DNA from: Allacma fusca
Lineage: Eukaryota; Arthropoda; Collembola; Symphypleona; Sminthuridae
Direction: 5' to 3'
Assembly (NCBI GenBank): GCA_947179485.1
Contig: OX359245.1
Coordinates: 3,701,001 to 3,765,000 of the forward strand
DNA: 64,000 nt
Part shown: positions 1 to 64,000 of the stretch, one piece after another
Position numbering within the stretch: the first letter of the stretch is position 1
Layout of the letters: the number at the start of each line of letters is the position of its first letter
The notes under the pieces: model-generated
What the model saw: only the letters and a program-made list of their open reading frames with translations
What the model was told of the DNA's origin: nothing
The model's database searches: none
Translations under genes and position numbers: made by a program

Positions 1-1258
1 TTCCATCCTTAGCATGCACACTAACCTTCCTTTGTTTTTCCAGATCTGATACGGGATCTGCAAGAATTTTTTCTGAGGATTTACCCGACCAGAACGATAA
101 TGTATGGGTAGTTTTAGAAAAGGACTGATGCAGACAGTCAACTTACATAGTTGTAACAGTGTCAAATACAACTACGAATAGCAAGTTCATCTGACATTCG
201 TGCTTTACCCTCTTTCATGGTAAAGTATTTCTAGATACATTCCTGTACAACGACCTTTACAATACCATATATTTGTTAATACTTTTATATGTCTGCAGCA
301 TAGTCACAACGATAAATATTCCGGTGAAATTATTTCAATAATAATTTATTAATTATCTAAGATTTACTACTAAAGCGTCCATAATTATTTAGTCATTTTT
401 TGGACTAAGTATTTATATCACAGGTTATGTTATAATCCTGCTGACTAGTTTTGAGTTTGTGAGATATTCGTTTTTATCTCTACTAAGTAACTTTTACTTC
501 AAAAAAACACAAGTATTACTTTACCATGTTATTGATACTCCTTGTATAATTACTTACTCAATGATTGTCCCACTTTGTTGGTCATGCCTATTTATATGTA
601 ATATTATATATGTATATATTATATAACTACTTACATTGTAAGTAAGTATTTTTTTCGCCTGGGAGCATTATGTATCAATCGTTATATAGTATCCATTACA
701 TTTAATTTACATACAATATCAATAACAAACGGTTGTAATTTAATTGAAATGTCTTCCAATTGAGAAAGTATAGGTACATAAAGGATAATTTTTATAATAT
801 TAATGGAATCATTTATTGATTAATTAGAAACATTATAGCGGGGAGGTTGAATATGTACAAATATTTAATTAATTATATACATAATTATTATACACAAAAA
901 ATCATTTGCTTCACTCTTCTTGATGCCGTGGCTATTCATTGTAGGAATTGCTACCCAACAGCAATGCTGATCCTTAGGACATTATTGTAGAGCAAGGATT
1001 TCAATTTAGTTAAATAATATTCCACAAAAGACGACAAAACGTTTCACAGTCGTTTGTCCTTTTGTATTGCGTTTCAGTTCAGAAGAGTTTTAAAAGATAG
1101 GGTTGAGATAGGATCGGTAGTGTGTAGTTGTGTAGTGTCTTACTTATGGGTAGGTACATAATAACTGTATGTAACTTAAATATTATTGATGTGTCCGTCC
1201 AACCGTCGTTGACAATTGACATAAATAAAAGCACTTGCGTAGATTTTTAGTGTGGTGT
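1..1258. other. AT-rich gene-free left flank
   Basis: No open frame, splice-bounded exon or RNA gene could be supported. There are short TA-rich runs, for example around 600-625, and scattered homopolymers. The stretch ends at the target-site duplication of the foldback element. Confidence 0.6.
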
Positions 1259-1267
1259 GGGAATACA
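1259..1267 (+). repeat. Left copy of 9-bp target-site duplication
   Basis: GGGAATACA lies directly before the left inverted terminus, which begins ATGACAAGC. The identical 9-mer follows the right terminus at 7473-7481. A perfect 9-bp duplication is typical of Drosophila FB-type foldback elements and of Mutator-like elements. Confidence 0.85.
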
Positions 1268-1380
1268 ATGACAAGCAAGTTGTCCCCGAAAACCTATATC
1301 CCCCAACATTCAAAAATGGAGCAAAAATTATATTACCCACCACATGTGTCAAACTCAAATCATTAATTACCATGCTAGAA

Positions 1381-3096
1381 AGCGGGACAAACTCCAGTTT
1401 CGGGGAATTCGGAACAAGTCTGTCAAACTTGACCTTTGACTTTTCCGGGTGATATTCCTATTTGAATGGATAACTCGAGTAAAAATGAAAATATTTCAAA
1501 AATTCTTGCACAGGCGTAAAGCCCTACCATATTGCTAGCGGGACAAACTCCAGTTTCGGGGAATTCGGAACAAGTCTGTCAAACTTGACCTTTGACTTTT
1601 CCGGGTGATATTCCTATTTGAATGGATAACTCGAGTAAAAATGAAAATATTTCAAAAATTCTTGCACAGGCGTAAAGCCCTACCATATTGCTAGCGGGAC
1701 AAACTCCAGTTTCGGGGAATTCGGAACAAGTCTGTCAAACTTGACCTTTGACTTTTCCGGGTGATATTCCTATTTGAATGGATAACTCGAGTAAAAATGA
1801 AAATATTTCAAAAATTCTTGCACAGGCGTAAAGCCCTACCATATTGCTAGCGGGACAAACTCCAGTTTCGGGGAATTCGGAACAAGTCAGTCAAACTTGA
1901 CCTTTGGCTTTTCCGGGTGATATTCCTATTTGAATGGATAACTCGAGTAAAAATAAAAATATTTCAAAAATTCTTGCACAGGCGTAAAGCCCTACCATAT
2001 TGCTAGCGGGACAAACTCCAGTTTCGGGGAATTCGGAACAAGTCTGTCAAACTTGACCTTTGACTTTTCCGGGTGATATTCCTATTTGAATGGATAACTC
2101 GAGTAAAAATGAAAATATTTCAAAAATTCTTGCACAGGCGTAAAGCCCTACCATATTGCTAGCGGGACAAACTCCAGTTTCGGGGAATTCGGAACAAGTC
2201 TGTCAAACTTGACCTTTGACTTTTCCGGGTGATATTCCTATTTGAATGGATAACTCGAGTAAAAATGAAAATATTTCAAAAATTCTTGCACAGGCGTAAA
2301 GCCCTACCATATTGCTAGCGGGACAAACTCCAGTTTCGGGGAATTCGGAACAAGTCTGTCAAACTTGACCTTTGACTTTTCCGGGTGATATTCCTATTTG
2401 AATGGATAACTCGAGTAAAAATGAAAATATTTCAAAAATTCTTGCACAGGCGTAAAGCCCTACCATATTGCTAGCGGGACAAACTCCAGTTTCGGGGAAT
2501 TCGGAACAAGTCTGTCAAACTTGACCTTTGACTTTTCCGGGTGATATTCCTATTTGAATGGATAACTCGAGTAAAAATGAAAATATTTCAAAAATTCTTG
2601 CACAGGCGTAAAGCCCTACCATATTGCTAGCGGGACAAACTCCAGTTTCGGGGAATTCGGAACAAGTCTGTCAAACTTGACCTTTGACTTTTCCGGGTGA
2701 TATTCCTATTTGAATGGATAACTCGAGTAAAAATGAAAATATTTCAAAAATTCTTGCGCAGGCGTAAAGCCCTACCATATTGCTAGCGGGACAAACTCCA
2801 GTTTCGGGGAATTCGGAACAAGTCTGTCAAACTTGACCTTTGACTTTTCCGGGTGATATTCCTATTTGAATGGATAACTCGAGTAAAAATGAAAATATTT
2901 CAAAAATTCTTGCGCAGGCGTAAAGCCCTACCATATTGCTAGCGGGACAATTTCCAGTTTCGGGGAATTCGGAACAAGTCTGTCAAACTTGACCTTTGAC
3001 TTTTCCGGGTGATATTCCTATTTGAATGGATAACTCGAGTAAAAATGAAAATATTTCAAAAATTCTTGCACAGGCATAAAGCCCTACCATATTGCT
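1381..3096 (+). repeat. Left-arm array of 156-bp tandem units (11 copies)
   Basis: Units begin AGCGGGACAAACTCCAG at 1381, 1537, 1693 and every 156 bp to 2941. The array is exactly 11 x 156 = 1,716 bp. Units are nearly identical. Unit 4 carries several private changes (CAGTCAAAC, TTTGGC, AAAAATAAAA), units 9 and 10 share TTGCGCAGG, and unit 11 has TTTCC for CTCC. Short frames inside the units are repeat shadows and not genes. Confidence 0.95.
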
Positions 3097-3638
3097 GCTG
3101 GGTTTAAGTGTTTTCGAATTCGATTTCAATATTGTTTATACCTTTTTAGTCCTATTATACCTGTAGCACATGTATTTTGTACCGCGTAGCTATAATATTT
3201 GATTTTAGGGAAACAGCTTTTAGGACGTATAAATACATGAGCATGGATCACGAGCTATTTTGACAAATTAGAATTAGAAACAGGATCCAATTAAATTTTA
3301 TACAAAATTTCGTCGTAATTTATATTTTGTCATTAAATTGTATAAAGTGTGTGCGACGTTCATTGTAGTTCAGTAACCACGATGAATAAAATGTAAAGAG
3401 TAGAGTTCTGGTGAATTTGATGGTAACCGTAGTTGAGAAGTACAAGGTGGGCATTTGTAAGATATTATTAGTTACTAGGAGCACGGTAGAACCAGCATTT
3501 GCTGGATCAGCGAGAAAATATAAATAGGGTAGGCAGTTAATAGTTGTATACATACAATAGCATAATATTAGCATAACCCTGGTAAAAGTGTAGACTAACG
3601 TACGGCAAATTGATTTTTTAATTTAATTTTGCTTTAAA

Positions 3639-4483
3639 AGTTTTAACAGCCAATCAACACAATTGGCACAATGTTTCTCAAATATTTCTAAGTTATCTAA
3701 ATTTTACACAACAAATGTAATGACATTTTCAGACATTGGACGGTACCTCGAAGAGGTTTTTGCAATTGAAAGGCACTGTTACTTGCGTCATATTTAGGCC
3801 AGTACCCATGTGCGTTTAATTTTACGCGTATTATATATTTACCGGCACTTAGTCAAACAGTCGAGCGATAACAGTTGCTTAGATGTATTTATTATAAATT
3901 TTTCAAGTCCGTGCAGTACCAGTGTGTGCAGTCAGGTTGTTGTGCGATGCATTTTGTGTCACCTGCTCCATATGTTGTTGCATACACTATTTTGTACGTA
4001 GACATAAATCATTTGCATTTATTGCTTCTGATTTGACGCGTCGACTATTCAATTTCTAGTTTAGTCCGCACATTCAACTCCTTTTCTCATCTCCATATCT
4101 CCATATACATATCCTATCTTCTAAGTTGAAAGAGTGGGCCGGGATTGTTTACGTCTTCGTCTTGGTGGAATACGAATTTATTACGCGAATTTTTTATTGG
4201 CTGAGCCAGCAGTAACTGGCTAAATAAACTACTAATTTTTTTATTAAAAAAATATATTTAAATTATTTTTTTAATTTAAAAAAATGTTAAAACTATTTTT
4301 TTAAACTAAACCAAAATATTAAGATAATTGGTTTTTAGTTAAAAAAATTTATGCATTATTAATGCAATTAAAAAGCATTATGCAGTATCAAATGCGGTGA
4401 AATACCCACGGGCTGCCGTCTGCCACCAGGATGGTCCGCTCTTTCAAATTAATAGAGAGAAAATTAACTATTTTAAAAAATTA
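3639..4483. other. Unique central loop of the foldback element
   Basis: This is the only part of the element not present in inverted form. It is AT-rich, with long A/T runs at 4230-4370, and contains one 63-codon frame (3810-4001) with no recognisable domain. No transposase motif was seen, so it gives no evidence of autonomy. Confidence 0.6.
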
Positions 4484-5021
4484 TTAAAGCAAAATTAAAT
4501 TCAAAAATCATTTTGCCGTACGTTAGTCTACACTTTTACAAGGGTTATGCCAATATTTTGCTATTGTTTGTATACAACTATTTACTGCCTACACTATTTA
4601 TATTTTCGCGCTGATCCAGCAATTGCTGGTTGTACCGTGCTCCTAATAAATATTAGTATCTTGCAAATGCCCACCTTGTGTTTGTCAACTACGGTTACCA
4701 TCAAATTCACCAGAACACTACTATACATTTTATTCATCGTGGTTAATGAACTACGATGCATGTTGCACACACTTTATAAAATTTAATGACAAAATATAAA
4801 TTACGACGAAATTGTGTATAATTTTGAACTAGATCCTGTTTCTAATTCTAATTTGTCATAATAGCTCCTGATCCATGTTCATTTATTTATACGTCCTAAA
4901 AGCTGGTTCCCCAAAATCAAATATTTTCGCTGCGCGGTACCAAATACATGTGCTACAGGTATAATAAGACTAAAAGGGTATTAACAATAGTGAAATCGAA
5001 TTCGAAACAATTAAACCCAGC

Positions 5022-7359
5022 CGCATTATGGTAGGGATTTACGCCTGTGCAAGAATTTTTGAAATATTTTCATTTTTACTCGAGTTATCCATTCAAATAG
5101 GAATATCACCCGGAAAAGTCAAAGGTCAAGTTTGACAGACTTGTTCCGAATTCCCGAAACTGGAGTTTGTCCGCTAGCAATATGGTAGGGCTTTACGCCT
5201 GTGCAAGAATTTTTGAAATATTTTCATTTTTACTCGTGTTATCCATTCAAATAGGAATATCACCCGGAAAAGTCAAAGGTCAAGTTTGACAGACTTGTTC
5301 CGAATTCCCCGAAACTGGAGTTTGTCCCGCTAGCAATATGGTAGGGCTTTACGCCTGTGCAAGAATTTTTGAAATATTTTCATTTTTACTCGAGTTATCC
5401 ATTCAAATAGGAATATCACCCGGAAAAGTCAAAGGTCAAGTTTGACAGACTTGTTCCGAATTCCCCGAAACTGGAGTTTGTCCCGCTAGCAATATGGTAG
5501 GGCTTTACGCCTGTGCAAGAATTTTTGAAATATTTTCATTTTTACTCGAGTTATCCATTCAAATAGGAATATCACCCGGAAAAGTCAAAGGTCAAGTTTG
5601 ACAGACTTGTTCCGAATTCCCCGAAACTGGAGTTTGTCCCGCTAGCAATATGGTAGGGCTTTACGCCTGTGCAAGAATTTTTGAAATATTTTCATTTTTA
5701 CTCGAGTTATCCATTCAAATAGGAATATCACCCGGAAAAGTCAAAGGTCAAGTTTGACAGACTTGTTCCGAATTCCCCGAAACTGGAGTTTGTCCCGCTA
5801 GCAATATGGTAGGGCTTTACGCCTGTGCAAGAATTTTTGAAATATTTTCATTTTTACTCGAGTTATCCATTCAAATAGGAATATCACCCGGAAAAGTCAA
5901 AGGTCAAGTTTGACAGACTTGTTCCGAATTCCCCGAAACTGGAGTTTGTCCCGCTAGCAATATGGTAGGGCTTTACGCCTGTGCAAGAATTTTTGAAATA
6001 TTTTCATTTTTACTCGAGTTATCCATTCAAATAGGAATATCACCCGGAAAAGTCAAAGGTCAAGTTTGACAGACTTGTTCCGAATTCCCCGAAACTGGAG
6101 TTTGTCCCGCTAGCAATATGGTAGGGCTTTACGCCTGTGCAAGAATTTTTGAAATATTTTCATTTTTACTCGAGTTATCCATTCAAATAGGAATATCACC
6201 CGGAAAAGTCAAAGGTCAAGTTTGACAGACTTGTTCCGAATTCCCCGAAACTGGAGTTTGTCCCGCTAGCAATATGGTAGGGCTTTACGCCTGTGCAAGA
6301 ATTTTTGAAATATTTTCATTTTTACTCGAGTTATCCATTCAAATAGGAATATCACCCGGAAAAGTCAAAGGTCAAGTTTGACAGACTTGTTCCGAATTCC
6401 CCGAAACTGGAGTTTGTCCCGCTAGCAATATGGTAGGGCTTTACGCCTGTGCAAGAATTTTTGAAATATTTTCATTTTTACTCGAGTTATCCATTCAAAT
6501 AGGAATATCACCCGGAAAAGTCAAAGGTCAAGTTTGACTGACTTGTTCCGAATTCCCCGAAACTGGAGTTTGTCCCGCTAGCAATATGGTAGGGCTTTAC
6601 GCCTGTGCAAGAATTTTTGAAATATTTTCATTTTTACTCGAGTTATCCATTCAAATAGGAATATCACCCGGAAAAGTCAAAGGTCAAGTTTGACAGACTT
6701 GTTCCGAATTCCCCGAAACTGGAGTTTGTCCCGCTAGCAATATGGTAGGGCTTTACGCCTGTGCAAGAATTTTTGAAATATTTTCATTTTTACTCGAGTT
6801 ATCCATTCAAATAGGAATATCACCCGGAAAAGTCAAAGGTCAAGTTTGACAGACTTGTTCCGAATTCCCCGAAACTGGAGTTTGTCCCGCTAGCAATATG
6901 GTAGGGCTTTACGCCTGTGCAAGAATTTTTGAAATATTTTCATTTTTACTCGAGTTATCCATTCAAATAGGAATATCACCCGGAAAAGTCAAAGGTCAAG
7001 TTTGACAGACTTGTTCCGAATTCCCCGAAACTGGAGTTTGTCCCGCTAGCAATATGGTAGGGCTTTACGCCTGTGCAAGAATTTTTGAAATATTTTCATT
7101 TTTACTCGAGTTATCCATTCAAATAGGAATATCACCCGGAAAAGTCAAAGGTCAAGTTTGACAGACTTGTTCCGAATTCCCCGAAACTGGAGTTTGTCCC
7201 GCTAGCAATATGGTAGGGCTTTACGCCTGTGCAAGAATTTTTGAAATATTTTCATTTTTACTCGAGTTATCCATTCAAATAGGAATATCACCCGGAAAAG
7301 TCAAAGGTCAAGTTTGACAGACTTGTTCCGAATTCCCCGAAACTGGAGTTTGTACCGCT
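5022..7359 (-). repeat. Right-arm array of 156-bp tandem units (15 copies)
   Basis: This is the same 156-bp unit as in the left arm, on the opposite strand. The outer edge at 7359 pairs with base 1381. Fourteen units are 156 bp long. The innermost, at about 5022-5175, has lost two C residues. One unit near 6535 carries the CAGTC/GACTG variant seen in left unit 4, but at a different rank in the array. Confidence 0.92.
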
Positions 7360-7472
7360 TTCTAGCATGGTAATTAATGATTTGAGTTTGACACATGTGG
7401 TGGGTAATATAATTTTTGCTCCATTTTTGAATGTTGGGGGATATAGGTTTTCGGGGACAACTTGCTTGTCAT

Positions 7473-7481
7473 GGGAATACA
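7473..7481 (+). repeat. Right copy of 9-bp target-site duplication
   Basis: GGGAATACA follows the right terminus (ending CTTGTCAT) and matches 1259-1267 exactly. Confidence 0.85.
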
Positions 7482-8707
7482 AACAACAGCTCTCTAGTAA
7501 GGTTGTATACAGTCGTACATGCTAAGCTTAAGTTTGTCGTACATGAAGTCCACAACCTGGAGATTCCGTTAGAGTTGATCGGAGCCTTCGTCCTTCGTCT
7601 CCTCTCTGCACTTCTGCAGCACACATCTTAAACGCCCACACTCCACACGGCGTTGTTTACATACAGTGATAAATACATGTACAAAAGCTGAAGCACATTC
7701 AATTAAAATAAATAATGTAGTGTCAGGTCAGTATTATTATAACTTTTGTGTTTTTTAGTGGTTTGGTAGTTACTTCAAGTGCTGTCAAATAATTTTGTTG
7801 ACTCAAATAAGGGGGGAATTAATAATCGGCTGAAGTCAGATAAAGATCAGGCGTATGAGTACGTGTGTATGTAAGTATCAGTGTTTAATTATCATCTGTA
7901 ATATAATTGAATTGACTGATAAATTAGATTAGTTATAATTTCACGGGAAAAAATCTAGTTGGCACTACTTAGTTACACTGTGATTTGTTAGTTTCAGATG
8001 AATATAATAATTATATAATCGTGGATTGTTGACACTATGCCTTGGGATGCGAAAGGTAGTACAGTTTCTTCTTTCATCGTTGTGTGAACTCAATCCGAGT
8101 TTTTGGGTAAGCCGTATTATTATTATTTGTTTATGACATTTGTATTTTGATTCATGATTATACACCGTAAATCCACACATTCATAAAAGCATGTTGAAAT
8201 ATAATAAGAGTGTGTCATGGATCAAGTCTAAATGTACTGATATATGTGGAATGTGGACAAATGTTAGTGTATTTGTGCAAGGACTTAAAGATTGTTTTTA
8301 TTTTATTTTTAGGATTGAAGTAGCACCGCGTAACAAAATGCTGGTCTTCAAATCGTTTTGATGTTTAGAGGTTTTAGAAATGACTAGGTAGATTTGACTA
8401 GTATTTGATACGGATCGTCTTTTTTGTAGTATGGCTTTTGAATGAATAATGAATGTCGGTAGGGATTGTTGTTAAAATATAATTTTATAGGAAATTGCGG
8501 CAGTTGACTTCGTGTGGGAAATACTCAATGCGTTGACTTGTTTAGGATAATTATTGGAACTGTAGTTGTTGTTAATCTACAAATGCTGATCCAGTAAACG
8601 GCGCTTTTAGAAGGTTACAAAACATTTGGGTGATTGTTAGATGTCTCAGTTAGGTGTAGCAAGTTCGTTGAGATAATTAAACATTGAAGCTAAACATTCC
8701 TCGTAAA
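7482..8707. other. Gene-free stretch upstream of the kinase gene
   Basis: No convincing coding exon was found. A 66-codon frame at 7431-7631 starts inside the transposon terminus and looks accidental. The 5' untranslated part and promoter of the downstream kinase gene should lie here, but no clear TATA box or initiator could be picked out. Confidence 0.5.
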
Positions 8708-11700
8708 ATGCTGCCCGTGAGTGGTACGCTGGGCGATTGGGTTTGTCGACATACTTGGAGAGGAGGTCATGGTGAGGTTGCTTTGTGGAATAACCAGCGG
8801 ACAGAACAGTTCATAGGTAAGTTTTGAAAGAACAATGTTATTGCTAGTGCTTAGGAATCGGGGTGAGAGTGATAAGGTGGGCTAAATTGGGAGGCAAGTG
8901 TTGACGTTGAATGCTATAAACTTCAAGTGTCACTTTGTTGTAGTTAGTTGGTTATTAAATAATTAATCAACAGTAAGTATAGTTAATATATTCTAAAAAA
9001 ATTAATGAGTTATTATTAAGACAAAGTAGTATAAATGTTACTGTGCTAGTCTTGGTCAGTAGCCGGCTAATTAAATTATATTAGTAAGTAAGGAATACAT
9101 TTAATTTATCTTCGCATAGCGGTCAAATCGTTCCTTGTCCATGCTGAGGGTCAAAATGCGACATATCATGAAAAGAAATTCGTGGAGGAAATAGACTTCA
9201 TGAAAAAAGCAAACCATCCTCATATTGTGTCAACTGTTGAACCCCCTCCAGAGTTTTCAACAAGTTTGGCCGGTGCTGCCATTCAGTATCTAACTTCCTA
9301 CTTTCAACCATCACCGACCACGCATTACTTGTTCATGGAATTTTGCGACGGTGGAACTTTGAGATCCTTGTTAAGAAAGCCTGAAAATGTGAATGGATTA
9401 AGTGAAAAGGATGTTCGAGCTGTTCTTTCAGATATTTCGGATGCTATTACCTACCTCCACGGAAATGAAATAATTCACCGGGATATCAAACCGGACAATA
9501 TTCTCATAAAATTGAATCCGGTTTCCGGAAGAGTGCGTTTTTAAATTCATTTAATTCTGTACACCGTCTAATGTGACTGCTAACTTAAGAATATACCTAT
9601 ACTATATTGCTTTACAAAATAAATGCAGGTTACACTATTACTACTTTACAGAACATCTACAAGTTAGGAGACTTGGGCCTGGCTAAAAATATTTCGGACA
9701 GGAGTATGGGGAAGAGTGTTGTAGGGACTTGGGCGTACCTAGCTCCGGAAATACAAGCTCTTTACTTTGGAGACTCATCAGAAGACACGTACGAAATATA
9801 TGACTTGTTGAAAGTTGCTTCTTCTAATTCTTCAAATGCGAATTCAGAAAACATTGTGTTCATTGCAAAAGTGTATTTAAATAATAAATTGTTTTCGTAA
9901 TGTAGCCAAAAGGAATATGGTAAATCTGCTGACTACTGGAGTTTTGGTGTAATATGTTTTGAAATATGTTGTGGAACTTTTCCGTTCCTACCGGAGATTC
10001 CGGATGATCGTGGCTTTGCTCGGTATATTGTAACAAAATTATTTACACATTATAAGACATTCCAAGGCTATTCGAGCAAATGGGAATTTTTTTAAAGCAC
10101 GTATCTACTTAATTTTGCACATTTTGTCTTCCAGGTATGTAGCTGTGAAGAACAAGCCTGACGAGGTTATAGCTATTACTAAGGGCACAGATAGCAACAT
10201 ATTTCATGAAAAATTTCCACTTGAGACTCGCTTAACCCGGTAGGTTGCTTTTAAGCATTACGAAACTGCAGCTGATTCATCTTTTGAACGATTACAAAGT
10301 CGGACGTTTATGATCCTTTTAAATATGCATGGAGTAATAACATTTTTATCTTCTATGGTTTGTAGTTTATTTCAAGACTGTATTACTGTCTGGCTCCCCG
10401 CATTGCTTCGTTGGAAACATGACCACAGAGGCCAATATCAGACTAAAAATCATCGAGACGCTCTGGGTAGATTGAGAGTTATCCTTCAAGTACCTTGTCT
10501 TGAGATATACTCTGTATCTAGCCGCTATCATTACATAGTCAATGACCACAAGAAGATCATTGATATTAACGAGCAAATCATGATTGACAGTGGCATTCCA
10601 GTGGAGCAGCAGCTTCTTTTCACTCGAGATGGGATTCAGCTGGAGTCAGATGACTTTGCTTTAGATTTCGTCAAGGTTGTAAAATATAAGTAACATTATA
10701 TAATAATGTATTTCGCAATTAATGACAATGGTGACAACCTGTGCCTAAGCAATGGCAGATTGAAAGGCGGAAAAATAATGATCATGTGCATATTGGTTAT
10801 CAATAAAATTAGTCATGCTTCGTATTTTTCTGCTGGGAGACACTTGATACATGATACTTACTCAAAACATTTTTGTATTTAGATATGTCCGCTGTACCTG
10901 TTAGAAAAATCCAAAAGTGGCATCATCAGCCCCGAGGTCAAGCTCTCTCCGCCGTTAAGTACCTTTATTCTTCACAATTCTGGAGCAAGTGAATTGTTCT
11001 CGGAAAGCCTTATCTGGAAGACGGCTATCCACGATGTACAAGTACTGCTTGAGATTTCTGATAGACTAGATCGTTATAACGATGCGTTGAGGTAAGAATT
11101 GAAAATTAATTAAAACATTTCGATACTTCCAAGTTGCAAATATTTTCATGAAATTGTTTATTCTTGTTTTGTTAATTTAGGTTTTGTATTGTATGGTTTA
11201 TAATAGTTTGTTGGTATTTCGCTTAATGCATATATTTCACAGGTATTTATTTAGCAGCAGAGTCAATGCCAAACAACTTTTATTTGAACTTTGTATAGAA
11301 AAACTGTAGTCCGGGCTCCGCAAACCACTGCCACAAATGTGTCCAACCGACTCTTCCACCTAAATAAACTTCTGGAACAAGAGGAGAGACTGGACGTCGG
11401 ACAATTGATACCTGATAAAATAGATTCCCTGAATAGCATCATCCAAGCCAGAGATGCTGTTAAGAGAGACATACGTCTGCACCCTGCCAATTGTGATACT
11501 AATCTAACTTTACAGTGTTCGAGTCTTCCTGAACTTCAACAACTGTTAGCTATTTATTAAGTTTCTTGTCAAGTCTGATTATATTACATGTATGTAGATT
11601 ATTGTTTAAAATGCACCAATTAATGTGGTCAGTAGGAGTAATCATGTTTGGGTATAACTTTTTTCGTGCAGGTACAGTGTAGTTCTGGAAGAGTTCTGTA

Positions 11701-13234
11701 AATGGAAAAATGCAAGAAATTCCAATTCCTATGACATGACTGCTCTGGCCGAACTTATTGGCAAAGTGTGTCTTGTTCAATTATCTGTTTTGCGAACGAA
11801 TATAGCCAATAACGAGTAAGTGCTAAGAGACTCACTGGTAAGCATTGCTACAAACATTGATAAAAAATCTGATTCCATACATGTGTCCAAACTTTTCAGA
11901 ATATTGAGGAAGCATTTGTTCCCTCAACAAGATGACTGGAGGTGTCAGAAACAACAGAGTCAACTGAAGGAATTGGAAAGACTTATCCAGATGTTGGAAT
12001 CCAGACAACTACTAAAGGAAAAGAAACTTCAGGAACTCTGTCATTTCAAGTAAATGCCCGAGGGCAATTTGTTCCCTGTCATGACTATTTTGTAAGCATG
12101 CACTTCTAAAAGTGGAAGCTGTTTTCACTCTTTCGTATCTTGTCGTTCTGTTCCAGTGTAAATTATGGTTTTAGCTATTTCTTAATTTCACTTGAGTTAA
12201 TTTTACAAGCGGTAATGTATACCATGAATTGGATTTGATTACTTAACTATTTTTAATTGTCAGTTCAATGTTTATTTTGAAGGTGTCATGCGTAGTTAAA
12301 ACTTGAATAAAACTTGCGAAACCAAGTTAGAGTAGTACGAGAAGTATTAATATATAAAATATTAGCCCGTGTTCAAAACACCAATTATTTACAAAAATTA
12401 AGTTTAGTAATTAATTATACGAAATTGCGATTTTGAATATTGAAATGGTGTCTTAAACGGAAATGAGAGGAATATTAAAGATGAGAATGTACATACAAGC
12501 TCAAGGTGATCATGTTAAACAACCTCGAGCTATAATTGTATATACAATATATCTCATTCGCCATTCAGGATATGGTATATTTACAAATTACAAGACATGA
12601 GATTTAAACATATTGATTTTTAATAACGAAGACGTTAAAAACCTTTTTTGCTATTAATAAATACGCGCGCATATAATTGCCAACACTATTTTCATGCTAC
12701 TCGTTATTCTGTGAGCATATCGTTGCTGAAGAGGCAAAATGGACTAAGTGCAATTTCGACTGGAAGCAAAATGGTCTACATGCCTTTTTCCTTAAAGGCA
12801 AAACGGAATAGTTGCAAACTTTCCTGAAAGCAAAATAAACTACATGCAGTTTTCACTAAAAGCAAAATGGTCTACATGCGTGTATACTTTCATAATGGGA
12901 ATTCTGCTTTAAAACGAAATTGTATGTACACCATTTAGCTTTTAGACGAAATTGTAAGTAGACCATATTGCTTTTAAAACTTGATGCATCTATTCCATTT
13001 TGCATTTAGTAAAACTGCATGTAGACCATTTTGATTTTAATCGAAAATGCATGTATTCCATTTTGCCTCTACAGCCACGATATGTACAAATTCCTGGCTG
13101 GAGTAATTGAAGTTGAACGAATGCAAAGCATAGGAATTACTGGGACTGGGGACGTGGCTAGGTTAGCTGTTAAGTACTTTGCTGTGGTTGAATCATCATT
13201 GAAGAAATACAACAAACACTTCTGCCAAAATTAA
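8708..13234 (+). CDS. I-kappa-B kinase (IKK-beta-like), 11 exons, about 724 aa
   Basis: This is a serine/threonine kinase that phosphorylates I-kappa-B to release NF-kappa-B/Rel factors in the cytoplasm. Inferred exons: 8708-8816, 9120-9532, 9652-9870, 9913-10022, 10135-10239, 10366-10675, 10883-11091, 11299-11544, 11672-11815, 11900-12049, 13075-13234. They sum to 2,175 nt, exactly 725 codons including the stop. Visible landmarks: glycine loop GGHGEV (19-24), catalytic lysine in AVK (39), HRDIKPDN (156-163), DLG in place of DFG (181-183) as in the IKK family, and the SxxxS activation pair SMGKS (192-196). A ubiquitin-like domain (about 363-422) follows the kinase, then a helical scaffold/dimerization region. 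Human IKK-beta is 756 aa. No tryptophan-containing NEMO-binding tail is visible at the C-terminus. Exons 2 and 3 use unusual donors (GTGCGT, GTGTAT), and about 35 extra residues sit between APE and the following EYGKSADYWSFG. IKK-alpha/beta is preferred over TBK1 because of the SxxxS loop and the DLG. Confidence 0.87.
12731..13069. mobile_element. MITE with inverted termini in the last kinase intron
   Basis: The termini are GAGGCAAAATGGA and its reverse complement TCCATTTTGCCTC. Internal motifs such as GCAAAATGGTCTACATGC recur in both orientations, so nearly the whole 339 bp can fold back. No target duplication was recognised, so the superfamily is unknown. The right terminus lies five bases before the exon that starts at 13075. 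Confidence 0.7.
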
Positions 13235-13271
13235 TAATCAACTTGTTGTAGAGAGATCAGATTGATGCATC

Positions 13272-13277
13272 AATAAA
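13272..13277 (+). terminator. Polyadenylation signal AATAAA of the kinase gene
   Basis: AATAAA lies 38 bp after the TAA stop at 13232-13234, a normal distance for a 3' end. A second AATAAA-like run follows at about 13286. Confidence 0.55.
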
Positions 13278-14762
13278 GCCTAGAAATAAATAGTTCTCCA
13301 GATTTAAAATAAATTTCCGTTTAGATTTCCAAACTTTTATATCACTGACCTAAGTCATTATTTCAGGTCACTGGGGACAAACGTCAAGCAAAGTCGAAAT
13401 TTGTTAGAGATTGAAAAAAACTATTTCATTGTCATACCAGAAATTTAAATGATATGCTTATGACCATTTCATTAATGACCAAATTTGTTCCGATTCAGGG
13501 AATACTTGGACAAAAATGGTACTCAAATTGAGAAGTGTAAGAAACTCAATTTTCATGTTAAAGAAATGTTTGATCACGCCCATCTCAAATTTCTTCTTGC
13601 ACGTCATGACAGGGATTTATGAAGACGGGGTGTACAAAAAGCTCGGGAAATTCCATAGGATTTTTAATCTAGCTCAACGTGGTTATGTAACTTTAAAACA
13701 AAGCATCGTATAGCTTCCCGCAAAATAACAAAATATATCTAATTATTAATGATATATATAAATCAAGATCATTTCTGAATTTCCCTGTTGGATCAAATGT
13801 CCCTGGTGGAAGGTCCTCAACGATTTTCAAAATCCCTATGTTGGAAAAAATAATTTCCCTACAATACGTCAAAACGCTGTCAAATAAGGTCCACCAAACT
13901 AAAAATCCCTTTTTGCCTAACAAATTTCCCTAAAACATGCAAACAAATTTTAAAATCACTTCCAAGAAAAAAGATCAACGAATTTTAAAACCCCTATTCG
14001 CGAAATAGAATCCCTTCCCTTTGAGATTTTCCCTACCAGATATCATCTAAAAACCGTACCTTGTGAGTTCAGGAAACCCAAAGGCTACTCAAAAGCACCA
14101 TGAACAATGAACGCAGAGGGTGTCGCCCAGTGTTTTGACATTTGTGTAGTTATCTATGAAATAAAAATTTTAAAAACTCTGAGTAAAGTTGGAGTTTAAA
14201 ACTGAAGGTAGGCTGAGCATTGACAAAGATAATTTAATAAAATTATTGTCGAAGGAAAGAATAATGAAATAAGTTTGTTTTCGTAGGCAACTTTAGTGGT
14301 CAACTTTCAAGTGAAATAATTATGAAATTTATAATGGTCTATATATAATCAAGTATTTTCAATTAAAACAAAATGAGCTATCTATTGGCTCCTTACGTCC
14401 CTATAGGTTGAGCCTTGTATTATGAGTATTTTTTTAGTATCACACGAAATCAAGATTTTTGTTGTACGACAGGGGGTATAATGTTTGATTACTCAATTGT
14501 TTTTATTGTCAGTCCAATGTTTATTATTAAAATGTCATGATATGGAGTTACAGCTTCACCCAAACTTTGAAACCAAGTTAAGAGAAGCGCCAGAGTAGTA
14601 AGTAAGTATAGACGAAGAATTAAAATTATATTAAAAAATAGTGTTCTTCTAAAAAAAAATGAAACCATTATTACAGTTAAAAAAAATTAAGCTTAGCGTA
14701 CAATAAAAATTGTGATTTTTGGAGTAGGGGAATATGGTGACTTAAATGGGGGGAAAATAAGG
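13278..14762. other. Gene-free stretch between kinase and cuticle genes
   Basis: No gene could be supported. A frame at 13482-13621 reads like protein (for example HVKEMFDHAHLKFLLARHD) but lacks a start codon and convincing partners. It may be a decayed transposon or exon relic. The stretch 13770-14040 repeats short TTCCCT/AATCCC motifs without a regular period. Confidence 0.45.
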
Positions 14763-15666
14763 CTAATGATAAGAATGATCATGCTCATGGTGATCATGAT
14801 GATGAACCACGACGGGCTTCTTGAGAACGACTGGGACAACCGCCTTCACCACGGGCTTGTGAACGTAAGTGGGATGATGAGCATAGCCCTTGTTGTGAAC
14901 GACGGCTTGGAATCCATTCCAGGGATCCGCAATGTAGTTAACAGTCCGGAGGATACCGTCGGGTTGAAGAACGGAGTAGCTCCCTTTAGTTATGGCCCCA
15001 TCCCGGGTCTCATGAGCACTCTTCACATCTCCCGTATAATGATCATTCACTCCGTAAGAATAGTCATATTTGGGGTAGGCCTGAAATTATTAATAAATAT
15101 TACAAAAATTTTATATTTTTATATATATTATATACTGTCCTACAAAACATCCGACCGATTTGCTCAGGTAAGCTATAAATGGTCAAAATTTTAAAAATTT
15201 TTAAAGGTTTATACAAAATTTTTGTAAATTTCCAATTTTAAAATAAAATGGAGACGAGCAAATTGAAATCCATTTGAAAGAAATTTAAATCTGATAAATT
15301 AATAGTATGCTTAAAAACTCACGTAGTAGTCCACGGGCCTGTAAGCTGCATAATGATGTCCAGGAGTGCAGGTGACCAGGATGAGAAGGCAAGAGAAAAT
15401 GCTTAGTTTCTGGAAAAATTCAATTAATCAAAACAGTGTTCAACAGGGTTTCAATTCCGAATGTCACAAATTTATTAAAATTCCGTTGTTTCCCAAAATC
15501 CAGATAGGCGGGCATGCGCAGACGAACGAGTGAGGAATAAGGGTCGTAAAATTCCAAAAAATAAAAACAAACGAAGAGTTCCCATGTTGTACAATAAAAT
15601 TAAAGATCTGGAGGGAAAAATAATAGCGAAGTTTATTTGAAGCAAATTTACCAGTAAGGATTCCAT
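14763..15666 (-). CDS. RR-2 cuticle protein, secreted, 139 aa
   Basis: This is a structural protein of the chitinous exoskeleton. Three exons: 15652-15666 (only MESLL), 15323-15409 and 14763-15080. Together they give 420 nt in frame. The N-terminus is a signal peptide (MESLLKLSIFSCLLILVTC). The mature part has the Rebers-Riddiford chitin-binding domain of the RR-2 type: aromatic YPKYDYSYGV, then TGDVKSAHETRDG, GSYSVLQPDG, and the closing VNYIADPWNGFQAVVH. The C-terminus is rich in Val, Pro and His and ends in a histidine cluster (HHHDHHEHDHSYH). A very short first coding exon that interrupts the signal peptide is usual for arthropod cuticle genes. The gene is convergent with the kinase gene. 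The family assignment is firm; the body region and stage of expression cannot be told from the sequence. Confidence 0.93.
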
Positions 15667-15892
15667 GTCCAAAAAAGATTTGTCCCACTGTGTAGTATTA
15701 AAGTGCGAGTAGATGAGAATAGAAACTGGTTCAAAAATTCACAGGGATTTGTATAAAAAAATTTTTGCTTCCGTAAATATTAGCGTATGAGATTGAAATA
15801 ATTGTTAATGTGTGTCCAAGAAGGAGCACTGGTTGACTGGTTGTTTGGGAGGAAGTTGAGATTGAGAGTGACGGTGTAGCTCCACCGGCACA

Positions 15893-15902
15893 GTATTTAT
15901 AT
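15893..15902 (-). promoter_or_regulatory. Possible TATA box of the cuticle protein gene
   Basis: Read on the minus strand this is GATATAAATA, about 230 bp upstream of the ATG. Cuticle genes often have TATA promoters. A start site about 30 bp downstream would give a leader of roughly 200 nt. No transcript evidence is available. Confidence 0.35.
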
Positions 15903-18741
15903 CCACAATCCAATTCTCTCTTTCTTTTTTTAAGGGAAATCCGTGCAGTCGGATGTCAACAAGTTCGTTACTGAAATCCACATATATGCGGAACATCACC
16001 CAGAAGGGAATGTATATACATAGCTACTACTTATACATAAAGTATCAAATGTACTTTTTGTCTCTGAGGATATGATATTAGTATCCTGTGAAAATATCCA
16101 CATGGTTGATGACCCTATGTAAGTACAATATTTGGGGCCTTTTTCCTCACAGGAGTCGGCATTGTTTTCCGTGTGTAAACATTTGCTAAACACTGCATAA
16201 TGGTCGAGTGTAATTACCACAGGAGCCCCAGTGTACTGAGCAGGTAGAAAATGAAAATGAGGCAGGTTGACATGTGAGATCACATTGCTATGACCACAAA
16301 CGTACATAAATTCTGTCGCCCTAAAACTTTTACTCTTGTTTGCACAGAGGCCCGACACTCCTCCTGCAACATACATAAAATTACATACATACATATATAC
16401 ATGGGGCACAGTGAGACGATCTAGATATGGACGATAGGACGCCGTGCCATTCAAAACTTAGATGCAGATGCGAAAAACTCGTTGTCCTCTTATCTTGCCA
16501 AAAATGCTCAGTTTAATTACCTCGTAGGGGTCCCTTACTGAATCTCTTCAAAATTTGACCTGTTTCAATAAATTTGTCTCATTATCTTTTCTCCCTGTCC
16601 CAATCCATATCCCTACAGCTATTTTTGTCTCCGTATAGAGGTATACACTAAAAGCTGCCATCTCATCCTCCACCCGTCAATTTCCCGTTGATGCCTTTCA
16701 GTGCCAATTATTAATTCCCTAAAAAATCAGTTATGCTCAACACTGCCAGTCTCAGAGTGCCCCATTTATCAGCAGGATCCGCTACATTTATGAAAATAGT
16801 TATTAATACTGACAGCTCCCTATTCAATGAGGAGTCTATTTGGTCCGTTGGATAATAATTAAAATATTTTCACGAAAAAACTCATTGGGGAGAACAAAAG
16901 CCCAGGGAACGTAATACTTTTTCCCGGCCTGGGGCAACATTGGACGCAGCAGCGTAAATGCTCGGACAATAAATACACAGTTCATATTAATAATTAAACG
17001 TAACTAGATAATATGTAAACATGGAGTTTCTAAGCATTTTCATTCCCTTTATAGTATAGACCTTTATAACGGGCAGGGACATAAAAGCTAACATTAAAGC
17101 TAAAGAATTACCTCACACTATTTAATAATAAAAACAGGGGGAAAATTCTGATTACTTCCTACAGTTCCTGAGCACATATTAAGGTTACTGCATTTACTTA
17201 CACTAGAGGCTCATAGTGCACCTATAGATTGTAAAAATACTACTTACATAAACGTGGATTATAAATACTAAAGAGGCTTCCCTTCCCGACACAAAAATTG
17301 GATCATTTTTTTTTGGAGGGATGGTTGCCCAAAGGGATAATTTTTTTTCTACAAATTATATTCGCACAAGTATTTTTCCTTTCAATATAATTTGCGAGCC
17401 GATTCCTATCACTTGAGACTCTTGAGAGAATTGACTGCTCATGAAATGCAGATTTTCCACGCATGTTTTCACGCGCCGACTTAATTTCTCTGTATAAAAA
17501 TATTCCGCTGACGTGCGGAACCCATGGGAAAATTCCTTATGTAATAATTAATGGGAGTTAATCATTTCCTTCATTTTTTTCTACCCCACGTCCCCTGTCT
17601 ATATCTATACGTACGGAAATAAAGGGGAATAGTAATTCAAAAGTCAAAATTAAGTTCATATATATACATATGGGGTATATGTACATAATTAAGTATCCGT
17701 ATATTTTTTGTGAGGAGCCCAAAAATCCCATTTAATTCAGGGGAAGTGTTGATATATAGTTACGGAAACGTGGATGTAGTATTTGCTAAATGTAACATTT
17801 TTCTTGGGAACGTTCAGTATTAAAGGAAAGGGCCATGTATTTGGGAGAGCCTATGTGAGATGTGCTTTCTATTCCTTATTCTGACTTCCAGAGTCTGGCT
17901 GCGGTTTTTGTTGACAAGTATTTTACTCCCATGTGGGAATTTGTGCAGGCCAATGTGAAAACCTATATTAATTACTAATTAAGAGGAAAATTGTGAAATC
18001 CCCAACTTTACATAGACTTGAGAGAGGATAGGTCTGGGGAGTTGGACACTGTGTGGACGTTGCTTAAGTAAATGGAAAGTTAACTTGGAGTGAGATTACA
18101 GCATTTAGCATTGTATATGTGACTTTCTGTTTCAGTAACGTCTCGCAAAAAAGTTATGTATTTGTTTCTGTCCTGCCTTCCCCCCAATTAGTCTGACAGT
18201 AACGGGGAGCTTTATTGGAACTAACAATAAGTGAGCTCGTAAATGTCCACTGAGTGACTCAGAGTTAGTGCTACAGGAAAAGCTTATTGCTGGTCATTTT
18301 TGTCTTTTGGTTTGGTATAGTAAGTATATATCCCTCGGATAATTTTAATGTATTTGAAGGATGAAGCCTCATAGTATGTGGACGAATTCCCCATTGAGCT
18401 TATACCTACAATACAATAATAATTTTATTATGCAATATAGAGTCAAGAACTTAAGCACTTATGCAAAATTCTCCACTTTATCAAATACAGGAGGATTTTA
18501 GTGAATTTTAAAATTAATAAAATCAATACGATTTTATAAATTATTATTGTAACATCATTATTTATAATATACCTACGATTGTCTATAAGATCGAGAGATT
18601 TTTACAAAAATCCCTTCATTTAAGGACGCAGGCGATAAATAAATAGGAAATTCTCACAGTGCCCCAAAACCTATTTCCTAATTTTAAATTTGTTAATGCT
18701 ATTAACATTTAATATAAGAGTAGAGTCAGAGAGCACTAGAC
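15903..18741. other. Gene-free stretch between cuticle gene and dynein 3' end
   Basis: No coding exon could be supported on either strand. The longest frame, 15996-16454 minus, is rich in YMYV/FMYV encoded by TACATA-type simple repeats and was rejected. A minus-strand ATTAAA at 18708-18713 is a possible polyadenylation signal for the dynein gene, about 30 bp past its stop. Confidence 0.5.
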
Positions 18742-21700
18742 TTAGACTTGTAATAAAATTGCTACTCCCCCCAAAACCCATTTGGAGGCTCTTTCCTTCG
18801 TTCTCAAATTGAAAGTCCAGACGTAGTGAGGACCCCGGCTCCGAGTTTTGTAAACTGGACATTCGTAGGTGCTCCGGTTGTCCTGCTTATCCTGAGTAAT
18901 TGCTTTCATAAATATGACCGGCATAAGGGGAAAGAGGTCTTTGAGTCTGGACTCAGCAATACAACCGCCCATGACATCCCAACGTGCCCCTTCCATAAAT
19001 AATCCGTGGATGCACGCTCCTTCCTTTGGGGCCACTCTGCAAAAAAAAATACAGTTCAGATCCTTCCCCTTCATAAACACATACATATGTTGTTTATTAG
19101 AGGGAAAATAGTCCCTTCCTATAATTTTATTATTGTAATATTTTAGAAAAAATTATTACGTCATTTCCTCCCTGGTCTTCTTGGTAACATCACACTGAAG
19201 ACACATCTTGTCCAATGGTAACTCCTGCTTCCGAGCCGTACTTTGCATTATAGCAGTTAAAAACGACTGAGGATTGAAGAACCCAGAGAGCCAAATTGCT
19301 GGAGGGAGGAGGAAATCCGTTGACCATGTTTCTAATTCCCGGACCCTCAACAGAAGGTCCGCATACCAGGAGGCCAGTCCTAGTGTAGAAGGATACGCCA
19401 CTTTATTCCAGGAAGGAGGAACTTGATCCATAAAAATTGCATTCCCCAGATCTTCCATTTCTGTTGTCATTGTTAGCTCGCCCTGAAATCATGATATTTA
19501 AACAACAGTAATAAAATTAATGATGTAATTATGTGCAGAATCAAGGAACATTTTTGTGAGTAAAGAAAGACCTTAAGCCCGGAATCAAGTTCCTTCAAGC
19601 TCCGACGCATTCGGACAGTGAGCATATTCATCCTCTCACATTCTTGCAGGGCAACCACAACATAAGGAGTTTTTTCCTCTGCCCTTCCCTGGACCTCGTT
19701 CATGTTAAAAGGGTCGGGCAATTTCTCCATGACATCGTCCAAAATTTGCTTGATTTTTTCCTCCTTCGTGGCGGCTTGACCCCCGGCCCCACCCGAGTCC
19801 CGAGGCTGGAGTTCGAAAATGGTTTTAAATAATGTGTCCGAGGTTGCGGTTAAGAATCCTATTTCCGCATTTGGATGGAGCCCATAGAGGGTCGGAGATT
19901 CAGGGGGTAGCAACTCATCGATGTAATTATGATAACCGACGTAGTCTGTAGACGGCGGGGCTGGGAATCCTGGAGCGTAGTCAATTTCCCCATCCAAGGA
20001 CTCCTGGACCATAAACTCTTCCAAGTAACTCCGACACAGTCTTCTATCCCAGTCGTCTGTTATATGACCTCCGTACATGATCTCCCCAAAGAGATACCTC
20101 AAATCCTCCCAAGGGACTTTGGTATTGGCTTCCAAATAGTTATACAGGACATTGACGCTAATAGTGAGGTCCCCAGTATTGAACGGGTAAGAGCGGTTCC
20201 ATCCCTGAGTCCCGAATTTCCGTCGCTCCGCCACCACAGCATGGAAATAGCATAAAGTGAAGAGTATGGCTTTGAATTCCAATTCCTTGGAGCACGTCTC
20301 CAGGGTCTCCTGATTGAAATTGTCCAAGGCTTTGTGGACATTGGCCAGCATGCCGGTGGGGGCTTCGTTGGTGATTTTAATTGAGGACTCTAATATTCCT
20401 TGAGGAATTAAACGACCCGCGGGCTCCGCACTCAGGAACACCCGGTAGTCTTCGGTAGAGCTGTCCCAGTTCTGTTCCAATTTCTTTTCCAAAGTCGGGA
20501 GCCAGCGTGCTACAAGATGGATGTTTTGGAGAATGACCCAATGACCCTCCCTCCCCGCTACCTCCAGAGCATTCTCCGCCACGACCTCCTGCCCCTGACC
20601 TAGGGAAACATTATGGAATTTCCCGTTGTCGATCGTGAACCCAATTTTTTTCCCGAGGGATTCCACATCCTTCAGGGGATCAACTCCTGGGGAGAGGATG
20701 AAGAAGACCGGTGTTTCCCTGGACGTTTCCTTGTAAGACTGGCTAAAGTCCAAGCGTGTGGATTTGACATACTTGCTTCCAAGAGTCTCTTCAATAAAGA
20801 CTGACACCGCGTACATCATCCGGTCAGGTCGAAGGCATCTCATGATACACAACCGGGGAACCCCGACCCTGGAACGCCAGTCCCCAGGGAAGCTCTCCCG
20901 TTCCGGACATTCCGAGTCCACGACGGATTTCCATTTCTTTGGCCCACTCTCAATGTCCCGATCAATCCCTCGGAAGTCATCCACCCCAGATAAGGACTTG
21001 ACCGCTCCCCAGCTATAGTTTGTGAGGAAGTCCACTGGGCTTTGAACATTCGGAGTCGTCGGGAATCTCATGAGGAAATCAAAGTCCCGGGGCTGGATCG
21101 CCTCCCGCTGTAACTGTATTTGAAAGCCCATCTGAGCAGTGAAGATGAGTTTGTCACTTTCGAAGAGACCCCGGGTCGTGTAGAGCCAAACGGAGTAACT
21201 TATGGAGTCAATTAGATTCTCTACCCTTTGAGACACTTGACTTGCGGGGACGGCCAGTCGAATTGCGTTCTGAAACACAGTCGAGAATGCTTTGAGGGAG
21301 AACTGATAAATGGGATTTATTTTATTTAAATCATTTAAAATGAAATAAAGAAGGGAGGCTCGAGATGATGCTGGTCGGTAGAGTTCCCTCGCGGAATCAA
21401 TATTCTTGGAAGTGATGACCGCCTCTCGGGCTTTCACTTCCACCTCACTGGATGTTCTTTTCGTTGTTTCCAGATTTCGGACCAGAGAGTCATCTTCAAG
21501 GAAATCCCCTTCAGCAGACTGAAGACGGAATAGTAAATCATCCTCGAGTTTTAGGAGAAGTATCTTGAACTCATTTTGCTGTTGGGTTAGCTGAGACTTC
21601 AATGCTTCCAAGTCTGGTCTTTCTACTTTGACAACTTCAGCTAGAAGCTGATCCTCGAGACCATCTCGGGTTACCGTGAAGTTAATGAGAGTTGTTTGAG

Positions 21701-24700
21701 CTTGCATTTCCGGCTGGTAGTGAGGATTACTTAATTTTGATTGGAGAATCAGACGGAATTTGGGATTAAAATCGATTTCCTTGTCTCCCAATTTAATGGC
21801 AGTTCCTTTTTTGATTAGATTCCGAGCTAGCAAGGGCTCCAGGACTGGCTCCACGGACTCCATGATATTTTCTATGAGGACTGTGTGCCCTTGGGTTATG
21901 GACTCTTCTGGAGAAATTAATCACTTATAGGAGGTTTCAATATTGTCTGATTTAGGAGATTTGTATGTTTATCTCTACAAGGAAGGGTTACAACAGTTAC
22001 AATAATAATTAATTACCTATCACATCCAAGTATCCTTTTTGTCCGAGACGAATGACCCGCAACTCTGTTCCGTACATACTTTTGATCCATTTGACCCCCT
22101 GGAGTTGTGGGTCTATCATTAAAGGCCATCTTTGAGAGTTGACCAGGATCGTGGCATTCTCAATAGACATCCGGTCACTCGGGAGACCAAACGTATTCCA
22201 GTCAGCTATCTCAGCATCGTCCGTCAGTACTTTCAAAGGGTCCACATTCCCAGACATTGGTATCGGAGGCTGTGGACAAATTAAAACATGTCATTAATCG
22301 TCTCCATACAGGCAACTTTGTTCAATATAGAAGCTCTCACGATCATCTTCTCCAAGTAAGGGACCCAGTTCTTATCCAGCAAATCAATTCGGTATTTTTT
22401 GGTGAAGCAGCCCATGTACGATACAAAGGCTGTGACCAGAAGCATGTCCCCAGGAATTGTCACCGTACTTTCCCGGAAGCTGCAATTAACAAGAGATTAT
22501 TCCTGATTACTGTTTCCTACTCATTTGGAACATCTGGATTATCAAAATATTTTTTTAAAAAGGCAATAACAACATACTTCTGTACAGACTGAATCCAACG
22601 TATTTTCTCGGATGCCAGTCCCCCAACTAATCTATTGGCCAAGTCAATCGTAGCATTAGTTTTATCCGCCTCGGCCTGACACTTCATCTTCGCCTCTGTC
22701 GCAACTTCGAATTCCTGGGTTAAAATCGCTAATTTTTCCTCCAACTCTCCAATGCGCCCTTTGAGGAACTTCAACTTATCCAAATTTCGATTAAGTTCAT
22801 CCGTAGCCTCCTGAAGGGCTTTCCTCTTGGGAGCCACATCTTGCCAGACTTCATTGAATTTGAGAACGTTGATGACGTAAGAGCAAAGGCCGGAGGCAGC
22901 GAAGGACTTCGCACGGATCAATTCCGGCTGAAAGCCCGGATCGGTCATGTAAGGTTTGAGAGCTTCCACAATCATCGGTGTAATATTTTCCTTATTGAGA
23001 TTTTGAAGTCCATCCAAGAATTTCCCGATATCCCCCATCATTTGACTTTTGGTAGCTTTCCAGGATTTGTCCTTTGGTAATTTCCCTGTTCGTGTCCCTT
23101 CCCAAAGGATGAAGACGGCCGCTACGACGAGGACCACATCCCCTGGAGGGGTTGTGAAGGTTTTTAATTCCGTCAGATTTGTTTTATTTAATGTGTTCAA
23201 TGCAGCATAGGCAGCTTGGAGGGCTGGTTCTGCCTTTTCTAACTCAATTTGACAAAGGACTTGGATCTTCGCTACCTCTTCTGCCACAACTGCTACATTG
23301 GCTTCCTCCATTGCTGCGTTTTCCTTCTCGACACTCACGATGGCCGTCTCCTCCCCAACGATTTTGATCAATTCATCTGCCTTGTCATTCTTTTCCTTCA
23401 AAACAATCTCCTGGACTGCGAGTGTCTTCTTGAGTTCCTCAACTTGCTCCGCACAGGACTCTAATTTTGTTAGACCGGACTCCAACCGGTTGGCCTTGTG
23501 CAAAGCTTCGTTGGTCTTCTGAGTGACGAGCTTCCCGTACAAATCGATTTGCTCCAGGAAGGACTTCGGAGTTGTGTAATTGTATCTTTTTTCATTGGCC
23601 AGGTAAACTTTGGATATGTCACTCACGGACATGTGGACGTAGGCCATGAACGTGGCAATAGGATCCAGAAGAGATGCCGGGAGGACTTCAATATCTTGGA
23701 CGAATCTTTGGGACACGGACATTAAAGCCTCTTGAGGCCATTCTTGGAACCATACTATGGCTGTAGAATTTGTGACGGCGGGGAATTTCCGGGATCTAGT
23801 TCGCAAAGTGCTACCGACGGGGGAGAAGCAAAGGACTGTTTTGAGGACTTTCCGGACACGGTCGATAAAAAACTTCCAACAATTTTCTCGGGAGTCTTGA
23901 AGCCCCACGGCTTTCACCTCCGACCTCATGGCGGACAGGACATTTTCTACTTCATCATCAGGCAGAAGATCATTAATTTCCCCTGAAGCCAGCATGTCGT
24001 TGATAAGGACAAGAAATCGTTCCTCTGCAACTTGTGCATCGGTCATTAGGAACATGGTCCCGAGATTCTTTTGACCCGCTTTCAAATATAGAGCTGCTAA
24101 ATCCCCTTTCAATTCCAGGATGGTGTACCCTTTCCGAAGTGTGACTTGAAAAACGTCCAAGCCCGAGAGGAAGGCTGCTAATCGGGCCAAACTTTGCTTC
24201 CCACTTCCTCCAACTCCTACCAGGAGGGCATTTCCCCGAGGGGACTCCAGAATGCGACTGATCCTGCAGATGTAATTGACGGCGGCGTCGAACAATACGA
24301 GGTTCATGATGGAATTGAAGTCATTGTAAGATTTCAAAGCATCGATGAGGGAGTTCTGGAGCAAGACAAAATCCGACACGGGCATATATTTCGCATCACC
24401 AGCTCCGGAGGCAAAATGGTAGAAGATTAGGGGCTTCGCTAGGATCACGACTTCATCCAAATCCTACAAAAATGTATTTAATTCCATAAGACGATGCATT
24501 ACAGATCGATGTATGCTCATTTCTTATTTTGGCACCTGCAGCGTACACGCCACTTTTTAATTCACTTCTTCTTAATTAACATTAAAGCGTTGGACTTTGT
24601 TTCATTTCGCCCCTAAAAAAATATAATACAAGATCAACGACAATGAGATTCTATTATTCCAAAACGACATTTGTACTTGGCACGATGGTGCGGTGCTAAT

Positions 24701-27700
24701 GGTCGCGTACGTTGACCAGTCACTTTGTGTAGAGGCTTCGCTTCCGCTAGTGACTGACAATGAATTCGGATTCGAATTATTTTATAATGATTTACAACAA
24801 TAATAAATTATTATTAAAGGTAACCACTTCTCCAGCATGCTCTCTCAACCCGTAATTTACTGTTGAAATATTTTACCTTCTTCCGCCGACCAAAAACTAA
24901 CCCTGTAAAAATCTTGAGATTAATATAAGTAACATCACGCTTGCCCTCCTTTAATTAGAGCAGCCCCACAATTAGAAAAATTTGACTCCTATAATTTATT
25001 ACCTCAATGGAAAGGAAAAAAATTATTATCGTGGGAAAATAACGCCTGCTTTGAAATAATTTTTGGGGCAAAGTGAAACAGAGTTTCCCAATGTTTTACC
25101 CAAAAGTCTTCACTTACTTCGAACTGCTTTTTAAAGCAATCATAGGCAAATTTTTGAAATGCTGAAATATCTTTGTCATCCACAAGTTTATCCCCATAGA
25201 CCCGTGTGCTTTCGTGAAGCCAAAGCCGGACCAGGTCGCAAGAAGTTTTTAAACAGTCAGACGTGCTAAATAAGAGGCCCTGAAAATACATTTGTTATCT
25301 TTAAAAAACCCATCATCTGAAGGATTTTTCAATTTTTGAACCACAGTAATTTTACTGCGTCCATGGCGGAATTTAGCATCAATTGTCATTCATACTGTGA
25401 AGATGCGAACATTAATTATACCTGGAAAATGTTGGAGAGATCTCGGAGGTTAAAAACATAATGAAACTTTGTGGCCGTTGGGAGGAATGATTGGACAACT
25501 TTCGTATGAAGGGCCAGGGCAGCATTTACAATGCCGGAGGACATCTTGTGCAAGGGATTCTGTAATGGGAGATGAAGGGCCAGGTGCTGCTGGAGGATTG
25601 TTTTGTAAATGGTTTGGAGAGAGTCTTGTCCAGGAAATCCAAGAGAGAAAACAGCAAAATGACGCTGGAGCCTGGGATTAATTGTAAAACTCCCTGCAGT
25701 TGGATTCATAGAGGCCACGTACTGGACATTATGAATGTCTTTCAGCTGAATTTTGAGCCGGTCAAACCAGTGACCGTAGTCCATGTGTTGACGGATCAGA
25801 GTATGGGGCTGAACTGTTTCGTACTCATCGACCATGGGCATGTTTAAGTCGTCAATAAAATATGCCAATTGCTTATTCCCCGGAGGTCCGTAGTTCCTCC
25901 CAGCTTTTTTCTCCAATGGTTTCTCCAGAACTCGCTGCAACATTTCTGAAAATGTCAGTGTAACAAATGTCACAAGGGATTTTAGCTTTTACTGAATCGG
26001 GTCCTTACATCGGAAATTGCACTCAACTCTGCATATAAGGGAATTTCTATAGGGTCTGGCATTTTTTAAAACCAAATCCCGCGTGACACTCCACCCTGCT
26101 TAATTATATAGAATGAGGCCTCGGAGTAATGTGGTTTGTCACTATTGAAATGACCAGAAATAATTTGGTTACCGGAAGTTGTGTAGAAATTGAAAGGTAC
26201 ATTGGCCACGGCGTAATTCTCAGGGAGCCCCGTTAAGGCATCTCGAATGAGAACAGTCTTCCCGGACCCAGCGCTCCCTACCAGCATCACAGGATAAGCT
26301 TTTTCTAAAAGCAGGTCCATGAAGTACTTGACCCGGATGGTTTCCGAAGTGTGGACCAAAGCACTTTGAAGGGGAACATCTGGATCTAGATCGAATCTGG
26401 GAACCATATCGGCCCAAGGTAAGAAGCTCCTCGTCTCAGCATCGATATAAAAATCAAAGACAGTCCCACTTTGAGGGAACTTGATCTGCTTCCACTCCGA
26501 CTGCCACCACTTCGAGAACTCATTCCGATGATCCAGGGCCTGATCGGAGAGTAGAGCGGACCCGAAGGCCCAAATGCAGGAAAATACGAAATACATCTCG
26601 TAGGACTCCTTCAGATTGTCACTTGGTAAGTTATCCTCTGTGAGTAGAGCTTCCAAGAGAGTGCAGAGTAATTGAATGTGGTTGATTTCCGGAAGGGGTA
26701 TGATCTTCTTGAAACGAACCTTCATCGATTCGATTACAGATGGAACGTATTTTTCAAATAACTGGGCCATCACTACTTTCATTGTGGAGTCCTCCTGACG
26801 CTTGCTCAACCAGCTCAGGACGTACCTAAAAAAGAGGGATTTTCGGGATTTATTCGGATCAACGAAATTCTGTGACATCGGAACCAACAACTATCTCCGG
26901 ATAGTAAAATGACTGAGTATTTAATTCACATCTTACGCATTCCAGTTTAAATCCTGGGGATTGAGGTACAAGATCCCTGCTCGGGATACTGTGGCCGGGG
27001 TAGCATGTTTGAGGGTGTGAATTTCGAAGATAAGCCTCATCGATTTAGTGAGAGCTATTCTCTCATTACTTGCTAACGTGAGGACTTTGTTGTCATCCAT
27101 GACCGTGTTCAAGGATTCGATCCACATCGGATCAATGTCCCCGTCCAGAACAATCCATTTTGGACCATCCCCAGGCATGTTCGCCAGATCTCTCATGAGG
27201 ACCGAGAAAATCCCTGGAATTTAAGAATTTTACACGATGCGAAATAGTAACCAGTCTGTGATTCATGGCATCTTTAAGTATAACCAGGGAAATATTTTGA
27301 AGGCTTATCCAGAATTAAAAAAAACGGTTACCATCCTTCCATTCCCTTGAAGACGGATTGATAATTCCGAAGAGTTCGTCATTGGTGACGGCTTTGGGGT
27401 TCAAGTCCTCATAGACAGCTTTCATTCCCATATTTTGATAAGTTTTGTAAAGAGTCTTCCAAACTTGGGTCTTGCCAGTCCCAGCGTCCCCAACAATAAA
27501 AACAGAATGGCGGACATCCATCAACTCTTGAAGTTGGACTACTTTGAGAGTAAAATTCTCCTCGGGTTGCAGGATCAGCTCAGCCGTAGCAGTTTTAACA
27601 ATATTTTCAAACTGGACGTCCCTTTTCCGGGGAACATCTACCGCAGGGAAGAGATCCCCGATCAGCCCCATGAATACCGGGATGTCATCGGAGATAATTT

Positions 27701-30700
27701 TCGGGATGTTGAAATCTGCGATTCAGATTTGAAACTATGGTAATACACAAGACAGCCTTCTGGAATGTTTTTTGAAAATAATTTTGCGTACCCCGTAAGG
27801 CTCTCATTAAAACTTCCCCTTCAGGACGAGCGGAATCCCCTCTTTTCAAGGACCCTGCCACAACCAGGACGGACTTGATCGCCCGGAGACCCCAGTCATA
27901 GTGATCTTGTTTCGATAACAGTTCCTTGCAAAGCGTGTACAGAGTGATGAATTTTCTAGCCAAAACTCGGGCTTCCTGAAAGCCTTCCGCGACCAGCATT
28001 ATTTCGCAGATGAGCTCAAAATCAGGTACGACCATGGCGCATGGACGAAACAGGACTTTCAGATTCTCAGGTAATTCCGAACGACCTGCATAGCCAGGGT
28101 TCATTGTAATAAAAACCCCGACGCTAAACACCAGCCCAATTTCTTCTCCCATGAAGTTAAATCGAGATTTCCTGTCTCGAATCGCGTCTTGCATCGATTT
28201 AACTTGCACAGCCACTACGGAGAGCACTTCTACCTGAAATTCATTAAAAATTGATTGACCATTTTGCATATATTTGAAGGTCATTAAAGTTCTGAACGCC
28301 TCCTTACGGAAATTCGGTTGAACTCGTCAAAACACTGAAAAAACAAATGAGGCCGAATCAAAATTTGTGCATCGGAAACGATTATTTGTTAATTTGATAC
28401 ACTACATAGAAATTTTATGATTCTCATATGTCTATAAATAGAGGGCACTGCAGTTGCTTTCAAAAGCTCACCCCCCAGGCCCCGGTCATGGCAAGTCCCT
28501 TGAAGATACTCCCCACGGATCGGTAGTCCATTTGCTCAGAGCAGTTAAAAACATAAACCATAACTCCCAGGGCACGGCCCAAATCCTTGGTAGTTTCCGT
28601 TTTGCCCGTCCCAGCCGGTCCTGCCGGTGCCCCTCCCATGATCAAGTGCAAGGACTGGGTTAAAGTAATGTAACATCTGTCCGTTAAAGGTGTTATCACG
28701 AGTCGGGGTGTGTTTCCAAGGTACTCGTGCAAATATCGAAGTTGTGCATCACAGATGTTAGAGAAGCAGTCCTCCTCCTGCTCGTCCCATCGATGCCTCA
28801 ATTGGCTCTGCCATTGGAAGGCACTCCCAGTTTCGATGCGCATTTGTACTAATTTCCCCACGACGTCCCGAGAGTGTACGTCTATGGTACATATGGTCAT
28901 CACTTTTTGTCGCTCTTGGGATGTTAGTTCCCCCACAAGGAGACTAATCAAGAGATTCAGCTGGTTCACTTGCCTCTTGAAATAATCTTTGAGAGCCGTT
29001 TCATTCCCATCCTCAAGTTTGGAAAAGGCGATGTTCACCTCCGTAGTCCACCAAATTTGCGTTCCGCAGAGGGCTACTTGGGCGGGGTAGTCCTGGATCC
29101 ATTTCTCTCGGGATTTCTCCCCATAGGCATGGACACAGATCTCCATGTAAAGTCGAATCGATTGGCGCATCGAGAATTCTAATCTATTTAACCAGTCCTC
29201 AACAGCGCCGGCGCAATTGCATGGTTCATAGAGACGGACGATCTCCCCGTCCTTGGCTTTCATGGAGTGAGTGTACTTCAGCTTGTCCGCGTCCCCTGTC
29301 GTTTCAAATACTAATCCTGCCAGCGAATCGAAGAGCTTCGGAAGATGTCTTCCCACTTGTTGGGGCTCATCCCCTGTTGCGAGAATATCCAGTAAATCGG
29401 CGGATGAGACGAAATAAAACCTTGGGAACTTTAATCGCTTGGTTTCTAAATAGTCTGCTAATGCTTTTTCACAGAGGCTGAGTTCCCCCTGGATGCGAGT
29501 AATTTCGGAGTAGATGTCTGGCTGATTGGTTCCCTCAATCACATTGGTTGTCTTGTACATCAGTGTGAGGGTTTTCTGAATAAATCCCAGGAAACATTCA
29601 CAAATGAGCTCTTTATAAGACCGTTTTGTTAAAAAGAAGGATCTACTCCTGCCACTTGGAACAGTACCTTAAAGTCTCTATCGATTCGATCGAATCGAGC
29701 TGAGTCTTCTGGTAGGTTAATACGAATGTCCTCCGAACCTTTGAAAATAGACTCAAGGTGACACCAAGTTCGTTGAACTTCAACCAGCGATGATAGAACC
29801 TGGAAGATATGTTCATAATTTGATTCACATCGGATTCATTTATATATTCTCGTTATACAATTTTATTTTTAAAGTAAGTCAGTTGTAATTATCTTTCTTC
29901 GAAGTCAAACTCACATTATCAGCCTGAAGCAGAAGATTTTGCCAGTAGTCAACTTCCTCTTTGAAAAAAGCGATGTACTTGGACATAGCAATGGTTTGTA
30001 GCTGGACTTGATTATCCTCGAGGATTTCGATGAGGTCCTCCGAAGGTTTAATTAGCTTCGTTTGAGTCCTCGAGTGCATGTCAAAGTCGTAGACTTGCTC
30101 AGCCCATGTCTCTGTGAATTCCTTCAGAGTTTTCTCAATCGAACTCTCCTTGACGGCCTTATCCACGACGTTTTTCACCTCCTCCTCGTAGTTATGAAGT
30201 CCGAGACCATAGAGATCCGCAAAGGTGGTCCGTTCGTCTCGGACGAATTTATCGATGAGAAGGGGTATGAACTTCGGGAGGATTTTTGTCGAGTCCAGCA
30301 GCTCTTGCCAGTGCCGATCTTTAATATTGGGGTTTTGCAACTCCCCAACGGACTTCAAACTTGAGACTATATTCCTTATTGTGGCCTCTAAACAGGTGTA
30401 GAGTGTCCAGGCTTTGACATCTTTGTCCATGGCCTTGACCTCCTTTGCCATGCGCTTGCATTCCAAGTCCATGTTCTCAGTGTTCAGGGTCTGCCACGGG
30501 GACATCTTCCAGTCATCGATCGTCCCATTGACCAGTTCCGTGTAGTCCCAGAGTTGCTTTGCGAATCGGATCTCTCGCCTGCATCGACGTAAATCCTTCG
30601 GTTCTGGAACTACCACTTCGAAAAGTTTGGCAGCGGAGCGAATTGACTCAAATTCTCCTTCATATTTGGCTACAATTCTTTCGGCGGTGTTGATATCGTT

Positions 30701-33700
30701 GAAAGGGAAGGGACAATTTATACTGAAACATATGCACAAAATTCTCGATATTAAATCTTTCGTATATCTTTCATAATTTACAAACAGAAACATTATTCAC
30801 AGTTATAATACACATCCAGGATGATCCACTTACTCAAAGAACACCATTTCCTTGAAAATATCTCTGTAAGCTTGCTGATCCACATCGAAGTCCGCGATTC
30901 GTTTCTTGATGGACGAGACCTCATGATGTTGTAATGGAGCAACGGCCATTTTAACATTCCCAGCTTGTTTGAGCAAAGCTTCCCAACGAACCGGAAGTTC
31001 TTCCAATTGTATAAAAACTGTTTCAGGCAATTCATAGTCGTACTTCTTAAGGAGTTCGATGTATTCCTTAGTAGGTCCGAACATACTCTCCACTGCCTTG
31101 GTCCGGAGTTTGATCTGCTGCAGTATCCCCATAACGGATATCAGGGACTTAAGATCCCCTTCCACGAGCGTCACCATCATCCCTTTTTCATTGTCATTGA
31201 TGAAGGTCTCGAGATTGGCCAGACCCCCTACGACAGTGTCTATCAAGTGCTGTTTGAACATGAGGATCCATTGTTCGGTAGCATCGCGTAGCGCATCGAC
31301 GAAGGGCTTCATGTTTAAGCGGAACCAACCATGAAATAATTTTTCCGTTTCGAACTTCTCCACTTCGTGCAAAAGTGCTACGTATTTATCAATGGCATCC
31401 TGAAACTGGTTGATTTTGGGCGGTGTGTCCGGTATCGTTTCTCCTTGGTCCTTCAAATCCAGCTCTTCTTGGGTCAGCTGATGACCGTACTTCAGAAATT
31501 GACGTAAGTGTTCCGCCTGTTAAAATTCAGAAACATTATTAATTTCTTTCAAATATTTTTTGATCTTCTAAAGGATCTATTTTTTGCAGGAAGAATATTC
31601 TATTTTTACGCGGTCATCTTCCCAGATGTAGCTGTACTTGATCATGCACTGTGTAAATTCTAGGGCTTTGCTGACAGCGGCTTGGACCCTCTCGATAAGC
31701 TCTTTCCGCATATCCATGAGGTCCGGATTTTGGAGGATATCCTCCAAATAATTCCCTCCAGTCTTTAAACAAACTCTGTCAACAAGGGCTGCTGGCTGGA
31801 ACGTCGTCCATAAAATCCATTGCATGCGATCCACAAAGGATTCTTCGAGATCTTCGTCCAATGGAGGGCTATAAGTGATTTTATTATCCTCCATCTTCAT
31901 ATGCACTTCAAACAATGGTGATGGGGTAATATTGAAGTCCGTGTGGTCCAAAAGGTAACCCACAGAGGAGGCGACAACCTTCACAAGCCCGCCAATTATT
32001 TCCTCATCGATGTTGTGCAAGTACTCGGTCCACTTCGCTTCGATAGCATCCCCAGAAGAGACGTCCCCAACCAATAATGTCTTATTCTCCTGGCATTTCT
32101 CTTGAATGACTTTCGAAGTGTTGGAAATAAATTCAAAGATTTGATCCCTCTCTTGCTCCGACTCGGGCTCAATGTTTAGAATCTTGTAGTTACTTTTCCC
32201 ATGACGCTTGAAGAGGGGTTCGGTGTTCCACGATGCGACTGCGTCTCGAATTGCCATAAAATTGGCTTGGGAAGTCTCAAGTTTTATTTTGATGTCTTCT
32301 ACTGGACCCCTCAGACTGTTTATATAATCAAAAATATTTTCGTTCTTCCAGCAGATGGCGCTTTCTCCTTGGACCGCAATTTCTTCGATTGACTCCAGAT
32401 GACTTTTGAGGAGGCTTCTTTCAACTACGGTTATACTTCCCTGAATCGCATTGTACCATTTACAGATTTGATGTAAAAATGTGAAACACTTCCGGAGATC
32501 CTGATTCTTGCTGTGGAGGGTCAGGGCAATCGGTGGGATCTCCGTAAAGTCTGCCATTTGAAGGTATTTGACCTCCTTGAGTATCATCGCAAGCTCCATA
32601 CTTCCATTTACGGTCAGAGCCCCTGACCTGCTGTCCCTAGTTAGAAGATGTTTATTGAGGTACGAGGGTGCTTCACGCTTGATTTTATTCGACCACTCCT
32701 TGAAGGTCTCCTTTTGGTAGTCCACTAAAAATTTAATGGTATTCCTGTACTTTTGCAACATGTCCTCCACAAGATCCTCGGAGATCCCTTCCAGCTCCAG
32801 ACTTTGAAACTGTGAGACGGACATCTCAATTCTGTCCTTGGCGTATTTGATCCAATGGACCGTAGCGGAGAAGGGGGGCAGGAGCCGATTGACCATGGTA
32901 CGTTTGTGGACCTCTTTGACTCCCAGAACTTGCTCATCGAACATCTCCAAAATCTGGGTCATCTCCTTTTTAAGGAGTTCCAGATAAGAAGGGAAATTCC
33001 CTAGAAAGTCTTCCTTGATTATGGGTCGATGTAACAACGGTCCGAAAACTGTGATGAGTTTAAAGGCGGACTCCGGCGTGTGACAGTCCTGCATCGCGTT
33101 CACCAGAACATACGAGATCCGGAAGTCGATCTCTTGGGATTTGTTCAGGAAAATGTGGTAATCCTGCGTGTAGGAATTGTCCTCCGGATCGCAGCAGTCG
33201 TACGAAACGGATGAGAATTTTTGGAAGTATTCCGAAAACGCTTCGAAGATATGCTCCACTTCAAGACCCAGCTGTCTCCCTCTCGAACCTCCGATTTCCA
33301 TCTTTTCCAATTTATAAAACTCAACAGTGGTTTCAAAGAAATCCTCGAGCTGTTTGATCCTCCCCAGGAAGACATCGTACCGAGTGAAAATCAAATTAGG
33401 GAGGAAATCCCAATGAACCACTTCCTGATCTTCTTCGAAGTAATGGGGAAGGGCGGCCTTGTGAGCGTGGTACAACTCCTTGAACAGTTCCAGAACTTCC
33501 CTAACCTGCTTCAATTTGTTATAGCCCTCCTCAGGCTCCAATTGGAAGATGAGACTTCCACTGAGGAATCCCCTGGCAGATTCTATCAGAAGATTGCAGA
33601 GTCCTCGGAAGAGCAGGATGATCCTCTGGGATAATCGGTAATGGGGGGAGTAGACCCACATTAAGCAAACGGTGTGCATCATTGGACGCAGGAGCTCCTG

Positions 33701-35408
33701 CATCTCGCTATCGAAACTTGCGGATGCTATTAATTCCAGGTGGCGCCGGAGGGGCTTGAAATACGCGAGAATACTTCGGGCCTCCTGAAGGGCGCTCTCC
33801 ACATTAAAGAACATATGTTTGTAACGGTCCCAGTAGCGGGATTTAGTTTTCTGAAGGATGAGGTTAATAACTTGAATCTTGTTTTCCTTCAGCTGGGAGA
33901 AGATACATTGGAGATCCTCTGCTCGATTTTCCCAGAACCGGAGTTCTTCTGCTGGGGTTGGATATTTCCCATTTTGGAATAGCTCCATCGAATCTCGCTC
34001 CAACACTTCCGACACCTGGTGACTCCATTTTAGGACCACAGTCTCGGCTTGCTTCTTCACCAGAAGGGTGAGGTCCTCACTGAGTCTACGATCAATAATA
34101 AAATAAGATATTATTTATTACCATGGAAACGCAGAATACTCCCTCTATTTTTAGTGCAATACACAGGAACTTTCAAATAAATATAGATCACTCATTGTCC
34201 TTTTCCAGATCCTGGGAGAGTTCCAGAAGGTTAAGTGGTACTGGAAGCCAAGTTTTCCCTTTGAGTTGACCCTTGAGGCTATGCAGTGTATTGGATATTA
34301 TCTGTGACCTTTCTTTACTGTCACTTACTACTTGGTCCGGCCATTTCTCGTCATTCATGTCCACCCATGAGATCGGACCAATTATCTGGAAATACATTTG
34401 TATCATTGCTTAGTCTTTTAATACTAAAGAAAGGTTCATGACCCTAAAATCCTGGTAACGTTTACCTGAATCCATCTGTACGGGCAGTATATTTAAATCT
34501 TGTTGGATGCAAATTAAAATATTTAATTATTATTTATCCCTAAGGAACCAGACATTTGGTAACAAATTGATGCAATTCGAAAGTTGGGTCAAAATCTGAC
34601 ACCCCACACTGGGCAAAAATTATTGTGGGGGCACATGCGAGTTTTTTAACTAGAATTTTCGTAAACTTTTTAATTTCCATATATGCTTTAATTCTGATAT
34701 TTTTTCCTAGGAATAAAATACCAGCCCTTACTAATAAAATTATCTCTCCCACGTCATAAACCATTTTAATGAGGAATTTAGCCTATTGAATTCTTTGAAT
34801 AAAAATTACTTCTTCCATATTTGTCACCAAGTTTTCCAAGAGCTGAGGGGATAAATCCCCGTAAATTAAATTCTCCTTAAATGTCGGGTCCTCCTTGTGC
34901 ATATATTGAGGATGCTTTTTGATAAAATAGCAGGATTTCGTCTTCGAAACCGTTGCGTATCCCTCCATGGCTGTTAGAATTCCGCTATTACTCAAAGTGA
35001 AGACCAGAACCTATAAATAAATACACAAAAATTGTAATTGTCTCAATAATACGATAAATAATTAAAACATTATTACAATAATTATGATTTCCACTAAATC
35101 CCCTTAAAATAAAATCTGGAAGACAAATATGGAATATAATTTGTTTGGAATCAATTGACTTTACTCTTAATTAAGGGGCACTCTGAGACGATTTAAAAAC
35201 TATTTGGAAATGAACTCACAGCGGCGTCTGTGACCTCGAGGAAGCTCGTCACAATTTTCCTGTATTCTTCCGTAGTGAGGAGTTTGGTCCATTTGTCCTG
35301 CTTAATCTTAAAGCATCTGGTCACATACTCAAAAATGAAATCCAGACGAAGATCTTGACCTGCCTCGTAAATCGTACCTTGATCTTTCCCTTTCCCTTTG
35401 CTCCCCAT
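18742..35408 (-). CDS. Axonemal dynein heavy chain, outer-arm beta type (DNAH9/11/17 class), 4,493 aa
   Basis: This is an AAA+ motor that slides doublet microtubules in cilia. Inferred exons, 5' to 3' on the minus strand: 35220-35408, 34810-35010, 34192-34385, 31610-34079, 30834-31516, 29915-30722, 29668-29799, 28472-29575, 28308-28334, 27792-28233, 27332-27715, 26937-27213, 26173-26825, 25422-25945, 25118-25279, 22578-24463, 22341-22479, 22017-22269, 19572-21907, 19160-19482, 18742-19036. They total 13,482 nt with every phase matching. P-loops: GPAGTGKT (AAA1, about 1878), GDAGTGKT (AAA2, about 2159), GSAGSGKT (AAA3, about 2487), GVGGSGKQ (AAA4, about 2833). The stalk coiled coils and microtubule-binding tip follow (about 3060-3400), then AAA5/6 and a C-terminal domain with [10 protein letters not shown] and [12 protein letters not shown]. 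Length and C-terminal wording match outer-arm beta chains. No frameshift or premature stop was seen, so the gene looks intact. Exact orthology within DNAH9/11/17 is not settled. Confidence 0.93.
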
Positions 35409-37530
35409 GTTTTATTTTTAAAAAATACTAATATTTTTTTTAATCAGCTAACATGTGAAATCTGAATTGTTTCAGGTGACCCCTCCAACTGTTGTCTTGA
35501 CTTGAACGAGGTCATCCTTTACGGGTTAAGACGCTCAATCCAGACTCCAGAAGAGCAATAAATGCTAAAATTGGAATAGTTCCGGAGTGTGGAGTCCAGA
35601 GACAAATGAAATGTGAAGTGAATATTTATCTCATGCAGTGAAAGTAACTCTGTCAAATTTCCGCAAAAATAAATCAGGTGAAAAAGCTATTTGCTCGGAT
35701 GAAACCTGTAGGAAAGTTATAGGCTGGGATGTATGTAGGTAATTGTCCAATGGAATGTACATATATGAGTAATAAATGACAGTATATAGGGACAATGAGT
35801 TATGAGCTTGGGTCGAAGCCGGATCTTTTTATGGAACAGGAGGAAGAGACGGGTAGGAAGAATCGTTGTATCATTAAATCTTGTGGGCCGGACAGGATAT
35901 TTTAATGTCCAGGACGCTTGCATGCATGGTAGTGATATTCTGGGGGCTATTAACTATCCATTAATAATACGAACGAACTTTTCCTTATACGAAATGGCTG
36001 TCGTTTTGGAGTCATCCCTCTATTATAGTCCTGATCATTGTCTATAGTAGTTCCCGGATGCATGACTAACACTGCTTAAGAAACAATTTTCAATGGAAAT
36101 TAAGTCATAATTCATATTTTTATTATCATTGCACATTCCAGGGCCTGACTTCACAGAGTAAATACAAGAGGTTTTATATATGCACGGGCAGGACCTTGGA
36201 CTAAAAGTGTGCTAATTGAATTACAAAAGATTTTGCGGACTGAGCTACTACATGTATACACACAATTTAGCTCATTTTATGACCATTTTAAAAACAATTT
36301 CAAAATTCAATCAATTAAATAAATAAAGATGATCAGCGATATACCTACCCTCTCCCGTAACCCACATGAAGGAATAACTCTTAAAATATTTGATTCCCCC
36401 CCAGTTTTTATAGTAAATTCTTTTTGAGTTTTTGAAACATTTGTTATATGTTATATTAACCTCGCTCAATTTTTCTGATCACTGAAGCAAAAAGGGTGAC
36501 GGGCTTGAACTATAAAATCAGATTTTTTTAGGGACTTTGAATTAAGCAATTTTTGATTTGAAGACAAATCGTTTTAAAAACAATTTTTTCACGGTATTTT
36601 GTAGGAAATTTTATGGGCATCCCAGGAAGGTATTGCAAGTGTCTCTATGTTGAGCATTGTGGATATGAGCAAGGTTGAGGGAAATCTTCGGAAGAAAAGA
36701 TGCATAAAGGAGGGTCTGTTTCTGCTATTTTGTTTATGTTTTTCTAATAAAAATATTCCGGATAGATATATTTGTAGGAAATTTAATGGTGATTTATTTG
36801 AGTCGAATATTGTCTTTCCAAGTCAAAAATTCTGCTCATGAGGACCAAATAAGTAAAGCAATATTGAAATAGAGGAAAACAATAATTAATACATATTGCA
36901 AAAATTCATGACCACTGTTTCATGAAATCTTTTTTTAAATTTTGAGCCACGCTTTAAGGCATAGTACTTTGCGAATTGTTTCTCCCACCATTTTGAAAGT
37001 AGGTATAATAATTTAGTTTTACTTCTAACTAATTAATTAATTTTTTTACGGGTAAATGGTACAGGTAGTCGACACGACAAAAGGCTATTGAATTCCCCTA
37101 TATTTTAGTATATATTTCTCCAGATTTGTTACAAGGTAAAAACTTGAAGTCAAGGTTTTTCACAAAATCTGGGCTCGGCTGAATCTGCAGATTTTCAGTC
37201 AGAACACAGCAAGGCTGGTCATTCGAATCGGAATTAGATTAAAAAAAAATTATCCCGGAATTCATGATTTTACATCTGGTAGCACTGTTCTCAGCCATTA
37301 CATATTTACTAACATAACTACTCGATGTAATACAAAATTTGGGATTACGTTTGACTCTACAAAATGACGCAAAGCAACGACACTGTTTTTTTACGGAAAT
37401 GAATTCGCTGCAATCTATAGGAAATTAATTCATTTGTCAATAATTTTCTGATTTGGGAAAGGGGTCTATTTCAGGGGAAAGAGCATGCAGCTCACTTTTT
37501 ATGAGCGAAGCGATATACTGAAACCGTCTC
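35409..37530. other. Gene-free stretch upstream of the dynein gene
   Basis: The dynein promoter must lie at the left of this stretch, but no clear element was identified. A 64-codon frame at 36647-36841 overlaps a dispersed repeat: part of 36740-36830 (GATTTATTTGAGTCGAATATTG) has a diverged relative at about 44683-44720. No other coding signal was seen. Confidence 0.45.
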
Positions 37531-38020
37531 AGTGGAGTGGTAGCAGAGGTTCTCTCCACTATTAATTTTGAGCTATGGGTCCTACACGCATGGAACAACT
37601 ACTATTGGATGCAGTCATTTTTCAAAATTTTGAAAACGTTTTCGAAATTTTGCCAATTTCTGAGTTGATATTTTCCAACCTTGTATAACTCAACAAAGCT
37701 CCAATATGTTACATATTCGGCAAAATTTTCATTTCTCAAAATTTCGCAATTTTAAAACAATTTTTTTAGTAGTGGAGTGGTAGCAGAGTTTCTCTCCACT
37801 ATTACTTTTGAGCTATGGGCCCTACACGCATGGGACCACTACCGTTAGATGCAGTTTTACATGCAGATGCTCGGAATGGGTTTCATTTTTCAAAATTTCG
37901 AAATTTTGAAAACGTTTTCGAAATTTTGCCAATTTCTGAGTTGATATTTTCCAACCTTGTATAACTCAACAAAGCTCCAATATATTACATATTCGGCAAA
38001 ATTTTAATTTTCCAAAATTT
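37531..38020 (+). repeat. Tandem duplication of a 240-bp sequence
   Basis: The motif AGTGGAGTGGTAGCAGAG starts at 37531 and again at 37771, and about 220 bp after each start are nearly the same. Shared wording includes TTTCTGAGTTGATATTTTCC and TATAACTCAACAAAGCTCC. The second copy has a small insertion (ATGCAGATGCTCGG at about 37860). No coding potential was seen. It is probably a two-copy local repeat of a dispersed non-coding element. Confidence 0.8.
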
Positions 38021-40617
38021 CGCTATTTGAGAAAAGTTAATTTTTAACTCGAAACACGACTCGTAAGAATAACTCACCATGATCATACATGTACAAAGAG
38101 CATACCAAAATTACTTTTGACCGCACTTGGAAAAATCGGTAAATTTTGACCCCCCGGGAAGACCTGAGGCCGGCCGGGGGTCAAATCAATGTCATGACCT
38201 TGTACGTTAAATTTATGTGGAATAAAGTAGACTAAACGGTAGTTTGAAAATTTGTAAAGCCAAAAAACCTGAAATTCATTCAAAATATGGCAGGAATTAC
38301 AAAAAACTTATTTTAGAAGAAGAAAAAAATGCTTCAGAGGCATGTAATTATTGCAGGAGAAACGCATATTAAGACAGTGAGTAGCTAAATTTGACCCTCC
38401 GTCAAATGCAGTTGACCCCCCCCCCTGAAATTGCTTTTTTCGAATTTTGACCCCCTTGGAAAACACACCTTGTACATGTATGACCATGATGCCGATGCCT
38501 CAATGCACTTGATTGAAAAATTCCGCATACAAAATATAAATAAATTTACAGTTACAATCAAAATGATATTCGACCAAACTCTCTTGTTTTTACCACTTAC
38601 CTTCACTACTTCTACCTTACTGTCAAAAACGCTTACATGCTTTCGCAACTTAATGTCAACACCTTTGTCATTACTACATCGTTACATGTAATGTTTCTAA
38701 AAGTTAAAAGTAATTACACGACCCTAACGTTTTTAATTACACTTTTTAATAACGCTTGTAAAACCTTGGCAGTAAACATTACAACGATTACATCTTATTA
38801 ATATATAATTAAATCATGTTATTTCGATGACGATTCTACACAACACCAAAACACACAGGAAATATATACGTTTGCCCAAACCACCCTAATGCATTGCACA
38901 AATGCTCACTCACCTTATATCGCTTCGCTCACCATATGGACAAGATTTATCGAGTGGAATTCGGATTTTTTTAATAATAGGGTGTCCCTGAAAAACAAGG
39001 TGAATCAACACGTCATTTACGGTTATGCATCTTGTGTAGATTAAGCAGTAACGCCCTTATAAAATGGTCTGACATATCCCCTGGCTTCTATGCATTCATA
39101 ATTGCCGAATATAGACACTTTCTGGCTTTTTAGTTGTAAAGTTACGATATATTTCGGGACTCTAGTACCTCCGGGTATTAATATTTAATAACTAAAGTAT
39201 TTGAATTATATTGGAATTCATAGAAAATATTTGAATAAATTGAATTGGAATTGTCATTTTATGAAAAAAATACATTTGAATTGGGATTGGAATCCGTTAG
39301 GATTAATTTTAATCAGAATTGTATCCGTATTATTCGAATACTCCAGCCCTGGAACACAGAGAGTGGGATTCACGGCTTGTACATACGGAAGGAAACTCAG
39401 ACCGCAATGAGTCTTACATAATTGCTGATTAATAATTTTTATATAGCTTTTATTGCTGTATTTGAACTAGCATGTTTGTATAAACATTTTTTTGTCATGT
39501 GGTTTCAATCGTTATCAGTCCCTCCGCTCGACACACGAGGGTATAGTGGCAGGTATTTAGGGCAGTGTATATTAATATTAGTCTGAGATTCACTGTAATT
39601 TAATTTTACTGCAAACGACACCAGGCGAAACTAAAGGAACGTTCTGACCATTCAGCGACTACTAAAACTGCTTAATAAGACAAGATTGAATGTTGGCAAA
39701 AACAGGCTTGTGAGAATAAACGAGAATAAGTAAAAATTATCGCGACGATTTGAGCCTTCGAGTACAGTGGCAAAACTACATAACGTTTGGTCCACCTCCA
39801 GCTAAATTAGCAGGAAGGCAAGTTTCAGCAGCACTTTGGTTAGGTGAAACAAGAGTAATGTCCACAAAAAAATAGACTAAAAATATACTCATTCATTCAA
39901 TATTTTTATGAAAGGAAAAATCTTGTCAATAAATTTTGAAATACCAACGGAGAAACAGAAAATGAATAAAAAAGCAATTACCGCATTTTCACCATTCTTA
40001 TTTGTTCGGCCCTTGTTAGGTTTGGCGCTGTATATGTTTTATCAAGGTTAAATGCCTGGAGCTGTGATAGGTTCAACACAAACTATGAAAAAACGACGAA
40101 AATGCATTACATTGTATGTAGTAAGAGCCCTACTACGGTCTCAAAACCTAACAATGTGCAATGATATCAAACGACAATATAACGCACCAACCACCACCTC
40201 TATTCAAGATGTCCCATGTGTAATAACTCCGGAAGGATATATATGGGGAAATAAAATCTGGATTGCATAAACTCAGAACTGTACCTCCTTAGTTTATTTA
40301 ATAGCATTACAAAGGATTACATATGCGATACATTTACAGATATTCATAATTGCAGTGTGAGGAAAGTGTTTTCCTTACCTCTGTCTTATATTCACCTTAA
40401 AAATATTCACTATTATTGTATAAATAATATGGGCACCGCCTGAAATTACTTATTAAATTAAATTACACCAAAACGATAGAAAATTCAGTGAATACAAAAA
40501 CATCCAGACTTGCATTTTTGTAAAGCTGAATGACCTTTTAATTAGACCTTATTGCGTGTGCTGGACAATGCCAAATAAATTAAAAATTATTTCGCCTTTA
40601 CTAATATTATTATACGA
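38021..40617. other. Gene-free repeat-rich stretch
   Basis: No gene was supported. It contains a poly-C run near 38412-38424, GGAATTG/GAATTGG-rich degenerate repeats at 39205-39330, and a 72-codon frame at 40052-40270 with no recognisable domain or codon signature. Confidence 0.45.
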
Positions 40618-40623
40618 TTTATT
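40618..40623 (-). terminator. Polyadenylation signal of the protease gene
   Basis: Minus-strand AATAAA, 58 bp after the stop codon of the subtilisin-like gene. Confidence 0.5.
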
Positions 40624-40680
40624 CGATTCTCGGAGCTTGATGTCCACATTAACATATCAGCAAATAAATAGGCATATCTT

Positions 40681-42201
40681 CTATCCCTTCATAGAAGGAA
40701 CATTGTTGATAGCCTTTAAAGCATTTATGATTCCATAACCTGCTCTGTTGTTGGGAAGCTGTGTATTGGGAACATCTCCACACATTCCCATCTCAGTGGT
40801 GGCAGGATCTGTTGATTTGATTAAGATGCTCCTGATATCTTCACGGGTCAACGCAGGATTCTTTTGTAGCATAAGAGCGACTATGCCAGCTACTACAGGC
40901 GTAGCAACACTGGTTCCAAAGGCCGATCTGTAGGACACATCGAAAACTGATTCAGGAACTATCGATTTAAAACCAGGAGCAACTAGGTCTGGCTTTATTA
41001 TACCAGATGGACCTGGACCAGCACTAGACATTGTCTCCACTTGATCATCCGGGTTGGACATTCCAACCCCTATAAACTCATCGTAATGACCTGGCGCTCC
41101 TGAAGATTTGCAAGCTATTTGGCCCCTATTCCCAATGGCGAATATAAAATTTATATCAGATTCGACTAATATAGGGATCACTTCTCTCATTGCAGAGTCA
41201 TCTTCATCAGGGAAGTAAGACCAACTATTAGTTACAACTCGGGGTGCCTTTGAACAATTCCTATTTTTACCTTGATAATCAGTGGGGCATATCATGAACT
41301 GGAGGCAAAGTATTGCCCAGTCTTCTCGGAAAGCATATTTTGTGGATGCTATGCATGCCATCCATTCGGCTCCGGGAGCCACACCGAATCCGTAATTACC
41401 GACCATCGGACCCAAACAAATAGTTCCGTGTCCCCTCGAAGGGAAATCGCGGGGTTTATCTGTCATTTGCTCTGGGTCGAACCACCCATAGTTTTCAGTT
41501 CCAACGTAGGCATCCTGAAAAGCGTCGTGACTCCATCGAACTCCAGTATCAATAATTCCAACACGAACGCCTGTTCCATCATAACCGAGATCCCAAACCG
41601 CAGGTGCTTGAACTCGTTTCACTCCCCAACTAAGGAGATCATCATCTCCTATTCCTAAATGTTTATCGGACCCCTTAAATTTGGTCCTCAATGGTTTTGT
41701 TTCATTTTCTTTGCTGTCAAATTCAAGTGTTTCATTAAACATTCCGTCCAAAATAATAACCTGCTTGATCGTGAAGACCTCAGGAATTGACACTAGTTGT
41801 TCAGCTAAATCCGAAGACGCCCCACTGATGGACAGCTGATTTGTTAACCAGAGTATGTGAAAACGTATTACTGACTTTTCTTTTTTCACGAGTTCAAGGG
41901 CGGACCTCTGGGAAGCTATTGCAAGAGCTTCTAACTCATCTGAGAGCAGCGACAATTTCTGAACTCTGTTTTGTACGGTTTTCAATTTATGGGATATTGT
42001 TTTCACAAATTCCTTTGGACGAGTTTTAAATGTAACCGTTATGTCAGCTATGGCGTTGTTATTGTAGAAAGATTTCAGTCCGGATGAAATCCCTTCCTCT
42101 TCAGCCATGACACTTGTGGGATTTAATAAACCTATTGGGCCTACAAATAAACCAACCACAAAAACGGTCAATCTGGGGTAGCACACATTAATTGTGATCA
42201 T
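40681..42201 (-). CDS. Secreted subtilisin-like serine protease (S8, bacillopeptidase F-like), intronless, 506 aa
   Basis: This is a secreted endopeptidase of the S8 family. Residues 1-33 form a signal peptide (hydrophobic LTVFVVGLFVGPIGLL). Residues 50-150 look like an I9-type inhibitor propeptide, followed by the catalytic domain. The triad is visible: Asp218 in GIIDTGV, His258 in GHGT and Ser431 in GTSVATP (GTSMAAP is commoner), with the oxyanion Asn358 in AIGNRG. The GVKRVQAPAVWDLGYDGTG lead-in resembles the bacillopeptidase F group and not the furin or site-1 protease groups, and no P-domain or transmembrane segment follows. The whole protein is one open frame, unlike the intron-rich neighbours. 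That fits retroposition or an old transfer from microbes, but an intronless arthropod gene is also possible. It has its own TATA-like box and polyadenylation signal, so it is probably functional. Substrate unknown. Confidence 0.9.
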   Translation of the reverse strand: MITINVCYPRLTVFVVGLFVGPIGLLNPTSVMAEEEGISSGLKSFYNNNAIADITVTFKTRPKEFVKTISHKLKTVQNRVQKLSLLSDELEALAIASQRSALELVKKEKSVIRFHILWLTNQLSISGASSDLAEQLVSIPEVFTIKQVIILDGMFNETLEFDSKENETKPLRTKFKGSDKHLGIGDDDLLSWGVKRVQAPAVWDLGYDGTGVRVGIIDTGVRWSHDAFQDAYVGTENYGWFDPEQMTDKPRDFPSRGHGTICLGPMVGNYGFGVAPGAEWMACIASTKYAFREDWAILCLQFMICPTDYQGKNRNCSKAPRVVTNSWSYFPDEDDSAMREVIPILVESDINFIFAIGNRGQIACKSSGAPGHYDEFIGVGMSNPDDQVETMSSAGPGPSGIIKPDLVAPGFKSIVPESVFDVSYRSAFGTSVATPVVAGIVALMLQKNPALTREDIRSILIKSTDPATTEMGMCGDVPNTQLPNNRAGYGIINALKAINNVPSMKG

Positions 42202-42262
42202 TGTTTTTATCTAAGGAATTGCGGGACTTATTGGCTTTTAACAATGTGATACGCTGTAGTAG

Positions 42263-42273
42263 GATATTATAAA
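42263..42273 (-). promoter_or_regulatory. Possible TATA box of the protease gene
   Basis: The minus strand reads TTTATAATATC about 65 bp upstream of the ATG, which would place the start site about 35 bp before the coding region. Confidence 0.4.
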
Positions 42274-42550
42274 TGGATGTAATGAAGGTCTTGTATCACA
42301 TTTTTTGTTTGTTCATGTGTTGAACCATTGTCAATTTTATTGCAAAAATAATTATCACTAAATAACCTTAATAAAAGCTTCTTTCTAATAGTAGTAGTAG
42401 TGATGGTTGTCGGCCTGTTCATGTCATATTGAAGCATAGCGGTTCATTTTCATTTCATTTATGCAAACAAATACTTTAAAATAAAACCCCAAAAAAATTT
42501 CCCTTTAAATGTTTTCTCCGGAATGCTAAACAAGCTGCTAGGGATCCCAA

Positions 42551-42667
42551 CGGTCTGGTCTGGACCCTTTGGAATTGCTCATATTGGTCTGGTCTGGTCT
42601 GATGCAACACTTGGACCAGACCAGATACAATTGGTCCAGCTTGAGGACCAGACCAGACCACAAGACC
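42551..42667. repeat. Palindromic TGGTC/GACCA repeat cluster
   Basis: Runs of GGTCTGGTCTGG in the left half are answered by GACCAGACCAGACC in the right half, so the segment can form a hairpin. It is absent from the paralogous repeat at 47371-48225. The frames across it are repeat artefacts. Confidence 0.6.
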
Positions 42668-42949
42668 ATGTCCCAAAACGTATGCGAAATAAAAAGAAAA
42701 AGAGATACCGAAATCCCGTGGAACGGTTTCAAAATATCCATTCTGGTGGTAAATAATGTGATAACCGTTGTTGTAAATAATTAATTTTTAAAATCCATGT
42801 TTTAATGTTTCATGTCCACAAATCTACAGAGAATTAACAAAAAACTTACATTTACGTACATATACTTGACTGGCTCATTTAATCATACTAATACATAGCT
42901 CACTCAATTTCAAAACTCATTCCGTTCGACCTTCGCTCTCATGAATATC

Positions 42950-43171
42950 GTCGGCTAAACTTTCTAACTGGCTATAATAATGACCAGCTACTTTCACCTC
43001 CGCCACAAACTCTCCAGTCAATAGCGGCCATAATTACCCTTTGCAGTAGTGCATACAATCCACATCGTAGGGGAAGCGGGTGATTATGGCCGGTTTTCAC
43101 TCTTGGGTTTTGACTGAGACGTTCCTCTTTGTAAGCATTTTAAATTGCCAGCTATCATATTTAGCCGACGA
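42950..43171. mobile_element. 222-bp MITE nested in the dispersed repeat
   Basis: The termini are TCGTCGGCTAAA and its reverse complement TTTAGCCGACGA, flanked by TA (ATAT if the ends are trimmed by one base). The paralogous copy at about 48190-48210 reads CATGAATATATTGAAATTA without the insert, a natural empty site that defines the boundaries. A TA duplication suggests a Tc1/mariner-type or related mobilizer. Confidence 0.8.
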
Positions 43172-43293
43172 TATATTGAAATTAAATAGAGAGATTAAAA
43201 ATACATCCTTTCTTGAAAAATACCAGCCACGTTTTTAATTAATTAATATAATTATATTATATTATTATTTTTTATAATTATTATTTGCTTCTA

Positions 43294-43975
43294 CAGTAAA
43301 ACCTGTATATAATGGTTTTCTATGTAGTGGAAACCTGCTCATAGTGGACTAATGATCATACCCCTTCAGTTAAAAATGCAGCTTGAAGGACCTGTATATA
43401 GTGGTCAGTCAGTCGGAGTGAAGGGATACATCTTGCGCGAACCCGAACCAATAGCACAGCTGCTTGAGTTTAGCTCAATTAAATGCATTTGGAATTTGGA
43501 ATACGTTTGTATTTGCACCGGTTTCATATTGTATGTATGTACGTGAACTAAATCAAATGCTTATTTATTAGGTCCTGTGTACTTAAGTACTTTGTTTCTT
43601 ATTAGTGCATTAAAATATTATAAATTAATTACTATAGTTCTTTTAATCATCATAATATAATTATAAGTTTCTTTGCAATAACTTAAATAAATTAGTAATG
43701 ATTCAGCCATAGTTACGCAAAGTCCTCAGTCTCTCAAAGACATTAAAATTCGAAGTCTGAAGCAGAAAAAATTAGTGATTATTTTAAAAAAGTCTAAAAT
43801 AACTGATTTTCAATATCGTATATAAGTAAAACTTTGTCGGATTCGTGCTGGTATGCCTGGATGTGTATATATTTATATGGTGACCCCTGACTACTATATA
43901 CTTATATAGTGGTCCCTGTCTATAGTGGTCAAATTTTGGCGTCCCTAGGAAAACCATTATATACAGGTTTTACTG
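43294..43975. mobile_element. pogo/Tigger-like non-autonomous element
   Basis: The termini are CAGTAAAACCTGTATATAATGG and the inverted counterpart CCATTATATACAGGTTTTACTG, flanked by TA on both sides (43292-43293 and 43976-43977). CAGT-AAACC-type ends with TA duplication are characteristic of the pogo branch of Tc1/mariner. Motifs like TATAGTGGTC repeat inside both ends. There is no transposase frame. Confidence 0.8.
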
Positions 43976-44071
43976 TAATACTCTTAAAAAAATGCATTAA
44001 CTTTATCTGATATTTTTAGTTTGTGAGATCCGAGTTTCTGATCTGGAAATATTTAGGGATACTGTGCTTGT

Positions 44072-44674
44072 CAAAGGTGTCCAAAAGGTTCAGCCTACCT
44101 AAAATACTACATATTTTTTGCAGCTTTGCCTTCCCTACATATTAACCTATATTATTTATCAAAAATAAATTGCCTACCTATTTGCCTACATATATACTAC
44201 TGTAATGTTTCTACCTATATTTTAGCCTATAAAGGCCTATTTTTAGCCTATAAAGGCCTATTTTTTGCCTATAAAGGCCTATTTTTAGCCTATAAACACC
44301 TATTTTTAGCCTAGAAAGTCTTATTTTTTCAACTAAAAATCATCTATGTATGTACGTGCAATCGTAACACATGAAAAAAATCGAACTACTAAAATGTCAC
44401 AAGAATATTTTTGAGAATTATTTTAAGGTTAAATCAAATAATTGCTTGACGAATTTGTCAATATATTATTAAATATGCCTATTTTTACCTTCGCAAACTG
44501 CCTACCTTGTTCCTAAATAAAAAGTGAACTCTTGCAGCTCCTACATATAATATAGGATTAATTTTAGCGGTAATTACTGCACCCTATTCTACTACCTATA
44601 ATTACTTGGATTTTGCATCCTGCCTATTTTTATCCTATATAAAGGCCTATAAATAGGATAGGTGGACACCTTTG
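44072..44674. mobile_element. hAT-like MITE with 8-bp target duplication
   Basis: It begins CAAAGGTGTCC and ends GGACACCTTTG, flanked on both sides by GTGCTTGT (44064-44071 and 44675-44682). An 8-bp duplication with short CA(A/G)-GG-type ends is typical of hAT elements. The interior is full of GCCTA/TAGGC motifs, including a minisatellite. No transposase remains. Confidence 0.85.
44220..44325 (+). repeat. Minisatellite inside the hAT-like MITE
   Basis: About five copies of a near-20-bp unit, TTTAGCCTATAAAGGCCTAT. Each unit contains the near-palindrome ATAAAGGCCTAT, and the same motif recurs near the right end (44638-44656). A 62-codon frame reading AYKGLF repeats is a consequence of the repeat. 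Confidence 0.75.
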
Positions 44675-44958
44675 GTGCTTGTAGCGAATTTCATGGGGAT
44701 TCATTTGAGTCTAATATCGTAATTTTAAGATTATATTAGCCTCTCCAATCGCAATTTATGTGTTTAGGGGCGACGTGAGACGCAACGCAGAATGCGCATA
44801 TTCTGCGCAATCATAAAAACGTAAGATATTTTAATGCTTATTTCATTCTCATCAAAAACATTAAATATTTTCTAAATTTTACAACACGTTTATGCATGTT
44901 TGTATAAATCTGATAATTATTTTCGGGTGGAAGTATTAAATCCAAAATGTCCGCCAGA

Positions 44959-45684
44959 TCACCCACGGTTAAAGAATCCATTACCACCAGTATTGGTTCC
45001 GGCGAAACCTCCGAGTAACCCGCCTTGTCGTTGAGAATTGCTCCCTTGACCAGTCCCACTCCCCCCAGCCTTAGGCCCTGAACTATTAGCCAATGAGCTG
45101 AGTAACACGGTCATGAGATTCGTCGTCCCGACTTTGGTCCCTTGCGAAGTTCCTGGAAATTGCGCCCCACCGAAGAGTCCATTTCCCAGCTGCTGACTCA
45201 GGTTAAAATTTCGAACCCCCGTAACATTCCTTATCATACCTTGTAAATTCCCTTTTTTGAATAAATTTTGAAAACTCGCGCCTTTCCCTGTAAGGAAATT
45301 AGTAATGAGGGTGAATAAATTAGTGAAGGTCACGCTCACACTTTGACCCGCCGGAAGGGTCATGTTCCCCAGAAGTCCTTGGAGGTTCCTCTTCAGAGCA
45401 TCCAAATTGTTCCCGAAGTTCCCATTTAAGGATTGACCTCCAAATAAATTCCCAGCCGGGTTTGTATTCCCATTGAAGAAGTTACCGAAAATATTTGATC
45501 CTTGATTAATTCGGGCGGAAGCAAACGGAGAGTTCTGGTTGCCACTTAATGGGGCCGCAAATTGGGTCTGAAATGTCCAGATTTTGGTTAACATTTTTGC
45601 TCTCATTAATTTAAATCCCAAATTATTAATTATGCCACTTACGGTCCCTGCAAGGACAACCATGAATATCAAAAATCTTCCCAT
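44959..45684 (-). CDS. Small secreted glycine/asparagine-rich protein, 216 aa
   Basis: Not recognised as a named family. Two exons are inferred: 45643-45684 and 44959-45567. The 75-bp intron has a perfect GTAAGT donor and a TTTCAG acceptor, and happens to be free of stops, so the unspliced frame also reads through. The spliced product starts with a signal peptide (MGRFLIFMVVLAGT). It is low in charge and rich in Gly, Asn, Phe and Gln, with repeated GNLFGG, GNFFNGN and GLFGG motifs and an amphipathic-looking middle (QGLLGNMTLPAG, LFTLITNFL). The C-terminus is Gly/Ser/Gln/Asn-rich. This composition suits an extracellular matrix, cuticle-associated or secreted adhesive protein, but that is inference. 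A regulatory role is not suggested. The alternative is that the longer unspliced frame is used. Confidence 0.6.
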   Translation of the reverse strand: MGRFLIFMVVLAGTVSGIINNLGFKLMRAKMLTKIWTFQTQFAAPLSGNQNSPFASARINQGSNIFGNFFNGNTNPAGNLFGGQSLNGNFGNNLDALKRNLQGLLGNMTLPAGQSVSVTFTNLFTLITNFLTGKGASFQNLFKKGNLQGMIRNVTGVRNFNLSQQLGNGLFGGAQFPGTSQGTKVGTTNLMTVLLSSLANSSGPKAGGSGTGQGSNSQRQGGLLGGFAGTNTGGNGFFNRG

Positions 45685-45768
45685 TTTCCAAAAATATATT
45701 TAAAGATTTTCCAGAGATTTATAATTTTGTGTATGTTATTATTAAAACTCTAATTCTTATAATTTCAG

Positions 45769-45987
45769 AGACTACTGGCAATATCCATTCAAATATCTGA
45801 GGACTGTCGCTCCAATAGCCTTGACCAAGCTGAAGTATTTGTTAAAAAAATTAGAGAGCTAAATACAGCAGAGCAGCTCATCGCATCGATTGCTCTTGAA
45901 CTTAAGTTTGAAGTTGGTACATCCGGAATAATACACAATAAATACAGGAAAAAATTCTGTAAGTTGCACTATCAGTGCGAACATTAA
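45769..45987 (+). CDS. Candidate 3' exon of an unrecognised gene
   Basis: An open frame follows a good acceptor (TAATTTCAG) and runs 72 codons to TAA. It has protein-like composition, including QAEVFVKKIRELNTAEQLIAS. There is no start codon nearby, and the sequence upstream is the oppositely oriented secreted-protein gene. So either upstream exons lie beyond that gene or this is a relic. A GTAAGT donor at 45960-45965 could splice it to downstream sequence, but the phase to the frame at 46083 does not match. The family was not recognised. Confidence 0.3.
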   Translation, partial: RLLAISIQISEDCRSNSLDQAEVFVKKIRELNTAEQLIASIALELKFEVGTSGIIHNKYRKKFCKLHYQCEH

Positions 45988-46082
45988 TATGTACACATGT
46001 AAGGATAATTTTATTTATTTAGTGTAAAATGCATTATGTAATTTGAAAGCGGAAATTATATTGACTATATATACAGTTCAGC

Positions 46083-46190
46083 TACATCGGAGTGGTTCCA
46101 CGTGTTTATGGGATCCCCTTGACATTGGAGTTTCGACAAAAGGACTTGAGTGCTGCTGGATGGGAGGAATCTCCGGAGATGGAATATTAA
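46083..46190 (+). CDS. Candidate terminal exon cut by the tandem-array breakpoint
   Basis: A 35-codon frame follows TTCAGC and ends in TAA. It reads like conserved protein (YIGVVPRVYGIPLTLEF, then KDLSAAGWEESPEMEY). The left boundary of the tandem array (46110) lies inside it, so copies 2 and 3 (52312-52392, 58514-58594) keep only the part from GIPLTLEF onward. It may belong with the open frame at 45769-45987, but no in-phase splice joins them cleanly. Family unknown. Confidence 0.3.
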   Translation, partial: YIGVVPRVYGIPLTLEFRQKDLSAAGWEESPEMEY

Positions 46191-46361
46191 TCATCAAAAT
46201 AATTTTCAAAACAGATCCAATTGATATTGAGTAATTCTTGCTCGAGGTTTTAATACATCGAAATGGCCGATATCAATTCATTGACTTGTACATATTACTA
46301 CATTATAGACTACAGTACATTATTAGATACTCGTTTAATTTTTTGTTCAAATTGTAGACAG

Positions 46362-47151
46362 TTATAGAAGTATACCCGTGAGATATTTATAAGGAAATAC
46401 TCCAAAACTACTGGAAGAAACGATCAGAGAAGAGACTGTGAAGATCATAAATGGTTGCAGATTCAGAGCACCAGCATCCGGGTCGATGGTGGTGGATGTG
46501 GTTTTCATTACTCTTGGGTCGTGCTCTTCTATACTGTTGATGTTACACATGTGTTTGTCCTGATCTGGGTCGCAGGTGCAAGTCATAATGTGGCTCGTGT
46601 CATTTAGGACATATGTGATGACTACGTTGTCCTTCACACATTGGACCTCTATTCCTTTGGGGCTCGGAGCGGGAGCACATCCCCTCTTCACGAGAGGTCC
46701 TCGAGTTTGGGAGTAACAAGTGGAACACTCTTCATACTCGGTGTCGTTCAACTCATAGCCGTTGCCAATCTGTGCATTATATATCGAGGGTCGATCGCAG
46801 GATCCGAAATTGTAATGAATGGTTTCATTTGCGGCAGCATCCGGGTCCATATTCTTTTCACATTTAATGCAAACTCCTAATAACCAGCAAAACTGGGTGC
46901 GTATAATTATTGCCGTTCATAAAAAATTCCATGAAACAGTATTTATATGTTGGGACTTTTTTCAGTATTTTGTTTGAACTAATTAAAAAATGGTTAGTGG
47001 ATATAAATATGTTCTTTTGCGTTCCCCACAGAAGCTGACCTTTTTCACCGACGGGTTTGACGGAGTCTACTAACTGAATGCAGTTATTGATAACCAGTGA
47101 CAGAAAAATCAATGTCAATACCAGAATCTTCTCATTCTCCATCGTTGTCAT
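46362..47151 (-). CDS. Ly6/uPAR-type GPI-anchored protein, 208 aa (array copy 1)
   Basis: This is a surface glycoprotein of the three-finger (Ly6/uPAR) superfamily, a group that in insects includes neuronal and septate-junction proteins. Two exons: 47040-47151 and 46362-46876 (627 nt, phase 1 junction, GTCAGC donor and ATTAG acceptor). A signal peptide (KILVLTLIFLSLVINN) is followed by a domain with ten cysteines: VCIKC, GSC, ECSTC, RGC, VQC, TCTC and a final MCN. The closing Cys-Asn is the family signature. Three N-glycosylation sequons (NET and two NDT) are present. The C-terminus ends in a hydrophobic tail (FMIFTVSSLIVSSSSFGVF) after a small-residue stretch (DAGALN), as expected for GPI attachment. 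This copy keeps the original left flank. It is called an endogenous membrane-anchored protein because of the tail. Confidence 0.8.
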
Positions 47152-47370
47152 TATAATGTCCGGAGGAAATTTATCATTTATTTTATTCCTTTGGAGAAAA
47201 TAATCCGTCCACTTAATCTATGTGTAAATTGGCCAGTACACACAAAAATTCCAAATTTTGAGGGTAAGCGAGAATTATTCATACAATTTAATAATCGAGG
47301 GACTGTAGTAGGATCGTGGGACGTATGCTTGTATTTTTGTATTTGTAGGGATTTCAAAAATCCTTGTTAC

Positions 47371-48225
47371 TAAAAGCTTCTTCGTAGTATCGTAGTGTAG
47401 TAGTAGTTACATAGTTAGTGTTAGTAGTAGTGATTAGTGATGGTTGCCGGCCTTGAACCATAATGAAGCAGAGCGTTTCATTTTTTTCTTTCATTTTTTT
47501 ACGCAAAAAAATTCTTTAAAATAAAAAAAAAACATTTTTTCTATTATTTAAAATTTCTTTTGTGTTGATTTGGACAGAATAAAATTAAGTTGAACATTAT
47601 TTTTTGGTAACTATAACTTAAGCTTTTCAGAATACAAAAAAGATATAAATGTAAAAAATATAGAGCAGAAATACCTCATTGCTAAACAATTTATACATGC
47701 ATTTTGGAATTTTTACGGTTAATTCGAATAAATTACCACTTGATTATTATGTATACGCCTTTGAATATTTAGTACTGTGTGGTTAATGTGATCAGTTATC
47801 TTCTTTTACCCAACACTATTAATTTTCTAACTGTGGGTAAATCGTCCATTAGTACATACCAGACATTGAATGAATTAAAATTATGTATAGCTGTCTTGCA
47901 TTGCTAGCGTTCTGGATGATGCAAAATTTTGTACCCTTTCATGGTCAAAAATCAAGTAATGTAATAATCAAGAACCTATAAGTATGTTTACATTTTTTGA
48001 AAATAATATCAATTTTTGTAAGCCATGTTTGAATGTTCCACGTCCACCTGAACAAAATCTCCGCAAATAGCCTACACTTACTTGCATATACTTGACTGGC
48101 TCATTTAACCGTAGTAATAATTAGCCCACTCGATTTTTAAAATACAAATAATTCGTCACTGGTGCTCGACTTTAGCGAAAGAGTCGCTGTCATGAATATA
48201 TTGAAATTACACTAGAAGACTGAAA
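47371..48225. repeat. Dispersed non-coding repeat inside segment A
   Basis: Related to 42371-43200 with many substitutions and indels. It begins AAAAGCTTCTTCG with a GTAGTA-rich run and ends near TATTGAAATTACACTAG. Copies are carried along at 53573-54427 and 59775-60629. No coding capacity. It serves as the empty-site reference for the MITE at 42950. Confidence 0.7.
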
Positions 48226-48628
48226 ATAGTTACAGCCTTTCGTGCAACAATACTGGCGTCATAATGTCGAAGCGTCTTTTCCTAGAATCAAAGCGTTCAT
48301 CTAAAAAAAAATTTGACCAGGTCTAATAATTGTTGTAAAGTTGTCGAGCATATTGCTTAACAAACACAATTTCAAAGCAAGGCTGGCTGATAAACATTTG
48401 GTCAGCTTAATTAGTTTAAAAATTACCATTTGAAACGCACCCTGTATAGCCTTTATTTATTACAACCTTTAATTATTGTAAAAAACATAACATCAGATTA
48501 ATTTAAAAATAATTCTGAAATTTATTTTTTGTCAACCAACCTACAGGCAACCTAACAAAATTTAAAATACTCCTGATACGACGTTGCCCCAAATTTGTCC
48601 TAAATATCCTAACATAATTCGGATGAGC

Positions 48629-48817
48629 TTATTTTTGTAGATGCTGGTTTATAAACCTCCTCATGTCAGTTTCCACACGATTTTTGTTTATTCTAACAAC
48701 AGAAAAAGCCTGCTCATTCCCATAATATACTAATTTTATATACGATGAAACATCCAAGTCAAATTCTTGAAATAAAATCTTCCCCAAATTCTTGTATAGA
48801 ACCTGATAACAATGCAA
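48629..48817 (-). pseudogene. Possible hAT-type transposase C-terminal fragment (copy 1)
   Basis: A 62-codon frame contains YGNEQAFSVVRINKN followed by a DMRRFINQHLQ helix. This resembles the dimerization motif (N-x-x-E-R-x-FS-x-x-x-x-IKT) at the end of hAT/ZBED transposases. The rest of a transposase is absent, so it is read as a relic. Identical copies lie at 54831-55019 and 61033-61221. The family is tentative. Confidence 0.3.
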
Positions 48818-48908
48818 AATGCAATTTACTTAAACATTAAATCCAATAATTTAATGTTCAAGATGAACTGACTTCAAACCAAATATTATTGTTCCACAAT
48901 ACTCTCAC

Positions 48909-49739
48909 ATGCCCCGAATTACATATGTATACATGGCTCAACTGAAAAAAGAATTTGCTTTAAAATCACAGAAAGTCTTATCAGATGGACAACATTTCTC
49001 TTCAGAGTTGAGATTTTTAAATGGTATGGAAATCATTTATGATCATCTTTCCAATACAGAGGATTCGCAATTCTTCGATGAAGATACAGAACGAGAAGCG
49101 AAAACAACGTCTGTTAAATATTACACAGCTGAATTTTTCTTGCTATCAAAAACCACTGTCCTCAAAAATACAAACCAGAAGAAAATCAACTGGGATAGTT
49201 ACTCGTGCAAAACGAAGGTCAACTTTCCGAGATATTTAAAAGAAGTCACTGAAATTCTACAAGTGTTTACAAGATATAAAGAAGATTTTGAAAAAATTTC
49301 TGCATTTCCTGATGCAAGCACTATTCTTCAGAATCTAGACAAGATGTATGCCCAACAAGATTTAAAAGCTCAAAAATCTGGAGAACGTACAAATAAACAG
49401 CCTACTCAACAGCATTGCTCCTCCAATTCTTCATCAACCATTATCCAACATAATAGAGGAAACCCCTACAATGCTCTCAAGAAATATTCAAATGGACCTT
49501 CATCTCGTAATTTTAACCGTTCAGGGAATTACCAGCGCTACAACCAGCATGCTAATAGTCATCATAACAACGGATTCCGAAATCCCCGAAGACCTCCTCG
49601 AAACAATTCTCGAAATTTTCACCAACAACAACAACAGTTAAAAGATCAGTTTCAAGAATCCCATGACAAGAATCAATCCAGAATTCCCATCAGCAATATT
49701 AGATTAGCTGATCTAGACCTTTCCACCACCAATAAATGA
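48909..49739 (+). CDS. Retroelement ORF1, putative RNA-binding, 276 aa (copy 1)
   Basis: The N-terminal half (about 1-150) is charged and predicted helical. The C-terminal half is low complexity, rich in Asn, Gln, Arg, Ser and His (NRSGNYQRYNQHANSHHNN, PRRPPRNNSRN, HQQQQQ). This is the kind of basic disordered tail that binds RNA in nucleocapsid-like proteins, though no zinc knuckle is present. It ends at a TGA (49737-49739), after which the same frame continues without interruption into the reverse transcriptase. A role in packaging the element RNA is inference. The ATG at 48909 was chosen as the first in frame after the upstream TGA. Confidence 0.65.
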   Translation: MPRITYVYMAQLKKEFALKSQKVLSDGQHFSSELRFLNGMEIIYDHLSNTEDSQFFDEDTEREAKTTSVKYYTAEFFLLSKTTVLKNTNQKKINWDSYSCKTKVNFPRYLKEVTEILQVFTRYKEDFEKISAFPDASTILQNLDKMYAQQDLKAQKSGERTNKQPTQQHCSSNSSSTIIQHNRGNPYNALKKYSNGPSSRNFNRSGNYQRYNQHANSHHNNGFRNPRRPPRNNSRNFHQQQQQLKDQFQESHDKNQSRIPISNIRLADLDLSTTNK

Positions 49740-51713
49740 GATGAAGATGGCTCAAACTCTAAGAATAATAAGTACAACCGAAGATTTATAAGCATCAACA
49801 AAATCACGCCACCAGAACTAAAATCATTCAATAAACAAATTACGAAGATAATAGCACTTACAAAAAACAGTGATTCGATTTTGCATAACCTGACAACAAT
49901 TAAAATTCCAACTCTTTTAGATTTAATATGTAAACTTGGCCCTAAATTTTGCCCACATACTATATTTAATAAGAATATTTTAAGAAATGAACTCAAGGAA
50001 GGAATTAGGAAAATTAGTTGGAAGCTATTTTTTAATGACAACGTTAATAATAACTTCACGAAACTCAAACAACTCTTACACAAAGCTAAAGTGGAAAATA
50101 ACGGTAAAACACACTGTGATTTAGAAGAAACCTTTTCCAGTGTAGACGCCATTGGTAATGCAACAGATGAATTTGTGACTAATAATAATTACTGTACAAA
50201 TTCATTCCCAAACCCTTTAATAATTAACTGGTGCAAAGAATTTCTTCACACCAACCAATTATTATTAATTTCGGCAGATAAAAATGCAGGTTTGGTAATT
50301 TGTAACACTGTTGACTATAATAACGAAGTATTTAAACAATTATATAACACAAATAACTATAGGGTTGTTAGCAAAGACGAATTTTCCGACAGCATATTTT
50401 TAATACGAAATGAAATAATTAATTATGAATCTCTATTTAAAAATATTTGTAAGCTTACATCCCTAATACCTGATAAATTCGCCCCAGCTAAATTTTATGT
50501 ACTACCAAAGGTTCATAAATTACAAACAAATGAGAATAAGTTTCCACCGGGAAGACCAATTAGTGCCAACTGTAACACGTTTAATAGACATGTTAGCAAA
50601 TTACTAGATATAATCCTACAACCAGTAATGCTTAATGTACCTCATATTATTTTAGATACGAATCATTTTTTACTATTACTGACTACAATCCATTTAAATC
50701 CAAATAGAAAGTACATGCTAACTACTTCGGACGTGGATTCCTTATATCCTTCATTACCCCCAAAAGTATGTATTAATAATATCATGGCCATTTTTAATGA
50801 ATACAATATAAATCCGTATAATTTGACTGAATTTATGCTTAAATTATTGCTTAAATGGACACTCTACAAAAACTATGTAATGTTTCAAGACATTATTCTG
50901 GAACAAATCTCAGGAATAGCAATGGGAAATACAGCAAGTGTAGCTATTGCTAACATAACTGTATTCAAAGAACTAATTAGTATTCTTTCACACAAACTAA
51001 TTGTATTCCACGGTAGATATATTGATGATATATTTTTTATTGTTGACGTAACAGAAATGACCAACTTTGATTTATGGCTACATGATAACTTTCAACATAA
51101 ATTTCTCAAGTTTACACATAAATTTAGTACTGATTCAGTTGAATTTCTGGATGTGATGGTCATATTGAAGCAAGGAAATATTTTAGAAACTTCACTTTTT
51201 AAAAAGCCAATGGTGAAACAACTTTACCTTCACTTCAATAGCAACCATTCTAAGAAAACCCTTCAAATCCTGCCTTACTCTCAAGGACTACGCATTATTA
51301 AACTCTGTTCAAGTTTGACTGACAGATTGGTTAAGTTACATAATCTAATGCTGGAATTCCTTAAACGTGAATATCCATTAGAATTATTAATTAATACTGT
51401 TAATAGACTACTAGCATTAGAAAGGGACTCATTACTGTTACCCAGGAAGCCTTTAATAATTAATTATATCTCCAAATTCAATCCAAGTTTATTTAGAGAC
51501 ACCAGGCCCATTACCATCAATAATGAAGTCAACACAATTTACCTGGCTTTAACATACAATAGTAATATCAGTAATATGAAAGACTTTGTACAGAATTTGT
51601 TTGTCAATAACCTAAATGCTATTACACATCCGGACTACACAGCAGTAGCAAAGCAAATCACAATAAAAACTGCTTTTAAGAGAAGCAACAATATTATAGA
51701 ATTGCTCAAGTAA
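49740..51713 (+). CDS. Reverse transcriptase of Penelope-like element, 657 codons, no AUG start (copy 1)
   Basis: RNA-dependent DNA polymerase. Counting from codon 48 of the frame (49881), landmarks are: ISADKNAGLVI (about 130-140), AKFYVLPKVHK (203-213), GRPISAN (224-230), TTSDVDSLYPSLP (281-293), SGIAMGNTASVAIAN (344-358), catalytic YIDD in GRYIDDIFF (378-386), VEFLDV (420-425), and YLHFNSNH plus LPYSQGLRI. These are typical of Penelope-like elements. The thumb ends with TAFKRSNNIIELLK, exactly where other family members continue into a zinc-binding linker and GIY-YIG nuclease; here a stop follows. No AUG occurs in the first 296 codons after the TGA, the first lying inside the polymerase domain. 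Expression therefore probably needs readthrough or recoding from ORF1. The frame has no other stop, so the domain looks intact. Confidence 0.85.
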   Translation, partial: DEDGSNSKNNKYNRRFISINKITPPELKSFNKQITKIIALTKNSDSILHNLTTIKIPTLLDLICKLGPKFCPHTIFNKNILRNELKEGIRKISWKLFFNDNVNNNFTKLKQLLHKAKVENNGKTHCDLEETFSSVDAIGNATDEFVTNNNYCTNSFPNPLIINWCKEFLHTNQLLLISADKNAGLVICNTVDYNNEVFKQLYNTNNYRVVSKDEFSDSIFLIRNEIINYESLFKNICKLTSLIPDKFAPAKFYVLPKVHKLQTNENKFPPGRPISANCNTFNRHVSKLLDIILQPVMLNVPHIILDTNHFLLLLTTIHLNPNRKYMLTTSDVDSLYPSLPPKVCINNIMAIFNEYNINPYNLTEFMLKLLLKWTLYKNYVMFQDIILEQISGIAMGNTASVAIANITVFKELISILSHKLIVFHGRYIDDIFFIVDVTEMTNFDLWLHDNFQHKFLKFTHKFSTDSVEFLDVMVILKQGNILETSLFKKPMVKQLYLHFNSNHSKKTLQILPYSQGLRIIKLCSSLTDRLVKLHNLMLEFLKREYPLELLINTVNRLLALERDSLLLPRKPLIINYISKFNPSLFRDTRPITINNEVNTIYLALTYNSNISNMKDFVQNLFVNNLNAITHPDYTAVAKQITIKTAFKRSNNIIELLK

Positions 51714-52311
51714 TACTTGCTTGAGTACTAACTATGCCCGCGAAATGTATAATTTTAAAGTGTTTAATGTGAGCTCACACTCAGCTTTCAAGTTGTAAGC
51801 CACACAGTCACAGCCTCCAACTCAAACCTGTGAAAGAGGGCAGTTCTGAATTACTTTAATTTTTCATAATTGTGTATTTTCCATAAAAATATTGCAAAAC
51901 CCTAAAAGGATTTTGACATGTAAGCATTTTTATATTCACTATTTCTACTGGAAATTGCAATATTCTACTATAAGGATTGAATTGTGGGTTTTTTATTTGT
52001 TTTTATTTGTTTTTATTATGTATCTCTAATACGAGCCAATGTTTTTTATCATGTCTCTATTACGAACCAATGTTTTTTACGTAAGGCAATGATTTATGTT
52101 TAGCTACATACTACCAATCAGAATAGCGTCACCTGTCACATTATTATAATCGTTTGGACTTATTCATTACCTGTGAATTTCTCCTTGTTTTCCAGTACAC
52201 ATTCTATCTGAAGAACTCACTGCTGTGGACAATTACTCACTTATTTTTCACCATTACTAATTATTCAAAGTAAGATTTTGAGCCGCCATTATGTATGAAT
52301 ATAATTTTATA
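51714..52311. other. 3' non-coding part of the retroelement (copy 1)
   Basis: No frame. It contains a TTTTTATTTG direct repeat near 51990-52015 and a duplicated phrase (TACGAGCCAATGTTTTTTA / TACGAACCAATGTTTTTTA at about 52031 and 52061). A CTGAAGA at 52208-52214 resembles part of a hammerhead core, but the rest of the ribozyme was not found. The same sequence is at 57916-58513. Confidence 0.5.
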
Positions 52312-52563
52312 GGGATCCCCTTGACATTGGAGTTTCGACAAAAGGACTTGAGTGCTGCTGGATGGGAGGAATCTCCGGAGATGGAATATTAATCATCAAA
52401 ATAATTTTCAAAACAGATCCAATTGATATTGAGTAATTCTTGCTCGAGGTTTTAATACATCGAAATGGCCGATATCAATTCATTGACTTGTACATATTAC
52501 TACATTATAGACTACAGTACATTATTAGATACTCGTTTAATTTTTTGTTCAAATTGTAGACAG

Positions 52564-53353
52564 TTATAGAAGTATACCCGTGAGATATTTATAAGGAAAT
52601 ACTCCAAAACTACTGGAAGAAACGATCAGAGAAGAGACTGTGAAGATCATAAATGGTTGCAGATTCAGAGCACCAGCATCCGGGTCGATGGTGGTGGATG
52701 TGGTTTTCATTACTCTTGGGTCGTGCTCTTCTATACTGTTGATGTTACACATGTGTTTGTCCTGATCTGGGTCGCAGGTGCAAGTCATAATGTGGCTCGT
52801 GTCATTTAGGACATATGTGATGACTACGTTGTCCTTCACACATTGGACCTCTATTCCTTTGGGGCTCGGAGCGGGAGCACATCCCCTCTTCACGAGAGGT
52901 CCTCGAGTTTGGGAGTAACAAGTGGAACACTCTTCATACTCGGTGTCGTTCAACTCATAGCCGTTGCCAATCTGTGCATTATATATCGAGGGTCGATCGC
53001 AGGATCCGAAATTGTAATGAATGGTTTCATTTGCGGCAGCATCCGGGTCCATATTCTTTTCACATTTAATGCAAACTCCTAATAACCAGCAAAACTGGGT
53101 GCGTATAATTATTGCCGTTCATAAAAAATTCCATGAAACAGTATTTATATGTTGGGACTTTTTTCAGTATTTTGTTTGAACTAATTAAAAAATGGTTAGT
53201 GGATATAAATATGTTCTTTTGCGTTCCCCACAGAAGCTGACCTTTTTCACCGACGGGTTTGACGGAGTCTACTAACTGAATGCAGTTATTGATAACCAGT
53301 GACAGAAAAATCAATGTCAATACCAGAATCTTCTCATTCTCCATCGTTGTCAT
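52564..53353 (-). CDS. Ly6/uPAR-type GPI-anchored protein, 208 aa (array copy 2)
   Basis: Exons 53242-53353 and 52564-53078. The product is identical to the copy at 46362-47151, including signal peptide, ten cysteines, terminal CN and hydrophobic tail. This copy lies between two retroelements: one ends 250 bp beyond its 3' end and the next begins about 1.7 kb upstream. All of segment A is retained, so its promoter should be preserved. Confidence 0.78.
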
Positions 53354-54830
53354 TATAATGTCCGGAGGAAATTTATCATTTATTTTATTCCTTTGGAGAA
53401 AATAATCCGTCCACTTAATCTATGTGTAAATTGGCCAGTACACACAAAAATTCCAAATTTTGAGGGTAAGCGAGAATTATTCATACAATTTAATAATCGA
53501 GGGACTGTAGTAGGATCGTGGGACGTATGCTTGTATTTTTGTATTTGTAGGGATTTCAAAAATCCTTGTTACTAAAAGCTTCTTCGTAGTATCGTAGTGT
53601 AGTAGTAGTTACATAGTTAGTGTTAGTAGTAGTGATTAGTGATGGTTGCCGGCCTTGAACCATAATGAAGCAGAGCGTTTCATTTTTTTCTTTCATTTTT
53701 TTACGCAAAAAAATTCTTTAAAATAAAAAAAAAACATTTTTTCTATTATTTAAAATTTCTTTTGTGTTGATTTGGACAGAATAAAATTAAGTTGAACATT
53801 ATTTTTTGGTAACTATAACTTAAGCTTTTCAGAATACAAAAAAGATATAAATGTAAAAAATATAGAGCAGAAATACCTCATTGCTAAACAATTTATACAT
53901 GCATTTTGGAATTTTTACGGTTAATTCGAATAAATTACCACTTGATTATTATGTATACGCCTTTGAATATTTAGTACTGTGTGGTTGATGTGATCAGTTA
54001 TCTTCTTTTACCCAACACTATTAATTTTCTAACTGTGGGTAAATCGTCCATTAGTACATACCAGACATTGAATGAATTAAAATTATGTATAGCTGTCTTG
54101 CATTGCTAGCGTTCTGGATGATGCAAAATTTTGTACCCTTTCATGGTCAAAAATCAAGTAATGTAATAATCAAGAACCTATAAGTATGTTTACATTTTTT
54201 GAAAATAATATCAATTTTTGTAAGCCATGTTTGAATGTTCCACGTCCACCTGAACAAAATCTCCGCAAATAGCCTACACTTACTTGCATATACTTGACTG
54301 GCTCATTTAACCGTAGTAATAATTAGCCCACTCGATTTTTAAAATACAAATAATTCGTCACTGGTGCTCGACTTTAGCGAAAGAGTCGCTGTCATGAATA
54401 TATTGAAATTACACTAGAAGACTGAAAATAGTTACAGCCTTTCGTGCAACAATACTGGCGTCATAATGTCGAAGCGTCTTTTCCTAGAATCAAAGCGTTC
54501 ATCTAAAAAAAAATTTGACCAGGTCTAATAATTGTTGTAAAGTTGTCGAGCATATTGCTTAACAAACACAATTTCAAAGCAAGGCTGGCTGATAAACATT
54601 TGGTCAGCTTAATTAGTTTAAAAATTACCATTTGAAACGCACCCTGTATAGCCTTTATTTATTACAACCTTTAATTATTGTAAAAAACATAACATCAGAT
54701 TAATTTAAAAATAATTCTGAAATTTATTTTTTGTCAACCAACCTACAGGCAACCTAACAAAATTTAAAATACTCCTGATACGACGTTGCCCCAAATTTGT
54801 CCTAAATATCCTAACATAATTCGGATGAGC

Positions 54831-55019
54831 TTATTTTTGTAGATGCTGGTTTATAAACCTCCTCATGTCAGTTTCCACACGATTTTTGTTTATTCTAACA
54901 ACAGAAAAAGCCTGCTCATTCCCATAATATACTAATTTTATATACGATGAAACATCCAAGTCAAATTCTTGAAATAAAATCTTCCCCAAATTCTTGTATA
55001 GAACCTGATAACAATGCAA
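54831..55019 (-). pseudogene. Possible hAT transposase fragment (copy 2)
   Basis: Identical to 48629-48817; carried by the array duplication. Confidence 0.28.
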
Positions 55020-55110
55020 AATGCAATTTACTTAAACATTAAATCCAATAATTTAATGTTCAAGATGAACTGACTTCAAACCAAATATTATTGTTCCACA
55101 ATACTCTCAC

Positions 55111-55941
55111 ATGCCCCGAATTACATATGTATACATGGCTCAACTGAAAAAAGAATTTGCTTTAAAATCACAGAAAGTCTTATCAGATGGACAACATTTC
55201 TCTTCAGAGTTGAGATTTTTAAATGGTATGGAAATCATTTATGATCATCTTTCCAATACAGAGGATTCGCAATTCTTCGATGAAGATACAGAACGAGAAG
55301 CGAAAACAACGTCTGTTAAATATTACACAGCTGAATTTTTCTTGCTATCAAAAACCACTGTCCTCAAAAATACAAACCAGAAGAAAATCAACTGGGATAG
55401 TTACTCGTGCAAAACGAAGGTCAACTTTCCGAGATATTTAAAAGAAGTCACTGAAATTCTACAAGTGTTTACAAGATATAAAGAAGATTTTGAAAAAATT
55501 TCTGCATTTCCTGATGCAAGCACTATTCTTCAGAATCTAGACAAGATGTATGCCCAACAAGATTTAAAAGCTCAAAAATCTGGAGAACGTACAAATAAAC
55601 AGCCTACTCAACAGCATTGCTCCTCCAATTCTTCATCAACCATTATCCAACATAATAGAGGAAACCCCTACAATGCTCTCAAGAAATATTCAAATGGACC
55701 TTCATCTCGTAATTTTAACCGTTCAGGGAATTACCAGCGCTACAACCAGCATGCTAATAGTCATCATAACAACGGATTCCGAAATCCCCGAAGACCTCCT
55801 CGAAACAATTCTCGAAATTTTCACCAACAACAACAACAGTTAAAAGATCAGTTTCAAGAATCCCATGACAAGAATCAATCCAGAATTCCCATCAGCAATA
55901 TTAGATTAGCTGATCTAGACCTTTCCACCACCAATAAATGA
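55111..55941 (+). CDS. Retroelement ORF1 (copy 2)
   Basis: 276 aa, identical in translation to 48909-49739, including the Asn/Gln/Arg-rich tail and the terminal TGA (55939-55941). Confidence 0.65.
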   Translation: MPRITYVYMAQLKKEFALKSQKVLSDGQHFSSELRFLNGMEIIYDHLSNTEDSQFFDEDTEREAKTTSVKYYTAEFFLLSKTTVLKNTNQKKINWDSYSCKTKVNFPRYLKEVTEILQVFTRYKEDFEKISAFPDASTILQNLDKMYAQQDLKAQKSGERTNKQPTQQHCSSNSSSTIIQHNRGNPYNALKKYSNGPSSRNFNRSGNYQRYNQHANSHHNNGFRNPRRPPRNNSRNFHQQQQQLKDQFQESHDKNQSRIPISNIRLADLDLSTTNK

Positions 55942-57915
55942 GATGAAGATGGCTCAAACTCTAAGAATAATAAGTACAACCGAAGATTTATAAGCATCAA
56001 CAAAATCACGCCACCAGAACTAAAATCATTCAATAAACAAATTACGAAGATAATAGCACTTACAAAAAACAGTGATTCGATTTTGCATAACCTGACAACA
56101 ATTAAAATTCCAACTCTTTTAGATTTAATATGTAAACTTGGCCCTAAATTTTGCCCACATACTATATTTAATAAGAATATTTTAAGAAATGAACTCAAGG
56201 AAGGAATTAGGAAAATTAGTTGGAAGCTATTTTTTAATGACAACGTTAATAATAACTTCACGAAACTCAAACAACTCTTACACAAAGCTAAAGTGGAAAA
56301 TAACGGTAAAACACACTGTGATTTAGAAGAAACCTTTTCCAGTGTAGACGCCATTGGTAATGCAACAGATGAATTTGTGACTAATAATAATTACTGTACA
56401 AATTCATTCCCAAACCCTTTAATAATTAACTGGTGCAAAGAATTTCTTCACACCAACCAATTATTATTAATTTCGGCAGATAAAAATGCAGGTTTGGTAA
56501 TTTGTAACACTGTTGACTATAATAACGAAGTATTTAAACAATTATATAACACAAATAACTATAGGGTTGTTAGCAAAGACGAATTTTCCGACAGCATATT
56601 TTTAATACGAAATGAAATAATTAATTATGAATCTCTATTTAAAAATATTTGTAAGCTTACATCCCTAATACCTGATAAATTCGCCCCAGCTAAATTTTAT
56701 GTACTACCAAAGGTTCATAAATTACAAACAAATGAGAATAAGTTTCCACCGGGAAGACCAATTAGTGCCAACTGTAACACGTTTAATAGACATGTTAGCA
56801 AATTACTAGATATAATCCTACAACCAGTAATGCTTAATGTACCTCATATTATTTTAGATACGAATCATTTTTTACTATTACTGACTACAATCCATTTAAA
56901 TCCAAATAGAAAGTACATGCTAACTACTTCGGACGTGGATTCCTTATATCCTTCATTACCCCCAAAAGTATGTATTAATAATATCATGGCCATTTTTAAT
57001 GAATACAATATAAATCCGTATAATTTGACTGAATTTATGCTTAAATTATTGCTTAAATGGACACTCTACAAAAACTATGTAATGTTTCAAGACATTATTC
57101 TGGAACAAATCTCAGGAATAGCAATGGGAAATACAGCAAGTGTAGCTATTGCTAACATAACTGTATTCAAAGAACTAATTAGTATTCTTTCACACAAACT
57201 AATTGTATTCCACGGTAGATATATTGATGATATATTTTTTATTGTTGACGTAACAGAAATGACCAACTTTGATTTATGGCTACATGATAACTTTCAACAT
57301 AAATTTCTCAAGTTTACACATAAATTTAGTACTGATTCAGTTGAATTTCTGGATGTGATGGTCATATTGAAGCAAGGAAATATTTTAGAAACTTCACTTT
57401 TTAAAAAGCCAATGGTGAAACAACTTTACCTTCACTTCAATAGCAACCATTCTAAGAAAACCCTTCAAATCCTGCCTTACTCTCAAGGACTACGCATTAT
57501 TAAACTCTGTTCAAGTTTGACTGACAGATTGGTTAAGTTACATAATCTAATGCTGGAATTCCTTAAACGTGAATATCCATTAGAATTATTAATTAATACT
57601 GTTAATAGACTACTAGCATTAGAAAGGGACTCATTACTGTTACCCAGGAAGCCTTTAATAATTAATTATATCTCCAAATTCAATCCAAGTTTATTTAGAG
57701 ACACCAGGCCCATTACCATCAATAATGAAGTCAACACAATTTACCTGGCTTTAACATACAATAGTAATATCAGTAATATGAAAGACTTTGTACAGAATTT
57801 GTTTGTCAATAACCTAAATGCTATTACACATCCGGACTACACAGCAGTAGCAAAGCAAATCACAATAAAAACTGCTTTTAAGAGAAGCAACAATATTATA
57901 GAATTGCTCAAGTAA
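55942..57915 (+). CDS. Reverse transcriptase of Penelope-like element (copy 2)
   Basis: Identical in translation to 49740-51713, in frame with its ORF1 across a single TGA, with the YIDD catalytic motif intact and no endonuclease. Since the two copies are products of one duplication, their agreement is not independent evidence that the TGA is selected. Confidence 0.85.
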   Translation, partial: DEDGSNSKNNKYNRRFISINKITPPELKSFNKQITKIIALTKNSDSILHNLTTIKIPTLLDLICKLGPKFCPHTIFNKNILRNELKEGIRKISWKLFFNDNVNNNFTKLKQLLHKAKVENNGKTHCDLEETFSSVDAIGNATDEFVTNNNYCTNSFPNPLIINWCKEFLHTNQLLLISADKNAGLVICNTVDYNNEVFKQLYNTNNYRVVSKDEFSDSIFLIRNEIINYESLFKNICKLTSLIPDKFAPAKFYVLPKVHKLQTNENKFPPGRPISANCNTFNRHVSKLLDIILQPVMLNVPHIILDTNHFLLLLTTIHLNPNRKYMLTTSDVDSLYPSLPPKVCINNIMAIFNEYNINPYNLTEFMLKLLLKWTLYKNYVMFQDIILEQISGIAMGNTASVAIANITVFKELISILSHKLIVFHGRYIDDIFFIVDVTEMTNFDLWLHDNFQHKFLKFTHKFSTDSVEFLDVMVILKQGNILETSLFKKPMVKQLYLHFNSNHSKKTLQILPYSQGLRIIKLCSSLTDRLVKLHNLMLEFLKREYPLELLINTVNRLLALERDSLLLPRKPLIINYISKFNPSLFRDTRPITINNEVNTIYLALTYNSNISNMKDFVQNLFVNNLNAITHPDYTAVAKQITIKTAFKRSNNIIELLK

Positions 57916-58765
57916 TACTTGCTTGAGTACTAACTATGCCCGCGAAATGTATAATTTTAAAGTGTTTAATGTGAGCTCACACTCAGCTTTCAAGTTGTAA
58001 GCCACACAGTCACAGCCTCCAACTCAAACCTGTGAAAGAGGGCAGTTCTGAATTACTTTAATTTTTCATAATTGTGTATTTTCCATAAAAATATTGCAAA
58101 ACCCTAAAAGGATTTTGACATGTAAGCATTTTTATATTCACTATTTCTACTGGAAATTGCAATATTCTACTATAAGGATTGAATTGTGGGTTTTTTATTT
58201 GTTTTTATTTGTTTTTATTATGTATCTCTAATACGAGCCAATGTTTTTTATCATGTCTCTATTACGAACCAATGTTTTTTACGTAAGGCAATGATTTATG
58301 TTTAGCTACATACTACCAATCAGAATAGCGTCACCTGTCACATTATTATAATCGTTTGGACTTATTCATTACCTGTGAATTTCTCCTTGTTTTCCAGTAC
58401 ACATTCTATCTGAAGAACTCACTGCTGTGGACAATTACTCACTTATTTTTCACCATTACTAATTATTCAAAGTAAGATTTTGAGCCGCCATTATGTATGA
58501 ATATAATTTTATAGGGATCCCCTTGACATTGGAGTTTCGACAAAAGGACTTGAGTGCTGCTGGATGGGAGGAATCTCCGGAGATGGAATATTAATCATCA
58601 AAATAATTTTCAAAACAGATCCAATTGATATTGAGTAATTCTTGCTCGAGGTTTTAATACATCGAAATGGCCGATATCAATTCATTGACTTGTACATATT
58701 ACTACATTATAGACTACAGTACATTATTAGATACTCGTTTAATTTTTTGTTCAAATTGTAGACAG

Positions 58766-59555
58766 TTATAGAAGTATACCCGTGAGATATTTATAAGGAA
58801 ATACTCCAAAACTACTGGAAGAAACGATCAGAGAAGAGACTGTGAAGATCATAAATGGTTGCAGATTCAGAGCACCAGCATCCGGGTCGATGGTGGTGGA
58901 TGTGGTTTTCATTACTCTTGGGTCGTGCTCTTCTATACTGTTGATGTTACACATGTGTTTGTCCTGATCTGGGTCGCAGGTGCAAGTCATAATGTGGCTC
59001 GTGTCATTTAGGACATATGTGATGACTACGTTGTCCTTCACACATTGGACCTCTATTCCTTTGGGGCTCGGAGCGGGAGCACATCCCCTCTTCACGAGAG
59101 GTCCTCGAGTTTGGGAGTAACAAGTGGAACACTCTTCATACTCGGTGTCGTTCAACTCATAGCCGTTGCCAATCTGTGCATTATATATCGAGGGTCGATC
59201 GCAGGATCCGAAATTGTAATGAATGGTTTCATTTGCGGCAGCATCCGGGTCCATATTCTTTTCACATTTAATGCAAACTCCTAATAACCAGCAAAACTGG
59301 GTGCGTATAATTATTGCCGTTCATAAAAAATTCCATGAAACAGTATTTATATGTTGGGACTTTTTTCAGTATTTTGTTTGAACTAATTAAAAAATGGTTA
59401 GTGGATATAAATATGTTCTTTTGCGTTCCCCACAGAAGCTGACCTTTTTCACCGACGGGTTTGACGGAGTCTACTAACTGAATGCAGTTATTGATAACCA
59501 GTGACAGAAAAATCAATGTCAATACCAGAATCTTCTCATTCTCCATCGTTGTCAT
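58766..59555 (-). CDS. Ly6/uPAR-type GPI-anchored protein, 208 aa (array copy 3)
   Basis: Exons 59444-59555 and 58766-59280, identical in product to the other two. Segment A here ends at 61262 and joins unique sequence, so this copy has the ancestral upstream neighbourhood of the gene, while copy 1 has the ancestral downstream side. Confidence 0.78.
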
Positions 59556-61032
59556 TATAATGTCCGGAGGAAATTTATCATTTATTTTATTCCTTTGGAG
59601 AAAATAATCCGTCCACTTAATCTATGTGTAAATTGGCCAGTACACACAAAAATTCCAAATTTTGAGGGTAAGCGAGAATTATTCATACAATTTAATAATC
59701 GAGGGACTGTAGTAGGATCGTGGGACGTATGCTTGTATTTTTGTATTTGTAGGGATTTCAAAAATCCTTGTTACTAAAAGCTTCTTCGTAGTATCGTAGT
59801 GTAGTAGTAGTTACATAGTTAGTGTTAGTAGTAGTGATTAGTGATGGTTGCCGGCCTTGAACCATAATGAAGCAGAGCGTTTCATTTTTTTCTTTCATTT
59901 TTTTACGCAAAAAAATTCTTTAAAATAAAAAAAAAACATTTTTTCTATTATTTAAAATTTCTTTTGTGTTGATTTGGACAGAATAAAATTAAGTTGAACA
60001 TTATTTTTTGGTAACTATAACTTAAGCTTTTCAGAATACAAAAAAGATATAAATGTAAAAAATATAGAGCAGAAATACCTCATTGCTAAACAATTTATAC
60101 ATGCATTTTGGAATTTTTACGGTTAATTCGAATAAATTACCACTTGATTATTATGTATACGCCTTTGAATATTTAGTACTGTGTGGTTAATGTGATCAGT
60201 TATCTTCTTTTACCCAACACTATTAATTTTCTAACTGTGGGTAAATCGTCCATTAGTACATACCAGACATTGAATGAATTAAAATTATGTATAGCTGTCT
60301 TGCATTGCTAGCGTTCTGGATGATGCAAAATTTTGTACCCTTTCATGGTCAAAAATCAAGTAATGTAATAATCAAGAACCTATAAGTATGTTTACATTTT
60401 TTGAAAATAATATCAATTTTTGTAAGCCATGTTTGAATGTTCCACGTCCACCTGAACAAAATCTCCGCAAATAGCCTACACTTACTTGCATATACTTGAC
60501 TGGCTCATTTAACCGTAGTAATAATTAGCCCACTCGATTTTTAAAATACAAATAATTCGTCACTGGTGCTCGACTTTAGCGAAAGAGTCGCTGTCATGAA
60601 TATATTGAAATTACACTAGAAGACTGAAAATAGTTACAGCCTTTCGTGCAACAATACTGGCGTCATAATGTCGAAGCGTCTTTTCCTAGAATCAAAGCGT
60701 TCATCTAAAAAAAAATTTGACCAGGTCTAATAATTGTTGTAAAGTTGTCGAGCATATTGCTTAACAAACACAATTTCAAAGCAAGGCTGGCTGATAAACA
60801 TTTGGTCAGCTTAATTAGTTTAAAAATTACCATTTGAAACGCACCCTGTATAGCCTTTATTTATTACAACCTTTAATTATTGTAAAAAACATAACATCAG
60901 ATTAATTTAAAAATAATTCTGAAATTTATTTTTTGTCAACCAACCTACAGGCAACCTAACAAAATTTAAAATACTCCTGATACGACGTTGCCCCAAATTT
61001 GTCCTAAATATCCTAACATAATTCGGATGAGC

Positions 61033-61221
61033 TTATTTTTGTAGATGCTGGTTTATAAACCTCCTCATGTCAGTTTCCACACGATTTTTGTTTATTCTAA
61101 CAACAGAAAAAGCCTGCTCATTCCCATAATATACTAATTTTATATACGATGAAACATCCAAGTCAAATTCTTGAAATAAAATCTTCCCCAAATTCTTGTA
61201 TAGAACCTGATAACAATGCAA
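61033..61221 (-). pseudogene. Possible hAT transposase fragment (copy 3)
   Basis: Identical to 48629-48817. It ends 41 bp before the array boundary. Confidence 0.28.
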
Positions 61222-61262
61222 AATGCAATTTACTTAAACATTAAATCCAATAATTTAATGTT

Positions 61263-61788
61263 TGCAGACACAGTCGCAGTTATCCATATAATCATATTGT
61301 ATTTATTTATTCACTAAATCGTTGTTTCACGGAAGATAACACATTTCAATTCATATGCACCTCCATAACTGTATTAATTATCACCTCCATATATATATCC
61401 TATAATATTTCATTTTTGCATTGATTCGTATTTTTTTTATATATATAATCATTAATAACTTTCAAAAGGGCTCGAGTGCATTGTAACGCTTGCATTATTG
61501 TTACGCATATATTATATAATAATAATAATTCTATATTGATCTCCAATATACCGATAATATCTCTATGACATTGATTATATACGTATAACGTGGGGGTAAT
61601 TATTATAGATTTCTACAGATTGAGGAATAAAATACAAAGGAATATATATATATGCATGCGTAAAATATATAACAACTATTACAGTGACTCGGTGACTCGA
61701 CTGGGAAAAATAATAATTGCAAGAACAAAAAAAAATTGTGAACAAGTACATCATAGTGACAAAATGAGAATGACTTATTATTGTTTCT
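61263..61788. other. Gene-free AT-rich stretch right of the array
   Basis: No coding frame was supported. It holds TA-rich runs (61430-61450, 61505-61530) and probably contains the 3' untranslated region of the minus-strand gene that ends at 61810. Confidence 0.5.
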
Positions 61789-61808
61789 TCTCTCTCTCTC
61801 TCTCTCTC
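61789..61808 (+). repeat. (TC)10 microsatellite in the 3' UTR
   Basis: Ten TC dinucleotides end one base before the stop codon region of the minus-strand gene, so in the mRNA they form a GA tract just after the stop. Confidence 0.9.
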
Positions 61809-61809
61809 T

Positions 61810-62910
61810 TTAGGACATTTTCCTAAAAGTGATTTCAGAAGTATGACGAGATGTGGAGTAAATAGAGTCCCTGCCTCTACTGAAGGTCCCAGCGGGGGGA
61901 CTATTTTTCCCCCAAGCTCCATGATTGTTGACGAGGACCGGTGTCTTGTAGAACTGTTGAGTGTTCCAAGTATCTGCAGGTTTGTTGTTGTTGTTGGAGT
62001 TGTTGCTATTATTATTGGTGTTATTGCTACTGCTAATATTACTACTTCGAACTGCATCCCTAGGGATGGAGTACCCGGCAGAGATGACCGTTCCTCTGGA
62101 GTAAGTCCCATTGGATTTCCAAGGGTTCTTGACAAAATCATGGAGGGTCATGGAGGGGCCGGTACACATCCCGGCGGATGGAGGACGCTCACTCCGTCCC
62201 TCCACGACAGCAATGGAAGCTCTTGAAGATTTCTTGGATGAGATGGGCAGAGGGATATGGACCTCATTGTAGAATTGATCTTGAGCCTCTTCATAGTCAT
62301 CGTCCTCCTCGGCCAGTCCATGATGGTCCAAGCGGGGAGCATACTTGTGATGATGATGGTGGACACTGTCAATCTTACTGTTGCTCGGCGTCAACTTAAG
62401 TGACATTCGTCCAAGGTTGGATTTCTTGAAAGTATTGTTGCTGTTGAATAAGTTTTGGGATTGTTGGGGGAGCTTCTGCTGCAGATCATGATTACTCGAG
62501 GATGACATTGACGAGGAGGATGATCCTTTCATATCGGAGGAGGAGTGACTCGACTGACTACTTTTATTCGTGGACTTGGACTTGGTGGAACTGTTTGGGG
62601 AGACATCGGCGGAGGAATTGTGGGGTCCAGACTCGGCTGTGGAGGAAGCCTTGCTCAAGGTGGACATGTGGGACTGGAGTGTGGTCATTGCGGAGGATCC
62701 ATTCGGAATGTGATGGTTTCGGAGGGCCCGGCGTCGCTCCTTACTCATGTAGATACATTCCTGGAGGAGGGTGTACCATTGCTCCAGAGCTTCGTAAGTG
62801 TCACTGAGGGTCCGCAGTAATAGACGAGATTCTTGCGGGAGAAGAACGGCTATTATCGGACCACTTTTCCGGGATTCCCACTCAATTGTCTCCACATCGG
62901 CGAGGCGTAA
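61810..62910 (-). CDS. Last coding exon of a large low-complexity protein with a PH-like end (partial gene)
   Basis: An acceptor (TTTTTACAG) opens a 366-codon frame that ends in TAA next to the TC microsatellite. The first about 65 residues look like the end of a pleckstrin-homology-type domain: IIAVLLPQESRLLLRT, then a helix with SDTYEALEQWYTLLQEC and KERRRALRNH. The remainder is disordered and Ser/Asn/His-rich (SSSSSMSSSSNHD, HHHHH, NNTNNNSNNSNNNN). It contains an acidic EEDDDYEEAQDQFYNEV and a tail with repeated Tyr-Ser-Arg/Ser-Arg-Gly motifs (GTYSRGTVIS, GTFSRGRDSIYSTSRH). Such tails occur in signalling adaptors and exchange factors, but the gene was not identified. Upstream exons were not found before 64000, so the gene probably continues outside the window. 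Confidence 0.7.
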   Translation of the reverse strand, partial: LRLADVETIEWESRKSGPIIAVLLPQESRLLLRTLSDTYEALEQWYTLLQECIYMSKERRRALRNHHIPNGSSAMTTLQSHMSTLSKASSTAESGPHNSSADVSPNSSTKSKSTNKSSQSSHSSSDMKGSSSSSMSSSSNHDLQQKLPQQSQNLFNSNNTFKKSNLGRMSLKLTPSNSKIDSVHHHHHKYAPRLDHHGLAEEDDDYEEAQDQFYNEVHIPLPISSKKSSRASIAVVEGRSERPPSAGMCTGPSMTLHDFVKNPWKSNGTYSRGTVISAGYSIPRDAVRSSNISSSNNTNNNSNNSNNNNKPADTWNTQQFYKTPVLVNNHGAWGKNSPPAGTFSRGRDSIYSTSRHTSEITFRKMS

Positions 62911-64000
62911 CTGTAAAAATGAAACAAAAAAACAGTCAATTACCATTTCCTTTTCTACTTCCCTTCATAACCATCATCAGCTTTAGATCTGTCCCTTATC
63001 AATTACTAAATAAAAAAGCTCCATGACTATACTCGGTCTCTCAAACTACTCCCACCGATGCGGAATTTGTATCGGAACCGCTACGCCGATGCATTTTGCA
63101 ACATCTCTTATCCTAATTTCCAATTAGCTCCCAATTATAAATTTCTGCATCGGAATTCTTCTCATACATGCACATGTCTGTAAAACTTTGTATCCCCTAT
63201 CCGTAATAGACCTCCCTCGAAATTCTTATTCAACAGAACAGTCCGTACTCATACTTTCAAACCATACGCCGGGAGCACTTGGAAAAAAGATTCTCTTTTC
63301 ATACAAAACACATTTTTTTTAACGAAAGCCCTCTAATAAAATTACAATTCCGTCAATGCAGGGCTAATTTGCATCAAATAGAAATAAAATTACAACTAAC
63401 AATAAAGGAACAGATTTGAAAGTAACCACACAAGATTAAACTACAAGCTCTTGAAAGAACCGCAAAAGAAATTAAATATGTTAATAGCGGAAGTGTCCGT
63501 CCCCTGTAAAAATACCTCTTCGCATATATATAGCGTTGATTACATAAACATTTATTTCAGGTTCAGAGTTGTGCCCACATCGCCCTCATATACATATCTA
63601 CATACATATGTATATATGTAGGTATCCATCAAAAATATATAAGTTACCCATGATAATTTTTACCATATCACAAAGGCATTGAAAGTATGAATGAAAGTTA
63701 TTTAAGCTGTTAGCACTTCCCTTCCGAAAAATAAAAAATAAAAATAAATAAAGGCATTAAATATATCCCTATCTATATAGAAAATCTATACGTGTGAGAA
63801 TATAAAATGACCACACTAGTTCAAAACTACAATAGTTTACAAGATGAGAGCTCATACACAAACAAAGGATGGAAATGAAGCTCAAACTCTATACAGAATA
63901 ACAATGAGGGAGACTCAACCTTGTAGCCTCGAGCTCAATTCAAAGAGTCAACAACAAGGTAATCAAAAGCTCAAAATTAATTATGCATACGCACATAACC
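62911..64000. other. Intron or upstream region of the partial gene
   Basis: No further exon could be supported on the minus strand. It contains a TACATA/TATGTA simple-repeat patch at 63585-63625 and AT-rich sequence. Confidence 0.45.

Follow-up and report, generated by a model that had tools for sequence, protein, structure and literature searches.

How is a reverse transcriptase (RT) made when its reading frame lies directly behind a stop codon and offers no AUG? The question is raised by a retroelement copy of the collembolan Allacma fusca, in a 64,000-nucleotide stretch of contig OX359245.1 (positions 3,701,001 to 3,765,000 of assembly GCA_947179485.1; hereafter the window). In this copy a single TGA is the only stop between a fragment of a first reading frame (ORF1) and an RT frame that is open from the next base, in the same frame as ORF1, and is closed by a TAA after 657 codons (Table 1). 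An earlier note on this DNA had described the frame from the ATG at 48909 (276 aa) as open past the TGA as far as 51713, with no AUG for 296 codons after the stop. Both statements were borne out: there is no other stop, and an in-frame ATG is absent for 296, 296 and 295 codons in the one copy examined from each of the window and two further groups, B and S, described below. The stop is overlapped by an ATG (as ATGA) in the window and in S; this ATG is in a different frame from the RT. In a longer B copy the ORF1 frame continues upstream to an ATG, giving 434 aa, and the ATG at 48909 is therefore an internal Met codon.

Table 1. Coordinates of the features discussed, numbered from the first base of the window.
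Feature	Position	Strand	Basis or remark
Retroelement copy, both ends truncated relative to the 4197-bp tandem unit found elsewhere in the genome	48866..52311	+	Match limits common to most other B copies
ORF1 fragment, C-terminal 276 codons of the 434-codon ORF1	48909..49736	+	Frame open from 48867
In-frame TGA	49737..49739	+	Kept in every junction-covering copy found
18 AUG-less codons directly 3' of the TGA, under coding constraint; contain the RRF block	49740..49793	+	dN/dS 0.055, p=0.0022, alignment
ATC (ATT in S, ATA in L029) at the column of the relatives' Met (11 of the 13 with a letter)	49794..49796	+	Alignments
RT frame, 657 codons then TAA, without a GIY-YIG endonuclease	49740..51713	+	Searches, alignment, model
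TTG, start proposed in the earlier note; TTA in S, not conserved	49881..49883	+	Comparison with S
Second element copy, in a segmental duplication (window-copy coordinates +6202); TGA at 55939-55941	55068..58513	+	Self-comparison

We searched the genome (392.7 Mb in 91 contigs) with the two frames and obtained at least 42 matches; all match counts given here are lower bounds, because genome searches score only the best candidates. The matches form three main groups, namely the window pair, group B (about 97% identical) and group S (about 80% identical), together with a few further fragments at 80-91% identity. Group B copies are often arrayed head to tail, with 4197 bp per unit, and 22 of the aligned B rows cover the junction. 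Group S consists of ten copies in one array (unit 4125 bp) plus a single partial copy; the array lies at G000:C12:58593551-58633475, about 177-217 kb from the contig end. The TGA is present in 36 of 36 junction-covering matches, including those of the divergent group S. This count is made up of 34 of the 36 aligned rows (22 B, 11 S and 1 window), the second window copy, and L029, a fragmented copy of 91% identity; six of the 42 matches and two of the 36 aligned rows lack the junction and were left out. Indeed, no copy in this genome was found to have a sense codon at this position, which the earlier note had named as the mark of a recent nonsense mutation. A local nonsense mutation is thus ruled out by the 36 concordant matches, and a conserved TGA ahead of an AUG-less RT is confirmed as a real feature of the element.

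The earlier note had also drawn attention to the second TGA of the window as identical to the first. Identical it is, but it carries no independent weight, because the second copy is part of a segmental duplication: a tandem repeat of about 6.2 kb (6202 bp), 99.97% identical, with two full units and a partial third, which also holds other sequence, including reading frames on the opposite strand. Viewed as a whole, positions 46105-61262 form an array of the type A-B-A-B-A, in which a 2.75-kb segment A alternates with the truncated element. Segment A has minus-strand frames for small proteins, Ly6-like by eye and free of Pfam domains. At the duplication junctions the truncated element is accompanied by 7 bp of filler (48859-48865) and an overlap of about 6 bp (52306-52311), an arrangement which suggests that it was captured during break repair or duplication. 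Elsewhere in the window, a satellite with a period of 156 bp occupies two inverted blocks at 1268-7472, and frames at 19473-34114 and 40681-42210 (minus strand) resemble, by eye, exons of a dynein heavy chain and a protease of the MBTPS1/subtilisin type, which gives the genome an animal-like character.

Apart from the TGA, 17 of the 19 B rows covering the entire stretch are free of stops and frameshifts. Among the ten full S rows, two have the TGA and the final stop only, four have an extra stop at codon 65 and four are frameshifted, two of the latter also carrying the codon-65 stop. Elsewhere in the genome the element reaches past both ends of the window copy. In 10 of the 11 3' ends inspected it breaks off at the same position, give or take a few bases, with different flanks, the eleventh (L014) ending earlier; the layout has therefore been mobile recently. 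The 5' ends vary among copies, and the first units of tandem arrays are 5'-truncated. The combination of a common 3' end with varied 5' ends fits target-primed insertion with 5' truncation, and one copy, L018, is flanked by what is, judged by eye, probably an 8-bp target-site duplication.

The RT itself belongs to a little-known group. A protein search with it returned 207 proteins, and among the best 120 listed, 37 stand apart (E 1.3e-110 to 1.7e-73), the next being at E 8.3e-45 and weaker. A profile search added two partial members, so that the clade has at least 39 other members. For all 39 (P0001-P0037, P0121 and P0122) the longest contig is 0.97-4.83 kb, about one element unit, and these members are possibly free or tandem-derived forms. 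We built a tree of 48 rows, consisting of the window, B and S copies, 32 members and 13 outgroup proteins; seven members (P0033-P0037, P0121 and P0122) were omitted as short or partial, and the named Penelope clades and telomerase (TERT) lie outside this set. The window, B and S copies are sister to the 32 members, and the resulting 35-row clade is split from the outgroup at 100/100. The nearest proteins outside the clade are RTs, several with RVT_1 and GIY-YIG domains; we call the outgroup Penelope-like by this RT plus GIY-YIG architecture, as given in an excerpt of PMC11167929. None of the 38 aligned members matches the GIY-YIG endonuclease at E<=0.01. The RT model (pLDDT 85) has telomerases as its top three solved matches in Foldseek, the best being 6zdu (E 1.7e-8, with a TMq of only 0.39), and LINE-1 and retron RTs follow close behind. 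A PDB sequence search gave one weak, irrelevant match, a viral fold search gave general polymerase folds only, and scans of IMG/VR and prokaryote contigs gave nothing useful. On these grounds we place the element as a relative of the Penelope-like elements (PLEs), of the endonuclease-less kind, in a deep clade beside them.

ORF1 is less readily assigned. Its tail is basic and rich in Asn and Gln, and from this composition its product is presumed to bind RNA. A homologue search with the 276-aa fragment as query yielded 351 candidates, none at E<=1; Pfam gave no useful match to the 434-aa protein; and a fold predicted from the single sequence was uninformative (pLDDT 41).

Are the codons behind the TGA translated? 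For these comparisons we took a single copy each from the window, B and S. Between the window and an intact S copy the RT shows dS 0.97, dN 0.103 and dN/dS 0.11, and ORF1 shows dN/dS 0.17; selection therefore acts on both sides of the UGA. Constraint is weaker between the window and B (dN/dS 0.38 for ORF1 and 0.195 for the RT), with no changes in the 18 codons after the TGA. In the window and S, these 18 codons differ by 7 synonymous and 5 nonsynonymous changes, and the first 47 by 20 and 16 (binomial p=2.9e-6); the first seven codons alone give p=0.063. These values amount to essentially one independent comparison, and the binomial test takes codon changes as independent. On the 5' side, the ORF1 C-terminus RIPISNIRLADL is well preserved between the window and S right up to the TGA. 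In 60-nt steps, identity between B and S ranges from 0.60 to 0.95 across both frames, with 0.70 for the step containing the TGA and 0.82 for the one after it, and falls to 0.32-0.65 3' of the RT stop. Identity alone is no proof of coding, because a stretch of about 180 nt preceding the ORF1 ATG reaches 0.73-0.80 as well. The selection on the codons right after the TGA is, however, of the coding type, and these codons therefore look translated without an AUG.

For this reason UGA readthrough, which the earlier note had put forward, is in our judgment probably the best explanation of RT expression. The observations behind that proposal stand: the TGA in every junction-covering match, purifying selection beyond it and the lack of an in-frame AUG. 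Readthrough itself, its efficiency and the fusion protein are what we infer from them. Most ribosomes would halt at the conserved UGA and release the ORF1 protein; in a minority a near-cognate tRNA would be accepted at the UGA, and translation would run on into the telomerase-like RT, whose AUG-less frame is that of ORF1, to give an ORF1-RT fusion. Such rare decoding would set a low ratio of RT to ORF1, as in the gag-pol of murine leukaemia virus (MLV). The locus is thus most likely a programmed readthrough site, conserved in this genome, in a little-known retroelement clade.

A stimulator of readthrough is not evident. The conserved RNA structure that the earlier note envisaged just downstream of the TGA did not appear: folds of the 60-150 nt after the stop in the window, B and S did not rise above shuffles (z -0.23 to 1.25), in a test that covers minimum-energy folds with local, pseudoknot-free pairing. 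Synonymous changes around the TGA are not suppressed between the window and S. The TGA is followed by G in the window and B and by A in S, and not by the C of the leaky stop context UGA-C. We also considered A-to-I editing of the UGA and rejected it; the A that would be edited is preceded by a 5' G, which is unfavourable for such editing, and no strong local structure was found. Stimulatory structures accompany the readthrough stops of MLV and alphaviruses, as set out in an excerpt of PMC8310308. We found no report of readthrough in Penelope-like elements in our searches of an open-access library, and in-frame stops in Penelope copies elsewhere have been taken as defects (PMC3846280, in excerpt).

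The chief rival to readthrough is non-AUG initiation, in which the RT would be started at a near-cognate codon, with that at 49794 as the most plausible site, by ribosomes that had either ended translation at the UGA or been recruited internally. We regard this as unlikely, although it ranks first among the alternatives. The codon stays near-cognate throughout (ATC in the window and B, ATT in S and ATA in L029, which keeps the TGA), and at this column, codon 19 of the RT frame, Met is found in 11 of the 13 relatives that have a letter there, out of 37 aligned; these counts come from protein sequences, whose starts are chosen by gene callers. Met, Ile or Val at this column would, however, equally suit an ordinary hydrophobic residue. 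Moreover, initiation here would leave codons 1-18 untranslated, and it is these upstream codons that are under coding constraint (p=0.0022). They include an R[RH]F block that recurs upstream of the Met column in all three relatives with letters there (RRF in P0002 and P0008, RHF in P0009), which suggests that in those relatives, too, the protein starts further upstream. The ATGA at the stop, in the window and S, recalls the stop-restart coupling known from the SART1 retrotransposon, in which the ORF1 stop likewise adjoins the RT cistron (PMC5972666, in excerpt); here, in contrast, the overlapping ATG is out of the RT frame and there is no in-frame AUG. The earlier note had named the TTG at 49881 as a candidate start, and this is rejected because the codon is TTA in S.

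The Met column invites a historical reading as well. Judged from the alignment, it is possibly an ancestral start that is missing from this lineage. Since Met occupies the column in most relatives with a letter, the wider clade may as a rule initiate its RT separately. That the ancestral RT start was lost in this lineage and that readthrough took over is a tentative suggestion, to which we give slightly less than even weight.

Alternative splicing could take the TGA out of the RT mRNA and leave the unspliced RNA to encode ORF1. The earlier note thought this less likely than readthrough; we agree and consider it improbable. There are 15 in-frame GT..AG pairs kept in the window, B and S, the best of which joins the GT at 49387 to a pyrimidine-rich AG at 49920, a fair and conserved acceptor, and an intron has been reported in a Penelope ORF (PMC3846280, in excerpt). 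The donor at 49387, however, is weak, matching the consensus at 5 of 9 positions in the window and 7 of 9 in S. Moreover, removal of 49387-49920 would delete the basic tail of ORF1 and the first RT codons, including the segment constrained in the RT frame and an HNL motif common in relatives, and identity between B and S shows no collapse over this region. A constitutive intron over the TGA is likewise disfavoured by the identity profile, the constraint in the RT frame and the splice-site survey.

Selenoproteins have been reported from some Penelope-like clades (the Naiad elements), and the earlier note had offered decoding of the UGA as selenocysteine as an alternative. Our searches of an open-access library brought up no paper on Penelope-like elements with selenocysteine or a selenoprotein. 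The host does have a tRNA-Sec (76.7 bits against a cut-off of 47, anticodon TCA), the one part of the selenocysteine machinery that our test covered; fourteen weaker matches to the same model (L034-L040 and further places) score 40.8-45.6 bits, under the cut-off. The element therefore resembles known selenocysteine recoding in its UGA and in the host tRNA-Sec, and differs from it in that no SECIS was found, whether downstream, where the earlier note would have placed one, or elsewhere in the sequences searched with Rfam at E<=5 (window positions 46000-62500 and copies L009, L014 and L024). A rather narrow motif expression gave a single SECIS candidate, which is confined to S and lies within ORF1 sequence. 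In the model, the first 20 residues behind the UGA are disordered (pLDDT about 33-36), with no evident role for selenium. Because no SECIS was found and this stretch is predicted to be disordered, selenocysteine is not supported, and we hold it to be very improbable. Equally improbable is a dead layout, with the RT coming from an undetected master copy that has a sense codon or an AUG, and with the known copies moved in trans: our copy counts, as lower bounds, leave room for such a copy, but the TGA stands in 36 of 36 junction-covering matches, and RT dN/dS near 0.11 at dS about 0.9-1.0 in B and S is unexpected for lineages copied only in trans.

With readthrough as the preferred reading, how does the element compare with known systems? 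The RT is nearest, outside its own clade, to RTs some of which combine RVT_1 and GIY-YIG, and the head-to-tail copies with 5'-truncated first units (4197 bp in B, 4125 bp in S) are a PLE trait according to an excerpt of PMC11167929. According to the same excerpt, a single ORF encodes the enzymes of canonical PLEs. In contrast to the canonical PLE ORF, the element has no GIY-YIG domain, and it differs further in its separate ORF1 and conserved in-frame UGA. Hammerhead ribozymes, a trait of PLE terminal repeats, gave no Rfam match at E<=5 in window positions 46000-62500, L009, L014 or L024. In the mostly diverged non-coding sequence, B and S have in common the string CTGATGATGAAA[AC]TTTGACTCGAAACATGTCGTTTGAATAAA, about 764 nt (L014) and 711 nt (L024) after the RT stop; its letters are hammerhead-like, without a stem II when inspected by hand. 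Endonuclease-deficient PLEs are known (PMC3846280, in excerpt), and the element is like these, the rotifer telomeric type, in having an RT without an endonuclease, as compared by description. Unlike the rotifer elements, the copies here lie inside chromosome-size contigs. Inspection by eye of flanks of 40-50 nt at 14 loci (ten 5' ends, one of them a run of N, and eleven 3' ends) revealed no recognisable telomeric repeat.

The order of first ORF, in-frame stop and polymerase in the same frame is that of MLV gag-pol, and the conserved stop with coding constraint on both sides is likewise as in MLV-type readthrough. In contrast, MLV uses UAG with a 3' pseudoknot (PMC8310308, in excerpt), and the element, which is not a retrovirus, has UGA with no structure detected.

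A conserved UGA separating ORF1 from an RT that lacks an AUG would show recoding to be a means by which relatives of the Penelope-like elements, too, set the ratio of enzyme to first protein. The many near-identical natural copies, with a sister family of 80% identity in the same genome, make a direct test feasible. If true, a site that is read through with no stimulator in evidence would also shed light on how animals decode UGA.
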